Part shown: in pieces, positions 1-57,879 of the stretch
How positions within the stretch are numbered: position 1 is the first letter of the stretch
Layout of the letters: every line of letters starts with the position of its first letter
Virus record (IMG/VR): IMGVR_UViG_3300028571_002227
Span: 1 to 57,879 of that record
Source: a virus
Length of the DNA stretch: 57,879 nucleotides
Strand: one strand, 5' to 3'
The notes under the pieces: model-generated
Seen by the model: the letters and a program-made list of their open reading frames with translations, nothing else
Told to the model about the DNA's origin: nothing
Database searches by the model: none
Program-made: the position numbers and the translations under genes

Positions 1-69
1 ATGGTAGACGCAGTGGACTCAAAATCCACCGAGCTCAAACTCGTGCCGGTTCGAGTCCGGCCTTCGGTA
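1..69 (+). tRNA. tRNA-Leu(CAA), 5' end cut off by the window
   Basis: The sequence folds as the 3' part of a tRNA. The anticodon stem is GTGGA/TCCAC around the loop CTCAAAA, giving anticodon CAA (Leu). A long variable arm follows, then a T arm GCCGG-TTCGAGT-CCGGC and the 3' acceptor strand CTTCGGT with discriminator A at 69. CCA is not encoded. The long variable arm fits a class II tRNA. The 5' acceptor strand and part of the D arm lie outside the window. It is host DNA flanking the mobile element. Confidence 0.9.
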
Positions 70-72
70 AAT

Positions 73-106
73 AAAAAAGCTCTCAGAAATGGGAGCTTTT
101 TTATTA
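73..106 (+). terminator. Rho-independent terminator after tRNA-Leu
   Basis: A stem AAAAAGCTCTC / GGGAGCTTTTT with a short loop (agaaat) ends in a run of T at about 97-102, directly after the tRNA. The A-run before the stem also allows some activity on the opposite strand. The element end begins within about 10 bases of it. Confidence 0.85.
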
Positions 107-110
107 TATT

Positions 111-163
111 TGTATTTTATCATGTAAAATGATTTGGACAGATAGTTTAATCTCAAACGGACG
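111..163 (+). repeat. Left terminal inverted repeat of the Mu-like element
   Basis: It begins TGTATTTTATC, contains TGATTTG at 130-136 and the block AGATAGTTTAATCTCAAACGGACG-like segment at 138-163. The reverse complement of 57723-57780 aligns along the whole length, with two mismatches over the innermost 24 bases. Mu-family ends start 5'-TG, which supports this as the transposase-bound end. The real terminal base could be the TGTA at 111 or the inner TGA at 130. Confidence 0.72.
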
Positions 164-217
164 TTCAAGCTATAAGCGAGTTTGAGGCTTGCTTTTTTGC
201 TATTTTTAGTCGGAAGC

Positions 218-372
218 TAGTTTGATTTGTTTTCATTCTTTTGCATCCATTTGCAGGTTTATTGCATGGTTTGATTTGGATTTGTATTGCCAAAATCAGG
301 CTTCCGACTTAGGCACATAAGGGTTTTAAGCCAATGCAAGAATTGTGCAAGTGGTTTGATTTGAAACGGACG
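218..372 (+). repeat. Internal left-end binding-site-like repeats
   Basis: The motif GTTTGATTTG recurs at 220-229, 269-278 and 354-363. The last copy runs into GAAACGGACG (363-372), which repeats the core of the terminal repeat. The copy at 265-278 (catggtttgatttg) is identical to 14 bases in the right end (57755-57768, opposite strand). A 10-bp perfect inverted repeat, AGTCGGAAGC at 208-217 and its complement at 300-309, surrounds two of the copies. Mu transposase binds several sites at each end, so these are likely secondary transposase sites; that role is inferred. Confidence 0.5.
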
Positions 373-408
373 TGAATTGTTACAATTGCTCTAAAAAACA
401 CTAAAAAT

Positions 409-450
409 CCTGTCAACAAATTGACAACTTTTATTTCTATAACATTTTAT
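409..450 (+). promoter_or_regulatory. Operator and probable early promoter for the first transposase
   Basis: A palindrome TGTCAACAAATTGACA (411-426) contains a perfect TTGACA (-35 type) at 421-426. An AT-rich -10 candidate, ATTTTA, lies at 444-449 after a 17-base spacer. A repressor bound at the palindrome would cover the -35 box. The same 19 bases, CC plus palindrome plus A, recur inverted at 4038-4056. The 566 start codon has no good ribosome binding site in front of it. Confidence 0.5.
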
Positions 451-565
451 CCCTAGAACTTTATATATACGGCTCCTCCGACTGCCATTTTTATTTTGAT
501 TCAGAACAGACACAAAACTCGGAAGTGGAGTTCCAATTTCCCACCCCAAGAGTTATCGTGTTGGT

Positions 566-2524
566 ATGGAAGAATATATAGATATAAAAAAAGTGGCGGA
601 AGTCAAACATATTAGCTCTCGGGCGGTTCGATTGGCTATTCAAAGTGATAAATATATCGCTCGTGAGGTTAAAACTCGAGGGGGCATAACCTATGAAATC
701 CTTATTTCATCACTTGAACCTGATATTCAAGGCTTTTTTAAACTCAAGCCGGAAGTCTTTTATTACCCAACACTTCCGTCTTCTGTATTCATTCCTGATA
801 CGGCGAAGACGGTTGCCCTTGCGAGAATTGATTTAATAAAGCAATGGCTTAAATTTAGAGTCCAACATTCACCAAGATATCAAGGTGATAAATTATTTAT
901 TGAAATGTACAACAGCGGAGCATTTTTAAAAAGACTATTTAAAATTGTAGGAACAACATCTCGAGGTTCGCTTCAAAGATGGAAGCAGATTTATGATGAA
1001 GTCGGAACGTGGGAATCTTTAACTCCACAGTATAGATATTCCTGCATGAATAGTTATAAGACAATATTGACAGATGAAATGTTGAAAATATTTTTAAAAA
1101 TACTTCTGCACCCGAATCAATTTAATATAGGAAAATCAATTAATTTGACAATTCAAATACTAAAGACCAACGGGATTGATGATATTCCATCAATCCCGAC
1201 ATTTAGAAGGTATGCTGAGAATTTTAAAAAGTATAATTATGACAAATGGGTTCTGATGCGAGAAGGTGAAAAAGCTCTGAAAGATAAAGTGGAGCCATAT
1301 ATTGAAAGAGACATTTCAAAACTGGAAGTGGGCGACGTACTAATTGCCGATGGTCATAAGCTAAACTTCCAAGTAATTAATCCATTTACAGGCAAGCCGA
1401 CTAGAGCAACTCTAGTCGGCTTTTTAGATTGGAAATCAGGAGCGTTAGTTGGCTATGAAATTATGCTTGAGGAAAATACTCAATGCATTGCATCTGCTCT
1501 TCGAATGGCTATTTTGAACTTAGGCTTAATTCCTAAAATTGTTTATCAAGATAACGGCAGGGCGTTCAGAGCAAAATATTTTCAGAGTTGCAGTTTTGAG
1601 GAGTCAGGCTTTAATGGGGTTTATCAAAACTTTGGCATAAAATCAGTTTTTGCAAAGCCCTACAACGCTCGGGCGAAAGTAATCGAGCGTTTCTTTTTAG
1701 AATTCCAAGAAGAGTTTGAAAAACTTCTGCCGAGTTATACAGGGACTTCAATTCAGATGAAACCTGCAAGGTTAAAGCGAAACGAAAAACTGCATAAACA
1801 AATGCATAATGATTTTATTCCCACAATAGAACAGGCAATAGGGTTCATTGATTATTGGCTTGGGTATAAACATTCAAAAGGTTGTCCTAACGATAAAAGC
1901 AAATCTATACAGGAAGTCTTGGATAGTGCTCAAAAACAAAACATAGATAAAAATAAACTTGACGACTTAATGCTGAACACCGATTTGAAAACCATTCAAA
2001 GGAATGGTATCAGGTTCTTGCAGACAAATTACAATCACGATAAATTATATGGATTGAAGGAGCGAGTGATTATCAGGTACAGCCTGTTTGACTTAACCAA
2101 AGTAAAAGTTTACTCTGATAAAGGTGAATTTATCTGTGAGGCAAAACGGGTTGAAAAGACGCACCCGATGGCATATCACATGGGGACAATTAAGGATATG
2201 GAAGACTTCAAACAGAAAATTCAAAAGCAGCAAAAAATAAGGAATAGAACGTTGAAAGCGGTTAGGAAATATTTACCTGCTGATGATATTAAATTTCTAA
2301 AAATACAGATGGAAGAAGAAATTATTGAAACAAGTGCAAAAATTATTGAGTTAAAGCCTAAAAAAGAAACGCCGAGAGAGGAACAAATAAATAAACTTTT
2401 TTTTACTTCAGACTATGAAAAATATGAATGGCTGATTGAAAAAGGGTGTACCAATAGTGAGGATAGAGCTTGGCTTACAAACTATATCAGAAGTGATGAA
2501 TACAACAATTTATACGGAGATTAA
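566..2524 (+). CDS. Mu-type DDE transposase (MuA-like), first copy
   Basis: This 652-residue protein is close to MuA length. An N-terminal helix-turn-helix region (about 1-60) precedes an RNase-H-fold DDE core. The catalytic triad is visible as D262 (in LIADGH), D329 (VYQDNG) and E374 (VIERFF). It would bind the element ends and catalyse strand transfer. The next gene, a MuB-like ATPase, starts 3 bases after its stop, so the two form an operon. The protein is clearly diverged from the second transposase at 4406-6394; both look intact. The ribosome binding site at 566 is weak, so a slightly different start is possible. Which copy acts on the outer ends cannot be told from sequence alone. Confidence 0.9.
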   Translation: MEEYIDIKKVAEVKHISSRAVRLAIQSDKYIAREVKTRGGITYEILISSLEPDIQGFFKLKPEVFYYPTLPSSVFIPDTAKTVALARIDLIKQWLKFRVQHSPRYQGDKLFIEMYNSGAFLKRLFKIVGTTSRGSLQRWKQIYDEVGTWESLTPQYRYSCMNSYKTILTDEMLKIFLKILLHPNQFNIGKSINLTIQILKTNGIDDIPSIPTFRRYAENFKKYNYDKWVLMREGEKALKDKVEPYIERDISKLEVGDVLIADGHKLNFQVINPFTGKPTRATLVGFLDWKSGALVGYEIMLEENTQCIASALRMAILNLGLIPKIVYQDNGRAFRAKYFQSCSFEESGFNGVYQNFGIKSVFAKPYNARAKVIERFFLEFQEEFEKLLPSYTGTSIQMKPARLKRNEKLHKQMHNDFIPTIEQAIGFIDYWLGYKHSKGCPNDKSKSIQEVLDSAQKQNIDKNKLDDLMLNTDLKTIQRNGIRFLQTNYNHDKLYGLKERVIIRYSLFDLTKVKVYSDKGEFICEAKRVEKTHPMAYHMGTIKDMEDFKQKIQKQQKIRNRTLKAVRKYLPADDIKFLKIQMEEEIIETSAKIIELKPKKETPREEQINKLFFTSDYEKYEWLIEKGCTNSEDRAWLTNYIRSDEYNNLYGD

Positions 2525-2527
2525 ATT

Positions 2528-3259
2528 ATGAAAAAAGCATTTATTAAAACAAGAAACGTCAAAAACTTCGTTGCCCTTATGGAAAACTTAAAAAAATGCC
2601 CCAGCAATATTCCCAAAATGGCACTTGTGTATGGAGGACATGGACTCGGAAAATCGCAAACTATTTTATGGTGGGCAACAAATAACGATGCTGTGTATGT
2701 AAGAGCAAATCAGGGAATGACAAGCCGATGGCTTTTATCTGAAATAGCTGAAGAGCTTGGAGAAGTACCGTTTTGGCATACGCAGGAAACCTTTAATTTA
2801 ATAGAAAAAAATCTAAACTTAAATCAAAAGATTATTATCGTTGATGAAATTGATTATTTAATTTCAAATCAAAACACAATAGAAACCCTGAGAGATTTGC
2901 ATGATAGAACAGGAGTTCCAATAGTTCTGGTCGGAATGGGAATGGCGGACAAGAAAATTGCAAGATACAAACACCTTGAAGATAGATTTTTTGAGAAGTT
3001 AAAGTTTGAACATTTTAATCAACAGGATATTTCTGAAATAATTTCTCAGTTATCAGATATTAAATTTACAGATAATGCTATTGAATATTTGTCCATTCAA
3101 TCAAATCAATTCAGGCAAATAATTAAATTAATTAATAAGATTGAAAAAATGGCGAATACTAATAATATCAAAGAGATTGATGAATACACTTTAAAGGAGA
3201 TATTAAATGGACAACAAAATACAAAGGCTATGCAAAAGATTAAACAAATTTACGCTTGA
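2528..3259 (+). CDS. MuB-like AAA+ ATPase, first copy
   Basis: This 243-residue ATPase has Walker A GGHGLGKS at about residues 36-43 and Walker B IIIVDEID near 97-104. MuB/TnsC-type ATPases form filaments on target DNA, choose the target and activate the transposase. Unlike the second copy (6384-7262) it lacks the N-terminal helix-turn-helix of classical MuB. A GGAG site at the end of the transposase gene serves its start. The following gene overlaps its 3' end by 53 bases, indicating translational coupling. Confidence 0.85.
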   Translation: MKKAFIKTRNVKNFVALMENLKKCPSNIPKMALVYGGHGLGKSQTILWWATNNDAVYVRANQGMTSRWLLSEIAEELGEVPFWHTQETFNLIEKNLNLNQKIIIVDEIDYLISNQNTIETLRDLHDRTGVPIVLVGMGMADKKIARYKHLEDRFFEKLKFEHFNQQDISEIISQLSDIKFTDNAIEYLSIQSNQFRQIIKLINKIEKMANTNNIKEIDEYTLKEILNGQQNTKAMQKIKQIYA

Positions 3260-3884
3260 AGAGATTTCTTTGATAGCAGAACTTGATAAATCTGAAACAA
3301 AAAAAATTCTTAACGATTTAATCAAAACAAATTTTCTTAAAAAGAAAGATGACATATATATTTATATCGGGGGAATAAAAAAGACAAAACAAGAAAACCA
3401 ATTGCCTTTGATGTTTCAGTTTCATTCACCTGAAACTATTGAATTAATTATTAAATGTTTTTGTGCGGAAATCGAGGTTGATAAAATTGTTAAAATACTT
3501 TCACCACAAAAACATTGTATAAATAAATTCTTTGCTTATTTTAGAGATAAAATTTATGAACAGCAGTTTACGGCATTAAATAAGCATATAGAGGAAAATC
3601 CTTATATTCCTCGTGAGCGAGATTATATGGGCAAAAAAGTTCATTTATACCTTTATGAATATAAATTATTTGTTTCTACTAAATGTTTAAATGGCCCCGT
3701 TTCAAAGAATTATAACAATGATGAAAGATTGGAAATAAAAAATGTATATTTAAGATCTTACAGAAAAGTTCAAAATATTGCTTACAAAAAATATTTTCAT
3801 CTGCACCTGACCGAACAAATTTGGAGATATGGAAAAGAATTTAAACAATTGAACGAAGAATTATTCGATTTGCTATTTTTATAA
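3207..3884 (+). CDS. Uncharacterised winged-helix-like protein of the first transposition module
   Basis: This 225-residue protein starts inside the end of the ATPase gene behind a strong AAGGAG site. Residues about 16-55 (TLEEISLIAEL...LIKTNFLKK) read like a winged helix-turn-helix followed by a basic beta strand. The rest is lysine- and tyrosine-rich with no motif I recognise, and it has no zinc-binding cysteines of the TniQ type. Its place as third gene of the A/B operon suggests a DNA-binding accessory or regulator of transposition, which is inference. No equivalent follows the second A/B pair. Confidence 0.65.
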   Translation: MDNKIQRLCKRLNKFTLEEISLIAELDKSETKKILNDLIKTNFLKKKDDIYIYIGGIKKTKQENQLPLMFQFHSPETIELIIKCFCAEIEVDKIVKILSPQKHCINKFFAYFRDKIYEQQFTALNKHIEENPYIPRERDYMGKKVHLYLYEYKLFVSTKCLNGPVSKNYNNDERLEIKNVYLRSYRKVQNIAYKKYFHLHLTEQIWRYGKEFKQLNEELFDLLFL

Positions 3885-4199
3885 TTCAAACATTAAGAAA
3901 TATTAAGAATTAGTTGACAGTTCCATGGACGAGGGAAAATACATTATGTAGATTTGCTTTGGCGTAATATTTTAATTTTGCGAGGTAAAGTCCGAACCCT
4001 GAAAATGGAATAATAGTGGGAAATGTTTTTTTAAATTTTGTCAATTTGTTGACAGGCTGAAATCCACTTACTGACTAAATAGTAGCGTATTGGAATATAA
4101 TAGCTTTATTGGTATTTGCACCTAATTGATTTGACATAGTGATAATTATTTTGCACTTACGACAAACAGTGACGGCGTAGTCAATTTAGGAATGAAAAA
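3885..4199 (+). promoter_or_regulatory. Intergenic control region with second operator copy
   Basis: These 315 bases have no convincing gene. They contain TTGTCAATTTGTTGACAGG at 4038-4056, the exact reverse complement of 409-427. Two TTGACA boxes (about 3913 and 4130) could be -35 elements for rightward promoters toward the small HTH gene at 4200. It probably separates two regulated units, or marks the right edge of a nested transposition module. Confidence 0.45.
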
Positions 4200-4391
4200 A
4201 TGAGCGATGGTATTACAAGTAAAAGTCAGCTTTGGAGAAAAATGACAATATTGTTATTAGACATTAGAAATTCAGAAATAGCAGATGAGTTGCATATTTC
4301 CAAAAGTTTTGTTAGTAAAATCATATGCGGCTCAAGAAAACATCCAGAATTTGACTCGTGGTTGATTAGTAAAGTCCTTAATTTAGACTAG
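4200..4391 (+). CDS. Small helix-turn-helix regulator (Ner-like position)
   Basis: This 63-residue protein has a helix-turn-helix at about residues 23-45 (NSEIADELHISKSFVSKIICG). It lies immediately upstream of the second transposase, where Mu carries the early regulator Ner. The start is supported by AGGAATG 6 bases upstream. Likely role: repressor or early-lytic regulator acting on nearby palindromes. No separate larger CI-type repressor gene was recognised in the element. Confidence 0.65.
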   Translation: MSDGITSKSQLWRKMTILLLDIRNSEIADELHISKSFVSKIICGSRKHPEFDSWLISKVLNLD

Positions 4392-4405
4392 CGAGGATTG
4401 ATTTA

Positions 4406-6394
4406 GTGAAACAAGGACATTTATCCCAAAACAATAATACCGAAAATATTTGGCTTTCACAGAATGAAGCCAGTACACTTTTGGGTATAAAAGTTAAAAC
4501 ATTACGACAAAATTGTAGAGATGGAGTATTCCGCTTTAAAATTAGACAAATAGATAATAAATCAATTTATTATGTCTCGTTGAGTTCATTGCCTGAAAAA
4601 TATCAAGAAATATATTTTAAGATTGATACAACTATTCCTGAAAAAGATATCGATAACGCTTATTCCAATGCTCCTGAATGGGCAAAATCCAAAGCAGAAA
4701 AATATATTTCGATAATAAATGCCTGCAAAGGCTTGTCAGGGAATCCATTGGAGGAGTTTGTTATTCAGTGGAATAAAACAAACCCAGATTTAAAAACCTC
4801 ATATCCTAGCGTAAATAGAATGAGAAGAAGATTTGAAGAGCTTGGAATATCAGGACTTCTAGCCCAATATGGCTGCAGATATGGTGAAACTGTTATTGGC
4901 GAAGCAAGTTTTGAATATTTTAAAAACCTCTGCCTAGTTGAAGGTGCTCCCTCGCTGTATTCATGTTGGGAAATCACAAGAGGCTCTGCAATAAGGCAGG
5001 ATAATATAGATAAAGACAATTTCCCAAGCTATCAAACATTTAGAAGAAGATTAGAGCGAGAAGTTCCAAAACAAGCAATTTATCTCGCCAGGTATGGACA
5101 TTCAAAATGGAACAAAAAATACGGTAGTTATATCGAACGAGATTATTCAACAATTACTTGTGGCAAAGTTTGGGTGGCCGATCATGCACAAATTGATGTC
5201 GGATGTATAACCAGTGATGGAAAAGTCGTTTTCCCTTGGGTTACAGCGTGGCGTGATTTTAAATCTGGCAAATGGCTTGGCTGGATTTTACAAACCGGCT
5301 CACCAAATTCAGACCATATTTTTCAAAGTTTTTATTACTCGGCTGATGAATATGGTTTGCCAACAGATGTCATTATTGATAACGGAAAAGATTTTCGATG
5401 CAAGGATTTTGCAGGTGGCAGGAAAGTCGTAAGAGTTGATACTAATACTGCAAAAACAACCTCTATGCTTCAAGAATTGAATGTGCAAGTCCATTTTGCC
5501 TTACCTTACAACGCTCAAACGAAACCAATCGAAAGAGATTTTTTGAAAATAAAAGAATTATTATCAAAACATTGTGTCGGCTACAGAGGCGGAAATGTTG
5601 TCGAACGTCCTGAAAAACTCGTTACCGAAATAAAGCAGGGCAAATTAATGCCGTTTGATAAATTCAAAGAAATTTTCGATGATTTTATTATTAATATTTT
5701 GAATAAACGTCCATCCCAAGGGAAAAATTTAAAAAGTTTATCGCCGAATGAATTATTTAATCAAGAGTTCAAAGAAAAGATTACTGTATCAAAAGATGCT
5801 TTAAAATTATTCTGCATGAGAACTTCAAGAACTTATACCATCGGCAGAAATGGGATTAAAGACGGAGAGCTTGATATTAATTATTGGGCTGATTGGATGA
5901 TTTCTCACTATGGGGTGAAAGTATATTTGAGACGGGATATTCAAAATTATAAAGAGGCTTGGGCATTTAAAGAAGAAAATCAAGAATTTGTAGGCAAGAT
6001 TTTTGCAACAAAAGCGGTAGTTGCACTTAATGCCGACAAGATTTCCAAGGAAGAATTTAAAGAAGCTATCGGAAATAAAAAACGTGTTCAAAAGATTGTT
6101 CAAGCTTATGCGAAACAAACTCAAGAAATTGGGATTGAAGAACAATGCCAAAACTACAAGGCTGCATACTTGAATTCAAATGCTGAAGTATCCCCAAAAG
6201 TTTCTAAAATAGCCAACACCAATATGGATAAAGCTGTTAGAAAAAACAAAAAGCAAGAATCAAAAGGCAAGCAAAATTTATCTATTTTAACTGATGATTC
6301 AACTACTACTGAGAAATTTTCCGAAAAGTTTTATTTATTTGAAACAGATTTATTGTTAGAGCAAGAATCAAAAGGAGTTAAATATGGATATTAG
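4406..6394 (+). CDS. Mu-type DDE transposase (MuA-like), second copy
   Basis: This 662-residue protein starts with GTG behind GAGG. The N-terminal region (about 14-65, WLSQNEASTLLGIKVKTLRQ) resembles the MuA-type HTH. The DDE triad is D259 (VADHAQ), D325 (IIDNGKDF) and E376 (KPIERDF). Its stop overlaps the start of its own MuB-like ATPase. Length and order (HTH regulator, A, B, then GemA and Mor) match the canonical Mu early region, so this is the likelier phage transposase, with the copy at 566 an addition or a duplicated specificity. Confidence 0.9.
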   Translation: MKQGHLSQNNNTENIWLSQNEASTLLGIKVKTLRQNCRDGVFRFKIRQIDNKSIYYVSLSSLPEKYQEIYFKIDTTIPEKDIDNAYSNAPEWAKSKAEKYISIINACKGLSGNPLEEFVIQWNKTNPDLKTSYPSVNRMRRRFEELGISGLLAQYGCRYGETVIGEASFEYFKNLCLVEGAPSLYSCWEITRGSAIRQDNIDKDNFPSYQTFRRRLEREVPKQAIYLARYGHSKWNKKYGSYIERDYSTITCGKVWVADHAQIDVGCITSDGKVVFPWVTAWRDFKSGKWLGWILQTGSPNSDHIFQSFYYSADEYGLPTDVIIDNGKDFRCKDFAGGRKVVRVDTNTAKTTSMLQELNVQVHFALPYNAQTKPIERDFLKIKELLSKHCVGYRGGNVVERPEKLVTEIKQGKLMPFDKFKEIFDDFIINILNKRPSQGKNLKSLSPNELFNQEFKEKITVSKDALKLFCMRTSRTYTIGRNGIKDGELDINYWADWMISHYGVKVYLRRDIQNYKEAWAFKEENQEFVGKIFATKAVVALNADKISKEEFKEAIGNKKRVQKIVQAYAKQTQEIGIEEQCQNYKAAYLNSNAEVSPKVSKIANTNMDKAVRKNKKQESKGKQNLSILTDDSTTTEKFSEKFYLFETDLLLEQESKGVKYGY

Positions 6395-7262
6395 AGATGA
6401 ATTACGGAGCATAATGCTTAATAAAAAATACAGTTTTTCTGCGGTTGCAAAAGCAACCGGAATATCACAAACGGTGATTAATCTATGGTTAAACAATAAT
6501 TACACGGGCAAAAATGATAAGGTTGCAGATACTATTAACAATTTTGTACAAAGAGAAAAAGAACGTAATTTCAAAAATATAATTCCATACGTTGAAACAT
6601 CAGTTGTTAAATATATTCATGAGGTGGCAAGATTATGCCATACGAACGGCGAGATTGGCGTTTGCTACGGTGAATCAGGACTTGGTAAGACTATTGCAGT
6701 AAAGGAATATTCAAAGCTGTATTCCGACTCCATCTTGATAGAAACTGACCCCGGTTACACAACAAAATCTTTATTGTGCGAAATGCACAAACGGCTTGGG
6801 CTTTCTTCTAAAGGATGTTCGTATGATTTGATGGATGAAGTTGTAAGAAAATTAAGCAACTCAGGAAGATTATTGATAATTGATGAAGCTGAAAACCTAC
6901 CATATAAAGGCTTAGAGGTTTTAAGAAGAATCCACGACAAAACCGGTGTAGGAATGCTTTTAATCGGAATGCCGGCACTGGTTGAAAATTTGAGGGGCAG
7001 CCAAAATCAATACAGGCAGCTTTATTCAAGAGTTGGATTTTCAAAATCATTGGATAGACTTTTGCCTGTTGATGTTTCTAATATTTTAAAATCAGTTGAC
7101 GAAGATTTAAAACTTTGCCCAAGCTTTTTGACTTACTCAAACGGTAATACTAGAACTCTGGCGAAGCTTATATTAAGAGCGCCGAGTGTTGCTAAATACA
7201 ACAAAAAAGAAAAATTGGACACTCTGATAATAAAGCAAACTTCGCAGTTGATTATGGTCTAG
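6384..7262 (+). CDS. MuB-like AAA+ target-selection ATPase, second copy
   Basis: This 292-residue protein has an N-terminal helix-turn-helix (about 15-45, FSAVAKATGISQTVINLWL), as in phage Mu B. The AAA+ core carries Walker A GESGLGKT near 95-102 and Walker B LLIIDEAE near 148-155. AGGAG precedes the ATG, and the gene overlaps the transposase by 11 bases. It is expected to bind target DNA and deliver it to the transposase at 4406-6394. Confidence 0.88.
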   Translation: MDIRDELRSIMLNKKYSFSAVAKATGISQTVINLWLNNNYTGKNDKVADTINNFVQREKERNFKNIIPYVETSVVKYIHEVARLCHTNGEIGVCYGESGLGKTIAVKEYSKLYSDSILIETDPGYTTKSLLCEMHKRLGLSSKGCSYDLMDEVVRKLSNSGRLLIIDEAENLPYKGLEVLRRIHDKTGVGMLLIGMPALVENLRGSQNQYRQLYSRVGFSKSLDRLLPVDVSNILKSVDEDLKLCPSFLTYSNGNTRTLAKLILRAPSVAKYNKKEKLDTLIIKQTSQLIMV

Positions 7263-7272
7263 GAACAGGAAA

Positions 7273-7416
7273 ATGACAAAAAACGACAAACTATTTTATA
7301 TTTTTATAATCGTCTTAATTCTAATTATACTTGGAGTTCAGATTGGGATTGCCCATGGTCGAAAATTACAAATTGAAGATATAAGGAACGATAATGATTA
7401 CATCTGCTCAAATTAA
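7273..7416 (+). CDS. Small single-span membrane protein
   Basis: This 47-residue open frame sits between the ATPase and GemA. After MTKNDK comes a strongly hydrophobic stretch, about residues 7-27 (LFYIFIIVLILIILGVQIGI), then a basic/charged tail: one transmembrane helix. AGGA lies just upstream, and the end overlaps the GemA start by 23 bases, consistent with an early operon. Function unknown; superinfection exclusion or membrane signalling are possibilities only. Confidence 0.5.
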   Translation: MTKNDKLFYIFIIVLILIILGVQIGIAHGRKLQIEDIRNDNDYICSN

Positions 7417-7861
7417 AAAAATTCATACACTCAAAAATATATTACATCTTGATGATGAACTTTATGTTGAACTGTTAATGAGTTTTGGCGTGCATAGCTC
7501 TAAAAAATTGACATCTACGGAAGCAAATATTTTTGTTGAGATTTTAGAAGAAAAAGCAATTTTGACTAATAAATGGGTGATAAGAAATAAAAAATTCGAA
7601 GATTTAAGTTCTAGGGTTAATTCAAATGAAGTGGCTATGGCAACGCCGCCTCAGCTAAGAATGATTGAATCAATATGGCGAGAAATTTGTTATGTCGATA
7701 CCGATGAATTTGCAAAGCAATCACTCAGAAAATTTCTACAAAATAAATTTAAAATTAGTGACTTAAAATTTCTAACTAAAAACACTGCAGTTAGAGTTAT
7801 ACGTGCAATTTTGCAAATAAAACAGAACGTAAAAGGGTCAAAGTTGCCCTTTGTAAAGTAG
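7394..7861 (+). CDS. gemA: GemA-like protein (Mu gp16 family, DUF1018)
   Basis: This 155-residue protein has the family's start, ITSAQIKKIHTLKNIL..LDDELY, and the central MATPPQLRMIESIWREI segment. GemA of Mu affects host gene expression and DNA topology early in infection. Position directly after B and before Mor is typical of transposable phages. It overlaps the small membrane protein upstream. Confidence 0.8.
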   Translation: MITSAQIKKIHTLKNILHLDDELYVELLMSFGVHSSKKLTSTEANIFVEILEEKAILTNKWVIRNKKFEDLSSRVNSNEVAMATPPQLRMIESIWREICYVDTDEFAKQSLRKFLQNKFKISDLKFLTKNTAVRVIRAILQIKQNVKGSKLPFVK

Positions 7862-7881
7862 AAAATAAAGGAGAAACAAAA

Positions 7882-8115
7882 ATGGACGAACAGTCAAAAA
7901 TTGTAGGACTTATTAAAACTCAAATTAAGGAGTTGGAGGATCAATTAACTCAGGCAAAGATTGAGTATGCCGACAGCTCTTTAGCCGAAAATGATTGGCA
8001 GTGTAAAAATGACAGAAGAATGAAATGCAAAGTAATTGAATCTCAAATTTTCATTCTTCAAAAGGTGAAAAAAGAAATTTTGACGATGTTTACAAGACAA
8101 TTTGTAAACGCCTAA
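7882..8115 (+). CDS. Hypothetical early coiled-coil protein
   Basis: This 77-residue, charged, helical protein (IKTQIKELEDQLTQAKIEY..) is preceded by a strong AAAGGAG. It looks like a short coiled coil. No family recognised. It sits in the early operon between GemA and Mor, where transposable phages often carry small non-essential genes. Confidence 0.6.
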   Translation: MDEQSKIVGLIKTQIKELEDQLTQAKIEYADSSLAENDWQCKNDRRMKCKVIESQIFILQKVKKEILTMFTRQFVNA

Positions 8116-8121
8116 GTCGAA

Positions 8122-8168
8122 ACACAGGGCTAACAGTGCAAGCCCCGTGTATTGAAGTGTTGCTTCAA
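8122..8168 (+). promoter_or_regulatory. Tandem RNA hairpins upstream of mor
   Basis: Hairpin 1 pairs 8122-8131 with 8041-type partner bases at 8141-8150: stem ACACAGGGCT / AGCCCCGTGT with one A-C mismatch and a 9-base loop. Hairpin 2 is TTGAAG-tgttg-CTTCAA at 8152-8168. They are separated by one base and lie 25 bases before the mor start, with no T-run. A leader structure controlling translation or elongation into mor is possible. Confidence 0.45.
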
Positions 8169-8193
8169 CTGACGAGACTAAAAGAGGACTTTT

Positions 8194-8493
8194 ATGGATT
8201 TTGAAATTAAACCTTGGATAGAAAATATAACGGCAGAAGATATGCCAAATGATGATTTAAGATTTATCGCTGAAAAAGCAGGTCTAAAATCAGCACTTGC
8301 TCTTATTTTCTTTACCCCAGGACTTAATGTTTCCATCCCCAAAACAGCATTCAAGCAACTAAAAGACAAATATATTTTGAATAATTATAGTGGCGATAAA
8401 TACTCGATGAATGATTTATCCGTAAAATGTTCGGTTTCCCAAAGATATATTTACCGATTGATAAAAAACAAAATCAAACCCCAAAACCCTTAA
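8194..8493 (+). CDS. mor: Mor-type middle/late transcription activator
   Basis: This 99-residue protein matches Mor/C family layout: a helical N-terminal dimerisation part ending in a beta strand with GLNVSIPK, then a C-terminal HTH (about 69-93, SMNDLSVKCSVSQRYIYRLIKN). Mor activates the middle promoter in Mu and C the late promoters. Only one such gene is present here, so it may drive the divergent late region directly. AAGAGG precedes the start and a strong terminator follows. Confidence 0.82.
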   Translation: MDFEIKPWIENITAEDMPNDDLRFIAEKAGLKSALALIFFTPGLNVSIPKTAFKQLKDKYILNNYSGDKYSMNDLSVKCSVSQRYIYRLIKNKIKPQNP

Positions 8494-8519
8494 TTCCTAA
8501 CCACTCCAGACCATTAGTC

Positions 8520-8544
8520 GCCCTCTTATATGAGGGCTTTTTTT
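8520..8544 (+). terminator. Rho-independent terminator of the early operon
   Basis: A perfect stem GCCCTC-ttatat-GAGGGC is followed by seven T. It lies 26 bases after the mor stop codon and closes the rightward early transcription unit. Confidence 0.9.
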
Positions 8545-8607
8545 ACTCAATAAAATGCAATTTTTATGATAAGATAAAAGAAATTAATAAGGAGATAAAT
8601 ATTACAA

Positions 8608-8871
8608 ATGAAAGATTTATTAGAAAAATATATGGAACGAATTAGTTCATGGCAGTCTCAGGTTAAATCAGGTGAAATAAACAAATCAGCAGATTTCCCT
8701 GAAGATGAATTGAAGGAAATGATGAGTTTCTTTTCTGACCGTGAGAGTCCTTTAAATAGAATACATGCAAATTTAGACTCAATGCTTGATAACAGAGATA
8801 TTACAGAAATTGAGGCACACTTAGAAGATTGCTGGGTAATCCTGAATAACGCCTTAAAGCAGTATAAATAA
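8608..8871 (+). CDS. Hypothetical small acidic protein
   Basis: This 87-residue acidic, helical protein has an AAGGAG about 12 bases upstream of its start. It lies after the early terminator and so is transcribed separately. No motif recognised. It could be an accessory ('moron') gene of the prophage. Confidence 0.55.
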   Translation: MKDLLEKYMERISSWQSQVKSGEINKSADFPEDELKEMMSFFSDRESPLNRIHANLDSMLDNRDITEIEAHLEDCWVILNNALKQYK

Positions 8872-8969
8872 ATAGAGCTCCTCTGAGGAAGAGCTCGGTA
8901 GTTGTAAGATAAATCATGATTCATTTTAACCATGTTTTTTGGTTATAGCAAATTTGTTACAATTAAAAT

Positions 8970-9353
8970 CTATTTTGAAGTATTTTTAACTTCAATCTCG
9001 ATTAAGTGAGTTTCAAAATCATTGCCTAATGATTTACCCAACCATTCAAAAGCTCGTTTTAAATCGATGTCAGGGGCATTAGCAAGCCAAATAACTCCCT
9101 GGGCTTCTTGCAATGCACATTCAACTACAATGCAACCCAAGTCGTACTCATCGCTTTTTTCTTTGTCACATTTTACAAAAAATGTTTGCTCCAAGATTTC
9201 ATTCTTAACCGTAAATCCATCGTGAACCATTTGGACAGACTCATTAATCAAAGTAAGCCCAGTTTGTTTTAACACTTCAAGGTTATCTCTGACCCATTCT
9301 TCAAGCCCGTAATGCTCATCAAAGTTTGCCATAATAGTAATTTTTTGCTTCAT
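8970..9353 (-). CDS. Hypothetical protein, accessory region
   Basis: This 127-residue soluble protein starts MKQKITIMANFDEHYGLEEWV, with GAAAGGTG ahead of the ATG. It has no signal peptide, membrane segment or recognised motif. It is divergent from the radical-SAM gene. The 173-base gap between them is AT-rich and probably holds both promoters. Confidence 0.55.
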   Translation of the reverse strand: MKQKITIMANFDEHYGLEEWVRDNLEVLKQTGLTLINESVQMVHDGFTVKNEILEQTFFVKCDKEKSDEYDLGCIVVECALQEAQGVIWLANAPDIDLKRAFEWLGKSLGNDFETHLIEIEVKNTSK

Positions 9354-9526
9354 CTAAAACACCTTTCGTTAGTTCGTTTGGAGTTTAGCTTGTAAGTGCT
9401 TAAAAAAGTTTAAATATGTTGCTTTTATTAAGTTAAATATTAATTTTAATTTATTTATTTGTGTTTCTTGCATATTAAACTTACAATCATAGAATATTAT
9501 TTACTAAAATTATTTAAGGAGCTTTT

Positions 9527-10429
9527 TTGAATCAACGCAAAGAAAAAGGTGGCTTGCATTTATTTAATAGAAAATCGGGTACTCACATCTTGTTAGACGA
9601 ATTGAACTTTTCAGAAAATGAAATATCAAAGTCTCCTAGAACAATAAGTATAGCGGTTACAAATGTTTGCAATCTGAATTGCCCATTCTGTTATGCCCCC
9701 AAAAATCATAATTCACTACCACTCGATTTTTTAAAAAATGCAGTTAAAGAATTTGATAAATTAAAAGTTTTTGAAATAACGATAGGTGGCGGAGAGCCCT
9801 TCGCCTATCCTAATTTAGTCGAATTCTGCAAGTGGACATGGGAAAATACAAAATTAGGTATTAATATTACAACCAATGGTCAATTGTTAAATGAAAATAT
9901 TATTTCAGATTTAGAAGGTTATATTTCATCTATTCGTATATCTATAGAAGCGATAGGTGCGAAATATTCAAAAGTAAGAGGGGCGTCTTTTTCTAAAATC
10001 CAAGCAAGTATAAATTCATTAAAAGGAAAAATTCCAATGTCTATTAATTGCGTTGTCTTAAAAAATAATGTTGACAATTTGATTGAAGTAATAGAATTTG
10101 CAATGAAAAACTCTATTTATGATGTTTTAATTATTGCAGAACACAATAAAGGATTATCCGTATTGGATGAAAAAGAATTACACAAAATTGAAAATATTAT
10201 TCTTGAATATAAAGATAAGATCCAATTAACCTTAACTGATGAACTTGCAAAATTATTAGATATAAATATACTTTCCGATGGTGATACTGAAGAATATGGA
10301 TTTGCCCATCTTTCCTCGGATAAAAAAATAAAACAAAATTCATTTGCAATAGATGGAATAAAAATAAATGATATAAGTGATATAAAAGACGCATTCATTA
10401 AGTTATATAAAAATAAGGAGGTTGTATGA
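9527..10429 (+). CDS. Radical SAM enzyme of unknown substrate
   Basis: This 300-residue protein starts with TTG behind AAGGAG. The cluster-binding motif C48-x3-C52-x2-C55 (VCNLNCPFCYA) and the SAM-binding GGGEP (about 88-92) are intact, followed by a normal partial TIM barrel (TTNGQLL, SIRISIEA). There is no SPASM cysteine cluster at the C-terminus. Its 3' end overlaps the next gene (ATGA), so the pair is co-translated. It lies alone on the plus strand between early and late phage genes, typical of a moron. Possible roles are peptide modification or defence chemistry; the substrate cannot be read from the sequence. It is not viperin-like beyond the radical SAM core. Confidence 0.8.
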   Translation: MNQRKEKGGLHLFNRKSGTHILLDELNFSENEISKSPRTISIAVTNVCNLNCPFCYAPKNHNSLPLDFLKNAVKEFDKLKVFEITIGGGEPFAYPNLVEFCKWTWENTKLGINITTNGQLLNENIISDLEGYISSIRISIEAIGAKYSKVRGASFSKIQASINSLKGKIPMSINCVVLKNNVDNLIEVIEFAMKNSIYDVLIIAEHNKGLSVLDEKELHKIENIILEYKDKIQLTLTDELAKLLDINILSDGDTEEYGFAHLSSDKKIKQNSFAIDGIKINDISDIKDAFIKLYKNKEVV

Positions 10430-10791
10430 AAATTTGGAAAACATTTGCAGCTGAACATTCAGCTAAATTAAAAATTGTTGGTTCTTTTAAAACAGAAGAA
10501 GATTTAGAAAAAGTTAAGGAAATTATTGAAGCTTTTTTAGAAATTGATACGCATGAACAACCAACTAAAGAAGACTATTATACTGACAAAGTTATGGATA
10601 TTTTTAAAAAATATAATTTTTCAGTAGCTCCAGAAGATGTTAAGCATTTTAATCATTTACATAGTATAAATTACGATGATAATCAAATTGAAATATTTAC
10701 AGATGAACTAGAAATTCAAGGATTAATTAGCCTGATGATTCAAAAGGGAGCTAAAATTGAAATGTATAGTCAGCATAATTATCCAGGTTAA
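10426..10791 (+). CDS. Small partner protein of the radical SAM enzyme (DUF6375-like)
   Basis: This 121-residue protein overlaps the radical-SAM stop by 4 bases and has AAGGAGG 5 bases upstream. It starts MKIWKTFAAEHSAKLKIVG, which resembles, from memory, a small family called DUF6375; that match needs checking. The middle is acidic (VKEIIEAFLEIDTHEQPTKEDY) and the C-terminus reads as an alpha/beta sandwich. It could be the substrate, a recognition subunit or an immunity protein. Confidence 0.6.
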   Translation: MKIWKTFAAEHSAKLKIVGSFKTEEDLEKVKEIIEAFLEIDTHEQPTKEDYYTDKVMDIFKKYNFSVAPEDVKHFNHLHSINYDDNQIEIFTDELEIQGLISLMIQKGAKIEMYSQHNYPG

Positions 10792-10810
10792 TCATTGCGT
10801 TTAACGAATT

Positions 10811-11143
10811 TCAATAAAATAAAATTTCTTCAGTATATTTTTTTAATCTTTGAACATCTGACTTGAATTCATTCTCTGCGGCGGATGCGTTATGCCTGTA
10901 AGTGACATGGTGGCTGAGTCCGTTTGGTGTTTTCATTTCAGAATAAGGGATTGAATAAATTAGCTCCCATTTTTCATCTTTCAAAATATAAGCCCTTGCG
11001 TAGCATTGCATATCAAAGGAATCTGATTTGATTTCAAGTTTTATTTTTTTATTTTCCAATCCATAAATTTCTCTAAAATTTACGGACTGAGACCCTTTAT
11101 AAGTGATTTTTTCGATTGTTATTTCTTTTATTTTTTTTGACAT
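10811..11143 (-). CDS. Hypothetical protein in the repeat-flanked accessory array
   Basis: The chosen start (MSKKIKEITIEKI) follows AAGGAG within a repeated leader segment (11141-11213). An upstream in-frame ATG at 11170 lies inside that repeat and is less likely. About 110 residues, beta-rich, no recognised motif. It is convergent with the radical-SAM partner gene, separated by 19 bases. Confidence 0.55.
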   Translation of the reverse strand: MSKKIKEITIEKITYKGSQSVNFREIYGLENKKIKLEIKSDSFDMQCYARAYILKDEKWELIYSIPYSEMKTPNGLSHHVTYRHNASAAENEFKSDVQRLKKYTEEILFY

Positions 11144-11213
11144 GGCGTTCTCCTTAATCTCTCTATTCATGCGGGTTTAGGATTGGGGCAAATTGTGCCA
11201 CTAACCTCTTTTT
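11141..11213 (-). repeat. Intergenic repeat R1 (hairpin plus leader)
   Basis: Read on the minus strand it runs from directly after the stop of the 11214 gene to the ATG of the next gene: GAGGTTAGTGGCACAATTTG.., CCTAAACC, then AAGGAGAACGCC and ATG. About four fifths of the bases match R2 (11615-11686). The core GTGGCACAATTTGCCCC can fold into a small hairpin. Confidence 0.7.
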
Positions 11214-11420
11214 TTATTCTTCGACTGGGGCTATATTATCCATCGCTGTGTTATATTTTTTACCATTTTCATCAACGCAGGTGGCGAATGGAATATCAAC
11301 AGGACCATCGGAGTTCCAAAAGGTGTTATCCCAAGTATAAATAAGTAAACCTAATGATTTTTTTTCGTGATTATAAATCTTAGTACCATAAAGTAAATTG
11401 TTTTGATTTTTAAGTGTCAT
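11214..11420 (-). CDS. Hypothetical small protein in the repeat-flanked accessory array
   Basis: The start MTLKNQNNLLYGTKIYN is chosen because AAAGGAG precedes it; the ATG at 11444 has no such site. About 68 residues, with no recognised motif (..YNHEKKSLGLLIYTWDNTFW). A promoter-like segment shared with the 12502 gene lies upstream, and repeat R1 follows its stop. Confidence 0.55.
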   Translation of the reverse strand: MTLKNQNNLLYGTKIYNHEKKSLGLLIYTWDNTFWNSDGPVDIPFATCVDENGKKYNTAMDNIAPVEE

Positions 11421-11429
11421 AATTTTGTC

Positions 11430-11530
11430 TCCTTTGTTGTTCATCTACAATGACATTAATCCCTCTTCCCAATTGGAATTGGAAGTCATTGTGGCTATTC
11501 CGAATCATTCCTACACATTAGTTTTACTTG
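11430..11530 (-). promoter_or_regulatory. Repeated promoter-like segment A
   Basis: On the minus strand it shares CTAATGTGT..GAATGATTCGGAATAG and GAGGGATTAATGT-ATTGTA with the segment upstream of the DUF4268 gene (12515-12592). Conservation between two unrelated genes implies a common control site, perhaps for the Mor-type activator. Confidence 0.45.
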
Positions 11531-11614
11531 GTATCTTCAATTTTGTAATAGCATTTGTTTTACACTTCTGCCTTTATGCTTTTTAAAACTCAATTTTTAT
11601 TACATATTATTTAA

Positions 11615-11686
11615 CATAGTATTCTCCTTAAGCTCTTTATCCATGAAGGTTTAGGATGGGGGCAAATTGTGCCCACAACCTCTTTC
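11615..11686 (-). repeat. Intergenic repeat R2 with vestigial start
   Basis: It is the same unit as R1: a hairpin core (GTGGGCACAATTTGCCCCC), CCTAAACC, CATGGATAAAGAG and AAGGAGAATACT-ATG. Here the ATG opens only a 5-codon frame (MLNNM-stop), so the leader has lost its gene. It directly follows the stop of the DUF4268 gene. Confidence 0.65.
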
Positions 11687-12502
11687 TTATAAATACTTTG
11701 TAAATGTACTTTTAAAATCTTCCGCCGTTCTGATTTGGTCTTTTATTGCGGATCCCCAATTTTCCTCATTGGTAATATCAATAGAATAAACTTTTCTTAT
11801 TCTGCTTGATTTTTTACCTTTGAGTTCCTGCCAATCAAGCTCTCCAAGTTGTTTCTCGATTTTTTCTTTTGATTTTTCTAATGAGTAAAATATTTCTTTA
11901 TTGTTGTTAATCAATAATTCGCAGCCGACGCAGTTTTGTTGAGTATTAATTGTTAATTGGATTGAAACTCCTGCCTTGCCTATCGGAATATATTGCCAAT
12001 GTTGGGAAGCAGGTTTTACCTGCAAATCACTTTCTAATTTGTCGCAAATTTCAAAATATTTTGTCCAATAATTTAATTGAAGTTGTTTTGTATCGGTTTC
12101 GGAATTCCGTTTCGCAGTCTTGTGAGGTTGGGCAAGCGTTTCAAATGCCATTTTATTGCCATTTAAATAGGCTTTGAATAAGAAAATGCCACAACCTTTT
12201 ACTAAAAATAAATTTAAACTTTTAATACTTTGAACCAAGTTTTCTTTTTCGTTTGCAACAATCCAAACAATAAACGGCGGTTGCTTGTATTTTTGAATTT
12301 CAGCTAACGTATTGACAAACGTATCTGCACTTTGAGTTAATTCTGCCACTGTAGCAATAACTTTGCCGTCTGCTTGAGGATAATCAGCTAATGTTCTAAT
12401 AATGTCACCTTTGTTACAGTCTCTAACAAAATCTTCAAAGTTTTTTCGACTTTTGAATGCCTGCTCTGCGGTGAGGGATAATGTTTCTGTGCTTTTGTCC
12501 AT
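11687..12502 (-). CDS. DUF4268-domain protein
   Basis: This 271-residue protein has a C-terminal half (about 143-265; LNYWTKYFEICDKLES.., ASQHWQYIPIGKAGVSIQL, a long helix, IRKVYSIDI, then W and a terminal helix) matching my memory of DUF4268, a domain often fused to nuclease domains in defence or phage contexts. The N-terminal part (about 1-125) is alpha/beta and could be a diverged nuclease-like fold, but I see no clear PD-(D/E)xK set. GGAG precedes the start. Repeats R2 and R3 and promoter-like segment B flank it, as for an exchangeable cassette. Confidence 0.65.
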   Translation of the reverse strand: MDKSTETLSLTAEQAFKSRKNFEDFVRDCNKGDIIRTLADYPQADGKVIATVAELTQSADTFVNTLAEIQKYKQPPFIVWIVANEKENLVQSIKSLNLFLVKGCGIFLFKAYLNGNKMAFETLAQPHKTAKRNSETDTKQLQLNYWTKYFEICDKLESDLQVKPASQHWQYIPIGKAGVSIQLTINTQQNCVGCELLINNNKEIFYSLEKSKEKIEKQLGELDWQELKGKKSSRIRKVYSIDITNEENWGSAIKDQIRTAEDFKSTFTKYL

Positions 12503-12514
12503 AATTATTCTCCT

Positions 12515-12592
12515 ATTATTTGTACAATCACATTAATCCCTCGTAGCATTGCAGATTGGAACTTGTTTTAACTATTCCGTATCATTCAGACA
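12515..12592 (-). promoter_or_regulatory. Repeated promoter-like segment B
   Basis: It is the counterpart of segment A: on the minus strand ATTGTGTCTGAATGATACGG-AATAG, then GAGGGATTAATGTGATTGTA, ending just before the ribosome binding site of the DUF4268 gene. Confidence 0.45.
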
Positions 12593-12612
12593 CAATAATT
12601 TGCTCTAATTCA

Positions 12613-12665
12613 CCTGTTTTAGGCTGTTTTGGTTAGTGGTACAATTTACCACTAACCTCTTTTTA
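12613..12665 (-). repeat. Intergenic repeat R3 with strong hairpin
   Basis: A perfect 10-bp hairpin GGTTAGTGGT-acaatt-ACCACTAACC-type stem lies at 12631-12656, followed on the plus strand by TCTTTTTATT. It is a diverged copy of R1/R2 and directly follows the stop of the 12666 gene. With T on the plus side it would terminate rightward transcription best; it may act in both directions. Confidence 0.6.
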
Positions 12666-12911
12666 TTAATCCGTTTTATTAAATTGTTTAATCAATGAAT
12701 TTAATTTGTGTATGTCAAATTTAGACATCAAACTTTGATACTTGAGGGCAATTTGAATAATTTGTTCTGCAATATCTGCAGCTTTTTTTAAATCTCTTTT
12801 GTCATCAATAATCTCAGTTTCATCCTGATTTTCAGTTTTTACTCTTTTATAACTGAAAAATTGAGCTAAACAATTTAATAACGCCTGAACGCTTGCTTGA
12901 ATTCCGAACAT
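12666..12911 (-). CDS. Hypothetical small phage protein
   Basis: This 81-residue protein starts MFGIQASVQALLNCLAQFFSY behind AGGAGG. The N-terminus is amphipathic or weakly hydrophobic, followed by a charged helical region. It lies downstream of the amidase in the leftward late operon, so a lysis-accessory role is possible but not shown. Confidence 0.55.
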   Translation of the reverse strand: MFGIQASVQALLNCLAQFFSYKRVKTENQDETEIIDDKRDLKKAADIAEQIIQIALKYQSLMSKFDIHKLNSLIKQFNKTD

Positions 12912-12919
12912 TTTTCCTC

Positions 12920-13201
12920 CTATGCTCTAAGTTTTTCGACAAAACCAAGCAAAGAATTCGCAAAAGTTTCGAGTGCTGAAACTCCTTGATTAAAACAATA
13001 ATTATCAAGCTCATTCGGTGTTTCTTTAATTTTAGCTTTGAGCTTAAATAAACTGTCTATTGTAGGTTGAGTGTACTTTGCAAGATTTTCATAAAGCAGC
13101 GTAATTGTTTTTGGCACTTGTTGTTTGACTAAGTTTTCAACAAAAGGCTTAATTGCGGCCCATAACTCGTTAAGATTTTTCCATTTTGAAAATAATGTCA
13201 T
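12920..13201 (-). CDS. Hypothetical phage protein near the lysis gene
   Basis: This 93-residue, largely helical protein (LWAAIKPFVENLVKQQVPK..) starts after AAAGGAAA. No clear transmembrane segment. It sits between the amidase and the 12666 gene in the late operon. Function unknown. Confidence 0.55.
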   Translation of the reverse strand: MTLFSKWKNLNELWAAIKPFVENLVKQQVPKTITLLYENLAKYTQPTIDSLFKLKAKIKETPNELDNYCFNQGVSALETFANSLLGFVEKLRA

Positions 13202-13216
13202 AAGTTTTTCCTTTCT

Positions 13217-13732
13217 TTAAACTGTAACTTTTCCATTTTTGATTTGTATAATGTACCAATCAATTTTATTCCTGAGGTAATCACCCCCTTTTTCAACTGC
13301 TATATTCGGTAAGAACTGAAAGTAAGTAAAATCAATCTTTCCATAGCTTGTAGTTTTTGGATGTTTTTGTCCAAACTCATGATGCGTAAACACAGTCTCA
13401 GGTGAAACCTTAATTCCGTATTTAATGCAAAGTTCTGCCGCCAACTTGCAGAAAGCTTCAATCTGAACTTTTGTAAGAGGGTAAGCAGTCTTTTTATCTT
13501 TTAAATTAAATCCCGCCATTCCGAGTGCAGACAAACCTATACAACCTGTATTACCGCCTCCGCAATGCATTGCATATTGATTAGGCTTGCAGATTATGTT
13601 GCATTCAGGCTTAAAATGCCCCGGATAGACTTTCCCATCCTTATCAACCAAAAAGTGGTAGGCTTTAAAATCGACCTCGCAAGGGTAAGATGCTCCGGCG
13701 CTCCAGTGTAAACAAATTTTAGTTAATGACAT
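13217..13732 (-). CDS. Endolysin: N-acetylmuramoyl-L-alanine amidase
   Basis: This 171-residue protein has the Amidase_2/PGRP fold. LHWSAG (first zinc histidine), AYHFLVDKDGKVYPG, the Gly-rich CGGGNTGCIGLSALG and THHEFGQ are visible, and the KTTSYGKIDF segment carries the C-terminal ligand region. It cleaves the amide bond between MurNAc and the stem peptide during lysis. The start MSLTKICLHW follows GAGGTGGG; longer versions read into the preceding gene. It overlaps the tail-fibre-assembly gene by 14 bases. No signal peptide, so it should need a holin. Confidence 0.85.
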   Translation of the reverse strand: MSLTKICLHWSAGASYPCEVDFKAYHFLVDKDGKVYPGHFKPECNIICKPNQYAMHCGGGNTGCIGLSALGMAGFNLKDKKTAYPLTKVQIEAFCKLAAELCIKYGIKVSPETVFTHHEFGQKHPKTTSYGKIDFTYFQFLPNIAVEKGGDYLRNKIDWYIIQIKNGKVTV

Positions 13733-14036
13733 AATTTCCCACCTCATTTCTGGCATTTTGCCGTTGTTGTAGTAGTTCCAAATATTCATCTTTAGAGAGC
13801 GTTGTTGCAATGCTTAGAGCAAGTTGGTCTTGATGTCTAAGCACTTTCCAATCTGTTGATTTTAGAAGCTCCAAACCTTCTGATGAACTTGTTTTCCCTA
13901 AAAGTTCATCAATGTTTAAAACCCATTCACCATTTGTATAAATCGCATTTTCATGTGGGCGAACAGGAACAATGATGTCATTTAGCAACACCGTTTCCGT
14001 AAAAATATATTCACCGTTTCTAATAACTGATTCCAT
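13719..14036 (-). CDS. Tail fibre assembly protein-like
   Basis: This 105-residue protein ends STDWKVLRHQDQLALS..LSKDEYLELLQQRQNARNEV, the usual C-terminal signature of phage tail-fibre assembly chaperones. Its position directly after the fibre gene is the standard location. It likely helps trimerisation or attachment of the 14036-16216 fibre. Confidence 0.65.
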   Translation of the reverse strand: MESVIRNGEYIFTETVLLNDIIVPVRPHENAIYTNGEWVLNIDELLGKTSSSEGLELLKSTDWKVLRHQDQLALSIATTLSKDEYLELLQQRQNARNEVGNYVIN

Positions 14037-16216
14037 TAAAAGCTCCTTTCAATTTGCAACACTAGTGAGGCATTGCTTGTTATTGTTCGATTTACGCCGT
14101 TATAATCTTTGTATTGCATCAAGTTTCCGGGCGTTCTGACGTAAAACAAGCAGTCATCGACATAAAAGCCATAGTTACTGACCTCAAAGCTATAATCTAT
14201 AACTGAATGAACGCACCACGGCATAATGAAGCCGTTTGCAATATCTTTTATCCAGGCGTTTATTTTTACATTTTTGTAATCGTGTCCGAGGTTGTGAGAA
14301 AAAGCGTAGGTTGAATTTATTCCCAAGAATATTTCTTCACTGATATATTTACTTTCTGGTGCATAGCATTGAACCTCTTTTACAAAGTTATGCTCTGTTT
14401 TAATTCTTCCGATGAAATTAATTTCTTTTTCTTCATATTGTTTGCTTACGGAATTGTATAAATAGAACTTGTTTTCAGGTATAACAAAACAGTAGGCAAG
14501 TTCAAACATCTCAAATCTTGCAACTTGAGCATTAAGTCCCGGATTTTCTAACTCAGTTATTTCAAGCTGAAACTTTGAACAATTTTCTATTGCTTCAGCA
14601 TCAAAATATCGAACTTGATTTGCAGTCCATCCGGTTTGATTTGTGATTTTTGCAAGGATTATCCATTCAGTACCGTTAAAGCCTTTGATATATCCGTTTT
14701 TAACACATCCGGTAGGTCCATCAATAGAAGCCGTAATCCCAAAGCGTGCCATCTTTCTAAAAGTTGGGAAATCGAACTGCAACCATTGATTATTTCCAAC
14801 TACTAGTGCCAACCACTTTGAAGTCAAGTTGCTGTCATAAGCAGAACAAGCGGGGTATCCGCCATAGCAAGTGCTTGCAGAGCATAAATAATTATGTTTA
14901 AATTCAGTGCTCGTAGTATTTGAAATCATTGACGGTACAGAATTTCTTGCAGAATGTTTTTGTCGCTTTGTCGTATAAACAGGTTGGGCGGTTGTTACAA
15001 CAGGCTTAACCTCTCCATTTTCCTGTTTTTCAATACCTATGTACATCATCGAATTGTTTAACAAATTTTCGAGCATAAACGAGTCGGCAATGGCACGCAT
15101 TTCGTTTGTTTTACCTTTTAGGCTCATACCTTTTCCATTATTCAATAGTAAAGGTTTTGCCACGGATAACTCTATTTTTGCAGTCATTGGGGCATAGTCA
15201 TTTTGGGCTTCATAAAATTGGAGCATCCCAATTGCAACATACGTACCGCCACTAATTGCCGTAATGTTTATTCTGTAATACTTGAATTTTGCAGAGTAAT
15301 TGAGGGCGAAGTACCTCATTTCATTTTGACACCAGTCGCAAACATTGACATAATCTCCTAGCAATTCCCAGTTTGTGTCATCATTACTGCCTTCTATTTT
15401 AAAGTCACGAGGCGAAGATGCTGGTGCATCCGTCCCATTTCTTGCAGTTATAGAAAACCCTACAACCTTTGGAGTTCTGGCTAAAAATTGAGCTTTCAAC
15501 CATCCTGTCGGGACTCCGCTTGTGGTTAGCCAGCCGAGAGCATCAACATTTGTACCCCTAAACGCACTTTGAGGAAGATAGGATGCACTGTATGAAGAAC
15601 TTCCAGTTATAAAACAAACGTCGGATGGATTAACTGTCATTGCAGGGATTATTCCGCCTGTAAATTCTATTTTTTTAATAAAATCTGCTCTACCGTTATC
15701 ATTCTTCGGGCAATCTAAAATACATTGGGATAAAAATGAATTTGTATGTTCTTCTTTTTTAGTAAAATAATTTATTTCTTTGACATTATCGCCATTAAAA
15801 TAATAAATTCCGATATCGCCTGCAAAACAGAGCTTATCGACATTATTTTGTAAAATTAGATTGACACTATTTCTCAACATTCGTGATTGAGAAAATTCAA
15901 GAATTACAATTCCACTTTGAAGCCCCACAATTTGTGATATTGAGGATGTTCCGTTAATTATAAAATAGTTTGTTTCATTTGTTAGAGTTAATATTTCTGT
16001 TCCACAGTTTATTTCAACGGGCTTGTTTAATTGCAAGGCACCTGTCAAAACCCCGCCTGATTTATCAAGATGGGTTCCAATTGTGTTTTGAATAGTTGAA
16101 ATTTTTTCTTCGTGTTCGTTATTTGATATTCTCAAGTTCTCAAAATTCTGATTAACTTGTGCGGACCTCGCTTTTTCGCCAGAGTTAAATTGTATTAATT
16201 CGTTAATAGTTGTCAT
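14036..16216 (-). CDS. Receptor-binding tail fibre with two discoidin-like regions
   Basis: This 726-residue protein has an N-terminal helical tail-attachment part (INELIQFNSGEKARSAQVNQNFENLR). It then has two beta-rich regions resembling F5/8 type C carbohydrate-binding modules, at about 200-335 (SAFRGTNVDALGWLTT.. to FYEAQ) and about 420-575 (YPACSAYDSNLTSKWLAL.. to RFEMFEL). These would bind sugars on the host surface. AAGGAG precedes the start, and the fibre-assembly gene follows with a 1-base overlap. No inversion sites were seen within it. Confidence 0.78.
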   Translation of the reverse strand: MTTINELIQFNSGEKARSAQVNQNFENLRISNNEHEEKISTIQNTIGTHLDKSGGVLTGALQLNKPVEINCGTEILTLTNETNYFIINGTSSISQIVGLQSGIVILEFSQSRMLRNSVNLILQNNVDKLCFAGDIGIYYFNGDNVKEINYFTKKEEHTNSFLSQCILDCPKNDNGRADFIKKIEFTGGIIPAMTVNPSDVCFITGSSSYSASYLPQSAFRGTNVDALGWLTTSGVPTGWLKAQFLARTPKVVGFSITARNGTDAPASSPRDFKIEGSNDDTNWELLGDYVNVCDWCQNEMRYFALNYSAKFKYYRINITAISGGTYVAIGMLQFYEAQNDYAPMTAKIELSVAKPLLLNNGKGMSLKGKTNEMRAIADSFMLENLLNNSMMYIGIEKQENGEVKPVVTTAQPVYTTKRQKHSARNSVPSMISNTTSTEFKHNYLCSASTCYGGYPACSAYDSNLTSKWLALVVGNNQWLQFDFPTFRKMARFGITASIDGPTGCVKNGYIKGFNGTEWIILAKITNQTGWTANQVRYFDAEAIENCSKFQLEITELENPGLNAQVARFEMFELAYCFVIPENKFYLYNSVSKQYEEKEINFIGRIKTEHNFVKEVQCYAPESKYISEEIFLGINSTYAFSHNLGHDYKNVKINAWIKDIANGFIMPWCVHSVIDYSFEVSNYGFYVDDCLFYVRTPGNLMQYKDYNGVNRTITSNASLVLQIERSF

Positions 16217-16228
16217 ATTTTAGTCTCC

Positions 16229-17245
16229 TTAAATTCCTGTCGGTATATTTTTTCTCCAAATGGCAAGCCAATTAGCTGTTGGAGTATAGCGTTGTTCGCT
16301 GTTATAGCAAGTAATTGTCACTTTCGTTTCATCTTTGGTCCAATAGCAATAAAGAGAATCGTCCCCGTTGACCGTTCCTGAAAAATAAATAGTTCTTATC
16401 GATGGAATGAATGCTAATAAATCGCTCATAGTAAAGCCCATCGGAGGATAGATGTAGGTTGTTGTCCCCTCGTTAAATCCCGACTCAATGTGCATATTCT
16501 CAAAACTATGGATTTTTTCACTCGTTAGAATCTGAGTTAAATCGTGGGTATGCTCTTTATTTGCATATGGTTTTAAGTTTTCCTCGGGAACAATCCCTGC
16601 TTCATCAAGTACAAGAACATTATTCGCCTGATTTCCTGCATGGTGACCGTCTAACAAATCTGCGTTTAATGAATTACAAACTTGACCATTTGCCACCGCA
16701 AGATTGTTTTCATCGTTTCCTGCATGGTGGCCGTCTGTTTTGTCAGCATCAATCAATCTATAATGAGCGTTTGTATCTTTATTATGCAAATTCTCAAGAT
16801 AATCTTTTGATACGATTGAGATATTTGAATCTATTATCAGGTTTACATTTTCTACATTATCGACTTCAATAATTACTCTGATACAAAAATCACGAGTTGA
16901 ACCTTCATCTTCTGTTGGCTTGTAACTTTCTGGAACGACTCCTACGGCAATTAGCTCTCTATTGCCGTCAAAAATGCCGACTTCTCGGATATAATAACCT
17001 CCTGAAGTCGCAGGAATTAAGCATTCAATAATCAATCTGTTTGCATAATTAGAATCGATATAGATTTTTGAAATAGAGCTTCTGAAAGTTTCATTTACCA
17101 AACTTGCTTGAGTAACTTGAGGCTGGTAATATTCGCCATCCCCATCCCCGATTGCAAAATCTTTCATTTCCAAAAGTGTGTTGTTTGCATGTGCGGCAAC
17201 TAGTTTGTTTCTTCCGCTATTTGTTAGTAATGTATAATATTGCAT
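16229..17245 (-). CDS. Tail-collar fibre protein (gpH-like)
   Basis: About 338 residues. The start MQYYTLLTNSGRNKLVAAH follows AGGAG, and this N-terminus is typical of phage tail-collar fibre proteins (P2 gpH/Mu gpS N-terminal type), with IREVGIFD near 130. A repeated TDGHHAGN/LDGHHAGN motif (two copies about 36 residues apart) is the common fibre repeat. It forms the proximal fibre near the baseplate. Confidence 0.8.
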   Translation of the reverse strand: MQYYTLLTNSGRNKLVAAHANNTLLEMKDFAIGDGDGEYYQPQVTQASLVNETFRSSISKIYIDSNYANRLIIECLIPATSGGYYIREVGIFDGNRELIAVGVVPESYKPTEDEGSTRDFCIRVIIEVDNVENVNLIIDSNISIVSKDYLENLHNKDTNAHYRLIDADKTDGHHAGNDENNLAVANGQVCNSLNADLLDGHHAGNQANNVLVLDEAGIVPEENLKPYANKEHTHDLTQILTSEKIHSFENMHIESGFNEGTTTYIYPPMGFTMSDLLAFIPSIRTIYFSGTVNGDDSLYCYWTKDETKVTITCYNSEQRYTPTANWLAIWRKNIPTGI

Positions 17246-17252
17246 AATTCTC

Positions 17253-17918
17253 CTATCCAAAACACCAAAGTGTTTCATCAAAATTGCACTCGTCCCAAAT
17301 AAGCTTGGGCAGGTTGACCTTTGTCTTATATTCCTTTGTCCAATAATTTTCATCCCAGTTATTTTCATCCCAAGTCAGAGATGTTAAATATGGATTAACG
17401 GTAACTGTTTCACCTGAAATTGATGCAGATTTGCATTTTGTAGAATCGGAGACAGAAGACAAAGAAATTTTCAAACTGAAAAGATGCGAACGGACATTTT
17501 TGTACTCGTTAATCAAATCTTCCAACTTATCAATCAATTCCATATCCAAACTTTTTGACATAAAATCAAGGTCGATTTTGAATGTAAAAGGCTCGCCGCC
17601 AAATTCAAACCATTCTTGGATATTACCCTCAACAGCGAACATATCAAAAATTTTATACAAAGCGTATTTTGTGCCTTTGTATCTGTGGATTTCTATCGCA
17701 CGTTTAATTAAATCTCTTTTTTCTGCCTCGTTTCGGGTCTGAAGCCAACCTTCATTCCCCATTATGTGGAATTGTTCTGCAAGATGAACAAGGGCCGATT
17801 CATTGACACTGTCTATCAAATAAACAAGCAGCACGTCAGTGTCCAGGTCCTGAAACCTTGTAAAAAGTTCATCAAAAACTTTTGAAGACATATCGTTTAA
17901 AGGGGTAATATCATTCAT
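17253..17918 (-). CDS. I: Baseplate/tail protein I (P2 gpI-like)
   Basis: This 221-residue protein has the gpI signature: LVHLAEQFHIMG..GWLQTRNEAEKRDLIKRAIEIHRYKGTKYALYKIF. It belongs to the inner baseplate and links J to the fibres. The last 60 residues contain a repeated WDENNWDENYW / WDECNFDETLW motif. Overlaps baseplate J by 8 bases. Confidence 0.85.
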   Translation of the reverse strand: MNDITPLNDMSSKVFDELFTRFQDLDTDVLLVYLIDSVNESALVHLAEQFHIMGNEGWLQTRNEAEKRDLIKRAIEIHRYKGTKYALYKIFDMFAVEGNIQEWFEFGGEPFTFKIDLDFMSKSLDMELIDKLEDLINEYKNVRSHLFSLKISLSSVSDSTKCKSASISGETVTVNPYLTSLTWDENNWDENYWTKEYKTKVNLPKLIWDECNFDETLWCFG

Positions 17919-19023
17919 TAATTTCCCCCTTATAAATTATTTCGATATCTTCTAAATTTGCCCACTGGCTTGCACTAATGTCTTGAAATACAGGACTGAT
18001 GAGTTCTACGTCATAAACTCCATATATAGAATTTAGAATGGTAATAATTTGGTTGGGTACAATGTCTTTATTTAAAGATGATTTAAGTGTCGTTTTATAC
18101 TTGTTTAAACCGTCGTTAACTGCCGTTTTAACGCTAGTTAAATCAGCATATGAATACAAAGTGAGTGTAGATTTCATAACAAAGTCTACGGCTTCAGGCT
18201 TTTTGACAATAACATTATCTGTTAGTGGTCGAATTTTATCTGCACACAAATAATTTTGAACAGTAGCTATTAAATCTTCGCTTGGAGTTCCAGTATCGAC
18301 AAGCGGATAAATTTCGACAACGCCTGCTGATGGTGAAATTACAGCGACATCAATTATGCTCTGATCTGCCGATAATGTATGAAATTTGTACGCACCTTTA
18401 CTTCCGGCATTTGAAAAACTTTCCGGTGCTTGACGAATTCTTTCTCGGAAATTATCCGCGTTTTCTTCATCTTGACCACCCGAGGTTATGGTCGTATTTT
18501 TAACTGTAATGACATAACCTAAAGGATTTATAAGAGTTGTAATTGAGTTTATTTCATATCCATTTGCCGAAATACCGGCAGTGGTACTAATCCCATCAAC
18601 TAAAATCGATAATGTGTTTTTTTTGATTATCGCACTTGAATTTGTCTGAAAAACAAATTGCCCATCGTTGGATTCAACTTGAGTGCCGGCAGGGATTGTG
18701 ATATCGAAATCTTGAGCTTCTTCAAGTTTGAATTCAAAGATGGCCTTTGAATATTTGGCTTCTAAAATTGTTACCCCAACGAGTTCTCCAAGATGTTTTA
18801 AAACATCCAGGGTCGCGTAATTCAAGAGATTTGATTTTGCTATTTCTTGAATTTTTATACGAATCAAAGTTTCACGATAGGAACCGACATCAATTAAAAT
18901 TCTTTCAATTTGTGCATCTTGAAGAGTTTTGCCTGTCTTTTGCTCGTAGAGTGCAATCCATTCGTTTGTGATTATATTTGGATCTCTGCCAATAAAATTC
19001 GGTTCAGGTAATTGAGTTGTCAT
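17911..19023 (-). CDS. J: Baseplate assembly protein J
   Basis: This 370-residue protein matches the baseplate J/gp47 family: an N-terminal helical section, DITIPAGTQVESNDGQFVFQT, then GGQDEENADNFRERIRQAPESFSNAGSKGAYKF and the typical C-terminal alpha/beta part. It forms the baseplate wedge with W and I. Overlapping starts and stops on both sides show tight co-translation. Confidence 0.9.
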   Translation of the reverse strand: MTTQLPEPNFIGRDPNIITNEWIALYEQKTGKTLQDAQIERILIDVGSYRETLIRIKIQEIAKSNLLNYATLDVLKHLGELVGVTILEAKYSKAIFEFKLEEAQDFDITIPAGTQVESNDGQFVFQTNSSAIIKKNTLSILVDGISTTAGISANGYEINSITTLINPLGYVITVKNTTITSGGQDEENADNFRERIRQAPESFSNAGSKGAYKFHTLSADQSIIDVAVISPSAGVVEIYPLVDTGTPSEDLIATVQNYLCADKIRPLTDNVIVKKPEAVDFVMKSTLTLYSYADLTSVKTAVNDGLNKYKTTLKSSLNKDIVPNQIITILNSIYGVYDVELISPVFQDISASQWANLEDIEIIYKGEINE

Positions 19024-19379
19024 ACCATCACCTCAGTAACAGAAGTAATTTCAGAATCAATCAGGTTCCATTCGATTTTAATTTTTACGTTCGCTACATC
19101 AATTTCAGCACTAACATTTTTAATTTCAATTCTAGTTTCCCACTCAGAAATTGCATCAATAACTTCTCTGATAATATTTGGAACAGCTTCTTGGACGGGA
19201 TAGTCGATGTATTTAAAAATATCAGAACCAAAAGTCGGACGATGAGGCACAGAGCCTTTTTGTGTAGTCAAAATAATATAAATGCATTGATTTATATCAT
19301 CAATTCCTTGTGCGACTTCGCCAATTTCATTCAACTTCGGCTGCCAATCGACATATTTAATTTCGTTTAAATTAGTCAT
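19020..19379 (-). CDS. W: Baseplate wedge protein W (gp25-like)
   Basis: This 119-residue protein of the gp25/gpW family contains QCIYIILTTQKGSVPHRPTFGSDIFKYID, the conserved core. It is part of the baseplate wedge. Overlaps J by 4 bases. Confidence 0.88.
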   Translation of the reverse strand: MTNLNEIKYVDWQPKLNEIGEVAQGIDDINQCIYIILTTQKGSVPHRPTFGSDIFKYIDYPVQEAVPNIIREVIDAISEWETRIEIKNVSAEIDVANVKIKIEWNLIDSEITSVTEVMV

Positions 19380-19891
19380 TATGCCATCTCCTTATTCGGA
19401 GCAGAAGTTGGATTACCCATATTTCCTGTGTGATTGTGAGGATTATATGTGTCTCTCATAGCCTGCATTGAGCTTGTTTTGTCTGAAATATCAGCGACGG
19501 AAGTTATACCGGCAGAGTTTTGAAATTTACCGGTTTGATTAATATCTGAAAGAATATCTATTCCTTTGGCTTTTAGAGCTAAAATCCCTGTCGTTTTGTC
19601 AAATTGAATAAATGATTCATCTTCGAATTTAATCATAAGTTGAGTTTTAGAGGTTGCAGGCGGAGTATCGGCAGAAGAATAAATCGCACCTAGAATTACA
19701 CCCTCTTCAGAGTTTTCGTCCATAAGGCAAGCAACGTGTTCGCCGATGTCGGGAATGGCGTAAAATTTGTCCTTCAGCGTTTTTTGTTGCAGAATTGGAA
19801 GCCAATACGAAAGCATATCGTCTTCTGCAAACTGGACACGTGCTTGTGCCAGTGTTGGATTTATATTGGTAACAATTCCAAACTTTAACAC
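19379..19891 (-). CDS. V: Baseplate spike protein V
   Basis: This 170-residue protein has the OB-fold of gpV/Mu gp45 (VTNINPTLAQARVQF, HVACLMDENSEEGVILGAIYS) followed by a beta-helical C-terminus ending near HNHTGNMG, which forms the puncturing tip. Essential for membrane penetration by contractile tails. Confidence 0.85.
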   Translation of the reverse strand: MLKFGIVTNINPTLAQARVQFAEDDMLSYWLPILQQKTLKDKFYAIPDIGEHVACLMDENSEEGVILGAIYSSADTPPATSKTQLMIKFEDESFIQFDKTTGILALKAKGIDILSDINQTGKFQNSAGITSVADISDKTSSMQAMRDTYNPHNHTGNMGNPTSAPNKEMA

Positions 19892-20853
19892 GATTTAACC
19901 TCCAAAGCAGTCTTAAACCCGACAGATTTATCAATCGTATGTCGTACTTGAGTCACATGGTATTTGCCCGAAAAATGTCCGATGCCCTTGAGTTCAATAT
20001 TTATTCCTGCGACAAGATATTGGTTCCCTATTAATTCAATTGAGCCCTCAATCCCTGTATCGCCTTTTGTAATTGCGGCTTTTGCTTTTAAAATAGCTTG
20101 CTGTTTGTTTTCACATCTTGTACTTATTTTTAGAGTATCACCATTAACAACCCCTGCATTTTTCACAGTCGTTTTGACTGTTTTTCCAGTTTTTGGGTTG
20201 TGATAACTTACCTGAACAGCTTTGTATTTTTGGCTTGTTTTTTCGGATAAATTTATTCTTGATAAATCTTTTTTGTTGAAGATTTTAGTTGGGGTTGCTG
20301 ATTTTAATTTTTCTGTTTCATAAAAGACAAGGCTGCCTGCTGTTATTTTAAAAATGTAACCATATTCTTCAGCAAGATTTTTTAAGAACGTTAAATCTTT
20401 TTGTTGGTTTTGAGTTATACGCTGAATTTTAACCTCAGCAATACTGCCAACGAGTTTCAATCCGTGCTTTTTCGCTATTTCTGTGGCAATTTGTTTTAGA
20501 GTTTTATTTTCGTACGCAATGGAGTTTTTCTGCCGAAGTGCCTTTTTAATACTGGTTGCAAGTGCTTTTACGGTGATTGTATCGGGCGGAGATTCATATT
20601 CAAGTTCATCGATTTCAAAATTCCCGCAGTTCAAAAGTTTCTGCCCCTCATAACCGATAGACAAACCAAGAACATCGCCTTTACAAGGAATCCAAGCCGA
20701 TTGCCAAAGCAATTCTGAGTCCTCAAACGTTATATTGATTTCATCGCTTTGCCCGTGCTCAAAGTCAGTATAATCAATATTAGTAACGAAACGAGAGACA
20801 TCTTTTGTGATGTCTTTTGATCCGTATGTGAGTTTAAATATAGGTTTTAACAT
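19885..20853 (-). CDS. D: Tail hub / late control protein D
   Basis: About 322 residues. The start MLKPIFKLTYGSKDITKDVS is chosen because TAATG couples it to the stop of gpX and GGAG lies upstream. The phage late-control-D fold is visible (tail hub beta barrels: DITFEDSELLWQSAWIPCKGD; EYGYIFKI). It caps the tail tube above V. Confidence 0.85.
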   Translation of the reverse strand: MLKPIFKLTYGSKDITKDVSRFVTNIDYTDFEHGQSDEINITFEDSELLWQSAWIPCKGDVLGLSIGYEGQKLLNCGNFEIDELEYESPPDTITVKALATSIKKALRQKNSIAYENKTLKQIATEIAKKHGLKLVGSIAEVKIQRITQNQQKDLTFLKNLAEEYGYIFKITAGSLVFYETEKLKSATPTKIFNKKDLSRINLSEKTSQKYKAVQVSYHNPKTGKTVKTTVKNAGVVNGDTLKISTRCENKQQAILKAKAAITKGDTGIEGSIELIGNQYLVAGINIELKGIGHFSGKYHVTQVRHTIDKSVGFKTALEVKSC

Positions 20854-21071
20854 TAGGTTGTTCTCCATGGTGGAAGGTCTGAGGTAATTTCGCCTGTGGT
20901 TTCTATGACTGGGATTTTTAATTTTATTCCGGCAGTTAATACCGGCTTAATTGCTACATTCGGGTTGGCTTTGATTATGTTTTCATACAGTGTTGCATCG
21001 TTGTAAAACTTGTACGAAATCAAGTCCCATCTGTCTTTATCCTTTGTTATGTAGGTATAAAATTCTGTCAT
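20853..21071 (-). CDS. X: Tail protein X (LysM-like)
   Basis: A 72-residue gpX homologue: YTYITKDKDRWDLISYKFYND.., ANPNVAIKPVLTAGIKLKIP, a LysM-type fold. Its stop overlaps the start of D (TAATG). Acts in tail completion. Confidence 0.88.
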   Translation of the reverse strand: MTEFYTYITKDKDRWDLISYKFYNDATLYENIIKANPNVAIKPVLTAGIKLKIPVIETTGEITSDLPPWRTT

Positions 21072-21499
21072 TTAACTTTCAATCCTTTTGAATTGGATTT
21101 CGAATCAGTTTTGCTTGCAGTAACTTTGCCTGTGAATTCTCTGAGTTTTAAATCAATTTGAACGGCTGTTAAATAACCTTCTTTGCTTGCCTGCTCAGTG
21201 ACCGATGAAATCTCAGAAATGACAAAAACTCCAACGTATTCACCGTTACCTTTGATAAATTTGAGGGGTGTTCCTTTTTTAGCAACGTCTTTGAGGTTTT
21301 TAATTTCATCTTCAGGTGTGCAAAAACTAGTATGAAAGTTTAATTTTATATCCTGTTCTTGCAAATTTTCCCCTAAATATTGAAGCAAAGGTTTTTGACT
21401 TATACGAGGATGCTCAGCGAAATTGTAGGAATTAGTTTCACTGATTCCATTGAAATATGTTATTAAATCAAATTTTATTTCGCCTAGTTGTGCAAACAT
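21068..21499 (-). CDS. U: Tail protein U
   Basis: This 143-residue protein fits P2 gpU (FAQLGEIKFDL.., PLLQYLGENLQEQDIKLNFH, GVFVISEISS). It is expected at the tail terminus or hub region. The lysine- and serine-rich C-terminus is a local variation. Overlaps X by 4 bases. Confidence 0.82.
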   Translation of the reverse strand: MFAQLGEIKFDLITYFNGISETNSYNFAEHPRISQKPLLQYLGENLQEQDIKLNFHTSFCTPEDEIKNLKDVAKKGTPLKFIKGNGEYVGVFVISEISSVTEQASKEGYLTAVQIDLKLREFTGKVTASKTDSKSNSKGLKVK

Positions 21500-21500
21500 A

Positions 21501-24035
21501 TTAGTACGCTAACCTCACTTGTCTTTGGTTTTCTGCTTTAACAATTTTTAAAATTTCGTCCTTATGTTTTTTGAGCATCTGTGCGAAATCTGCTTTTGCG
21601 GTCGGACTTGCGTTATCAATTGAGACATTAGGGCTGTAATGTATTGTTGTTGAGCTTCCGCCTGAATTGCCTCGAGCGACGTTGCCTTTTAAGCCCTTAG
21701 AACTCAGGCTCAACGCCTTGTTCATCGCAGTTAAAATCGGTAGGGGCTTTATTGTCGCTGCAATAGTCTCAGCGATTTTGACTTTGTGCAAATCTTTAAG
21801 CGGCCCCATTTTAGCCGGCGAATGTGGCAGGTGGTCGCGAATTATTTGAGTGTGTTTAGCTATTGCTTTTTGAGTCTGGTCGGTTTTAGAAAGCATCCCA
21901 AAAGACAAGAAGTCTGCGATTTTAGCACCTAATTGAAACATCTTTTTGACTAAATCTGTAACTTTTAAAATTATTTGAGCGAGAACCTTACCGAATCTCA
22001 TACCCATTTTTTCTGCCGCCCCGCCTGTGTCTTCAACAGGTTTTAAAAGCTTTTTAAACCAATCAAAAATGGCTTTTAATGGGGTGATGATTGGTGATAA
22101 TGCTTTTGCCAATGTGTCAAATGCTGGTTTTAGTGGTGCAAGTCCAGTTTTTAAACCCGTAAAGACTCCCCTGAAAAACCCTGTAATCGGCTTCCAATAT
22201 TTGTAAATAACAAAAGCTGTCGCTCCGATTGCAAGTGCAATCCAACCAATGGGAGAAGTCAAAAGAGTCAAAGAAAATGCTCTAAAAGCCATAATCGCAC
22301 CTTGTATTTTACTTGGAATACCTAAAAATCCTGACTTCATTGCACTCAATCCGTTTAAGATGTTGCTAGGAATAGCCTTAATAGATGTTATACTCCAAAT
22401 TTTTAATGCCTGAGCTGACTTTGAAATATTGGTTGGAAGTTCTTTGAAGCCTTTAATTAAACCACTTCTCAAATCATTATCAATTCTTCTAACATCGGCC
22501 ATCAGTCCATTTTTCAATGAAAAGTTAGAGAGATTTATTCCAAGTGAATTTCCTGCATTTTTAATTTTTGTGCCATATTCAAGATTATGAGCGGTAGTAT
22601 TCAAGCCCAAGAATTTAAAGAGCTGAAGAGTGTTTTCTCTTAAAATTGGATTTAAAAATTTTGCATAGGTGAGGAATTTTCCGTAGCCTGAAGTAAGGCT
22701 TGAAATCATAAGTGCTGTTCCGCCTATCGCAAGACTCAATGTGCCAAGAGTAATTAAAGTTGCACTCAATGCCACTGTTGTTAATGCAATATTCTTTGCA
22801 AATATTGGATGCTTAGTAATAAATTTGCCGATTTTATCTGATAAATCGTTCAAATGATTTGCCAAGCCTTTGAGTTCAGGAGATAAAGTTGCCCCGAATT
22901 GAGCCAGAGTGTTTGTTAATGTTCCTGTAAAAGCTTCCCAAAGATTTTTGAATGTTCCCATTACAAGATTTAATCGGGTTTGCAAATCCGCCTGTTTTGC
23001 AAGAGTTTGCTGTGCTTTTTGATATCCCCTTAAACCTTGTGTTGCCATTTCAGATATCGCAGTTGCAGCTTCATCCCCGAATAGTTTTTTTATCACATTG
23101 AGTTTGTCTTGTTGATTTAACTTGTTGAGTTTTTCGACCTGCTTAATCATATTTTCTACGCCAAGAAATTTACCGTTTTTGAAGAATTCAAGATAAATCC
23201 CCATAGATTTGAGCTGTGCATTAATTTTTTGCATTTTTTTAGTTTCAAGTTTGTCATCAAGCCCCGGAAGATCGAGCATAATACGTCTTAAAGAAGTCCC
23301 AAGCTGTTCGCCCCTGATACCAGCTTGTGCAAGAGTTCCTGATAGGGCAAGAACGGATTTACTTTGTTGATAGCCTGAAATTCCAAGTTGTTTAAATATT
23401 GGGCCTGCGTATTTTAATGTGTAAGCAAATTGTTCAGGATCTAATCCAAAGCCAAACTTAGCTCTTTGAATTTGGTCGATGAATTTTACAAAATCTTTTT
23501 CAGCAATACCTAAGCTTTTTGAAAATGTCGCTGTAATATCTGAGACTCCTTCAGGTGAAACATCACCGAGCAGAACTCTTAAATAAGCTGAGCCTTCAAG
23601 TCCGCCATTTGCGATGGTTTTGCTTGCTATTCCGAGTTCTTTTAATCTCGCAGCCATAATGGTAAAATCTCTCGTTGTCCCTGGAAGCTTCATCCCAAGT
23701 TTTTCTGATTGCTTGTTGATTTTTTCAAAGTAAGAATCAACGCCCGAACTTGTCATAAAGGCGACTTTCATTCTTGTTTGGGCATCTTCAAGGTCGGCAA
23801 ATGCTTCGATTGGTTTTTCTATTGCCATTCCAAGAGCAACTCCTGCAGCAGTCATTCCGGCACCTGCTGTTACCAAACCTTGCCCGATTTCTTTTGTAGT
23901 ATCAGATACTTGCTTGATTTTTCTCTGAAGTTTATCAAATTCTTCATTAGACTGATTTACGGCATCTTTAATCACCCTTGACATTTTGTCAAAGGCGATA
24001 AGAGTTAAAGATACTTTCATTGCTGTGTCTAACAT
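21501..24035 (-). CDS. T: Tail tape measure protein
   Basis: This 844-residue protein is largely helical. An N-terminal coiled coil (SNEEFDKLQRKIKQVSDTTKEIG) is followed by a Gly/Ala-rich segment. Hydrophobic stretches lie near 405-445 and 585-615 (SPIGWIALAIGATAFVIY). It is the P2 T type with the phage tail tape measure core (about 90-330). Length sets tail length, by family precedent roughly 120-130 nm. It overlaps the frameshift extension of the tail chaperone. Confidence 0.9.
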   Translation of the reverse strand: MLDTAMKVSLTLIAFDKMSRVIKDAVNQSNEEFDKLQRKIKQVSDTTKEIGQGLVTAGAGMTAAGVALGMAIEKPIEAFADLEDAQTRMKVAFMTSSGVDSYFEKINKQSEKLGMKLPGTTRDFTIMAARLKELGIASKTIANGGLEGSAYLRVLLGDVSPEGVSDITATFSKSLGIAEKDFVKFIDQIQRAKFGFGLDPEQFAYTLKYAGPIFKQLGISGYQQSKSVLALSGTLAQAGIRGEQLGTSLRRIMLDLPGLDDKLETKKMQKINAQLKSMGIYLEFFKNGKFLGVENMIKQVEKLNKLNQQDKLNVIKKLFGDEAATAISEMATQGLRGYQKAQQTLAKQADLQTRLNLVMGTFKNLWEAFTGTLTNTLAQFGATLSPELKGLANHLNDLSDKIGKFITKHPIFAKNIALTTVALSATLITLGTLSLAIGGTALMISSLTSGYGKFLTYAKFLNPILRENTLQLFKFLGLNTTAHNLEYGTKIKNAGNSLGINLSNFSLKNGLMADVRRIDNDLRSGLIKGFKELPTNISKSAQALKIWSITSIKAIPSNILNGLSAMKSGFLGIPSKIQGAIMAFRAFSLTLLTSPIGWIALAIGATAFVIYKYWKPITGFFRGVFTGLKTGLAPLKPAFDTLAKALSPIITPLKAIFDWFKKLLKPVEDTGGAAEKMGMRFGKVLAQIILKVTDLVKKMFQLGAKIADFLSFGMLSKTDQTQKAIAKHTQIIRDHLPHSPAKMGPLKDLHKVKIAETIAATIKPLPILTAMNKALSLSSKGLKGNVARGNSGGSSTTIHYSPNVSIDNASPTAKADFAQMLKKHKDEILKIVKAENQRQVRLAY

Positions 24036-24197
24036 TCTTCATCCAATACTTCAGTCGTGCTCTGTTTGTATTTAATCGCCTCGTTTACCCAAAAAGAAAG
24101 CTCATCAAGAGCCATTTCTTTTATTTCGCTGTATTGCCAGCCGGTTGTTCTGGCGAGGTGGATGATGCAGTCGGCTGCAAGGACTTGAACTTCCCCG
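24029..24197 (-). CDS. Tail assembly chaperone E' extension (-1 frameshift)
   Basis: In the -1 frame relative to gene E the sequence is open from about 24197 and reads LARTTGWQYSEIKEMALDEL.. then SFWVNEAIKYKQ.., ending EVLDEEC. This is the typical gpE' sequence of P2-like phages. A slip site is likely at TCGGGGAAG (about 24190-24198), where GGG in the P site re-pairs perfectly in the -1 frame. The stop overlaps the tape-measure start. Made only as a fusion E-E' protein. Confidence 0.75.
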
Positions 24198-24414
24198 AAA
24201 TTTCTGCTTGAAGTGCGAGAACATCTTCCAAGTCAAACTCAAGTAAGTCCTCATAAACTATTTTTTGTCCGTCAACTTCTGCAAGTTCTGCGATTAAAGC
24301 AAATGTAATCTCTTCAGATGTTTTTGCTTTTCTTTGTGCATTTAAGAGATGAAAACCTTTTCCCTGCTCAATTTTTACTTTTTTCCCTGATGGTAGTGTT
24401 AATTCTGTTGTCAT
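24121..24414 (-). CDS. E: Tail assembly chaperone E
   Basis: This 97-residue protein reads ELTLPSGKKVKIEQGKGFHLLNAQR..FALIAELAEVDGQKIVYEDLLEFDLEDVLALQAEI, the Mu gp41/P2 gpE type. It coats the tape measure during assembly. Ribosomes slipping -1 near codon 73 yield the longer E-E' form. Confidence 0.85.
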   Translation of the reverse strand: MTTELTLPSGKKVKIEQGKGFHLLNAQRKAKTSEEITFALIAELAEVDGQKIVYEDLLEFDLEDVLALQAEISGKFKSLQPTASSTSPEQPAGNTAK

Positions 24415-24415
24415 T

Positions 24416-24937
24416 TTATCCTCCTATATTACTTTTGTATTTTGACAAGATGTCTACGGAGCCTACTTTGTAGATGTTTTCAAGGACATCTATTTCGAAA
24501 ATTTCAGCACCGTCGACGATTAGTTTTGCGTAAGTTACAGCCATAGTTGTTTCATATTCGGCGTTGTCTCCAGGCTTGATTGTACCTAGCGGAAATTCTT
24601 TGAAAGTTCCTGAAATAAATGCAGTAGCTGGTACTTCTGAAATTCTGCCGGTTCCGTTATAAGTTTCAAGTGAGGCTCTGACTTGAATTGCAACCGCAAC
24701 AAAAGGATTTGCACAAGTTCTGAGAACATCAGGATAAAGTGCGTTCCATTTAATTTTGCATTCCAATTTGTCTATGCCTGCAAAAAACTCAGCAGAGCCA
24801 ACCATCCCAAGAGCTTTGTGTTCAGCCATCTTGTGCTTAATCTGCGGAAGCTGAATTTCTTCCGCTCGGCCCAAAAGATTATTTCCGTTCATATAAATAT
24901 TGGCGTTAATAAGTTTGTTTATTTGGATTTTAGACAT
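24416..24937 (-). CDS. FII: Major tail tube protein (FII)
   Basis: A 173-residue P2 FII-type tube protein: INANIYMNGNNLLGRAEEIQLPQIK.., GSAEFFAGIDKLECKIKWN. It follows the sheath gene by 9 bases in the late operon, as in P2. Confidence 0.9.
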   Translation of the reverse strand: MSKIQINKLINANIYMNGNNLLGRAEEIQLPQIKHKMAEHKALGMVGSAEFFAGIDKLECKIKWNALYPDVLRTCANPFVAVAIQVRASLETYNGTGRISEVPATAFISGTFKEFPLGTIKPGDNAEYETTMAVTYAKLIVDGAEIFEIDVLENIYKVGSVDILSKYKSNIGG

Positions 24938-24946
24938 TTTCTCTCC

Positions 24947-26179
24947 TTATTTGGTACCAAGACTTTTCAACAATTCGATGTTGATAAAGCTTTCAAATGT
25001 AATTCTTTCAGCAGGAGTCGGAGGCATAAATTCAATATCGAAAAGTAAGTGGCCGTTTGCAACTTCTGTTGTTGGGTTTTTATCGGGATTGTAAAAACAC
25101 TTGCCGTCAATCAATGCCCCACGCCCAATCAAAGTCCTAATAAATGCATTCACGCTTTCGCAAATTGCATCGATAAGCCCGTTAGTGATTGGATGGTCAA
25201 TAAATTGAAGCATCGAATACTCAACACTTTCGTGCAAAATGTCAGCAGTTCTTCTTACGTTGATAAAATTAGTTGGAAGAGTAGAACTTGGATAAGCCGC
25301 CGAACGGTTACCCCAAGTTTTCAATCCTGAGCCATAACTATTAAAGACGGTTACTATTCCAGCTTCGTTAAGTGTATTTACCTCGCTTGACGGGTCATTA
25401 ATCATTGAAGTTAACTGCTTTTCGACACCGGTGATTCCTAAGATTTCAGTGTTTGATGGCGACCACCAATAACCTTTATCGATGTCTTTTGCGGCGATTA
25501 CACCTGCAAGCCTTTGAGAATACGGTTCTAAAATTTCACTTTCAGTCGCGGAATCATACACTTTCAAATGTGGGTAACAGAGGATTAATCGCTGAGAGGC
25601 GAAGTTGAAATTAATTGTTCCTTCAGGTCCTCTTCCGACAATTGCATCTTGAACTGTAGTTCCAACAGGTGCATCAACAATTCCAATTGCTCTGATTTTA
25701 TTGCAAACTGTGTTTATGTCGGTTACTACCGCTTTATCTTCGCAGAATACGGGGGCAATAATTGTTTTAGGGTAAAAACCGAACATTGAGTAGCAATCTT
25801 CAAAGGCTTTCATTCCGGTTCTTTTTCCTGTCAAAATATCTATTTTTCCATTTATATCAGAAATAGTGACATTAGAAACTGAAGTATGAACGCTAGGGTC
25901 AAATACATTTACAACAAGGACAATGCCTGAGCCTTGGGCGAAAATTGCTTTAAGTGCTTGTGGTATTGTGTATCCTGACTTGTTTTCGCCGAAATATTTT
26001 ACGCCATCTGCTTCATTCAAAATTAAAACAGGTTTATTTATGTTTTTGTAATCGGCACCGACTGTCTCTATCGGAGCAGTTCCGACAAGTCCGATTACTG
26101 CTGTTTTTACTGTTCTTATTGTGACTGAGCCTTTTTGAACTTCGATTGTTTCGACTCCGTGTAAAAATGATGCGGGCAT
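24947..26179 (-). CDS. FI: Tail sheath protein (FI)
   Basis: This 410-residue contractile sheath protein reads HGVETIEVQKGSVTIRTVKTAVIGLVGTAP at the start and GLKTWGNRSAAYPSS..FINVRRTADILHESVEYSMLQF near the C-terminus, both classic for the family. It proves the phage has a contractile, myovirus-type tail. Confidence 0.93.
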   Translation of the reverse strand: MPASFLHGVETIEVQKGSVTIRTVKTAVIGLVGTAPIETVGADYKNINKPVLILNEADGVKYFGENKSGYTIPQALKAIFAQGSGIVLVVNVFDPSVHTSVSNVTISDINGKIDILTGKRTGMKAFEDCYSMFGFYPKTIIAPVFCEDKAVVTDINTVCNKIRAIGIVDAPVGTTVQDAIVGRGPEGTINFNFASQRLILCYPHLKVYDSATESEILEPYSQRLAGVIAAKDIDKGYWWSPSNTEILGITGVEKQLTSMINDPSSEVNTLNEAGIVTVFNSYGSGLKTWGNRSAAYPSSTLPTNFINVRRTADILHESVEYSMLQFIDHPITNGLIDAICESVNAFIRTLIGRGALIDGKCFYNPDKNPTTEVANGHLLFDIEFMPPTPAERITFESFINIELLKSLGTK

Positions 26180-26595
26180 TAATCCTCCTCCGTTTCAATG
26201 CTTGGGGTAGTTAATTCAAAATTGATTGTGTATTGCCAAATCCCATTGTTTTCAGTCAAAAACCCTTCTTTTGTTGGGCACATTTTTGTGCAGCCATCGA
26301 TTTTAAATCCTGTTAAAATTTGTTTAACTTTTTCTAAAAGCAAATAGGCCCCATCGTTTGTTTTCAAATATCTTGTGATTAGAGTTAGTGCAAATTCCAT
26401 TTTCTTTTGCTGAAAAATGACATCCAGGGACTGACTATTTCCATAACTTGCACCTTGATAATGAACAAGAATGGCACCCTTTGGATGTGTGAAAGTATAT
26501 TCTTGCGGTTTGTCAGGGAATGAATCAATATACAAACCAGTTATTTTACTTTTTAATCTTTCTACTATTTGATTTTCAATTGCTTCAATATTCAC
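26179..26595 (-). CDS. Head-tail/tail completion protein (Mu gp37-like)
   Basis: This 138-residue protein fits the Gp37 family of Mu-like phages (EAIENQIVERLKSKI.., GAILVHYQGASYG). It lies between the gp36-like gene and the sheath, where Mu carries gp37. Its stop overlaps the sheath start. Confidence 0.7.
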   Translation of the reverse strand: MNIEAIENQIVERLKSKITGLYIDSFPDKPQEYTFTHPKGAILVHYQGASYGNSQSLDVIFQQKKMEFALTLITRYLKTNDGAYLLLEKVKQILTGFKIDGCTKMCPTKEGFLTENNGIWQYTINFELTTPSIETEED

Positions 26596-27016
26596 TTAGA
26601 ACCTCGTGGCTGAACATTCTATCGTTTGAATTTTTGTTTGATAAATATTCGTTGTTTTGTATGGTTTCTTGGCTGTTTTCGAGTTCAAGCGTGATAGTTC
26701 CTTTTTGGATTTTGTCCAAAGTTTTAATTGTTTCTTTGTACTGAGCCATAATAGATTCTGGCATATCGGCTTGTAACCTGCGGCTGTATAACCTGTAAAT
26801 GCTTAAATCGATTGCGATAATCCTTAAAAGGGGAAGATGAGTATCAAGAGGTAAATTATATCTACCTCTCAGATACCCATCGATTAGGGTTGAAGAGTAA
26901 AGGATAGCCTCAAATGTCACTGCTTCGTCAACTTCGGGGAGAGAGTTGTCGTTGGTTAGTTGTACAAGGGTTGCGTGGGTGATTTGCTTTTCGATATCTT
27001 CAACACTGCAATACAT
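26585..27016 (-). CDS. Head-tail connector protein (Mu gp36-like, DUF1320)
   Basis: A 143-residue protein, YCSVEDIEKQITHATLVQLTND..VDEAVTFEAILYSSTLIDGYLRGRYNLP, is a good DUF1320 match, an adaptor at the head-tail neck. Overlaps the gp37-like gene by 11 bases. Confidence 0.85.
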   Translation of the reverse strand: MYCSVEDIEKQITHATLVQLTNDNSLPEVDEAVTFEAILYSSTLIDGYLRGRYNLPLDTHLPLLRIIAIDLSIYRLYSRRLQADMPESIMAQYKETIKTLDKIQKGTITLELENSQETIQNNEYLSNKNSNDRMFSHEVLSEY

Positions 27017-27358
27017 TTATATTCCTCTAGCAATACGGATAATTTCACCTGATGCAGTTGCAGCATCAAGTGCATATCCGTTAATTTCTTCAGTTGTAGC
27101 AACAGGAATTGCTCTACCTTGAGAATCACTCGTAATTTTTGCCCCTTGAATTATAGCGGAGCCTGATTCAACAAGTAAAATCCCAAGGACGGCAATTGGG
27201 GCAAATTGGTTTTTTTCTGTTTCAACATCACAAATACCAAAAGATTTTTTACTGGCACCGCAAATGTTTCCGTCGAAGCCCACAAATCTTTGTTTAGGCA
27301 AATCAATTTGTGCTTTTATTGAATCAATTAGAAGTGGTTTATACAGTTTCTGTGCCAT
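27017..27358 (-). CDS. Capsid decoration-like protein (DUF2190 type)
   Basis: This 113-residue, Gly/Ala-rich beta protein (ICDVETEKNQFAPIAVLGILLVESG..ATTEEINGYALDAATASGEIIRIA) resembles DUF2190-type capsid cement proteins. Its position next to the capsid gene agrees. Confidence 0.65.
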   Translation of the reverse strand: MAQKLYKPLLIDSIKAQIDLPKQRFVGFDGNICGASKKSFGICDVETEKNQFAPIAVLGILLVESGSAIIQGAKITSDSQGRAIPVATTEEINGYALDAATASGEIIRIARGI

Positions 27359-27665
27359 TTAGAGCCTCCTCTTTTGTTCCTTCAGGTTTTACTTCTTCTG
27401 TTGATGCTGTTGCATCTGCGGCTGTGGCCGTAGCCTCAGTTGTTGTATCCGTTGTCGTAGCTGCTTTATCAGCTTTTTTATTTGATTTTGTAGCTTTTGG
27501 AGTTGGAGTTTCACCCGAATTACTTTCAGCAACTATTTCAATAGGAGTTAAGTAATCGGCTAATTTAGCCACATTGAAGTCGTCTGGGAACTCGATGGTA
27601 TCGCCTATTCCATAGGTCTTTTTATTGTGTAAAATTGTTGTGTTTTTAACGATAAATTTAGACAT
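27339..27665 (-). CDS. Mu gp35-like small head protein
   Basis: This 108-residue protein has an N-terminal folded part (KNTTILHNKKTYGIGDTIEF..) and a long low-complexity Thr/Ala/Lys/Glu tail (about 60-100), compatible with a disordered linker. Mu carries the small gp35 at this place. Overlaps the next gene by 20 bases. Confidence 0.6.
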   Translation of the reverse strand: MSKFIVKNTTILHNKKTYGIGDTIEFPDDFNVAKLADYLTPIEIVAESNSGETPTPKATKSNKKADKAATTTDTTTEATATAADATASTEEVKPEGTKEEALNGTETV

Positions 27666-27674
27666 TTTTTCTCC

Positions 27675-28586
27675 TTATGTATTTGCAATCAAATAACCGG
27701 CATCAGGTCCAACCAAAAATGGGGTGTAGATGTCTGTTGCACGAATATATTTGATTTTGTTGCCTTCTTTTGTGTACTCATCAATATTGAGAGCATCTTT
27801 TTTCTTGACTGTATAGGCAAATGAAGGGTCATATTCTGTTCTTGAAGTTAAAGGTGGAACGTATGCTAGGACAATATTATTGCCCCAAACCTTGACAAAT
27901 TCGCCTTTTTCGTTGACAAAGACGGAGCGACCTACGACGATGTTTTCAATGTCAAAAATTTCTTTCATTAAATCGAGTGTAATTATTCTAGTTTTACTTG
28001 TGCTAACTAAATCCCTCAATTGTTTATTTTTCTTCAAGTTTTTGAACGCATCATATCCTAAAACCATGGTGTTTGGTTCTTGGGCAATTTTGCCGGCGAC
28101 TGCACTTTTGGCATCATCAATTACACCTTCAGGGTCTGATGTAGCACTAGAAAATTGACTGGTTCCCGAAAGAACTATTTTATTTTCAGTTGCATAATTA
28201 TCGGCATTTTGAACCAAATCTGCACATTGTTTTTCGTGTTTTAATTTCAATCCTTCTGTTACAACATTTGTTGCGTGCAGTTGCAGTTTGACGATTTTGG
28301 ATTCTTGCTCTTCCCTGTAATCCAAAGGATAGGCAAGGTCATGTTCTGTTAACGTTGTTGTCTTTTTAGTAAAACCTTTTGGCGATATTACATTTGAATT
28401 TGCACGAATACTACGCTCTGTATCGTAAACCTGAAAGGCTTCTTTGTTAAATTCAAAGATATCGACTTTTTCAAGTTCTGAATCAATTGTTGGAAACAAG
28501 TTGCCGGCAATGAATGCTGAATTTGAATACCCTCGGGCTACTTTTGAAAGGTAGGCATTAATTCTTAAATCTTCTAAACGTCCCAT
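27675..28586 (-). CDS. Major capsid protein
   Basis: A 303-residue protein, NSAFIAGNLFPTIDSELEKVDIFEF.. then SGTSQFS..PEGVIDDAKSAV and TMVLGYDAFKNLKKNKQLRDLV, matches the HK97-fold major capsid proteins of many Mu-like phages. It is directly downstream of the protease/scaffold gene. Rich in polar residues with no signal. Confidence 0.85.
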   Translation of the reverse strand: MGRLEDLRINAYLSKVARGYSNSAFIAGNLFPTIDSELEKVDIFEFNKEAFQVYDTERSIRANSNVISPKGFTKKTTTLTEHDLAYPLDYREEQESKIVKLQLHATNVVTEGLKLKHEKQCADLVQNADNYATENKIVLSGTSQFSSATSDPEGVIDDAKSAVAGKIAQEPNTMVLGYDAFKNLKKNKQLRDLVSTSKTRIITLDLMKEIFDIENIVVGRSVFVNEKGEFVKVWGNNIVLAYVPPLTSRTEYDPSFAYTVKKKDALNIDEYTKEGNKIKYIRATDIYTPFLVGPDAGYLIANT

Positions 28587-28587
28587 T

Positions 28588-29565
28588 TTATACTCCTTTA
28601 TTTATTTGTAGCAGTGCATCTTTGAAATCGATGTTTTCTTTTTCCGCCAGTGCAGTAGCCTCGTTGAAAATCTCAAGACTTTCTTCACTCGCGTCTTTGA
28701 ACTCATCGTGGTCTACTTTTTGAGTGGTTGCTTTTTTCTTTGTAGCAACTTCTTCCAGTACGATTTGTTTTGGAAGTGCTGCGACAAAAGTTTTAAAATC
28801 TTCAACCGAATTAGAGGTTGCATCAAATTTTTTGACATTGTCTAATTCTTTGAATATTTTCAGTACAAGCTCTTTGTTGGCAGGAATCAAAATTCCTTTT
28901 TCAAGTTGCTTTTCGATAAAATTTTCAAACTCATTATCACGAACCTTGTTTTTTATATAATCGAGTTCTTTTTGAATCTCATCCTTATCATTGGACTTTT
29001 CCTTAAATGTTTCCAATTCCTTTGTAAGGTCTTCAACTTTTGTGTTCAAAGATTTAATTGTTTCGGTAGATTTTTCTTGCTGAGAAAAAGTTTTAATCTT
29101 GTCTTCAAGATTTTTTATTTCAATTTGAAGTTTAGCTACTTCGGCATCTTCTTCAGTATCTGCTTGAAATTCAAAAGTATAGGTATCGCTTTCGCCTTCT
29201 TTAAATTGAACAGCGTCCATTCCCTTAACTTGAGGAATGCCTGCCCCTAAGAACGAAACAGCTTTGAGGTAAGGTTTTTTGCCTTCAAGTTCTCGATAAA
29301 TTTCAACTGAAACCTTTCTATATTTGCCATCATTAACAAATACTTTCAAATCTTCTGTGACATCTTTGAACGATGCTTTTAAAACGCCTTTTTCTGCTTT
29401 TAAGCTTTCAACCCAACCAAATGCCGGCCCTGATTGTTCGTGGTCGAGGGTTATTGGTGCTTCGCAAAAACTTGGGTCGTAGTTTTTTGCTATTTCTTCT
29501 ATTTGTTCTTTGGTGAATTTTCCTTGAGGATATGTTCCTGATTTAAATACTTCAAAAAATTTCAT
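28588..29565 (-). CDS. Capsid protease/scaffold (Mu gpI-like)
   Basis: About 325 residues. The start MKFFEVFKSGTYPQGKF follows AAAGG. The N-terminal half is the Mu I-type protease (APITLDHEQSGPAFGWVESL contains the conserved His; RKVSVEIYRE carries the Ser). The C-terminal half is a long coiled coil (about 140-225), the scaffold part. It shapes the prohead and is cleaved during maturation. Confidence 0.85.
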   Translation of the reverse strand: MKFFEVFKSGTYPQGKFTKEQIEEIAKNYDPSFCEAPITLDHEQSGPAFGWVESLKAEKGVLKASFKDVTEDLKVFVNDGKYRKVSVEIYRELEGKKPYLKAVSFLGAGIPQVKGMDAVQFKEGESDTYTFEFQADTEEDAEVAKLQIEIKNLEDKIKTFSQQEKSTETIKSLNTKVEDLTKELETFKEKSNDKDEIQKELDYIKNKVRDNEFENFIEKQLEKGILIPANKELVLKIFKELDNVKKFDATSNSVEDFKTFVAALPKQIVLEEVATKKKATTQKVDHDEFKDASEESLEIFNEATALAEKENIDFKDALLQINKGV

Positions 29566-29637
29566 CTTTAACCTTTCTTTGAATTTATGCGTGGAAAAGG
29601 TACAAGATGCGTAATGCACCTTATACCTTAACTTTTT

Positions 29638-29826
29638 TTATACTTCTAATCCTTGTTTCGTGATTAGCCTTAATCCTGTGTTAACAACGGTCAAACCGAT
29701 TGCTTGTGCCGTAGGGTCAAAAATAAAACCTGTTTGAGTTTGAACAATCAATCCGACTGCGGACAATATATTTACCCAAAATGTTTTTGACGACCAAAAC
29801 TTTTTCTTAGAATTTTCATCTGACAT
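29638..29826 (-). CDS. Small membrane protein, possible holin
   Basis: 62 residues: KKKFWSSKTFWVNILSAVG.. then LIVQTQTGF and GLTVVNTGLRLITKQ give one or two weak transmembrane segments with a basic N-terminus. It is the first gene of the leftward late operon. The sequence type occurs as small holin-like proteins in gut phages. A ribosome binding site (GAGGTAA) lies just upstream. Confidence 0.55.
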   Translation of the reverse strand: MSDENSKKKFWSSKTFWVNILSAVGLIVQTQTGFIFDPTAQAIGLTVVNTGLRLITKQGLEV

Positions 29827-29901
29827 AAATTTACCTCACTTAATTTCTTACTAATTCAAAAAATAATTTACTCTGTGAGTATAAGCGTTGTTTTCAGACG
29901 T

Positions 29902-29962
29902 TTTCAAATGACAATGTCAGAACTTTTGTCAGTGCCAAATTTTCTGACATTGTCATTTGAAA
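29902..29962. promoter_or_regulatory. Perfect 21-bp inverted repeat in the divergent late control region
   Basis: 29902-29922 and 29942-29962 are exact reverse complements with a 19-base loop. Each arm itself contains the 11-bp palindrome TGACA-A/T-TGTCA. A further half site TTGTCA lies in the loop. It sits between the leftward operon start (29826) and the rightward operon start (30042). Best read as paired operators for a late activator such as the Mor-type protein; a cruciform-forming terminator is less likely because no T-run follows on either side. Confidence 0.7.
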
Positions 29963-30041
29963 TTGGTAGTTCAAGGTTGCTATCCTAAGAATACCAGTCG
30001 AGTAAATCTCGCCTTTTCTTTTTGGCGATAAAGGAGCAATT

Positions 30042-30284
30042 ATGGAACTCAACCAATTTTTACCACTAATAGAGAACATTGGCTTTCCAGCTGTAGTCTT
30101 TGCTATTTGGTACATCTACCACAATTCTCAAGCGAAACTTTTTGAAAATATGATGAACCAAAATTTCACCATTTTAAAAGATTTACTTGAAACAAATCAG
30201 TATCATGCAGCATTGCTTTCGCGTGTTGAGAGCAAAATTGATAACAATTTGTGGTGCCCAATTTTAAAAAAAGAGGTTTCATAA
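30042..30284 (+). CDS. Holin-like peptide (BhlA/UviB type)
   Basis: This 80-residue protein has an N-terminal transmembrane helix (about 8-28; IENIGFPAVVFAIWYIYH) followed by a charged helical region. This layout matches BhlA/UviB holin-like peptides. AAAGGAGC precedes the start. First gene of the rightward late operon. Confidence 0.7.
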   Translation: MELNQFLPLIENIGFPAVVFAIWYIYHNSQAKLFENMMNQNFTILKDLLETNQYHAALLSRVESKIDNNLWCPILKKEVS

Positions 30285-30530
30285 ATGAATATGGAAAGAA
30301 TGCAATTAAAAGGTCTGTTGGTAGAATCTCAAAGGAAGTATAAGACCCTTGATACAGAAGCATCGGGATTGATTATTCTTATTCGCTCAGCCCTAAGTCC
30401 TTATCAAGAAGATATGACTAAATTGGAAATTGACAAAGTCAAAACCTATATTAATAGGTTAAATTTGGTTATTTTGGATTTGAAAGAATTGAAATCAAAA
30501 ATCGAAAAACTGGAGAGAGAATTTGAGTGA
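30285..30530 (+). CDS. Hypothetical coiled-coil protein
   Basis: This 81-residue helical protein (LEIDKVKTYINRLNLVILDLKELKSKIEKLERE) starts right after the holin-like gene and overlaps the gp27-like gene by 8 bases. Possibly a lysis or packaging accessory; Mu has small genes (gp25/gp26) here. Confidence 0.55.
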   Translation: MNMERMQLKGLLVESQRKYKTLDTEASGLIILIRSALSPYQEDMTKLEIDKVKTYINRLNLVILDLKELKSKIEKLEREFE

Positions 30531-30948
30531 TAAGTCCCTATACTTTAATGAAGCCGAAAGAGTTTACGTCTATGAACATTTGTCCATAGACGAAACGGCT
30601 GCGAAAGTGAATGTTGCTCCAAGAACAATTGCTAATTGGAAAGTAAAAGGTGATTGGGATACCAAAAGAAAAAAATATTTAAAATCAAAACAAGCTTTTC
30701 ATGAAGAATTATACGAATTTGCACGCAAACTTATGCGAGATATTAAAGCAGACTTAGAAGAAGGAAAAAAAGTTGATACTGGCAGGATGTACGCTTTTAC
30801 TCGTATGCTTCCGTTGATTACTAAAATTAAAGACTATGAAGAACTATCAACGCTTAAAGAAAAAGGTTCTGAAAACAAAGGTTTAACCAAAGAATTAATT
30901 AGAACGATCGAAGAAGAAATTTTGGGAATGAAGCCAAATGAACAATAA
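30523..30948 (+). CDS. Small terminase subunit (Mu gp27-like)
   Basis: This 141-residue protein starts with TTG behind GGAGAGAG. It has an N-terminal HTH (ERVYVYEHLSIDETAAKVNVAPRTIANWKVKGDWDTKRKKY), the DUF1804/terminase small type, then helices. Binds the packaging start and recruits the large subunit, whose gene overlaps it by 11 bases. Confidence 0.8.
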   Translation: MSDKSLYFNEAERVYVYEHLSIDETAAKVNVAPRTIANWKVKGDWDTKRKKYLKSKQAFHEELYEFARKLMRDIKADLEEGKKVDTGRMYAFTRMLPLITKIKDYEELSTLKEKGSENKGLTKELIRTIEEEILGMKPNEQ

Positions 30949-32302
30949 TCAAAAAACATTAACGACCACAGCATTCTTCTTGCCCTATCAACAACGATGG
31001 CTGAGTGACAATTCTCCGATTAAAATTTGGGAGAAATCAAGACGTATCGGTGCCACCTACGTTCAAAGTTATGAAGATGTCCGAGATTGCGTTTCAAAAG
31101 CAGTTCCTGCTGTTTGGTTTTCATCCGCTGATGAAAGTGCTGCAAAAGAATATATTTCATATTGTGAGATGTGGGTTAAGCTTTTTCATGTTGCGGCAAA
31201 ATCAATGGGCGAAGTTGTTATAGATTCTGAGAAAGATGTTAAAGCCCTTGTGATTGAATTTGCGAACGGAACTAAAATCCACGCATTAAGCTCCAACCCT
31301 AAAGGTTTTAGAAGTAAGGGTGGAAAAGTTGTTTTAGATGAATTTGCACACCACAATAATCCTTGGGAACTTTGGAAAGCGGCGAAGCCTTGCGTTACTT
31401 GGGGCTTTCCTCTTCGGATTTTATCTACTCATAACGGACAGAGCTGCCTGTTTTTCAAGTTTATACAACAAGTTTTAAAAGGAATTTTAAAATGGGCGTT
31501 GCATAAAACGCCTGTACAATTGGCGGTTTTAGAGGGACTTGTAGATAAAATTTATGGCAGAAAAACAACAGAAGAAGAACGTCAGGCTTGGCTTGATGAA
31601 CAGAGGGCAAATTGTTTTGATGAATATACTTGGTTGCAGGAATATTGTTGCGAGGCAATTGACGAGGCCTGTGCATTCCTGCCATATGACTTGATTGCTC
31701 CTTGTGAATATATTGATGTCTTAAAATCACTTGATGAAATCACGAACGATTTGTACGCAGGAATGGATATCGGTAGAAAGAAAGACTTGACTGTGATTTG
31801 GGTGTTAGAAGTTTTTGAGAAAACAAAATACACAAGAAAAGTTGAGATTTTAGAAAAAACTCCATTCCATATTCAGGAAGAAATTTTATCAAGCATATTA
31901 ATGCACCCAAAAATGAGACGTTGTTGTATCGATTCCACTGGACTTGGAATGCAACTAGCTGAATCAGCACAAAGAAAGTTCGGAAAATATCGAGTAGAAG
32001 CGATTACGTTTACAAATAAAATCAAGGAGGCACTTGCTTACAATGTAAGGACAAATTTTGAAGACAAATCTGTATACGTCCCAGCGGAGCAAGAAGTTAG
32101 AGAGGATTTGCACTCGGTAAGGAGGCAAACTACCGATGCAGGAAATATTCGATTTGATGTTGAAAAATCTGATGCCTCAGGTCACGCCGATAGGTTTTGG
32201 GCTTTAGGGCTTGCCCTGCACGCAGTCGAAACGAATAGTGGACCTATAAATATTTCAACAAGGAAAAGGCGAGAGGCATTAGAAATGACGAAAACGTTCT
32301 GA
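30938..32302 (+). CDS. Large terminase subunit (Mu gp28-like)
   Basis: This 454-residue protein has the ATPase part with Walker A-like EKSRRIGATYV (about 32-42) and Walker B KVVLDEFAHH (about 129-138). The nuclease part starts at AGMDIGRKKDLTVIWVLE (about 270) with the first catalytic Asp, and CCIDSTGLG follows. It packages DNA headful-wise in Mu-like phages. The 124-base gap after it holds no gene I can support. Confidence 0.9.
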   Translation: MNNNQKTLTTTAFFLPYQQRWLSDNSPIKIWEKSRRIGATYVQSYEDVRDCVSKAVPAVWFSSADESAAKEYISYCEMWVKLFHVAAKSMGEVVIDSEKDVKALVIEFANGTKIHALSSNPKGFRSKGGKVVLDEFAHHNNPWELWKAAKPCVTWGFPLRILSTHNGQSCLFFKFIQQVLKGILKWALHKTPVQLAVLEGLVDKIYGRKTTEEERQAWLDEQRANCFDEYTWLQEYCCEAIDEACAFLPYDLIAPCEYIDVLKSLDEITNDLYAGMDIGRKKDLTVIWVLEVFEKTKYTRKVEILEKTPFHIQEEILSSILMHPKMRRCCIDSTGLGMQLAESAQRKFGKYRVEAITFTNKIKEALAYNVRTNFEDKSVYVPAEQEVREDLHSVRRQTTDAGNIRFDVEKSDASGHADRFWALGLALHAVETNSGPINISTRKRREALEMTKTF

Positions 32303-32426
32303 GCCGTTTTAATGAGCGTGTTTGAATTTTACTACCCAATGTAGCAAGCCAACCCCAAAGATTGAGTACAGGAAAATTTAAACGGTTATTAAACGGGGTT
32401 ACGAACAAACTTTAGAAAGAAAAAAT

Positions 32427-33875
32427 ATGGAAAACAATTTATTAGAAAATAAAAATACAAAACAAGGACTCGCAGATGAAATTGCGACAAGAAAACGTTC
32501 GTTAAATTTTTATTCTTTAGGATATATGTTACCCGACCCTGATCCTGTTTTGAGAAAACAGGGCAAAGATATGAAAGTTTACAGAGAATTACTTTGTGAT
32601 GCTCACGTTTTTGCCTGTACCCAATCAAGAAAAGCGGGAGTTTTATCTCTCGAATGGGATATAAATCGAGGAACGGATAAAGACCAAAATGCACAAAAAA
32701 TAGAAGATTTATTAAAAGGTTTGGATATTTATCAGCTTATTAACGATATTCTTGAAGCATCATTCTTTGGTTTTCAACCGATTGAAATTTTGTGGCAGAA
32801 GATTGATAATCTAGTTTTGCCATCGGCACTTGTTGCAAAACCGCCTGAATGGTTTTGCTATGATGATGAGAATAATTTAAAATTTAGAACCAAAGAAAAT
32901 TATTGGGGAGAAGAATTGCCGGACAAAAAATTCCTTTGCCCACAATCAAACGCAAGCTATGATAATCCTTATGGAGAAAGAGTTCTTTCAAGAGTTTTCT
33001 GGCCCGTTACATTTAAAAAAGGCGGTTTGAAATTTTGGGTTTTATTCAGCGAAAAATACGGAATTCCATATTTAATCGGCAAACATCCAAGAGGTGCATC
33101 AAAAGAAGAAACTGATACGTTGGCTGATTTGCTTGAAAGTATGATTCAGGACGCAATTGCGGTTATACCTGATGATAGCTCTGTTGAAATTATGGAAGCT
33201 GATAAATCATCCTCTGCTGAAATATTTGACAAATTAATTGATAAGATGAATGCAGAAATATCAAAAGCAATTCTTGGACAAACGCTTACAACTGAAATTG
33301 GAAGCACCGGCAGCTATGCCGCAAGTCAAACTCACATGAGTGTAAGACAGGATATTATTGATTCGGATAAAAAAATCGTTGAAAAAACTATTAATCAACT
33401 AATCAAATGGATTTATGAGCTTAATTTTCCCAATCAGGATATTCCTCAGTTCGAAATGTATGAAATTGAGGATGTTGATTTGAACCTTGCTCAAAGAGAC
33501 AAAGTTCTTGTTGATTGTGGAGTGAAATTTACAAAAAAATATTTCATCAAAAATTATGGATTTGACGAAGAAGATATAGAAATTGCGGAAGTTAGTAAAA
33601 CATCAGCCTTTAAGCAGTTTAATGAAACAAAAGACGAAGAAGCAGGACAGGATGAAATTGACGGATTGTTTGATTTGATTTCTGAAGAAGAACTTCAGGC
33701 AATTTCAAAAGATACTTTAAATCCGCTTCTTAAATTGCTTTCAAAATGCAAAACTGAAGAAGATTTTAAAAAGGTCCTAGATGACAAAAACCTAAAAACA
33801 GAAATGTTTGAAGAAGTTTTATCAAAAGCACTTTTCCTGTGCGAAGCACAAGGGAGGTACGATGGACTTGAATAA
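32427..33875 (+). CDS. Portal protein (Mu gp29-like, DUF935)
   Basis: This 482-residue protein has the DUF935 features: DPVLRKQGKDMKVYRELLCDAHVFACTQSRKAGVLSLEW and ILGQTLTTEIGSTGSYAASQTHMSVRQDI. It forms the dodecameric DNA channel. The acidic C-terminus (about 390-480) overlaps the start of the cytosine methyltransferase gene by 14 bases. Confidence 0.92.
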   Translation: MENNLLENKNTKQGLADEIATRKRSLNFYSLGYMLPDPDPVLRKQGKDMKVYRELLCDAHVFACTQSRKAGVLSLEWDINRGTDKDQNAQKIEDLLKGLDIYQLINDILEASFFGFQPIEILWQKIDNLVLPSALVAKPPEWFCYDDENNLKFRTKENYWGEELPDKKFLCPQSNASYDNPYGERVLSRVFWPVTFKKGGLKFWVLFSEKYGIPYLIGKHPRGASKEETDTLADLLESMIQDAIAVIPDDSSVEIMEADKSSSAEIFDKLIDKMNAEISKAILGQTLTTEIGSTGSYAASQTHMSVRQDIIDSDKKIVEKTINQLIKWIYELNFPNQDIPQFEMYEIEDVDLNLAQRDKVLVDCGVKFTKKYFIKNYGFDEEDIEIAEVSKTSAFKQFNETKDEEAGQDEIDGLFDLISEEELQAISKDTLNPLLKLLSKCKTEEDFKKVLDDKNLKTEMFEEVLSKALFLCEAQGRYDGLE

Positions 33876-34998
33876 ACCCCAATTGAACCCAAGTCAACTA
33901 AAATTCTTTGATATGTTTTCAGGTATCGGCGGATTTAAAATCGCTTTAGAGAGAGCAGGTTTTAAATGTATCGGATACTGTGACAATGATAAATATGCAA
34001 CAAAATTGTATCGGGAATTTTTTAACACAGAAGAGGAGATGTACTTCGATGATGCAACAACAATCAGAACCGATGAATTGCCGGACTTTGATATCCTGTG
34101 TGCAGGATTTCCTTGCCAAGCTTTCTCTATTGCAGGAAAAAGACGAGGCTTTAGCGAGTCCAGAGGCACAATGTTTTTTGAAGTCGCAAGGATTTTGCGA
34201 GACAAAAAACCCAAATATTTTATACTCGAAAATGTTAAAGGGCTACTTAACCACGAGCGTGGAGGAACTTTTGCAACTATCGTTAAAATTCTCACCGACC
34301 TTGGGTATTCAACTCAATGGCAGGTTCTTAATTCTAAGTTCTTCGGCATACCTCAAAACAGGGAAAGAGTGCTCCTTGTCGGATGTCTTACAGGAGAATG
34401 TATCGGAAAAGTATTTCCTATCGCCTCAAATGATGCAAAAAATATTAGTAACTTAAATACAATTGCCATTACCAAAAGAAAATCGCAAGGCAATAGAGTT
34501 TACTCGACAGACGGAATAAGTTCCTGCCTTACGTCGAATGGTGGCGGTCAAGGCGGTAAAACAGGACTATATTTTATTAATAAACCGAGATTTGATACCT
34601 ATAAAGCCTCAGATATTGTTCAAACTTTGAAAGTCGCCGGTGACACGCCTTTAATGAGGGTAAAAAATGGTACTAAAAAAGGCTATGATGAAGCACTTGT
34701 TGGTGACGGAATAAATTTAGCCTATCCACAAAGTGCCACAAGAAGAGGTAGAGTCGGCAGAAAAGTCTCACAAACTTTGGATACCCACTGTAATATGGGG
34801 ACTATTGATAATTTCAGGATAAGAAGATTAACCCCTCTTGAATGTTTCAGACTTCAAGGATTCCCTGATGCAATGGTTAAAAAAGCATATGAGCTTAAGA
34901 TTTCTGATGCACAATTATACAAAATGGCAGGAAATGCTGTAACCGTAAACACCGTTTATGCAGTTGCTAAGAGAGTCGCGGAGGTGGAAAATGCCTGA
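33862..34998 (+). CDS. dcm: DNA (cytosine-5) methyltransferase
   Basis: About 378 residues. The start MDLNKP is chosen on a GGGAGG site; an upstream ATG at 33808 lies deep within the portal gene. Motifs: I (FDMFSGIGGFKIALE), IV (AGFPCQAFSIAG, catalytic Cys), VI (ENVKGL), VIII (QNRERVLLVG) and X (AGNAVTVNTV). All are intact. No cognate endonuclease is adjacent, so it is a solitary phage methylase, probably protecting phage DNA from host restriction. Inserted between portal and gpF genes and overlapping both. Confidence 0.92.
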   Translation: MDLNKPQLNPSQLKFFDMFSGIGGFKIALERAGFKCIGYCDNDKYATKLYREFFNTEEEMYFDDATTIRTDELPDFDILCAGFPCQAFSIAGKRRGFSESRGTMFFEVARILRDKKPKYFILENVKGLLNHERGGTFATIVKILTDLGYSTQWQVLNSKFFGIPQNRERVLLVGCLTGECIGKVFPIASNDAKNISNLNTIAITKRKSQGNRVYSTDGISSCLTSNGGGQGGKTGLYFINKPRFDTYKASDIVQTLKVAGDTPLMRVKNGTKKGYDEALVGDGINLAYPQSATRRGRVGRKVSQTLDTHCNMGTIDNFRIRRLTPLECFRLQGFPDAMVKKAYELKISDAQLYKMAGNAVTVNTVYAVAKRVAEVENA

Positions 34999-35740
34999 TT
35001 TAAAAGCAATATTCAAACTATCGCCATCAATGGCTATAAAATATTTCAAGAACAAAAACAATGAACTTTCTTGGGATTGGCACGAAGTTTGGCAGTCCGC
35101 ACATCAAAAATCTTTCACAGTTGCCAAATTAATGAATGAAAACATCCTGCAAGATATCAGAGATTCTCTTGATAAAGCACTTGCTGAAGGTCAAACTTTT
35201 CAACAGTTTCAAAAGGAACTCAAACCAACTCTTCAGAAAAAAGGTTGGTGGGGCGAGCAATTTGTCGGAGATTCAGAGGGCAACATTGAGCACGTCCAAA
35301 TGGGTTCCTTGAGTCGATTAAAAACGATTTATCAAATTAATATGCAGACTTCTTATATGACCGGCAGATATAAAACTCAGCTTGATAATGCCGACAACAG
35401 ACCATACTGGCAATATGTTGCCGTGATGGATAAAAGAACACGCCCCGAACATGCGGAACTTAACGAGCGAACCTTTAGATATGATGACCCGTTTTGGAAC
35501 AGTTTTTATCCACCTAACGGCTGGCGTTGCAGATGTAGGGTAAGAGCACTGGCTAGCGATGATTTGAATGGAATTGAAGCGGACGATTCCAAAGGGCAAC
35601 TGTCAGAGGAGATGCAATTGGTTTCTAAGAAAACAGGAGAAATGAAGCTGGTAACGATTTATACAGACCCTTTAACCAATCACAAAATTGCCCCCGATGT
35701 TGGGTGGAGTTATAACCCCGGAAAAGATAATGCCATTTAA
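34991..35740 (+). CDS. F: Head morphogenesis protein (Mu gpF/gp30-like)
   Basis: About 249 residues. The start MPDLKAIFKLSPSMAI sits on GGAGG and overlaps the methylase by 8 bases. The conserved YWQYVAVMDKRTRPEHAELNERTFRYDDPFWNSFYPPNGWRCRCRV core, shared with SPP1 gp7-type proteins, is present. A minor head protein needed for assembly. Confidence 0.88.
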   Translation: MPDLKAIFKLSPSMAIKYFKNKNNELSWDWHEVWQSAHQKSFTVAKLMNENILQDIRDSLDKALAEGQTFQQFQKELKPTLQKKGWWGEQFVGDSEGNIEHVQMGSLSRLKTIYQINMQTSYMTGRYKTQLDNADNRPYWQYVAVMDKRTRPEHAELNERTFRYDDPFWNSFYPPNGWRCRCRVRALASDDLNGIEADDSKGQLSEEMQLVSKKTGEMKLVTIYTDPLTNHKIAPDVGWSYNPGKDNAI

Positions 35741-35798
35741 TAATTTTATAAATGGCGATTAATAATAGATTAAATAGCGTTTAAACAGGAGAAAATTT

Positions 35799-36614
35799 AT
35801 GACAATTGACAAAAAACACTTATTGAATTGGGTCGGTGGAAAAAGATTATTGCGAAAAACTATCGCACCACTTATACCCAAAGACCTTATTTCTTACATT
35901 GAACCTTTCGGAGGAGGTGGTTGGATACTTTTTTATAAAGACAGATGGGCCGATTTGGAAATTTATAATGACTTAGATGGAAGACTTGTTAATCTTTTCA
36001 GAATTGTAAAATACCACCCGGAAGCACTAAAAGAAGAGTTAAAATACTTACTTGGTTCTCGTGAAATGTTTATGCAATTTTTAAATGCTGTTCCTTATAC
36101 GGATATCCAAAAAGCAGTACAATTCTTATTTTTAATTACCCGCTCTTTTGGGGGCAGAGGTGGGACATATGGCACAGTTAAAAAATCTTCAGGCGGGGCT
36201 AGCAAAAGCCAAAGAAATATTCTATCTAAGATAGATTCAATCCACGAAAGATTAGACAAGGTTTTAGTCGAAAACAGAGACTTTGAAAAACTGATTAAAC
36301 AATACGACCACGAAGGTGCATTTTTCTATTGTGATCCTCCATATACTTTCGGCTGTGGGTATGAAGTTACTTCAACAGAAGGATTCGCCCACGAAAGATT
36401 GAGAGACCTTTTGAAAAATATTCAGGGCCGATTCTTGCTTTCTTACGATGACAGCCCCAAGGTGCGTGAATTATACAAAGGCTTCGAAATGATTGCCATT
36501 GAACGATTAAACGGAATCAACAACAAAGGTGGCGACAGAAAAAATAAAATGTTCAAAGAACTTTTAATTGCAAATTATCCAATTGAGGACTTATTTAATG
36601 GACGAACCAATTGA
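35799..36614 (+). CDS. dam: DNA adenine methyltransferase (D12 class)
   Basis: This 271-residue protein has LLNWVGGKRLL and EPFGGGGW (SAM-binding), and FFYCDPPYTFG (catalytic DPPY) near 180. RFLLSYDDSP is further downstream. It is a solitary Dam-type N6-adenine methylase, the second DNA methylase in this head operon. It occupies a late position similar to Mu's mom gene. Its end overlaps the gpG-like gene. Confidence 0.9.
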   Translation: MTIDKKHLLNWVGGKRLLRKTIAPLIPKDLISYIEPFGGGGWILFYKDRWADLEIYNDLDGRLVNLFRIVKYHPEALKEELKYLLGSREMFMQFLNAVPYTDIQKAVQFLFLITRSFGGRGGTYGTVKKSSGGASKSQRNILSKIDSIHERLDKVLVENRDFEKLIKQYDHEGAFFYCDPPYTFGCGYEVTSTEGFAHERLRDLLKNIQGRFLLSYDDSPKVRELYKGFEMIAIERLNGINNKGGDRKNKMFKELLIANYPIEDLFNGRTN

Positions 36615-37044
36615 AATAAAAATAGATGACAAAGAGCTTAATCAAGTATTGGATAGGCTCTTTGAAAAGACTTCTGACTTAAGACCGCTAATGAAAAACA
36701 TCGCAGGTATTATGGCTGATTCTGTGGAAGAAAATTTCAAACAAGAGGGACGACCAGAGAAGTGGGCAGAATTAGCTGAATCCACGATCAAGCAAAGAAA
36801 GAAAAAAGGATACTGGCCAGGGAAGATTTTGCAAATGCGAGGCGAACTTGCAGCATCAATTACAAGCGAAGACAGCGAAAATTTAGCCATTGTCGGAACA
36901 AACAAAGCCTATGCCGCAATTCATCAATTTGGTGGGGAGGCAGGAAGAAATAAAAAAACAAAAATAGAAGCGCGACCTTATTTAAAATTAACGAAAAATG
37001 ACATAAATACGATTCTAAATATATCAACTAAACATTTAAAATGA
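36598..37044 (+). CDS. G: Phage virion morphogenesis protein (Mu gpG-like)
   Basis: About 148 residues. The start MDEPIEIKIDDKELNQVLDRL follows GAGG. The family signature is visible: GRPEKWAELAESTIKQRKKKGYWPGKILQMRGELAASI.., AYAAIHQFGGEAGRNKKTKIEARPYLKL. It acts in tail or head completion. A decayed second copy of this gene's 3' part lies at 53229-53366. Confidence 0.88.
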   Translation: MDEPIEIKIDDKELNQVLDRLFEKTSDLRPLMKNIAGIMADSVEENFKQEGRPEKWAELAESTIKQRKKKGYWPGKILQMRGELAASITSEDSENLAIVGTNKAYAAIHQFGGEAGRNKKTKIEARPYLKLTKNDINTILNISTKHLK

Positions 37045-37094
37045 ATAGTTTTCTCTCTAAACATAAAATAGGACTGTAGTATAAAGGAGAAAAA

Positions 37095-37637
37095 ATGAAT
37101 ATAGTTGAACCAATTCGTGACAAAAAAATCATTAAACAAGTAGAGAAAATTTTACAAGCAAGTAGCAATCGCAACTTGCTTATGTTTGTAATGGGTACAA
37201 ATAGTGGATTAAGGATTTCTGATATTTTAGGGCTAAATATCAAGGATGTTCGAAATAAAACACATATTGCCGTTGTAGAAAAGAAAACAGGAAAACACAA
37301 AAAATTCCCAATGAATGTTAAATTAAAAGCAATGATTGATGAGTTTATAGAAGGTAAACCTAGCGAGGAGCCACTTTTTAAAACAAGATTCAATGGAAGA
37401 CTAGATAGATTTCAAGCATACAAAATTATAAATAAGGCCTGTCGTGAAGCAGGTTTAGATTGCAAAATCGGTACTCATTCTTTGCGGAAAAGTTTTGGAT
37501 ATCATCATTATCAGCAATTTAAAGATGTTGTTATTCTTCAAAAAATATTCAATCATTCATCTCCAAGTACAACATTAAGATACATCGGAATCGAACAAGA
37601 AGAAATTGATGAAAGTTACAATAACTTTGTTCTATAA
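37095..37637 (+). CDS. Catalytic-domain-only tyrosine recombinase (probable DNA invertase)
   Basis: This 180-residue protein lacks the core-binding N-terminal domain of full integrases, like FimB/FimE-type invertases. The catalytic set is complete: R40 (NSGLRISD), K64 (EKKTGK), H128 and R131 (GTHSLRKS), H154 (IFNHSS) and Y163 (LRYIG). AAAGGAG precedes the start. Three recombination-like sites lie 50-320 bases downstream of its stop. A Mu-like element integrates by its DDE transposase, so this enzyme is more likely a local DNA switch than the integrase. Confidence 0.88.
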   Translation: MNIVEPIRDKKIIKQVEKILQASSNRNLLMFVMGTNSGLRISDILGLNIKDVRNKTHIAVVEKKTGKHKKFPMNVKLKAMIDEFIEGKPSEEPLFKTRFNGRLDRFQAYKIINKACREAGLDCKIGTHSLRKSFGYHHYQQFKDVVILQKIFNHSSPSTTLRYIGIEQEEIDESYNNFVL

Positions 37638-37687
37638 CTCTTCATCAACAAAGGTTTTAAAAGTTTAAGACAACTTAATATTAAGTA

Positions 37688-37957
37688 CACATAATAAACC
37701 TTGTGTGGTATTAAAAATAAAACCCTTATTTCTTTACCATTTAGGGGTCTTTATTTTAATGAATTTATATCTAATACAACATAAATTATAAAAATACATT
37801 TTAAAAAATGTTAAAAAACTTGATACAAATTGTTATGGTAACTGTGTTTGTGGTATTGTTTCATTGACGGGAACGGAATTCACCACACAAGGTTTATTGT
37901 GTTTGTGTTAAAATGGCTATAAAAATAGTGGGAACGTCACATAAGGTTTATTATGTG
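37688..37957. promoter_or_regulatory. Putative invertible promoter with three recombination sites
   Basis: Site 1 at 37688-37707 (cacataa-TAAACC-ttgtgtg). Site 2 at 37884-37903 (cacacaa-GGTTTA-ttgtgtt). Site 3 at 37938-37957 (cacataa-GGTTTA-ttatgtg). Each has inverted 7-bp arms around a 6-bp spacer. The spacer of site 1 is the reverse complement of the others, and site 1 matches site 3 inverted at 19 of 20 bases. Recombination of 1 with 3 (or 2) would invert about 250 (or 196) bp; 2 with 3 would delete 54 bp. The segment holds promoter-like boxes (TTGTTA/TATTGT; TATAAA at about 37918) facing the glycan operon, and GGGAACG precedes sites 2 and 3. Confidence 0.68.
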
Positions 37958-37980
37958 GTGTAAATGGAGTAATGTGAAAG

Positions 37981-39114
37981 ATGGAATCAATGCAAAAGGC
38001 TGTAGGAAATGAAAAAACTTATATTACACGGCCATTATTGCCTTCGATTGATTCTTTAATTATCCAATTAGAAGAGATTTGGGATTCTAAATGGTTGACT
38101 AATATGGGGGAAAAGCATAACCTTTTGGGTTCTCGATTAAAAGATTTTTTAAAAGTCAAAAATTTATCCCTTTTCAATAATGGCACAATTGCTCTTTTAA
38201 CGGCTTTAAAAGCACTAGAGTTGCCATATGGTAGTGAAGTAATTACGACGCCTTTTACATTTGCTGCTACACCTCACTGTATATCATGGAACGGATTAAA
38301 ACCAGTATTTTGTGATATTGAACCTAATACAATGACAATTGATGCAAATAAAATTGAATCGTTGATTACTCCTGAGACATCCGCAATATTAGCAGTTCAT
38401 GTTTATGGTTTTCCTTGTGACGTTGAAAAAATCGAAGAGATAGCCCAACGATATAATTTAAAAGTAATTTATGATGGTGCACACGTTTTTTCTACAGAAA
38501 TTAATGGAAAAGGAATTGGTGAATTTGGTGACATAACGATGTTTTCATTCCATGCAACAAAATTATTTAACACAATAGAAGGTGGATGTTTGACATATAA
38601 TGATGAGAAATTATACAAAAAAATATATAATTTGCGCAACTTTGGGATTCAATCTGAAGAATTAGTTGAGAATGTCGGTATAAATGGCAAGATGAACGAA
38701 ATTCAAGCCGCTGTTGGGCTCCTGAATTTAGAACTTGTTGCGAGTGAAAAACAAAAAAGAGCTCAAATAAACTCTTTTTACGATAAAAACATTTCAAAAA
38801 TTGATGGGATATTTATTCCCCAAATGCCTTCTAACACTACAAACTCATATCAATATTATCCAATTATCATTAATGATAATTATCCTATTTCTCGTAATGA
38901 ATTACATGATAAATTTAAGTCTAAAAATATTATGACACGTAAATATTTTTATCCATTATGTTCTGATTATGAGTGTTATAGAGACTTAAAATCATCCTCA
39001 ATAGAAAATTTACCAATTGCAAACGACATAAAAAATAGAGTTCTTTGTCTTCCTTTTTATGGGGACTTGCATAAAGAGGTTCTTGTAAAAATTTGTGAGG
39101 TGTTAAGTGAGTAA
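37981..39114 (+). CDS. DegT/DnrJ/EryC1/StrS-type sugar aminotransferase
   Basis: This 377-residue PLP enzyme has the Schiff-base lysine K194 (FHATKLFN) and the aspartate of IYDGAHVF (about 165), and FTFAATPHCI lies near 92-101. It transaminates a nucleotide keto-sugar to an amino sugar (VioA/FdtB-like). It is the first gene after the recombination switch and opens the glycan operon. The next gene overlaps it by 8 bases. Confidence 0.9.
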   Translation: MESMQKAVGNEKTYITRPLLPSIDSLIIQLEEIWDSKWLTNMGEKHNLLGSRLKDFLKVKNLSLFNNGTIALLTALKALELPYGSEVITTPFTFAATPHCISWNGLKPVFCDIEPNTMTIDANKIESLITPETSAILAVHVYGFPCDVEKIEEIAQRYNLKVIYDGAHVFSTEINGKGIGEFGDITMFSFHATKLFNTIEGGCLTYNDEKLYKKIYNLRNFGIQSEELVENVGINGKMNEIQAAVGLLNLELVASEKQKRAQINSFYDKNISKIDGIFIPQMPSNTTNSYQYYPIIINDNYPISRNELHDKFKSKNIMTRKYFYPLCSDYECYRDLKSSSIENLPIANDIKNRVLCLPFYGDLHKEVLVKICEVLSE

Positions 39115-40285
39115 ATTTAAGAATGTTTACCAGGGAATTTTTTCTATCAAAAACAATAACGACCGAAAAGTTATAACTTTTCTAGGCATAAAATTAAAGT
39201 TGAAAAATAAAAAATATTATGCAGAAACCAAAGAAGCAATAAAAATTCAAGATGATTATAATTTGCTGAAATTAATCAATGCAGAAAAAATTATTCTATT
39301 TTTTATCCCATATAAGTTTAAAATGTGTGGCGGAATAATGTCAATTTTTTCGTTATGTGAATATTCTCGTCATATAAATAATGATAGTTTTTGTTTAATC
39401 GCAACATATCCAGGTAAATTAACATATGCAAAAAATGAAGAATTTAATAATTCAGAACAAATTTATCGTTGGGAGCAAATAGTAAAAAATGCAAAAAACG
39501 TAAAAGAATTGATGATTCACATTCCTGAATATTATGCAAAAGACTTTTATTCTGATTTAAGTAAAGATGAAATTAAATTTTTAAAGTCAATTGAGTCCTT
39601 GCATATTAACATAATGAATCAAAATATTGAATTAATGCCAAAGCCGGAGAATTTAAAAGAGTTATATAAATTGACATCTAATATAACTCAAACTATTGCC
39701 CATGATAGATATGCCACTCAAGAAATTTGTAATAAATGGCAAATGCCTACGCATTTATTTTCAGTGCATATCGATTGTTCAAAATATAAATCTTATGAAT
39801 TTGATAAAAAAGAAAAAATAATTGTTTTATCCCCTGATGAAAACGAGAATAAATCTACAATTGTTGATAAATTAAAAAGGGAACTACCTGATTTTAAATT
39901 AATAACAGTTGAAAGTATGAGATTTGGCGACTATATGGATTTAATTGCGAGAGCTTATTTTACAATAACCTTCGGTGAAGGTATGGACGGTTATTTTTCT
40001 CAACCTTGTTATGTCAATAGCTTAGGTTTTGCAGTATACAATGATAAGTTTTTCCCAGACAGCTCTTGGATGGAACTAAAAAACGTATATTCCAGCTATG
40101 AAGAGATGGTTTTCAACATCATCTCAGACATGGAATGTCTATCGAAAAATGAAATAGACTACACAAATGCAATTATTAAAACAAAAGAAAAGCACAGCAA
40201 GTTATATCAATTAGATCAATTTGAAAATAATTTAAAGAAATTTTACGAATATAATTATGACTTTTATCCACAGAAGAAGGTATAA
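39107..40285 (+). CDS. Uncharacterised glycan-operon protein, family U copy 1
   Basis: This 392-residue protein is paralogous to 43841-45031. Shared blocks: IHIPEYYAKDFY; HINIMNQNIELMP..LYKLTSNITQTIAH..ATQE; FGEGMDGYFSQP..GFAVYND.FFP; SSYEEM. The N-terminus carries VITFLGIKLKLKNKK, a leader seen in many glycan-locus proteins. The C-terminal half reads like a GT-B-type glycosyltransferase donor domain (IIVLSPDENENKSTIVDKLKRELPDFKLITVE), so a glycosyltransferase or pyruvyl/phosphotransferase is a guess. No signal peptide. Confidence 0.6.
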   Translation: MSKFKNVYQGIFSIKNNNDRKVITFLGIKLKLKNKKYYAETKEAIKIQDDYNLLKLINAEKIILFFIPYKFKMCGGIMSIFSLCEYSRHINNDSFCLIATYPGKLTYAKNEEFNNSEQIYRWEQIVKNAKNVKELMIHIPEYYAKDFYSDLSKDEIKFLKSIESLHINIMNQNIELMPKPENLKELYKLTSNITQTIAHDRYATQEICNKWQMPTHLFSVHIDCSKYKSYEFDKKEKIIVLSPDENENKSTIVDKLKRELPDFKLITVESMRFGDYMDLIARAYFTITFGEGMDGYFSQPCYVNSLGFAVYNDKFFPDSSWMELKNVYSSYEEMVFNIISDMECLSKNEIDYTNAIIKTKEKHSKLYQLDQFENNLKKFYEYNYDFYPQKKV

Positions 40286-40960
40286 ATGAAAACAAATAAA
40301 TCTACTATTATATATGGTAATGGCTCGATGGCCAAAGTTTTATATTCATACATGAAACATGATTATAACATTGTAGGTTTCTGCGTAGATAAATGCTGCA
40401 TAAAAGATGATAAATTTATGGGGTTACCGTTAGTTGCTTTTGAAGAGGTCGAAAAAACTTTTTTGCCGAAAGATTGTCAAATGATTAATTCTATTGGGTT
40501 TGTTCAAATGAATGAACTTCGAAAAAACCGTTCTTTGGTGGCCAAAAGCAAAGGCTATGAATTAATTAGCTATATTGATAAATCAGTTAAGTTACATGAT
40601 GATGTAGAAGTAGGGGAGAATTGTATTATTTTAGATCTTGTATCAATTCATCCGGGCACAAAAATAAATGCAGGAACATTTATTTCTTCTAACGTAAGCA
40701 TTGGACATGATTGCAATATCGGGGAGTATAATTGGATAAACTCAGGAGTTTCTATTGCCGGATATGCTGATATTGGAGAATGCGGTTTTTGGGGAGTTAA
40801 TTCATCTTGTGGTAATAATGTGAAGATTGGCTCTCATAATTATATAAGTGCCAATACTTTTATCAGTAGAAAGACTAATGATAATGAAGTATATTTAACC
40901 CCTAATGGAGAATTATTCAAGTTATCAAGCACAAATTTTTTAAAATTTATAGGAGCATAA
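40286..40960 (+). CDS. Sugar O-/N-acyltransferase (NeuD/PglD family)
   Basis: This 224-residue protein has an N-terminal Rossmann-like part (TIIYGNGSMAKVLYSYM) and a C-terminal left-handed beta helix with hexapeptide repeats (VEVGENCIILDLVSIHPGTKINAGTFISSNVSIGHDCNIGEY). The His in IGHDC fits the catalytic histidine of PglD-type enzymes. It acetylates an amino or keto sugar nucleotide, plausibly the product of the aminotransferase. Confidence 0.82.
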   Translation: MKTNKSTIIYGNGSMAKVLYSYMKHDYNIVGFCVDKCCIKDDKFMGLPLVAFEEVEKTFLPKDCQMINSIGFVQMNELRKNRSLVAKSKGYELISYIDKSVKLHDDVEVGENCIILDLVSIHPGTKINAGTFISSNVSIGHDCNIGEYNWINSGVSIAGYADIGECGFWGVNSSCGNNVKIGSHNYISANTFISRKTNDNEVYLTPNGELFKLSSTNFLKFIGA

Positions 40961-40961
40961 A

Positions 40962-42431
40962 ATGTCTAGAATTATCGACTTATTTTATAAAAATGTAGAT
41001 AAAAGCCCAAACAAGATTGCAATTATTTGTGAGGATTCCACTTACACATATAAACAATTGGAGCTGTTAACCAATCAACTATCAAATATATTGAAAAATA
41101 ATGGAGTAAATTATGGCGATAATTTAGGCGTTTTATTGCCTAACAATATCGAATTTGTTGCGCTAATTTTAGCAGCTTCAAATTTGGGAATAGCAATTAC
41201 ACCATTAAATCCGACTCTGCCCAGTAATGCAATAAATCAAGCTTTCGAATCTGCCGATGTTAGGCATATCGTCAGTACAAAGGCAATAGTATCGGATATC
41301 AAACTCGAAATTTCGGGTTATAAATTAATTTTAGAAGAGGGAATTTTAAAAAATATTTCATCCGATAGGATTGATAATAATCAAGTAACAGGTGAAGAAG
41401 CTCTAATTTTCACAATGACATCCGGTTCCACAGGTAACCCTAAGCCGATAGTTCTTTCACAGAAAAACAAGATAGATAGAGCATTTGCAGCCATTGAACT
41501 TTATAGCGTTACCGAAAATGATAATATTCTTGCCGCAACACCTCTTTATCATTCTTTGGCTGAAAGACTAGTGATAATGCCACTCATTCTGGGGGCAACA
41601 TCCATATTAATGCCAAGATTTTCGCCATCTATTTGGCTTAAAGCAATAAAGGAAAAATCTATTACGTTCACAATCGCAGTTTCTTCTCAATTGAGACAAA
41701 TTGCAGAAGTCCTCACCAGTCCTTATGTGCCAGAAATAACAACATTAAGATGTGTAGTTTCGTCTTCAGCACTTTTAGAGCCGCATACGAAAAAGGAACT
41801 TGTAAATAAATTACATTGTGATTTTCATGAATGTTACGGAACCTCGGAAATTGCAATAGCTACAAATTTAAATATTATCGATTCAAAAGAGAAAATGAAG
41901 TCTGTTGGTCGTGCAATAAAAAATGTTGATGTAAAAATTCTGCTTGGCGATAACACTTTTGCCGGAGTTGATGAAATAGGAGAGATAATTTGTAATACCC
42001 CAATGCTCTTTATGGGGTATTATAAACAGCCGAAGATGACCGAAGATGCAATGTTTGGGGAGTATTTCAGAACTGGAGATTTAGGCAAAATTGACGAAGA
42101 TGGATTCCTTTATTTTGTAGATAGACAAAAAGATTTGATAATTTCAGGGGGGATAAATGTTTACCCAAATGATGTTGAAGAGGTTGTATCTAAATTTGAG
42201 AATGTGGTTGAATGTGCAGCATTTCCGTATCCTGATGAAAACTTAGGCGAAGTAGTTGCCCTTGCAATAGTGGTAGATAATGAATTCGATTTGAGAAAAT
42301 TCAAATTCCATTGTGCAAAAAATCTTGCTGACTTCCAATTACCCAGAAAATATTTTGTCCTAGATTGTTTACCAAGAAACAATATGGGTAAATTAGTAAA
42401 ACATAAATTAGTAGAATTACTTATAGAATAG
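40962..42431 (+). CDS. Acyl-AMP ligase / acyl-CoA synthetase-like
   Basis: This 489-residue ANL enzyme has the P-loop MTSGSTGNPKPI (about 150-161), ECYGTSEIA, YFRTGDLGKIDEDGFLYFVDRQKDLIISGGINVYPNDVEEV, and a terminal catalytic Lys (RNNMGKLVK). It adenylates a carboxylic acid and loads it on CoA or the carrier protein at 43599-43841. Substrate unknown. Two genes downstream comes the acyl carrier protein. Confidence 0.85.
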   Translation: MSRIIDLFYKNVDKSPNKIAIICEDSTYTYKQLELLTNQLSNILKNNGVNYGDNLGVLLPNNIEFVALILAASNLGIAITPLNPTLPSNAINQAFESADVRHIVSTKAIVSDIKLEISGYKLILEEGILKNISSDRIDNNQVTGEEALIFTMTSGSTGNPKPIVLSQKNKIDRAFAAIELYSVTENDNILAATPLYHSLAERLVIMPLILGATSILMPRFSPSIWLKAIKEKSITFTIAVSSQLRQIAEVLTSPYVPEITTLRCVVSSSALLEPHTKKELVNKLHCDFHECYGTSEIAIATNLNIIDSKEKMKSVGRAIKNVDVKILLGDNTFAGVDEIGEIICNTPMLFMGYYKQPKMTEDAMFGEYFRTGDLGKIDEDGFLYFVDRQKDLIISGGINVYPNDVEEVVSKFENVVECAAFPYPDENLGEVVALAIVVDNEFDLRKFKFHCAKNLADFQLPRKYFVLDCLPRNNMGKLVKHKLVELLIE

Positions 42432-42439
42432 AGGAAACG

Positions 42440-43597
42440 ATGAAGTTCAAAAAATTAAAGATAGGTTTCATAGGTGGAGCAATATCCTCAGCTGTTGGGT
42501 ACGCACATTTTTCGGCGTGTAAAATGGACAATCGATTTGAGCTTGTAGCAGGTTGTTTTAGCAGAAATGAATCAATTTGCCAAGAAACAGCTGACATATA
42601 TGGAGTTTCGCAAGATAGAACTTACACCGATTGGCGGGAAATGATTAAAAATGAAAAAGGCAAAATAGATGCACTTTCCATTTTAACCCCAACGCCTTGC
42701 CATTATGAAATGGTTGTAGAATGTATAAAGGCAGGAATTCCCATTATCTGTGAAAAAACTTTAGCTATGAATAGTCAAGAAGCAATAGAAATCTCAAAAA
42801 TGGTTAAAGAAAATAATGGTTTTTTGACAGTAACATATAATTATACAGGTTATCCAATGATACGAGAGCTAAGAAAATTAATCAATGACGATAAATTGGG
42901 CAATATACTGCACTTTCAAGCAAAAATGCCGCAAGAAGGATTTATTAGAGTAAATAAAAATGGACAGAAGCCTAATCCCCAGCAGTGGCGATTAGAAGAT
43001 AAAACAATTCCTACAATCCATCTCGATTTATGTGCACATCTGCATGAAATCATATATTACTTAATAAACAAAAATCCTGAATCCGTTGTCTGTGACCAGG
43101 CAAGCGACGGTTGGTTTGAAAACATTATCGACAATGTATCTTGTTTATGTAGATATGACAAAAACATTCAGGGGCAATTCTGGTTTTCTAAATCAGCATT
43201 AGGTCATAGAAATGGTTTAGAAATAAATATATTTGGAACAAAAGGTGCTGCAAAGTGGGTTCAAATAAATCCTGAAGAACTTGAATTATCATTTGCTGAC
43301 GGAACAAGACAAATCTTAGACAGGGCTTCTGATGTTGAAGTTGCAGATCAACCAAGGTATACAAGGTTTAAAGCAGGACATCCTGTCGGTTTTATCGAGG
43401 CATTTGCCAATGTATATTGTGATATTCATAAAGCATTAATTGAGTACCAGGAAACTGGCAAATGGCAGTCAAGTGAAATTTTCAGTTCGGACTTTGCATT
43501 AGAAGGGTTATTGTTTCTTGAAGCAATGGTTGAATCTTCTAAAACAAAATCTTGGATAAATATAATGGGAAGTAATGTTAAAGCAGGAGTAATTTAA
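42440..43597 (+). CDS. Gfo/Idh/MocA-family sugar oxidoreductase
   Basis: This 385-residue NAD(P)-dependent enzyme starts KLKIGFIGGAISSAVGYAHFSACKMDNRFELVAGCFSRNE (Rossmann glycine pattern, slightly unusual with GGAISSA). It has the EKTLAMN motif with the conserved Lys (about 99-105). HLDLCAHLHEI fits the active-site His region. It likely oxidises or reduces a nucleotide sugar within the pathway. Confidence 0.85.
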   Translation: MKFKKLKIGFIGGAISSAVGYAHFSACKMDNRFELVAGCFSRNESICQETADIYGVSQDRTYTDWREMIKNEKGKIDALSILTPTPCHYEMVVECIKAGIPIICEKTLAMNSQEAIEISKMVKENNGFLTVTYNYTGYPMIRELRKLINDDKLGNILHFQAKMPQEGFIRVNKNGQKPNPQQWRLEDKTIPTIHLDLCAHLHEIIYYLINKNPESVVCDQASDGWFENIIDNVSCLCRYDKNIQGQFWFSKSALGHRNGLEINIFGTKGAAKWVQINPEELELSFADGTRQILDRASDVEVADQPRYTRFKAGHPVGFIEAFANVYCDIHKALIEYQETGKWQSSEIFSSDFALEGLLFLEAMVESSKTKSWINIMGSNVKAGVI

Positions 43598-43598
43598 A

Positions 43599-43841
43599 AT
43601 GTGTGAAGAAATAAAAAAATTTATCGTAAACTATATTGAAAAAAAAGGAAACTTACCAAAGAATGTTGATTTGGATAATTTTAACTACATAGAATCCGGA
43701 TATATAGATTCTATGGGGATAATTAAATTTGTTGTTGAATTAGAGAGCAAATTTAATGTTCAAATAACCGATGAAGAAATGATTTCATCAAGTTTTAAAA
43801 CAATTGGCGGCTTAGTAAGTCTAATAGAAAAGAAATTATAA
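43599..43841 (+). CDS. Acyl carrier protein
   Basis: This 80-residue acidic protein has the phosphopantetheine site Ser38 in GYIDSMGIIKFVVELE. AGGAG lies upstream. Its stop overlaps the next start. It probably carries the acyl group activated by the ligase at 40962-42431 to a sugar acceptor. It is not the housekeeping fatty-acid ACP, judging by context. Confidence 0.85.
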   Translation: MCEEIKKFIVNYIEKKGNLPKNVDLDNFNYIESGYIDSMGIIKFVVELESKFNVQITDEEMISSSFKTIGGLVSLIEKKL

Positions 43842-45031
43842 TGGACATAAGTAGATTTTATACGAGAATAATAAATGCTCTAACCTTCTGGATTATGCCG
43901 GCAAGGTTAAGAAGATTGATAAGAAATACTCTTTGTGGAAGAACCAATATTTCACTAAAAAAAGTGCAAAATCATCTTATCAATTATGAAGATTTAAAAG
44001 CTACACAATTGATAGTAATGTTAATTCCAGAACACAACTGTATGTCGGGAGGAATTTATTCGATGTTTTCAATTGCGAACAATTCTGAAAGGTATACACA
44101 TATTCATAATTCTAATATTGTGCTAATGACTCGCCCCAATATAAAAAAAGAAACTTATATAAGGCAAACAAATTTTAAAAATCATAATATAATATACCGT
44201 TTTGAACAGATTTTAGCTTTTGAAAATTTGGATAAATTGATTATTCACATTCCTGAAGAATCAGCTAAAACTTTTTATTCTCTATTATCAACTAAGGTAA
44301 AAGCTCATTTAGGTCAAATTAATCATGTTCAAATCAACATTATGAATCAGAATATTGATTTGATGCCTCCCAAAGAGGACTATATAGATTTATATGAAAT
44401 TACAAATAATATTACTCAGACAGTTGCCCATCATAGTTATTGTTCACAAGAACACGCTAACAAGTCTGATTTATCAACATTGTTAATCCCTCCATATACG
44501 GATCTAAGTAAATACCCTAAAAGAGAATTCAACAAAAAGAATAAAATGGTTCTATATTCGTTAGATGTTAATGAATATAAAGATAAAATTTTAAATAAAA
44601 TAAGAGAAGAACTACCAGAATATGAACTTCTTGAAATAAAAGACATTACTTTTGACAAGTATATGTCTTTGGTAACCGATTCAAAATTCATGATAACATT
44701 CGGCGAAGGCTTTGATGGATATCTTGCACAATCAATGCTCCAAGGGGGGATTGGATTTGCGGTTTATAATGAAGGTTTTTTCCCACAGGAATTTGATAAT
44801 TCAAAACCTAATATTTTTAGTAGTTACGAGGATATGTATGAAAATATCGTGAATCGAATAAAGCTTTTTGAAAAAGATTCAGCGATATATAAATCGACCA
44901 ATGATTATTTCGTCGATTTGCAAAATAAATTATACAATTTTGAAGATTATTTAAATTGTATAAAGAGGTTTTATGAACAAGATTTTGATTATTATTCACA
45001 AAATACTAAAAAAATAATGCAAGGAGTGTAA
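43841..45031 (+). CDS. Uncharacterised glycan-operon protein, family U copy 2
   Basis: This 396-residue paralogue of 39107-40285 shares all the conserved blocks (IHIPEESAKTFY; QINIMNQNIDLMP; NNITQTVAHHSYCSQEHAN; FGEGFDGYLAQS; GFAVYNEGFFP; SSYEDM). The N-terminus lacks the LGIKLKLK leader and instead begins DISRFYTRIINALTFWIMPARLRRL, a basic amphipathic segment that may touch the membrane. Two copies in one operon suggest successive steps on two acceptors. Confidence 0.6.
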   Translation: MDISRFYTRIINALTFWIMPARLRRLIRNTLCGRTNISLKKVQNHLINYEDLKATQLIVMLIPEHNCMSGGIYSMFSIANNSERYTHIHNSNIVLMTRPNIKKETYIRQTNFKNHNIIYRFEQILAFENLDKLIIHIPEESAKTFYSLLSTKVKAHLGQINHVQINIMNQNIDLMPPKEDYIDLYEITNNITQTVAHHSYCSQEHANKSDLSTLLIPPYTDLSKYPKREFNKKNKMVLYSLDVNEYKDKILNKIREELPEYELLEIKDITFDKYMSLVTDSKFMITFGEGFDGYLAQSMLQGGIGFAVYNEGFFPQEFDNSKPNIFSSYEDMYENIVNRIKLFEKDSAIYKSTNDYFVDLQNKLYNFEDYLNCIKRFYEQDFDYYSQNTKKIMQGV

Positions 45032-45766
45032 TGGGAATACAATTTATACAAAATCTGATTGATATAATAAGAAAAAAAGATAAGAGGCAGAATTACTTAA
45101 TTTATATTGATGAAAAAGGTGAAGAACATTTTAATCCTCAAGTTAAAGGCTTAAAGGTTCTATTTTTAGGTGAGCAATCATTGGTTAAGGTGTATACTAA
45201 AAAGTTTAATAACTGTAAAATCGTCTGTACATCTAATAATTATGTAGAAATAAAACAAACCAAACATTGTATTAATAATCTAATAACCCCTATACCTATG
45301 AGTAAACATTCTAAACTTTTTATTGATGAAGACTTATTCTGTGCGAGTATAAAAATATTTCTTTGTGACGAAGAGAACAAAACAATTACTATAGGGAAAG
45401 ACTGTATGTTCTCTTTTGATGTCGTATTATGGGCAAGTGACGGACATTCGATTTATGATACTAATTCATTAAAAATATTAAATAAACCCTTGTTCGGAAT
45501 AACTATAGGTAATCATTGCTGGATAAGTCGAAATGTTTCGATATTAAAAGATGTTTCAGTACCAGATAATGTAATAATTGGTTGTGGAAGCATAGTTACT
45601 AATTCAACAAAAAAGCTGGAAAACACTGTTATGGGGGGGGGTTCCAGCTAAAATAATTAAAAGAAATACAAATTGGTCTCGTAAAAATACTGATTCGTAT
45701 GCGGATATTTTTCAAAATGATATTGCAACACAGGATTTTTGTCAAGACAAAATGAGTTTATATTAG
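45031..45766 (+). pseudogene. Hexapeptide acyltransferase split at a 9-G tract (phase-variable or broken)
   Basis: The frame from 45031 reads as a LbH acyltransferase (ITIGNHCWISRNVSILKDVSVPDNVIIGCGSIVTN) but after ..ENTVM the nine G (45633-45641) shift it, and it stops at 45651 (GGGSS). With one G fewer it continues MGGVPAKIIKRNTNWSR.. to 45766, restoring the invariant G-x-PAK ending of the family. So the gene is either phase-variably off, a true mutation, or a sequencing error. The truncated form would lack 41 C-terminal residues. Confidence 0.8.
45633..45641 (+). repeat. Poly-G tract (9 G) inside an acyltransferase gene
   Basis: ATG-GGGGGGGG-TTCC: nine consecutive G in an AT-rich gene. 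Slipped-strand changes of one base would switch the C-terminus between GGVPAK (full length) and GGGSS-stop. Confidence 0.9.
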
Positions 45767-45780
45767 AGGAAAGGGATATT

Positions 45781-46899
45781 ATGAATAAGAATATGAAAAA
45801 ATTATTACAAGTTTTATTTTCGGTAACAAATAAAGGACCCCATAAGGTATTCACAATATTAGGATTTAAACTAAAACTAAAACTAAAACTAAAATTGAAT
45901 CCAATAGAATCTCAAATTAAAAAATTAGAAACGGTTGACGAAAATTGTTGGGATAAGTATTTAATCGATACTCAAAAAGAACTATTATTTTATGATAGAA
46001 ATCTTGATGATGTTAAAAAAAAGGATTTATTCAAAAAATATGTTACCGCAATAAACCTCGAAACCAGTAGCTTTTGTAATAGGAAATGTAATTATTGTCC
46101 TTGTGCTCAAATTGACAGAGGCGGACAAAAATTAATGGAAGATTCTTTATTTTCTAACATAATAGATGATTTAGCCAGTATAAATTATTCAATGGTTATA
46201 AGCTTAAATTTATATAACGAACCATTGGCGGACAAAAAAATATTGGAACGTATTAAAGAAATAAGAAAAAAATGCCCCAATAGCGTAATAAAATTTAATT
46301 CCAATGGTGATTATTTAACAACGAAATATTTAGACGAGTTAGAAGCTGCAGGATTGAATGCTCTTTTTATAACAATGCAAGTTGATTCAAATCATCAATA
46401 TAATGATGATATACAAATGAACAAACTTAAAAAGTTCTTTGAAAAATTAAAGCTCGAATTCAAAATGGATGTTTTTATTCCAAACGAAAAAATTGAATCA
46501 AGCCTCTATTATAAAAGGTTACAACTCCTTATAATGTCTAACAATTGGGATGAATTTGGTAATGATAGAGGCGGTACTGTGGAGAATTTAAGTATTTCTA
46601 ACAGAACGGAGCCTTGTTTAAGAGGGATTAGGGAATTTACAATTGATTATCAAGGGAATTGTTTTTTCTGTTGTCAAATATATCCTCTTTCGCATGATGC
46701 AGAAAAATATAAACTTGGGAATCTTGTGGAAAATTCTATGTTTGAAATATATTGTACTCAATTCGCAACAAATTTAAGGCGGAATCTTTTTACTTTTTCT
46801 TCCAAAGTCGAACCTTGTTCAAGCTGTGCGGATGAAAGTTTTGCGAAAATCGAAACAAAAGAAATTCGTGAAAAAATAATTATTACTTCAAACAATTAA
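45781..46899 (+). CDS. Radical SAM/SPASM-type protein of the glycan operon
   Basis: About 372 residues. The start MNKNMKKLLQVLF is preferred to the upstream ATG at 45739, which lies in the end of the acyltransferase frame. Radical SAM motif TSSFCNRKCNYCPC. C-terminal cysteines CLRG..GNCFFCCQIYP..EPCSSCADE form a SPASM-like second cluster. The N-terminus has the KVFTILGFKLKLKLKLKL leader encoded by an AAACTA repeat. Substrate unknown; glycan-locus radical SAM enzymes may dehydrogenate or epimerise sugars. Confidence 0.8.
   Translation: MNKNMKKLLQVLFSVTNKGPHKVFTILGFKLKLKLKLKLNPIESQIKKLETVDENCWDKYLIDTQKELLFYDRNLDDVKKKDLFKKYVTAINLETSSFCNRKCNYCPCAQIDRGGQKLMEDSLFSNIIDDLASINYSMVISLNLYNEPLADKKILERIKEIRKKCPNSVIKFNSNGDYLTTKYLDELEAAGLNALFITMQVDSNHQYNDDIQMNKLKKFFEKLKLEFKMDVFIPNEKIESSLYYKRLQLLIMSNNWDEFGNDRGGTVENLSISNRTEPCLRGIREFTIDYQGNCFFCCQIYPLSHDAEKYKLGNLVENSMFEIYCTQFATNLRRNLFTFSSKVEPCSSCADESFAKIETKEIREKIIITSNN
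45868..45896 (+). repeat. Hexanucleotide repeat coding for Lys-Leu
   Basis: Four to five units of AAACTA lie near the start of the radical SAM gene and encode KLKLKLKL. Unit gain or loss keeps the frame and only changes the length of the basic-hydrophobic leader. Confidence 0.7.
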
Positions 46900-46919
46900 A
46901 AGAAAGGACATTTATAATT

Positions 46920-47933
46920 ATGAAAATTAAAGCCGGACAAAAAATAATAGATTTAATAAGAGGTAAAAAAACTGGGGCATCAAAAGCAGAATCTAAATTG
47001 CAGATTAAGTATAATTTACTTACGGAAAAATTGTCGAAATTCGACTTGGAAGGAATATTTCAAACATATGCGTTATTAGCTGATGATTATTCAAAAGAAA
47101 TGTTTATTAAAGTCATGCAATATCGACTTACAGAGGCTAAAAACGTACTTCCGCCACAAAAAATGTATGATCAGGAAATACTCAAAACTTTAAAAATAAG
47201 CGATGAAATGATTAAAATTTGGAATTTCAATCTTCAACTACTTGATTTAAATAACCTTGGATATGACGTAAAAGTATATAACGATCCGGGTGGCTTAAAA
47301 ATGGGGCTTGGACAATACAAATACGCAAATGATAAGATAAGTATTAAGGTCGAAGAGGGTGATTATGTTATTGATGGCGGTGCTTGTTATGGTGATACAG
47401 CATTGTATTTTGCCCATGATGTGGGAGCAAATGGCAAAGTGTTCTCTTTTGAATTTTTAAAAGACAATGTTGAAATGTTTAATAAAATGCTTGATTTAAA
47501 TCCTGAATTAAAAAATAGAATACAACTTTTTAAAAATGCTCTTTGGGAAAATTCAAATGAACATTTGTACGTAATTGGCAATGGTCCGGCAACAAACTGC
47601 TCGTTAGAAAAACCTGAAAAATATGACGCTCAAGTCCAAACAAAATCGATTGATGACATGGTAAAAGAGCAAAATATTGAAAAAATCAATTTTATAAAAC
47701 TTGATATTGAAGGTGCTGAACTTGAATGCTTGAAAGGTGCTAAAAATACTATTCAAACATTCAAACCGAAACTTACAGTTTGTTTATATCATGATCAAAC
47801 TCATTTTGTATCAATACCAAAATATTTAAAACAATTGGTTCCTGAATATGATTTTTATCTTGATCATCATACCGAAAGTTTGGGAGAAACCGTTTTGTAT
47901 GCTACGATCCAAGGAGAATCAAATAATGGATAA
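46920..47933 (+). CDS. FkbM-family methyltransferase
   Basis: This 337-residue protein has the SAM-binding motif YVIDGGACYGDTALYFAHDVGANGKVFSFE (about 143-172) and INFIKLDIEGAELECLKGA (about 257-275), both typical of FkbM. It methylates a hydroxyl group, likely of a sugar in the glycan made here. The stop overlaps the start of the DAHP synthase gene. Confidence 0.87.
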   Translation: MKIKAGQKIIDLIRGKKTGASKAESKLQIKYNLLTEKLSKFDLEGIFQTYALLADDYSKEMFIKVMQYRLTEAKNVLPPQKMYDQEILKTLKISDEMIKIWNFNLQLLDLNNLGYDVKVYNDPGGLKMGLGQYKYANDKISIKVEEGDYVIDGGACYGDTALYFAHDVGANGKVFSFEFLKDNVEMFNKMLDLNPELKNRIQLFKNALWENSNEHLYVIGNGPATNCSLEKPEKYDAQVQTKSIDDMVKEQNIEKINFIKLDIEGAELECLKGAKNTIQTFKPKLTVCLYHDQTHFVSIPKYLKQLVPEYDFYLDHHTESLGETVLYATIQGESNNG

Positions 47934-48765
47934 TTTAAAATTAGTAAATAAAAAAAATTCAGAAGACAAAACGACCTTTAAAATAGGTAATATAGAAGTT
48001 GGCGAGGACTTTTTAATGATTGCAGGTCCTTGCAGTGTTGATAATGAAGAACAAATTATTCAAACCGCTATTGCTGTTAAAAAAGCCGGTGCAAATATGT
48101 TGAGGGGTGGAGCCTATAAACCTAGGACTTCTCCTTATGCTTTTCAAGGGCTAGGATTGAAGGGATTGCAATATTTGAAAAAAGCTGGTGAAATTGCTGA
48201 TTTACCTATTATTACAGAAGTTGTAGATACAAGAGATGTTTATTTAGTAGCAGAATATGCTGATGTTTTACAGATAGGTGCCAGGAATATGCAAAATTTT
48301 TCTTTACTTCAAGAAGCTGGACGTACAAACAAACCAGTGTTGTTAAAGAGGGGCTTCTATGCGACCTTGGAAGAATGGTTAAATGCAGCAGAATACATTA
48401 TGAACGAAGGTAATCAACAAGTAATACTGTGCGAAAGAGGGATTCGGACAGTTGAGACTTACACACGGAACACTTTGGATTTGAGTGCTGTTGCTTCATT
48501 AAAAAATATAACTCACCTTCCAATAATAACCGATCCGTCCCATGCCACTGGCAGACTTGAACTAATAGAACCGATGTGTTTAAGCTCTATTGTTGCAGGA
48601 TGTGATGGATTAATGCTCGAGGTGCATATCAATCCTAAAGACGCCTTATGCGATGCTAAACAGGCTTTGAATCCTATACAATTTTCAAATATAATGTCGA
48701 AAATTAATTTAACTAACAATTTCTATAATAATTTGTATCATGAAGAAATCGTCAAAATGTCCTAA
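47926..48765 (+). CDS. aroF: 3-deoxy-7-phosphoheptulonate (DAHP) synthase-like
   Basis: About 279 residues. The start MDNLKL sits on AAGGAG. Features: MIAGPCSVDNEEQI, LRGGAYKPRTSPYAFQGLG, ITEVVDTRD, LQIGARNMQNF, LLKRGF, LCERGIRT, DPSHATGR and LMLEVH. This is the KDO8P/type I-beta DAHP synthase fold without a regulatory domain. It makes DAHP from PEP and erythrose-4-phosphate at the head of the shikimate pathway. As last gene of the glycan operon it may feed an aromatic or related acid for the AMP ligase; this is speculative. It could equally be host housekeeping. Confidence 0.8.
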   Translation: MDNLKLVNKKNSEDKTTFKIGNIEVGEDFLMIAGPCSVDNEEQIIQTAIAVKKAGANMLRGGAYKPRTSPYAFQGLGLKGLQYLKKAGEIADLPIITEVVDTRDVYLVAEYADVLQIGARNMQNFSLLQEAGRTNKPVLLKRGFYATLEEWLNAAEYIMNEGNQQVILCERGIRTVETYTRNTLDLSAVASLKNITHLPIITDPSHATGRLELIEPMCLSSIVAGCDGLMLEVHINPKDALCDAKQALNPIQFSNIMSKINLTNNFYNNLYHEEIVKMS

Positions 48766-48918
48766 CTTTAACATTTGACCGAGGATTGGGAGGCTTGACA
48801 CCATGTCTTTTGCAAATCAAAAAGCCAGCTATATTCTTCATTTTAGCTTATTCTTCGGCTGAAACATTGCAATCAAATGCAAATACTTTTATCCAGTTTT
48901 TGCATTTTTATTCATTCC

Positions 48919-49311
48919 GACTAAATTTTCGACAAATATTTTAAGCTTAATAAAGAAATTTTAGGCTCAAAAAAATATCCTGCTAATTTATTCAGTGGGT
49001 TCAGTTTTCAAAATTTAATCCCGACATTTTCCTGTGTAATGATAGATGCCAAAACCTTAAAAGGTGCCAATTTTGATACCAGTATTCAGGCTTTTTGGGA
49101 TCATTGGATTTGGGCTCATTTAGCTTATTACAACTATTTTTATTATATAGACAAGAAATTAACACTCTGGAGAATGCACAAAAATAGCTATATCGAACAA
49201 AAACAACAGAAAAACGAAAAAGCTTTTTTGGCTAGTATTTTAAAATCTCTCGAAAAAAGTAACGCCAATAAAAATATGTTTTTTTTGGGAATAGGCACAA
49301 ATATCCTATGA
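48919..49311 (+). pseudogene. Glycosyltransferase family 2, C-terminal fragment
   Basis: The open frame from about 48919 reads KEILGSKKYPANLF.., SFQNLIPTFSCVMIDAKTLKGANFDTSIQAFWDHWIWAHLAYYN then KLTLWRMHKNSYIEQKQ, the C-terminal part of GT2 enzymes. The N-terminal GT-A domain is absent. The stretch 48766-48918 shows only stop-rich remnants. An ATG at 49039 could give a 90-residue product but a functional enzyme is unlikely. Confidence 0.7.
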
Positions 49312-49348
49312 TTGAAAAATCATCCAGAGGTTTTTTTAGGAAATTTGT

Positions 49349-51172
49349 TTAAGCCATTGCTTCAGTTTTTGCAAACTGCATTTCATAAAGGTGTTTATAT
49401 TTTCCATTCTCGATATTTATTAATTCTTCATGAGTTCCAATTTCAGCCAATTCACCTTCATTTATAACCGCAATTCTATCGGCATTTTGAATTGTTGAAA
49501 GTCTATGAGCGATTACAAAAACTGTTTTGTTTTGCATCAAGTTGTCCAAGGCTTGCTGAACAATCGCTTCTGATTTGTTATCAAGAGCTGAAGTTGCTTC
49601 ATCAAGCACAACTATCGGAGCGTTTTTAAGCATAGCACGAGCAATTGCTACACGTTGTCTTTGTCCGCCTGAAAGAGTTGATCCTCGTTCTCCTACAAAT
49701 GTATCTATGCCGTCTTCAAGAGAGCCGATAAATTCATCCAAATGTGCCATTCTTATAACTTCGTCTAATTCTTCTTCTGATGCAGATTTTCTGCTCATCA
49801 TGATATTTTCTTTAATCGTACCTGAAAATAAGAAATTATCTTGAAAAACAAAAGAAATCTGTTCTCTTAATGAAGTTAAGGTGAAACTTCTTAAATCCAC
49901 TCCATCGATTTCAATCGAGCCGGATTTTACATCGTAAAAACGAGGAATAAGATTAACTACAGTGCTTTTGCCACCGCCTGAGTTACCGACAAGTGCGATT
50001 GTTTGGTTTTTAGGGACTGTTAATGAAAAATTCTTAAGAACTGGAACACCTTCATTATATTCAAAATAAATATTCTTAAATTCGATTTGTTTGTCAAAGC
50101 TTTTTAATTCAATTGCGTTAGGTTCTGTTTTGATTTCAGGAACCAAGTCAAACAGTTCAAATACTCTACCCATTGCAACGAATGTTCCTTGCAGCCCTGC
50201 AAGCGTTTGTCCTAGACCTTTTACTGGCTTGTAAAGCAATAATAATGAAGTTACAAAGGCAGCAAAGCTACCGCTTGTAAGTTCGCCACTTATAATCAAA
50301 TGGTTTCCATATGCCATTACAATAGCAATCCCAAAAGATGCAACCAAATACATGATTGGAGATAACCAGCCAACACGCTTAGTAAGAGTCATTGACAAAT
50401 TAAACGACTCGTTGACTTGACCCTGAAAAGCCTGATTCTGTTGTTCTTGTAAGTTATATGCAGCTATAATTTTATTTCCAGAGAAGGTTTCGTTAAAATT
50501 CGTTACCATCCCCCCGCCGACAACCATTCCTTGGTTAGAAACTTTCTTAACTATTTTTCTAATAAAAGCGACCGGCAACATTGCAAGCCCCAATACGGTA
50601 ACGCCAATAATTGCAAGCTTCCACGCTGTATACATTAAAACTGCGACTAGCCCTACAATCCCAAAAGCTGTAGATATAAAGGTTTTTACATTATCGATAA
50701 TACTTCTTGAAGCAGCGTCAGGATCGCCTAAAAATCTTGTTAAAACAAGTCCTGATGAATTAATATCATAAAATTTTGGGCTTAGTGAGGTTAATTTTCT
50801 GAATAAATCAACTTTTAATGCATTTGCAACTTTCATCCCTGTCCAATCAGTCAAATATGTATTTAAATATTTTAATCCACCTTGAAAAACGGCAAAAGTT
50901 ATAATTGCTGGTGGGATTATAGTTGCCCAAAAATGTCTGCTATGGAAAGTTCTACCAAGAAATTCAAATGTCGCCAGAGAATTTCCGTTGATAACATTAT
51001 CTAAATAAGGTTTTAATGCAATCGCAGTAACACCATCTAACAGACCTAACGGAACTGCTATCAATAGCCCTAAAATAGCCCTTCCCATTACGGGTTTTAT
51101 GTACGGAAAAATTCTTTCTAGTAAATAACCATATCTAAATGCGTCTTTTGACACTGTATCATTTAATTTCAT
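49349..51172 (-). CDS. msbA: MsbA-like lipid/glycolipid ABC exporter
   Basis: This 607-residue half-transporter has six transmembrane helices in residues about 25-330 and an ATPase domain with Walker A LVGNSGGGKST, signature LSGGQRQR and Walker B IVVLDEATSALD. The type flips lipid-linked molecules such as lipid A core. Opposite strand to the glycan operon and convergent with the GT2 fragment. It may be a resident host gene or serve the glycan pathway. Confidence 0.88.
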   Translation of the reverse strand: MKLNDTVSKDAFRYGYLLERIFPYIKPVMGRAILGLLIAVPLGLLDGVTAIALKPYLDNVINGNSLATFEFLGRTFHSRHFWATIIPPAIITFAVFQGGLKYLNTYLTDWTGMKVANALKVDLFRKLTSLSPKFYDINSSGLVLTRFLGDPDAASRSIIDNVKTFISTAFGIVGLVAVLMYTAWKLAIIGVTVLGLAMLPVAFIRKIVKKVSNQGMVVGGGMVTNFNETFSGNKIIAAYNLQEQQNQAFQGQVNESFNLSMTLTKRVGWLSPIMYLVASFGIAIVMAYGNHLIISGELTSGSFAAFVTSLLLLYKPVKGLGQTLAGLQGTFVAMGRVFELFDLVPEIKTEPNAIELKSFDKQIEFKNIYFEYNEGVPVLKNFSLTVPKNQTIALVGNSGGGKSTVVNLIPRFYDVKSGSIEIDGVDLRSFTLTSLREQISFVFQDNFLFSGTIKENIMMSRKSASEEELDEVIRMAHLDEFIGSLEDGIDTFVGERGSTLSGGQRQRVAIARAMLKNAPIVVLDEATSALDNKSEAIVQQALDNLMQNKTVFVIAHRLSTIQNADRIAVINEGELAEIGTHEELINIENGKYKHLYEMQFAKTEAMA

Positions 51173-51427
51173 ACTTTCCTCAAATCTTTATTAGTCTTTA
51201 ACAATATAAGTATTATTGTCGCACAAAAAAAAGAAATTTCCTTTTTGGGGCTTTGAAGTATAAACAATATGTGGACAACAAAAAGCGGGGTTTTTAGCAT
51301 ATAATTGATTTTGAAGCTGAGTTAGCACTGTAAAGCAACATGTTTCCATTACAAAAGTTAATAGAATTGTCCAGAATAAGCAAAAAATAAGATTGAGGGG
51401 ATTTAATAGAAACAAATAGGAGAAACT
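51173..51427. other. Intergenic region, divergent promoters
   Basis: 255 bases without a gene between the MsbA-like gene (leftward) and the 51428 gene (rightward). It is AT-rich and should hold both promoters. No hairpin or repeat stands out. Confidence 0.4.
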
Positions 51428-51754
51428 ATGAACATTCGCCCAATATCTTTTACAAGCAATAGCGTAACTCGCCCAAATACACTGAATTCAAATAAAACCA
51501 ATTCAATACAAAAGAGTGTCAGTTTCGGTATGACCGAATCGGAACATTCTGAAAAAATGTTTTGGCAGTTATTTGAAGAATTAAAACAAAGATATAACAT
51601 AAGCAAAGATAATCTATTGATGGCTCATGCTCAAGATATTGATAAAACTCCCGAATTTCTAGCAAAAGTAAAAAAAATAACAGATGATACCAGTGTTAAA
51701 TTACTTTTAAAGCAAGTACTTAATAATGCGTTGAATCAAAATATCCCCAAATAA
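51428..51754 (+). CDS. Small host-style protein with SFG motif
   Basis: This 108-residue protein starts NIRPISFTSNSVTRPN and has QKSVSFGMTESEH. This N-terminal 'ISF..FG' style is frequent in Gastranaerophilales-type genomes in my recollection. GGAGAAACT precedes the start. Function unknown. Confidence 0.6.
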   Translation: MNIRPISFTSNSVTRPNTLNSNKTNSIQKSVSFGMTESEHSEKMFWQLFEELKQRYNISKDNLLMAHAQDIDKTPEFLAKVKKITDDTSVKLLLKQVLNNALNQNIPK

Positions 51755-51756
51755 TA

Positions 51757-52782
51757 TTAACCAATAATTTTATTTTCTAAATTGTTAATTTTGTTTTGTA
51801 ATATGTGAGAAATTTCCATTCCGGTAATTGCACCAATTCCAATCCCTAACAAAGAACCAACGTGTCCTTTTCTTGCAAGCAGGCTCCCCATCACTCCAAC
51901 TCCAGCCGTAACCGTTGCCACATTAATCGCTGACTTAATTGTTTGAGACGTTCCCTTAACCACTTTTTCTTTTGCCGTATCGGGCTTGATAAAAGATTTA
52001 ATAATAGCTGGAATCTCAAGTGCCGATAAAACAATCAACCCCATCACTGGCGTTCTTAAAAGAATTCTTCCAGCTAATTTGGGTAAGGTTTTTCCTTCAA
52101 GCTTACAAGCCCTTACTTCTATATTCTTTATTACAGCTTGTTTATTATTATTCAATTTTACTTGTTGCACAACACGTCCAGTAGGCAACATTTCTGAGAT
52201 ATTAATATTCCATTTATCTTGTAAATATTCACCAAGCTTAGTATTGTACAAAGATTTATCAAAATCATGTAACTTTGCTCCGAATTTTCCAAATTTATTA
52301 ATCAAGGACTCTAAAAAAGTCCCTCTAATGAATGAAAACTCAGCTTGGAATTCTTTGGGGTCACATTTCTGAATGCCTGTTCCTGCAATCTCTTTAATTG
52401 CATATTTCAAATCTCTCGTGTCTTCCGGAAGGTTTACAACCGCAAGGCCCAAAAGTCCAGCTGCCTTGGTATAATTTGAGTCCTTTATGTTGTCCGATAC
52501 TCCCTCAAATCTTCTTACTGGTGCGATGGTTTCTAGTGCTGAAAATACAACATTTCTGTCAACATTTTTATCTTTTTGTGATGGCAATTTTAAGGTTCTT
52601 TTAATTAAGCCGATATCCTCAATAATTTGCGGGTTAATATTTCTGGTAGAAGAACGTCTGTCAATGACGCTTCTTCTGTCGTTTTCAATTGGGAATGATG
52701 ACTGCCTTCTGTCAGCTTGTTTAATGTTATATAATTTTAATATATCACTACTCAAATAATTCACCAAATGATTAACCTTCAC
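51757..52782 (-). CDS. Uncharacterised host-style protein with C-terminal hydrophobic segments
   Basis: This 341-residue protein has a polar, Arg/Ser-rich N-terminus (about 20-50, RRQSSFPIENDRRSVIDRRSS) and a helical middle (AAGLLGLAVVNLPEDTRDLK). Three hydrophobic stretches follow near 240-260, 285-300 and 310-330 (VMGLIVLSALEIPAIIKSF; GVGVMGSLLARKG; LGIGIGAITGM). Probably membrane-associated. A 47-residue fragment at 57422-57565 shares the LALINLPE segment. Confidence 0.6.
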   Translation of the reverse strand: MKVNHLVNYLSSDILKLYNIKQADRRQSSFPIENDRRSVIDRRSSTRNINPQIIEDIGLIKRTLKLPSQKDKNVDRNVVFSALETIAPVRRFEGVSDNIKDSNYTKAAGLLGLAVVNLPEDTRDLKYAIKEIAGTGIQKCDPKEFQAEFSFIRGTFLESLINKFGKFGAKLHDFDKSLYNTKLGEYLQDKWNINISEMLPTGRVVQQVKLNNNKQAVIKNIEVRACKLEGKTLPKLAGRILLRTPVMGLIVLSALEIPAIIKSFIKPDTAKEKVVKGTSQTIKSAINVATVTAGVGVMGSLLARKGHVGSLLGIGIGAITGMEISHILQNKINNLENKIIG

Positions 52783-52909
52783 ATACTTATATAAAGTATT
52801 TTTGTTGTGAAAAATTGCCTAAGTCGCAAGTTTTCACAGAAAGATTCCACACGTTTGAGAATTTTCCCCTCGGATTTTTGACCTTTTTGAAGGTTACATA
52901 ATATCCAAA

Positions 52910-53008
52910 TCAAATATAAAAATCTTTTGTATCGGGTTCAGCAGGGTCCCAGTCAGAGGCATGAATAGTTTTTTGATGTTTCTTCTCTACCTGATATTCC
53001 TTTTTCAT
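52910..53008 (-). CDS. Possible 32-residue peptide
   Basis: The minus-strand frame MKKEYQVEKKHQKTIHASDW.. ends DPAEPDTKDFYI; a weak TTTGGAA lies upstream. It ends with an acidic WDPAEPD segment. Short, so chance is not excluded. Confidence 0.3.
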   Translation of the reverse strand: MKKEYQVEKKHQKTIHASDWDPAEPDTKDFYI

Positions 53009-53228
53009 AAATTATTCCAAAGCTGATTTTTAATCGTTGTACCTTATTTCTATCAATAATCAAGAATCTGCGATTAAAAAAAAACAAAAAGTACAAGAAA
53101 TTATTTAAATTATATATCGTACTCTTCATTGAATCATTGATTATTAATTTTATAGGTATAATTAAAACAAAACTCATTTTTTGTGTATAGAAACGCATAA
53201 TTACCCTAAATAAATTCTTGATGATTTT

Positions 53229-53366
53229 TTAGACTAAATATTGATTAGCAGTTTTAATAATTTCTTTAAACCCAGATTCAGTTAAGTCCAAATGCGGTCT
53301 TGCAGGGATTGTGACTTTTTGCCTTGGCCTGTGTTGCCACCGAGTTGGTGAATTGCGGCATGAAAT
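53229..53366 (-). pseudogene. Decayed 3' fragment of a second Mu gpG (virion morphogenesis) gene
   Basis: Minus strand reads FHAAIHQLGGNTGQGKK, then after a frameshift VTIPARPHLDLTESGFKEIIK.. to a stop at 53229. The intact gpG at 36598-37044 has AYAAIHQFGGEAGRNKKTKIEARPYLKLTKND. Restoring one A in the AAAAA run joins the frames. It is a relic of another Mu-like prophage in the cargo region. Confidence 0.75.
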
Positions 53367-53488
53367 GCAATTTAGAAATCAAGAGGTAAGTATTTAGAGG
53401 TTGGGGTAAAATTCAAAATCGGGATTTATATAATAATATTTTTCAGTTATTATATAAAATAAGCAATTCAAATAAAAGAGGTTGACTG

Positions 53489-54187
53489 GTGGCGAATAAA
53501 CCTAAAAATAGAATATCTCATATAACTTGGAATAAAGAAAAACGTATAATAGCAGTTGTTATTATAGGCTTATTGTTTGGAGTTTTAAAGCTAAATGACC
53601 TAAACGATTTCATTTCTATACTATTAGTGATTTCCATCGGAGTATTATTACCCAACTTATTTGACATTACTGATGTTATATTGAACAAAATCCTAGAATT
53701 GCAAGATGTAACAAATCCTAATCGTTATAAAAGAACGTTGGAAATTTATGACGATCGTTTAGAAAACTTTGCTAACCATTTTTATTTTTTTATCGCCGAA
53801 ATCCTAACAGCGCCTAAGAGGAAAATATTATTAAATAGAAAAGATTCAACTGTAAAATCAACAGCCAGAGCATTTCAAAATCTATTAAATGATGGGCAAC
53901 CTGATTTTATAAGAGTTATAAAAGATGAAAAAGAAACTTTTAGTGATGTTTCTTGGAACCATTTTAGTGCGACACAAGGTGAACTTTGTGATATATATAG
54001 AATTTTAAAATCTTTGCCAAAAGAATTAGAATTCACCTATAAACGTTATCCGGAATTTATAAATTTACAAAGTGCTTTTTATCAAATTAAAGATACGCTC
54101 ACCTATAATGCTTCTTCAAGAGCATGTGAAGCATTTGTGGAAGCTTTTTTAAAAGATTTAATTATGTATTGTAAAATTGATACATAG
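53489..54187 (+). CDS. Membrane-anchored protein upstream of the FRG gene
   Basis: This 232-residue protein starts with GTG behind AGAGG. Two transmembrane segments at about 21-35 and 41-60 (IIAVVIIGLLFGVLKL; FISILLVISIGVLLPNLF) are followed by a helical cytosolic domain of about 160 residues (..YDDRLENFANHFYFFIAEIL..). No family recognised. Lies 49 bases before the FRG-domain gene, same strand, so they may form a two-gene defence unit. Confidence 0.6.
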   Translation: MANKPKNRISHITWNKEKRIIAVVIIGLLFGVLKLNDLNDFISILLVISIGVLLPNLFDITDVILNKILELQDVTNPNRYKRTLEIYDDRLENFANHFYFFIAEILTAPKRKILLNRKDSTVKSTARAFQNLLNDGQPDFIRVIKDEKETFSDVSWNHFSATQGELCDIYRILKSLPKELEFTYKRYPEFINLQSAFYQIKDTLTYNASSRACEAFVEAFLKDLIMYCKIDT

Positions 54188-54236
54188 AAAAAATATTGTA
54201 CCTATTAACCCTAGGCTACAAAAGTGAGGAAGGTTT

Positions 54237-55163
54237 ATGACACTAAGTTATTCAGGACAAGTTATTGCAAACAATCAGGGGTCTGTTTCTATATTAATTA
54301 CTGACCCAATGGGCGGTTATGGTTTTTATAGAGGTGAAAATGACGATAATGGGGAGTTTAAGGCATCTTTCAAGAGGGATAGTAGAGGTTCTCTCAATCA
54401 CTGCAAAAAATATATTCAAAAACAGATGTTTTTATGTTGGTTTACTCAAACTCCTTATTATAAATTTTTTACATCTAAAAAATTTATGGGTGGTGATTTT
54501 CTTTTAGATAAAGAAGCCATTGCACAGCATTACGGCTTTGCAACAAATTATCTAGATATAACATGCAATATTGAAGTTGCTGAGTTTTTTGCATATACAT
54601 ATACTGATAAAAACGGCCATTATCTTCCAATTAGTAATTTTAGCGAAATTCAACCTTGCTTGTACTTAAGTTCTGGTTCGGAATTATTTGATCCAAGAAA
54701 TACAGACTTTAATATTATCGGATTCCAAGTTTTAACAAGACCAATGTGGCAATATGCAATGGCGATTGATTTGTCAAATCCCAAATATGATTACAATAAA
54801 TTATTTACAAAAACTCTTTTACCCAAAGACCCTGCAAGAGCAAGGAAAATATATGAGAAGTTTAATGGTGGAGAATATCTATTTCCAAAAGATTGTGCAG
54901 GAATAATAGAAAACAGTATAAAAAAACATAAAGGATTAAATATTCATTTATTTAACCAGTACTGTAAACTTTTCAATATAAATTCTAATTTAAAAACAGA
55001 ATTAAAAAATGAATTTAAGGAAAAAAAATATTTCTTTGATAAGAGTTACTTTCCCGTAGATGAAAACACTCAAAAGGCAATGCAAAAAGAAATTGAAGAA
55101 GCAATTTTACCATGGATAAATCAACATATTCAGCCAGCCAGTTTATGTTGTAAACCAATTTAA
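54237..55163 (+). CDS. FRG-domain protein
   Basis: This 308-residue protein has the FRG signature: GFYRGENDDN (about 28-37) and KEAIAQHYGFATNYLDITCNIEVAEFFA (about 91-118). FRG domains occur in proteins near phage defence and mobile elements; their activity is not established. AGGAAGG precedes the start. Low GC content compared with the phage genes. Confidence 0.75.
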   Translation: MTLSYSGQVIANNQGSVSILITDPMGGYGFYRGENDDNGEFKASFKRDSRGSLNHCKKYIQKQMFLCWFTQTPYYKFFTSKKFMGGDFLLDKEAIAQHYGFATNYLDITCNIEVAEFFAYTYTDKNGHYLPISNFSEIQPCLYLSSGSELFDPRNTDFNIIGFQVLTRPMWQYAMAIDLSNPKYDYNKLFTKTLLPKDPARARKIYEKFNGGEYLFPKDCAGIIENSIKKHKGLNIHLFNQYCKLFNINSNLKTELKNEFKEKKYFFDKSYFPVDENTQKAMQKEIEEAILPWINQHIQPASLCCKPI

Positions 55164-55221
55164 AATTAAATATCTAAGCACATCGCCGTACATTTCTACT
55201 TGCAAAACTTCATCAGACCAG

Positions 55222-55788
55222 CTATTTATGTAGAATAATGCTTAAGCACTTGTCGATTTCTTCAATATCAGGTTCTGCTTTGTCCCAAGTTGCACCACAC
55301 TCGCCGTACAACTTGTATGTTTCCAAAAAGCCAACAAGCTTAAACCATTGTTCTTCTTTAATTAATTGCAGAATTCCGGCGATACGATTTACCATGTATT
55401 TATTTAATGTCATCATATCTTCATCTGATAATTTACCATCTACGTGCATATCTTCAACCGGTCCGTTTCTGAATGCATAATTAGTAATAATTTTAGAAAA
55501 TTTATCAATATCAAAATTGTCGAAAAAGACTTTCTTCATTGTTTCATTGGTATTCTTCGAAACATTGTCAATCAAATTAGTTGCAGTTGTTTCCATAAAT
55601 TTTATACCGAATTTTTTTCTTTTGTAATCTATTTGAGATTTTTTTGCACCGTATAAGTGCGAGATTAAAACCGTAGGGATTTTTTCACCAGTATAAAGTT
55701 TGCGTAATTGGTCTTCAGAAATATCCGCCCAAGAAAGCTTGATGCCGGATTCTTTTTGTTTATTTAATTCATCATAAGTAAATATCAT
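55222..55788 (-). CDS. Hypothetical protein, cargo
   Basis: This 188-residue protein has an N-terminal region resembling a DNA-binding HTH (WADISEDQLRKLYTGEKIPTVLISHLYGAKKSQIDYKRKKFG) followed by an acidic helical part. Could be a regulator. Convergent with the FRG gene. Confidence 0.5.
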   Translation of the reverse strand: MIFTYDELNKQKESGIKLSWADISEDQLRKLYTGEKIPTVLISHLYGAKKSQIDYKRKKFGIKFMETTATNLIDNVSKNTNETMKKVFFDNFDIDKFSKIITNYAFRNGPVEDMHVDGKLSDEDMMTLNKYMVNRIAGILQLIKEEQWFKLVGFLETYKLYGECGATWDKAEPDIEEIDKCLSIILHK

Positions 55789-55885
55789 TAAAATTATTCC
55801 TTAATTTTATATCAACAATATTAACAGAAATATTATTTTTACGAAACAATATCTTCTTTATTGTATAATTTACATGAGGTAATTT

Positions 55886-56167
55886 ATGACTGATATTAAT
55901 CCAATATATAAACATGATTGTAGTGAATGCAAATATTTAGGAACATATACTCCTACTGATAATACAATTCAACCAATTGCTGAATATGACCTTTATGCTC
56001 ATTTAAGAGAGAAAATGGTTGAATTGATTGCGCGATATAGTGATAATCCTCCTGATTATTTAAGCGGTTGTTATTTTATAGGATATTCTGAAGAAGAAAA
56101 TATTTCTTTACAAATGCCAATTTATAAAGAAATATTCAATAGATATAACGAAAAGACTAAAGACTAA
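55886..56167 (+). CDS. Hypothetical small protein with CxxC
   Basis: A 93-residue protein with HDCSECKYLGTY (Cys-x2-Cys) and a C-terminal helical part. ATGAGGTAA precedes the start. It lies 62 bases upstream of the Shedu gene, same strand. Unknown function. Confidence 0.5.
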   Translation: MTDINPIYKHDCSECKYLGTYTPTDNTIQPIAEYDLYAHLREKMVELIARYSDNPPDYLSGCYFIGYSEEENISLQMPIYKEIFNRYNEKTKD

Positions 56168-56229
56168 AAAATATAAACAAAAATATTTACACGAAAAATT
56201 ATGGAATTTTAAGAACTGAAGGAAACAAA

Positions 56230-57420
56230 ATGTCATTAGAAATTTTTATTACTGAAAATGATATTCGATTGGAATATTCACCAATGAATGGGATTGATTG
56301 GATTGAAGAAAGACTAAATAATGATGAAGTCATAACAATTAAAAAAACGTTTTCTGTAACACAAGAGAATTTACAAGGAACCGATAAAGAATATGTAGAA
56401 ACGATAACGTTTCTTATTGGCAGAATTGATGGCAATTATTATAGAATTTTTAATGCTATTTTAGATACAAGTTTTGATGTATTAATCCATAAATCTTATG
56501 GCAAACTTTCTATAAAAACATTTGTTGTGAATAATAAAATTTCTATATTTAAAGAAATTGAAAAAGTTGCAGGGCAGCAAATTACTATTGGTGGAGACGA
56601 AGATGACTTAAATTTTATTCCTATTGATGTTTTTAATGATATTTTGTTTTCTTTTCCAACTCAAACTGAAAAAGACTATTATGTTAAATCTCGAGTTAGT
56701 AATGTAATATCGCAATATTTAGACAATGTTAAAGATTATGGTAAAGCCTTTGAGAAATACCTCGAAAAAAAACAAAAAATAGTTAGGATAAGCTCTATTC
56801 CCTCTATAAATGAATATGAACAAGAAAAATACTCATTTATTTTAGATAAATTAACTGAAATGCTTAATAATTCAGAGACTTACCTTGAAAAAGATTGGCA
56901 AAATGAGATATTAAAAATAATATTAATCATCTATCCCAAATATATAAAATGTTTTTCAAATGTACAAATAAAAGATTATACGAATCCTAAAAAAACTGTT
57001 GATAGATATATAGATTTAATGTTAGTTGATACAAATGGAAGTATAGATGCAATTGAAATTAAGAAGCCTTACGAGCATTGTGTTATATCATCGAGTGTTT
57101 ATCGAGACAACTATGTTCCTTTAAGAGAATTATCTGGAGCCATCATGCAGGTGGAAAAATATATTTTTCATTTAAATCAATGGGGTATAAATGGAGAAAA
57201 AACTCTCAATACTAAGTACAAAAATGATTTGCCAGAAAACTTGAATATAAAAATAATTAATCCAAAAGGTTTTGTTATTTTAGGTAGAGATTGCAATTTA
57301 TCCCCAGAACAAAAATTTGACTTAGAAATCATAAAACGAAAATATGCAAATATTATTGATATTATTACTTATGATGATTTGATAAAGAGATTAACTTTTT
57401 TACTAAAAAAAGTTATTTAA
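56230..57420 (+). CDS. sduA: Shedu anti-phage nuclease (SduA, DUF4263)
   Basis: This 396-residue protein has an N-terminal beta-rich domain (about 1-190) and a C-terminal PD-(D/E)xK nuclease of the DUF4263 type. E226 (WQNEILKII), D262 (RYIDLMLVD), and E276/K278 (AIEIKKP) form the catalytic set, followed by YVPLRELSGAIMQVEKYIFHL and KGFVILGRD. Shedu is a single-gene defence system. It is placed right inside the right end, a usual cargo position. AAGGAAAC precedes the start. Confidence 0.85.
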   Translation: MSLEIFITENDIRLEYSPMNGIDWIEERLNNDEVITIKKTFSVTQENLQGTDKEYVETITFLIGRIDGNYYRIFNAILDTSFDVLIHKSYGKLSIKTFVVNNKISIFKEIEKVAGQQITIGGDEDDLNFIPIDVFNDILFSFPTQTEKDYYVKSRVSNVISQYLDNVKDYGKAFEKYLEKKQKIVRISSIPSINEYEQEKYSFILDKLTEMLNNSETYLEKDWQNEILKIILIIYPKYIKCFSNVQIKDYTNPKKTVDRYIDLMLVDTNGSIDAIEIKKPYEHCVISSSVYRDNYVPLRELSGAIMQVEKYIFHLNQWGINGEKTLNTKYKNDLPENLNIKIINPKGFVILGRDCNLSPEQKFDLEIIKRKYANIIDIITYDDLIKRLTFLLKKVI

Positions 57421-57421
57421 T

Positions 57422-57565
57422 CTATTTATTTTCAGGTAGGTTAATAAGTGCAAGGCTTGCCATTCCAAGTGCTGTTGCGATTTCTACGCGTTCTTTTACC
57501 TGCTGATAGTCATTTACTATCGCAGGATACTTATCAGAATTAAGATAAAATACTTTACTTACCAA
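57422..57565 (-). CDS. 47-residue fragment related to the 51757 protein
   Basis: The minus-strand frame starting TTG at 57565 reads SKVFYLNSDKYPAIVNDYQQ.. then ALGMASLALINLPENK-stop. The last part matches LGLAVVNLPEDTRD of the 51757-52782 protein. It is either a small gene or a truncated remnant. Confidence 0.4.
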   Translation of the reverse strand: MVSKVFYLNSDKYPAIVNDYQQVKERVEIATALGMASLALINLPENK

Positions 57566-57722
57566 TGCACACCTAAAAATTTATAACACTACCTATTTAT
57601 ATTATGTATTTTCGTGCGAAAAAATTGCCCTATTAACAAAAATATGCAAAAAAATAATGCGAATTTTTTTGTCAACTTGTTTCCATTAATTTGGCAAAAA
57701 AATGATTAGAAGTATTAAATCT
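57566..57722. other. Right-end spacer region
   Basis: 157 AT-rich bases between the small frame and the right terminal repeat. TTTGTCAACTTGTTTCC at about 57668-57684 partly resembles the TGTCAA operator half. No gene seen. Confidence 0.35.
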
Positions 57723-57780
57723 TCGTCCGTTTCAGATTAGACTATCTGATATATCAAATCAAACCATGTGATAATTTACA
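57723..57780 (-). repeat. Right terminal inverted repeat of the Mu-like element
   Basis: Contains CGTCCGTTTC..AGATTAG..CTATCTG, then ATATATCAAATCA and ends AATTTACA. Read on the minus strand it starts TGTAAATTATC, matching the left end's TGTATTTTATC, then CATGGTTTGATTTG, also found at 265-278. The right end could be TACA at 57780 or the inner CAAATCA at 57761. Confidence 0.7.
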
Positions 57781-57825
57781 CTGATATAATCTTATTAAGG
57801 TACTTAAGTAGGAATAAAAGTATAA

Positions 57826-57879
57826 ATGGCGATTTCTTGGAGTGATGAATTAAAAACAGAAATTGTTGTTATTGATGAA
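57826..57879 (+). CDS. Bacteriohemerythrin, 5' end only
   Basis: The first 18 residues MAISWSDELKTEIVVIDE match the start of bacteriohemerythrins (W-x-D-E-L-K-T-x-I-x-x-I-D-E, usually followed by QH). AGGAA lies upstream. The rest is beyond the window. Host gene flanking the element; the insertion lies close to its promoter. Confidence 0.8.
   Translation, partial: MAISWSDELKTEIVVIDE

Follow-up and report, generated by a model that had tools for sequence, protein, structure and literature searches.

The window, that is the whole stretch of 57,879 nucleotides analysed here (positions 1 to 57,879 of the IMG/VR virus record IMGVR_UViG_3300028571_002227), contains a Mu-like myophage prophage, 57.7 kb long, whose host belongs to Candidatus Gastranaerophilales, uncultured gut relatives of cyanobacteria, or to a closely related group. 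Genes for portal, terminase, tail sheath, tape measure and endolysin were found in the remainder of the window. At the left end, two transposition modules follow each other, A1-B1-ORF3 (module 1) and ner-A2-B2-gemA-mor (module 2). The features are:

1 to 69, plus strand: 3' part of a tRNA gene in the host flank, 5' end cut off (Rfam tRNA RF00005, 31.9 bits)
111 to 373, plus strand: left end of the element, with a TGTA terminus at 111 and an inverted match to the right end
409 to 427, no strand assigned: palindromic motif upstream of A1, probable operator common to module 2
566 to 2524, plus strand: A1, DDE transposase of module 1, tRNA-adjacent family (652 aa; phrog_310, 1.9e-94)
2528 to 3259, plus strand: B1, TniB/TnsC-like AAA+ ATPase without HTH (243 aa; PF05621, 9.8e-10; AAA_22)
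3207 to 3884, plus strand: ORF3, third module 1 gene, which overlaps the B1 end and is kept in place in relatives
4038 to 4056, no strand assigned: repeat of the palindromic motif ahead of the Ner-like gene and A2, exact inverted copy of 409 to 427
4200 to 4391, plus strand: Ner-like small regulator, positioned as ner in Mu (phrog_1468, transcriptional repressor, 2.7e-5)
4406 to 6394, plus strand: A2, MuA-type transposase of module 2 (662 aa; phrog_310, 1.6e-85)
6384 to 7262, plus strand: B2, MuB orthologue with N-terminal HTH (292 aa; phrog_296, 4.6e-76)
7394 to 7861, plus strand: GemA-like gene (PF06252, 3.2e-13)
8194 to 8493, plus strand: Mor-like late activator (phrog_836, 2.3e-10; PF08765, 3.7e-5, slightly under cut-off)
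57723 to 57780, minus strand: right end of the element, with a TGTA terminus at 57780, of a type common to the right ends of five relatives

ORF3, the 5'-truncated tRNA gene and the Ner-like gene had been overlooked in the original prediction. The record begins within the tRNA gene, which was read by eye as tRNA-Leu, and the terminus of the element lies 41 bp past it.

Two DDE transposases with intact catalytic triads and two AAA+ ATPases had been predicted from the sequence alone, and coordinates and reading frames proved correct. The triads are D262/D329/E374 in A1 and D259/D325/E376 in A2. The predicted strong divergence of the transposases was also borne out, with 29% identity over about 430 aa; phrog_310 is the best match of both, near full length. 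In Pfam, A1 exceeded the cut-off for Mu-transpos_C and matched rve and I-gamma below the cut-off only, and A2 exceeded it for DDE_2, Mu I-gamma and Mu-transpos_C (PF02914, PF09039 and PF09299). Both ATPases matched phrog_296. B1 was assigned to TniB above the cut-off by PF05621, and its structure matches to ShTnsC (3.8e-4) and MuB (4.8e-4) were near equal. B2 matched MuB (8xvb, 5.3e-23) and the N-terminal structure of MuB (2mqk, 3.4e-5). As anticipated, the N-terminal HTH is limited to B2, where it corresponds to HTH_26 slightly under the Pfam cut-off.

Since a Ner-like gene precedes A2 and GemA-like and Mor-like genes follow B2, module 2 has the layout of Mu (c, ner, A, B, gemA, mor), with a MuA-type transposase and a MuB-type ATPase in the same order. 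Several end sites and, in relatives, a 5-bp target duplication are further features shared with Mu. Mu is the textbook phage with one, almost unspecific transposase, and its insertion sites are near-random. In contrast, the window has a second complete transposase-ATPase module at its left end, and its family sits beside tRNA genes, on one strand.

The AlphaFold2 model of ORF3 (pLDDT 88.1, pTM 0.67) comprises an N-terminal winged helix followed by a helical and beta-stranded part. In a fold search with the whole model, matches were limited to the winged helix (residues 1-61) and none was obtained for the C-terminal domain, which by eye may resemble IS1595-type transposases, without Pfam support. 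TniQ gave no match in 28 ORF3 members at E-values up to 0.1, a remote homologue being still conceivable. Judged by eye, other A1 elements have third genes with a similar N-terminal part. Integrase core-binding domains were found in those of L024 (Phage_int_M, 5e-10) and, weakly, L252; the third gene of L218 carries a Mu I-gamma domain and that of L148 an I-gamma domain plus an integrase-like part. We propose ORF3 as a putative target selector. According to PMC10293859, TnsF of Tn6022 is a target selector that derives from a tyrosine recombinase and targets comM, which provides a precedent for the integrase-like parts in third genes of elements such as L024. TnsF differs from the situation described here in that no TniQ partner was found, and the ORF3 of the window has a different C-terminal domain.

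The back-translated A1 motif DNGRAFRAK, searched in genome contigs, yielded at least 115 stretches; among the matches listed, most belonged to Candidatus Gastranaerophilales, Melainabacteria and other gut bacteria. By tblastn, A1-like genes of at least 45% identity were located in these listed loci at no fewer than 113 places, many of them followed by a B1-like gene. Of 383 genomes in the order of G007 that were searched for A2, 74 gave a match at 1e-40. We read 64 A2 loci, 57 of them matched places from this search and seven from another. The first automatic scans of viral sequences gave one relative or none, and plasmid records contained distant A1 relatives only.

Two complete modules in one element, predicted as a departure from the usual single pair, turned out to be the rule in this group. 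Among the 34 A2 relatives that reach 53% identity and for which 4.2 kb or more upstream was read, 32 carry A1, B1 and the third gene collinearly upstream at similar spacing, A1 starting about 3.7-4.9 kb ahead of A2. The two exceptions are L208 and L210 (A2 56%), both without A1. Eight such relatives with less upstream sequence (L193, L200, L232-L234, L139-L141) carry whatever part fits, and in L205 and L214-L217 it is too short to judge the presence of A1. The A2 relatives of at most 50% identity with enough sequence (L219-L223, L225-L230, L235, L236, L142, L143; L224 is too short) had a collinear A1 in none of 15 cases; in L142 an inverted A1-B1 lies about 4 kb from A2. L237 (A2 29%) also has no A1. 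Three of the four A2-only phages whose upstream genes were inspected (L219, L221, L226, L235) carry a repressor-type and a small Ner-type gene before A2, as judged by eye. L218 looks like an early stage of the tandem, with A1-B1 and its third gene followed by a repressor-type gene on the opposite strand and A2-B2-gemA. Hence the tandem of A1-B1-ORF3 and A2 is a conserved architecture of Gastranaerophilales Mu-like prophages rather than a nested transposon. The nearest named or deposited A2 relatives in the tree described below, Bacillus phage BalMu-1 and the gut Mu-like phages L006 and L008, differ in having one transposase-ATPase pair in the stretches read.

Both transposases are under purifying selection and both modules are co-inherited. 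The triad was complete in all 35 A1 proteins covering it (contig ends truncate a further three) and in 64 of 65 A2 proteins, the exception being the 29% relative L237. Median dN/dS was 0.086 for A1 (36 pairs), 0.110 for B1 (37), 0.130 for ORF3 (29), 0.109 for A2 (53) and 0.042 for B2 (48), calculated according to Nei-Gojobori from mutually non-independent pairs with dS 0.05-1. The original prediction would have been contradicted by close relatives with both modules of which one only is ever conserved, or by one module being always inactive; the relatives provided neither. In a transposase tree (n=80, quick method, midpoint root, several long branches), A1 and A2 formed separate, well supported groups, with A2 lying closer to BalMu-1 and to Mu-like phages from the gut, and both tandem clades showed the same early order, L218 and then the window. 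The A1 proteins of L113, L150, L153 and L003, loci where A2 was not observed, fell inside the tandem clade. Distances of A1 and A2 were correlated (r=0.79, n=33; r=0.66 for n=19 spaced representatives), and none of 2000 permutations gave a value as high in either set.

Complete prophages of 52.4 and 53.1 kb, in G117 and G007a, are enclosed by the target site duplications AAAAT and TTGAG, with both modules inside. In these two elements, the left end contains three GGTRTGATTATTTNGGGCAAA sites with few mismatches, and the right end has one or two in inverted orientation; none was found between ORF3 and A2 at up to 5 mismatches. Duplications also flank three other elements (CCAGC, 14.5 kb; AACAG, 21.0 kb; CTCAA, 15.8 kb), which consist of A1-B1-ORF3-A2, a small HTH gene and then cargo, and have no B2, gemA or mor. 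The HTH gene of G026, the one tested, is terminase-small-like, and DNA-methyltransferase-like cargo genes were seen by eye in two of the three. To locate the duplications, TG starts close to the left end were tried, each left end that was chosen having 1 to 32 candidates. The chosen right termini share TGTAAA....CAC, with scores of 36-45 compared to at most 15 in shuffled contigs, the matrix being derived from these ends.

For the window itself, the predicted inverted ends 111-163/57723-57780 hold, as they form the best inverted pair in the window for the left end. Left-end-type sites of the form GTTTGATTTGAAACGGACG lie at 145-163 and 354-372, and right-end sites at 57724-57742 and 57746-57764. 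The flanks ATATT and CTGAT do not form a matching 5-bp duplication, although the right-end type is that of the relatives; therefore rearrangement of the flanks, or their joining during assembly, is conceivable.

The suggestion that the two modules have two end specificities found no support: a single pair of ends surrounds both, and the TGTAAA..CAC type is present as well in an element that has A1-B1-third gene but lacks A2. The left ends of L113/L144 and L145, maybe truncated tandem elements, are the same as that of the window, and that of the A2-only L221 is similar by eye. Attempts to assign the outer ends to A1 or A2 were unsuccessful, and an A1-type left end combined with an A2-type right end was dropped, given the same right-end type in the A1-only element. 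A search found no right end for the common A1-only transposons, whose left end is TATAGGTTTTCAGGACAG, and no ends for the A2-only phages G109 and G021.

In the 3 kb preceding A1, 21 of 26 tandem elements and, among the matches listed, 38 of 56 A1-scan loci have a tRNA or tmRNA gene on the same strand; on the opposite strand there was none in either set (0/26 and 0/56, together 0/82). These counts apply after a length cut, before which there were 35 tandem and at least 113 A1-scan places. Twelve kinds of RNA gene are used in the tandem set and at least 16 in the A1-scan set, tmRNA in both. The distance from the RNA gene to the start of the element is 36, 52, 70, 70 and 107 bp in the five elements whose termini are defined. 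Five of the 26 tandem elements have no tRNA within 3 kb; an Rfam search of 5 tandem and 9 A1-scan loci without tRNA revealed no other RNA gene alongside. Distant A1-like genes of other bacteria or viral contigs with at least 1 kb upstream (L033, L042, L100, L107, L124, L126-L129, L132) had a same-strand tRNA in none of 10 cases. For A2 phages without A1, a same-strand tRNA was found within 4.5 kb of A2 in 5 of 15 and an opposite-strand one in none; the difference from the tandem set gave a nominal Fisher p=0.006 for search ranges of unequal length. In a further set, SRP RNA was found in L230, several kb from A2.

With moderate confidence we favor a division of labor in which module 1 would direct the phage to the 3' flanks of tRNA genes, module 2 being responsible for replicative transposition of the Mu type. 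Module 1 would have been acquired, probably once, at the left end of an A2-type Mu-like phage, and both modules would have been co-inherited since. A1-B1-ORF3 would home the incoming phage to a safe lysogenic site beside a tRNA or tmRNA gene, and A2-B2 would carry out replicative transposition in the lytic cycle, both modules presumably being under common repression. This reading is based on the existence of each module alone (A1-B1-third gene without A2, and A2-only phages), on the MuB-like character of B2 as opposed to the TnsC/TniB-like B1, and on the tRNA adjacency, the shared palindrome described below and the co-inheritance, as well as on the conserved tandem, the intact triads, the low dN/dS and the single pair of ends with 5-bp duplications in two relatives. 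Against it stand the five A1-less A2 phages of 15 near a same-strand tRNA, the five tandem elements of 26 without one, the lack of a matching 5-bp duplication at the flanks of the window, outer ends that could be attributed to neither transposase, and transposons that retain A2 although B2 and phage genes are absent. As such A1-less phages do occur beside tRNA genes, A2 alone, or an A1 module in trans, evidently can reach these sites.

The life cycle proposed in this division of labor would resemble the two pathways of Tn7, by means of two transposases instead of two target selectors. PMC11406308 and PMC10293859 describe two target pathways in Tn7-like elements, several of which home to tRNA genes, and insertion of CyCAST 30-33 nt past a tRNA. 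Tn7-like and CAST transposons share with the elements studied here a TnsC/TniB-like ATPase, corresponding to B1, a fixed orientation just past tRNA genes and, in relatives, defense-type cargo; a two-pathway life is conceivable. In contrast to them, no TniQ/TnsD was detected in ORF3 and no CRISPR was found, many different tRNAs and tmRNA are used, and two DDE transposases take the place of the two target selectors of Tn7.

The main rival assumes that A1 and A2 act jointly in every transposition, as a heteromer or with one end or step each, with B1 and ORF3 choosing the site and B2 as a phage-specific accessory. It owes this rank to the transposons with defense cargo, which keep A1-B1-ORF3-A2 after loss of B2: the 14.5, 21.0 and 15.8 kb elements enclose non-phage cargo, and among L198, L199 and L138, which are of this kind, A2 pairs gave dN/dS 0.06-0.08. 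Because these transposons without B2 and phage genes retain A2, a purely lytic role of A2 falls short. The single pair of ends for A1 and A2 and the co-inheritance also agree with joint action. We consider it less likely, since an element with A1-B1-third gene and no A2 was seen, as well as A2-only phages, and in phages each transposase has its own ATPase.

A further-reaching possibility is a phage that uses two pathways on one pair of ends, with a homing transposase for lysogeny beside tRNA genes and a Mu-type one for replication, and that gave rise to MuB-less transposons whose co-acting DDE transposases spread defense genes, third genes swapping DNA-binding parts of integrases and other transposases as target selectors. 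We put this forward only tentatively. The parts are of known kinds, and their combination and its conservation seem new as far as titles and the beginnings of abstracts reveal: there, the literature on two or second transposases in Mu-like phages and on Gastranaerophilales transposases and tRNA contained no such description. If the division of labor holds, safe integration and replication can be kept apart in a transposable phage, in the way that Tn7 splits its pathways by swapping selectors. The family also allows experiments on how a single pair of ends serves two DDE transposases and on how tRNA flanks are recognized without a detectable TniQ or guide RNA.

It is improbable that one transposase has ceased to transpose and now has a regulatory role or a function in immunity to, or competition with, related elements. 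Since related elements are common in the same hosts, with up to 8 B1-like matches per genome, competition is plausible as such, but the triads are kept in A1 and A2. The immunity or competition function considered originally found no support in G003 either, where a 23.0 kb A1-B1-ORF3 element with the duplication CGGAA is inserted in the left end of an older element (A1-B1-third gene, no A2), both beside one tRNA-Ser. No matching 5-bp duplication was found for the older element. The 23.0 kb element looks like a decayed prophage, and a stretch of it resembles a phage head gene of L003 by eye.

Even less probable is a passenger role, with module 1 as the decaying leftover of an insertion that is useless to the phage. 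The absence of A1 in L208 and L210 makes its loss possible, but dN/dS is low in all five genes and their order and spacing are conserved.

The palindromic motif lies at -155 from A1 and its inverted copy at -367 from A2. This exact 19-bp pair was not equalled in length in any of 40 shuffles, and in the palindrome test none of 100 shuffles reached the value of the window. L184 and L209 have different palindromes at both corresponding places, L211 by longest shared word only. Over 33 elements, 6 reached at most 5 of 100 shuffles compared to about 1.7 expected, which is consistent with an operator likely common to both modules in the lineages of the window, L184 and L209, and unproved in other elements. 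The pair fits a shared operator better than transposon ends. Although it surrounds A1-B1-ORF3 as exact inverted copies, the suggested nested transposon, with module 1 as a separate element bounded by 409-427 and 4038-4056 in the phage left end, was rejected and is the least credible reading, because relatives carry the module at an unchanged position and spacing but lack such ends, the palindromes of L184 and L209 there are different ones, no 5-bp duplication is visible beside the pair, and in two complete relatives strong end-type sites and 5-bp duplications occur at the outer ends only, flanking the whole element.

Transposons of the A1-B1-third-gene type, in which the counterpart of ORF3 lies 3' of the ATPase gene B1, carry a small HTH gene resembling a terminase small subunit gene 3' of the third gene at the relatives' loci L252, L024 and L202 (the latter in genome G026). 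This gene is followed by cargo resembling restriction or defence genes.

9130-19001, transposon L252; small HTH gene matching Terminase_5 (2.7e-9)
9953-10381, transposon of G026 (L202); small HTH gene matching phrog_4151
4608-7925, transposon L024; terminase-small-like match weaker than in L252 and L202

Transposons of this kind might be satellites exploiting the packaging of Mu-like phages. On the viral contig L003, a relative of the transposase A1 (69%) is joined in frame to a terminase-small-like part in one fused gene (1392-3722), which is adjoined by a tmRNA gene and has the terminase as the next gene. The arrangement is as expected after a deletion removing B1, ORF3 and the Mu-type module 2.

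The third gene of L148 (12454-14115, 553 aa) is composite, with a Mu I-gamma domain and an integrase-like part joined to its N-terminal part. An array of elements (L152, L153, L263, L264) adjoins a single tRNA-Ser in G003:C4, where a 23.0 kb element flanked by the target duplication CGGAA has inserted into an older A1-B1-third-gene element, within the left end of the latter.

Directly 5' of A1, window positions 505-566 form a conserved leader with CGGAAGTGGWGTTCC and AGAGTTA..GTGT, motifs also present in distant relatives. A candidate hairpin can be recognized in it by eye.

Further genes are located in the window:

33808-34998 and 35799-36614, genes for cytosine and adenine DNA methyltransferases, within the head genes
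37981-39114, aminotransferase-like gene
47848-48765, DAHP-synthase/NeuB-like gene
49349-51172, ABC-transporter gene
54237-55163, FRG-domain gene, near the right end
56230-57420, Shedu gene, near the right end (SduA_C, 2.8e-35)

The Shedu and FRG-domain genes probably represent defence cargo. The genes at 37981-39114, 47848-48765 and 49349-51172 suggest that the phage has a gene cluster for metabolism or sugars.

Follow-up and report, generated by a model that had tools for sequence, protein, structure and literature searches.

A probable phase-variation module ahead of a likely envelope-glycan operon in a Mu-like temperate phage of Gastranaerophilales

In E. coli, the fim switch associates a small catalytic-only recombinase (the tyrosine invertases FimB and FimE) with a short inverted-repeat segment, the 314-bp fimS, upstream of a surface-structure operon. 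The same association is found in the 57,879-bp stretch of DNA from an IMG/VR virus record analysed here (hereafter the window), but with three sites instead of two, a phage carrier, a biosynthetic operon as cargo and a recombinase that scores below the cut-offs for FimB/E-type enzymes. The G segment of Mu and the C segment of P1 are examples of site-specific inversion on a phage, Mu-like as in the window. Their enzymes, Gin and Cin, are serine recombinases that invert tail-fibre coding sequence and affect host range, not expression. Such tail-fibre inversions are also mentioned in PMC5903667.

Promoter-type inversions ahead of polysaccharide operons are known from the capsule loci of B. fragilis (Mpi) and from gut invertons. 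However, the master invertase of B. fragilis belongs to the serine recombinases and works in trans (PMC5903667), whereas the window holds a local tyrosine recombinase beside its own sites, with locus-specific cores, and is not of the Mpi type; the parallel with Bacteroides capsule switches drawn in the initial annotation fails at this point. The RecV switches of C. difficile also combine a tyrosine recombinase with intergenic segments, of 154-230 bp (PMC5903667), but they are chromosomal and one recombinase serves several distant switches. The gtr operons of Salmonella prophages (P22 and others) reach the same outcome, a phage-borne phase-variable glycan modification, by epigenetic means involving Dam and OxyR (PMC7380047). 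In contrast, no GATC occurs in the control region of the window (37638-37980), so that the Salmonella-type signature of GATC with OxyR is absent, and DNA inversion would take its place.

With inverted repeats around a short intergenic segment ahead of an operon, the switch of the window is best called an inverton. We are fairly confident that it forms part of a self-contained phase-variation module on a Mu-like temperate phage of Gastranaerophilales, in which inversion of the segment would switch an envelope-glycan operon. The open-access literature yielded no paper joining Gastranaerophilales with phase variation or Melainabacteria with invertible promoters, and the papers listed included none on a phage-borne invertible promoter for a glycan operon, an absence that is weak evidence in each case.

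The recombinase, its sites and the intergenic segment

The switch region lies between the phage neck genes and an 11-gene operon and contains the following features:

37095-37637, + strand: REC, a 180-aa catalytic-domain-only tyrosine recombinase (PF00589, phrog_216, catalytic residues, Xer structure profiles)
37688-37707, + strand: site 1, CACATAA-TAAACC-TTGTGTG (core TAAACC), 50 bp past the REC stop
37708-37937, no strand: putative invertible segment, 230 bp (sites 1 and 3) or 176 bp (sites 1 and 2), in size and position as in the relatives seen in two orientations
37710-37760, no strand: weak terminator-like hairpin within the segment, stem AAATAAAACCCTTA/TAGGGGTCTTTATTTT
37785-37814, - strand: best sigma-70-like promoter match, TTAACA-18-TATAAT, 11 of 12 consensus positions, a candidate by likeness to the consensus
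37884-37903, + strand: site 2, CACACAA-GGTTTA-TTGTGTT (core GGTTTA), kept in the closest relative, L002
37938-37957, + strand: site 3, CACATAA-GGTTTA-TTATGTG (core GGTTTA), 23 bp ahead of the first operon codon

REC is a tyrosine recombinase, as it matches PF00589 (Phage_integrase) at 8e-27 and 94.5 bits, against a gathering score of 27.1; its match to phrog_216 reaches 3e-59. The full R-K-H-R-H-Y catalytic set (R40, K64, H128, R131, H154 and Y163) is invariant among 26 relatives. Profile matches to structures point to XerA, XerC, XerD and XerH, and the best curated-model matches are likewise of the Xer type, the XerA model giving 98 bits, which is above the FimB/E-type scores yet under its cut-off of 220. 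The kinship with FimB proposed initially is not borne out, with only 44.3 and 35.2 bits for the FimB/FimE-type models NF007371 and NF007370 (cut-offs 222 and 221). DNA of the REC family was found in at least 198 of the 288 Gastranaerophilales-family genomes tested, with several copies per genome in the 15 genomes examined. A Helicobacter sp. contig (L012, 10580-10830) carries a recombinase 67% identical to REC and the site arms of the window (CACCACAYAA) around a different core (TAGGTA).

The recombinase and the three sites are present with the cores and orientations described in the initial annotation. The inverted 7-bp arms attributed to all three sites hold overall, except that the outer arm of site 2 is symmetrical at only 6 of 7 bp. 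All three sites are quasi-palindromic. Site 1 is opposite in orientation to sites 2 and 3, matching site 3 inverted at 19 of 20 positions and site 2 at 20 of 21, while sites 2 and 3 form a direct repeat with a spacing of 54 bp. These sites exceed chance expectation: shuffling the 900-bp region 400 times under a Markov model never gave an inverted 20-mer pair with at most one mismatch, and the motif ACAYAA-N6-TTRTGT, expected 0.03 times per window, occurs three times in the switch region and nowhere else in the window.

According to the proposed mechanism, the phage-encoded recombinase would act on site 1 together with either site 3 or site 2 and invert 176-230 bp. Two inversions being possible with three sites, the inner piece and the 54-bp piece could be arranged in as many as four ways. 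Deletion of the 54 bp through the direct sites 2 and 3, put forward earlier, is unlikely as a normal outcome because the diverged lineages of the window and L002 both retain all three sites; 54 bp is, moreover, a very short loop.

The inverting segment would either carry the transcription start of the operon or decide whether transcription reaches it. As assembled, the best promoter match does not face the operon but the opposite way, which hints that this orientation is OFF, while its score in a generic PWM promoter scan is near the shuffle mean, no better than that of shuffles. The hairpin at 37710-37760 (z -1.4, against z -2.8 for its homologue in L002) could act in both directions. We infer the position of the promoter and the direction of control, and likewise the chemistry and surface location of the product.

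The carrier phage, its closest relative and the operon

The module and its surroundings comprise the following:

4406-7262, + strand: Mu-type transposase A and B genes (phrog_310, 2e-85; phrog_296, 5e-76)
10811-37044, no strand: structural, packaging, tail and methyltransferase genes of the carrier phage, the last being the neck gene at 36568-37044
37981-48765, + strand: 11-gene operon, assigned by profile matches; related operons with DegT, gene 2 and ABC genes occur in other Gastranaerophilales
49349-51172, - strand: MsbA-like ABC exporter travelling with the module (MsbA model 503 bits, cut-off 602)

The carrier combines A/B transposition with head and tail genes, as in Mu-like transposable phages, its gene set including a protease, capsid, sheath, tape measure, tail, terminase, portal, two methyltransferases and the neck gene. 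Because the nucleotide relatives of the window are Gastranaerophilales MAGs and viral contigs, this order of gut bacteria is the likely host.

A further set of transposition genes, of TniA/TniB type, occupies 566-3259 (A-B pair region 566-3884); the window thus holds two distinct Mu/Tni-type A-B pairs, both of which are also in L002, far apart. The window begins within the 3' end of a tRNA-Leu (1-70). Each end of the L002 contig has one copy of a direct repeat made up of a tRNA-Ser-like 3' end and the sequence that trails it (L069/L067, G001). This suggests tRNA genes as the location of these elements, perhaps by means of the TniA/TniB-type genes. Defence cargo is found at 53489-57420, namely Shedu SduA (473 bits) and an FRG-domain protein (PDC-S15-like), and L002 carries a TPR-S/MAP3K-TRAF-binding protein (G001 contig, 1155-2534). 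A radical SAM protein at 9527-10429 matches prokaryotic viperins (PADLOC pVip, 2e-22).

The closest relative, L002, is a 57,821-bp contig whose recombinase is 93% identical to REC in amino acids. At the REC module, DNA homology between the two is confined to 37078-37960 of the window, that is to REC, the segment and the three sites, with 86% nucleotide identity. Elsewhere the two phages are homologous, though in a different arrangement; with respect to the recombinase module, the block of structural genes in L002 (G001) has another position and the reverse orientation. The L002 module is flanked by phage genes on both sides, early genes on one and a neck gene on the other, which argues that the operon module is phage-borne. 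Given this placement, the possibility that the operon is host DNA past the end of the phage was rejected for the module; the window itself ends before the right end.

A search for further copies of the switch in viral contigs, by segment and site patterns, returned L002 as the sole real match; four site-pattern matches (L154-L157) were dismissed since they lack a recombinase. Hence the same three sites, for which an opposite middle had been anticipated in related genomes, were recovered from L002 only, in the same orientation as in the window. This shared orientation despite 14% divergence, together with the degenerate left arms of sites 1 and 3, would suit a relic in which the ancestral architecture is real and the copy of the window no longer inverts. 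We nevertheless regard such a locked switch as improbable: REC is intact, has all its catalytic residues and is highly conserved in L002, and the cores are perfectly conserved in the six sites of the two phages.

The homology with L002 ends at 37960, 3 bp beyond site 3, after which the operons differ. This boundary, and the varied cargo behind the same module in many loci, could also mean that site 3 is a cassette-exchange point at which whole downstream operons are swapped in an integron-like manner, instead of or besides promoter flipping. This is very improbable, as the window has no second site at the far end of the operon, and ordinary homologous recombination or gene acquisition beside a conserved regulator would look alike.

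The first six genes of the operon encode, in order, a DegT aminotransferase, a GT-like protein with a shared N-terminal segment, a NeuD-type acyltransferase, an AMP ligase, a Gfo/Idh protein and an ACP. They are followed by a paralogue of gene 2, an acetyltransferase, a radical SAM/SPASM protein, an FkbM methyltransferase and a DAHP synthase, the latter assigned by a curated cut-off that ruled out KdsA. The paralogues encoded by genes 2 and 7 are proteins without a recognised family. The first 40-50 residues of gene 2 recur across many other Gastranaerophilales proteins, and glycan genes of L014 and L050 begin in a similar way; a single-sequence AlphaFold model of gene 2 (pLDDT 42) was discarded. 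The exporter is 60% identical to one at the end of the L002 operon, 50% to that of L035 and 54% to that of L145, and viral contigs queried with the exporter and gene 2 gave no matches.

Our best guess from these gene assignments is that the operon makes an envelope glycan or glycolipid. Aminoshikimate pathways also combine DegT, Gfo/Idh and DAHP synthase, and the product could instead be a small molecule. Thus, of the surface-glycan operon announced initially, the phage location indicated by L002 and the envelope-type genes stand, and the product is only likely to be a surface glycan.

Orientation and architecture among relatives

Two MAG contigs, L024 and L025, have 100% identical flanks around a perfectly inverted 319-bp segment, and the L024 orientation was seen in two further genomes. 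Their prophage is of the same Mu-like type as that of the window (portal 66-67%, second methyltransferase 83% identical). It has two recombinases in tandem, the inverted segment lying behind the second and ahead of a 1206-aa secreted Pmp-repeat protein. Behind the first recombinase, which comes after the neck gene, are inverted repeats, a GerE/LuxR-type HTH protein and a small protein (10805-11519); copies of this first segment in L018, L021, L023, L024, L025 and L033 are in one orientation throughout. In a second case, the flanks of L050 agree with those of L051 and L052 while the segment between the repeats is inverted; a phage terminase and endolysin lie upstream, and Stealth, heptosyltransferase-like and polysaccharide pyruvyl transferase genes downstream.

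Both orientations are thus seen in these two sets of relatives, while the copy of the window and its sole close relative are in one; inversion of the window's own segment is inferred from this likeness. The recombinase-controlled invertible element initially proposed ahead of an envelope-type operon in a Mu-like phage is to that extent upheld, by relatives rather than by the window copy. In addition, among 55 MAG contigs, breaks within 600 bp of the recombinase occur on its downstream side in 14 and on its upstream side in 3 (p=0.013), as expected for regions of mixed orientation, although other repeats could break contigs too.

The layout that recurs among relatives consists of the recombinase, about 50 bp, an inverted site, 100-300 bp, a second inverted site and a gene. 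Of 61 non-redundant relatives whose sequence extends 400 bp downstream of the recombinase, 30 have a strong inverted pair in that stretch, against 0 of 58 upstream and 1 of 138 random stretches; about half of the 61 have no clear pair by the same criterion. Arms and cores vary between loci, but the two sites within a locus agree; the central 6 bp have mismatches at 2 of 180 positions, against 25 of 180 at distance 3-5, as strand exchange requires. In about half of the loci, 13-30 bp separate the outer site from the first codon. No promoter fits in this gap, and it would therefore lie within or upstream of the segment. A third site, a weaker copy on the recombinase side, is present in L050, L052, L035 and L091, and L146 has two direct sites and one inverted. 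In L146 (1400-4030, genome G019) the exporter is inverted and located between the recombinase and the operon, with the three sites between the divergent exporter and operon, such that a single flip could serve either side.

Recombinase and repeats alone are no proof of switching. Homologues of REC in Firmicutes phages (about 48% identical) have inverted repeats of 14-18 bp, about 80-90 bp apart, just downstream, and all 61 of 61 are in one orientation (L196, 5900-6700, and about 60 similar IMG/VR loci; L239). With these short repeats near terminase genes, the Xer-type curated matches of REC and the adjacency of REC to TniA/TniB-type transposition genes in L021, L022 and L031, the recombinase and sites might serve resolution or maintenance of a mobile element, as with TnpI/IRS or XerH-type systems, the glycan operon being a passive neighbour. 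We give this explanation a low probability, as resolution requires direct repeats in different copies, whereas in the prevailing arrangement, which has been seen inverted, the two sites form an inverted pair within 100-300 bp, directly ahead of a gene.

The cargo of the relatives comprises glycosyltransferases, Stealth, heptosyltransferase, CDP-glycerol transferase, pyruvyl transferase, KdsD and large secreted adhesin-like proteins. In L035, a podovirus-type prophage (nozzle, head-tail connector), the recombinase and inverted repeats accompany a glycosyltransferase, a CDP-glycerol transferase, a cytidylyltransferase, an epimerase and an exporter. The order of elements in L145 is that of the window: the recombinase comes with inverted repeats, and DegT is 66%, gene 2 53% and the exporter 54% identical. 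Six further loci (L148-L153) have DegT and gene 2 with no recombinase within the stretch read; therefore, related operons exist outside the module too. The combination first described as belonging to a Mu-like element is indeed present there, but the module spans several phage types: Mu-like, podovirus-type (L035) and terminase/endolysin (L051). A broader and rather doubtful reading would make it a plug-in phase-variation cassette of recombinase, sites and exchangeable envelope operon, acquired separately by unrelated temperate phages of one order, in which three sites would provide more than two expression states and the outer site would be the point of operon exchange.

Possible consequences for lysogenic conversion

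Lysogenic glycan conversion is usually pictured as constant or host-controlled. In a phase-variation module such as that proposed for the window, the phage would supply its own reversible DNA switch, and lysogens would turn an envelope-glycan (glycolipid-like) modification on and off. A lysogen population would therefore automatically be mixed for a surface trait, lysogenic conversion being expressed by only part of it. Together with the relatives of the L024/L025 and L050 types, the window indicates that such viruses probably equip their host with a surface trait that can be turned on and off, one that may affect superinfecting phages or immunity.
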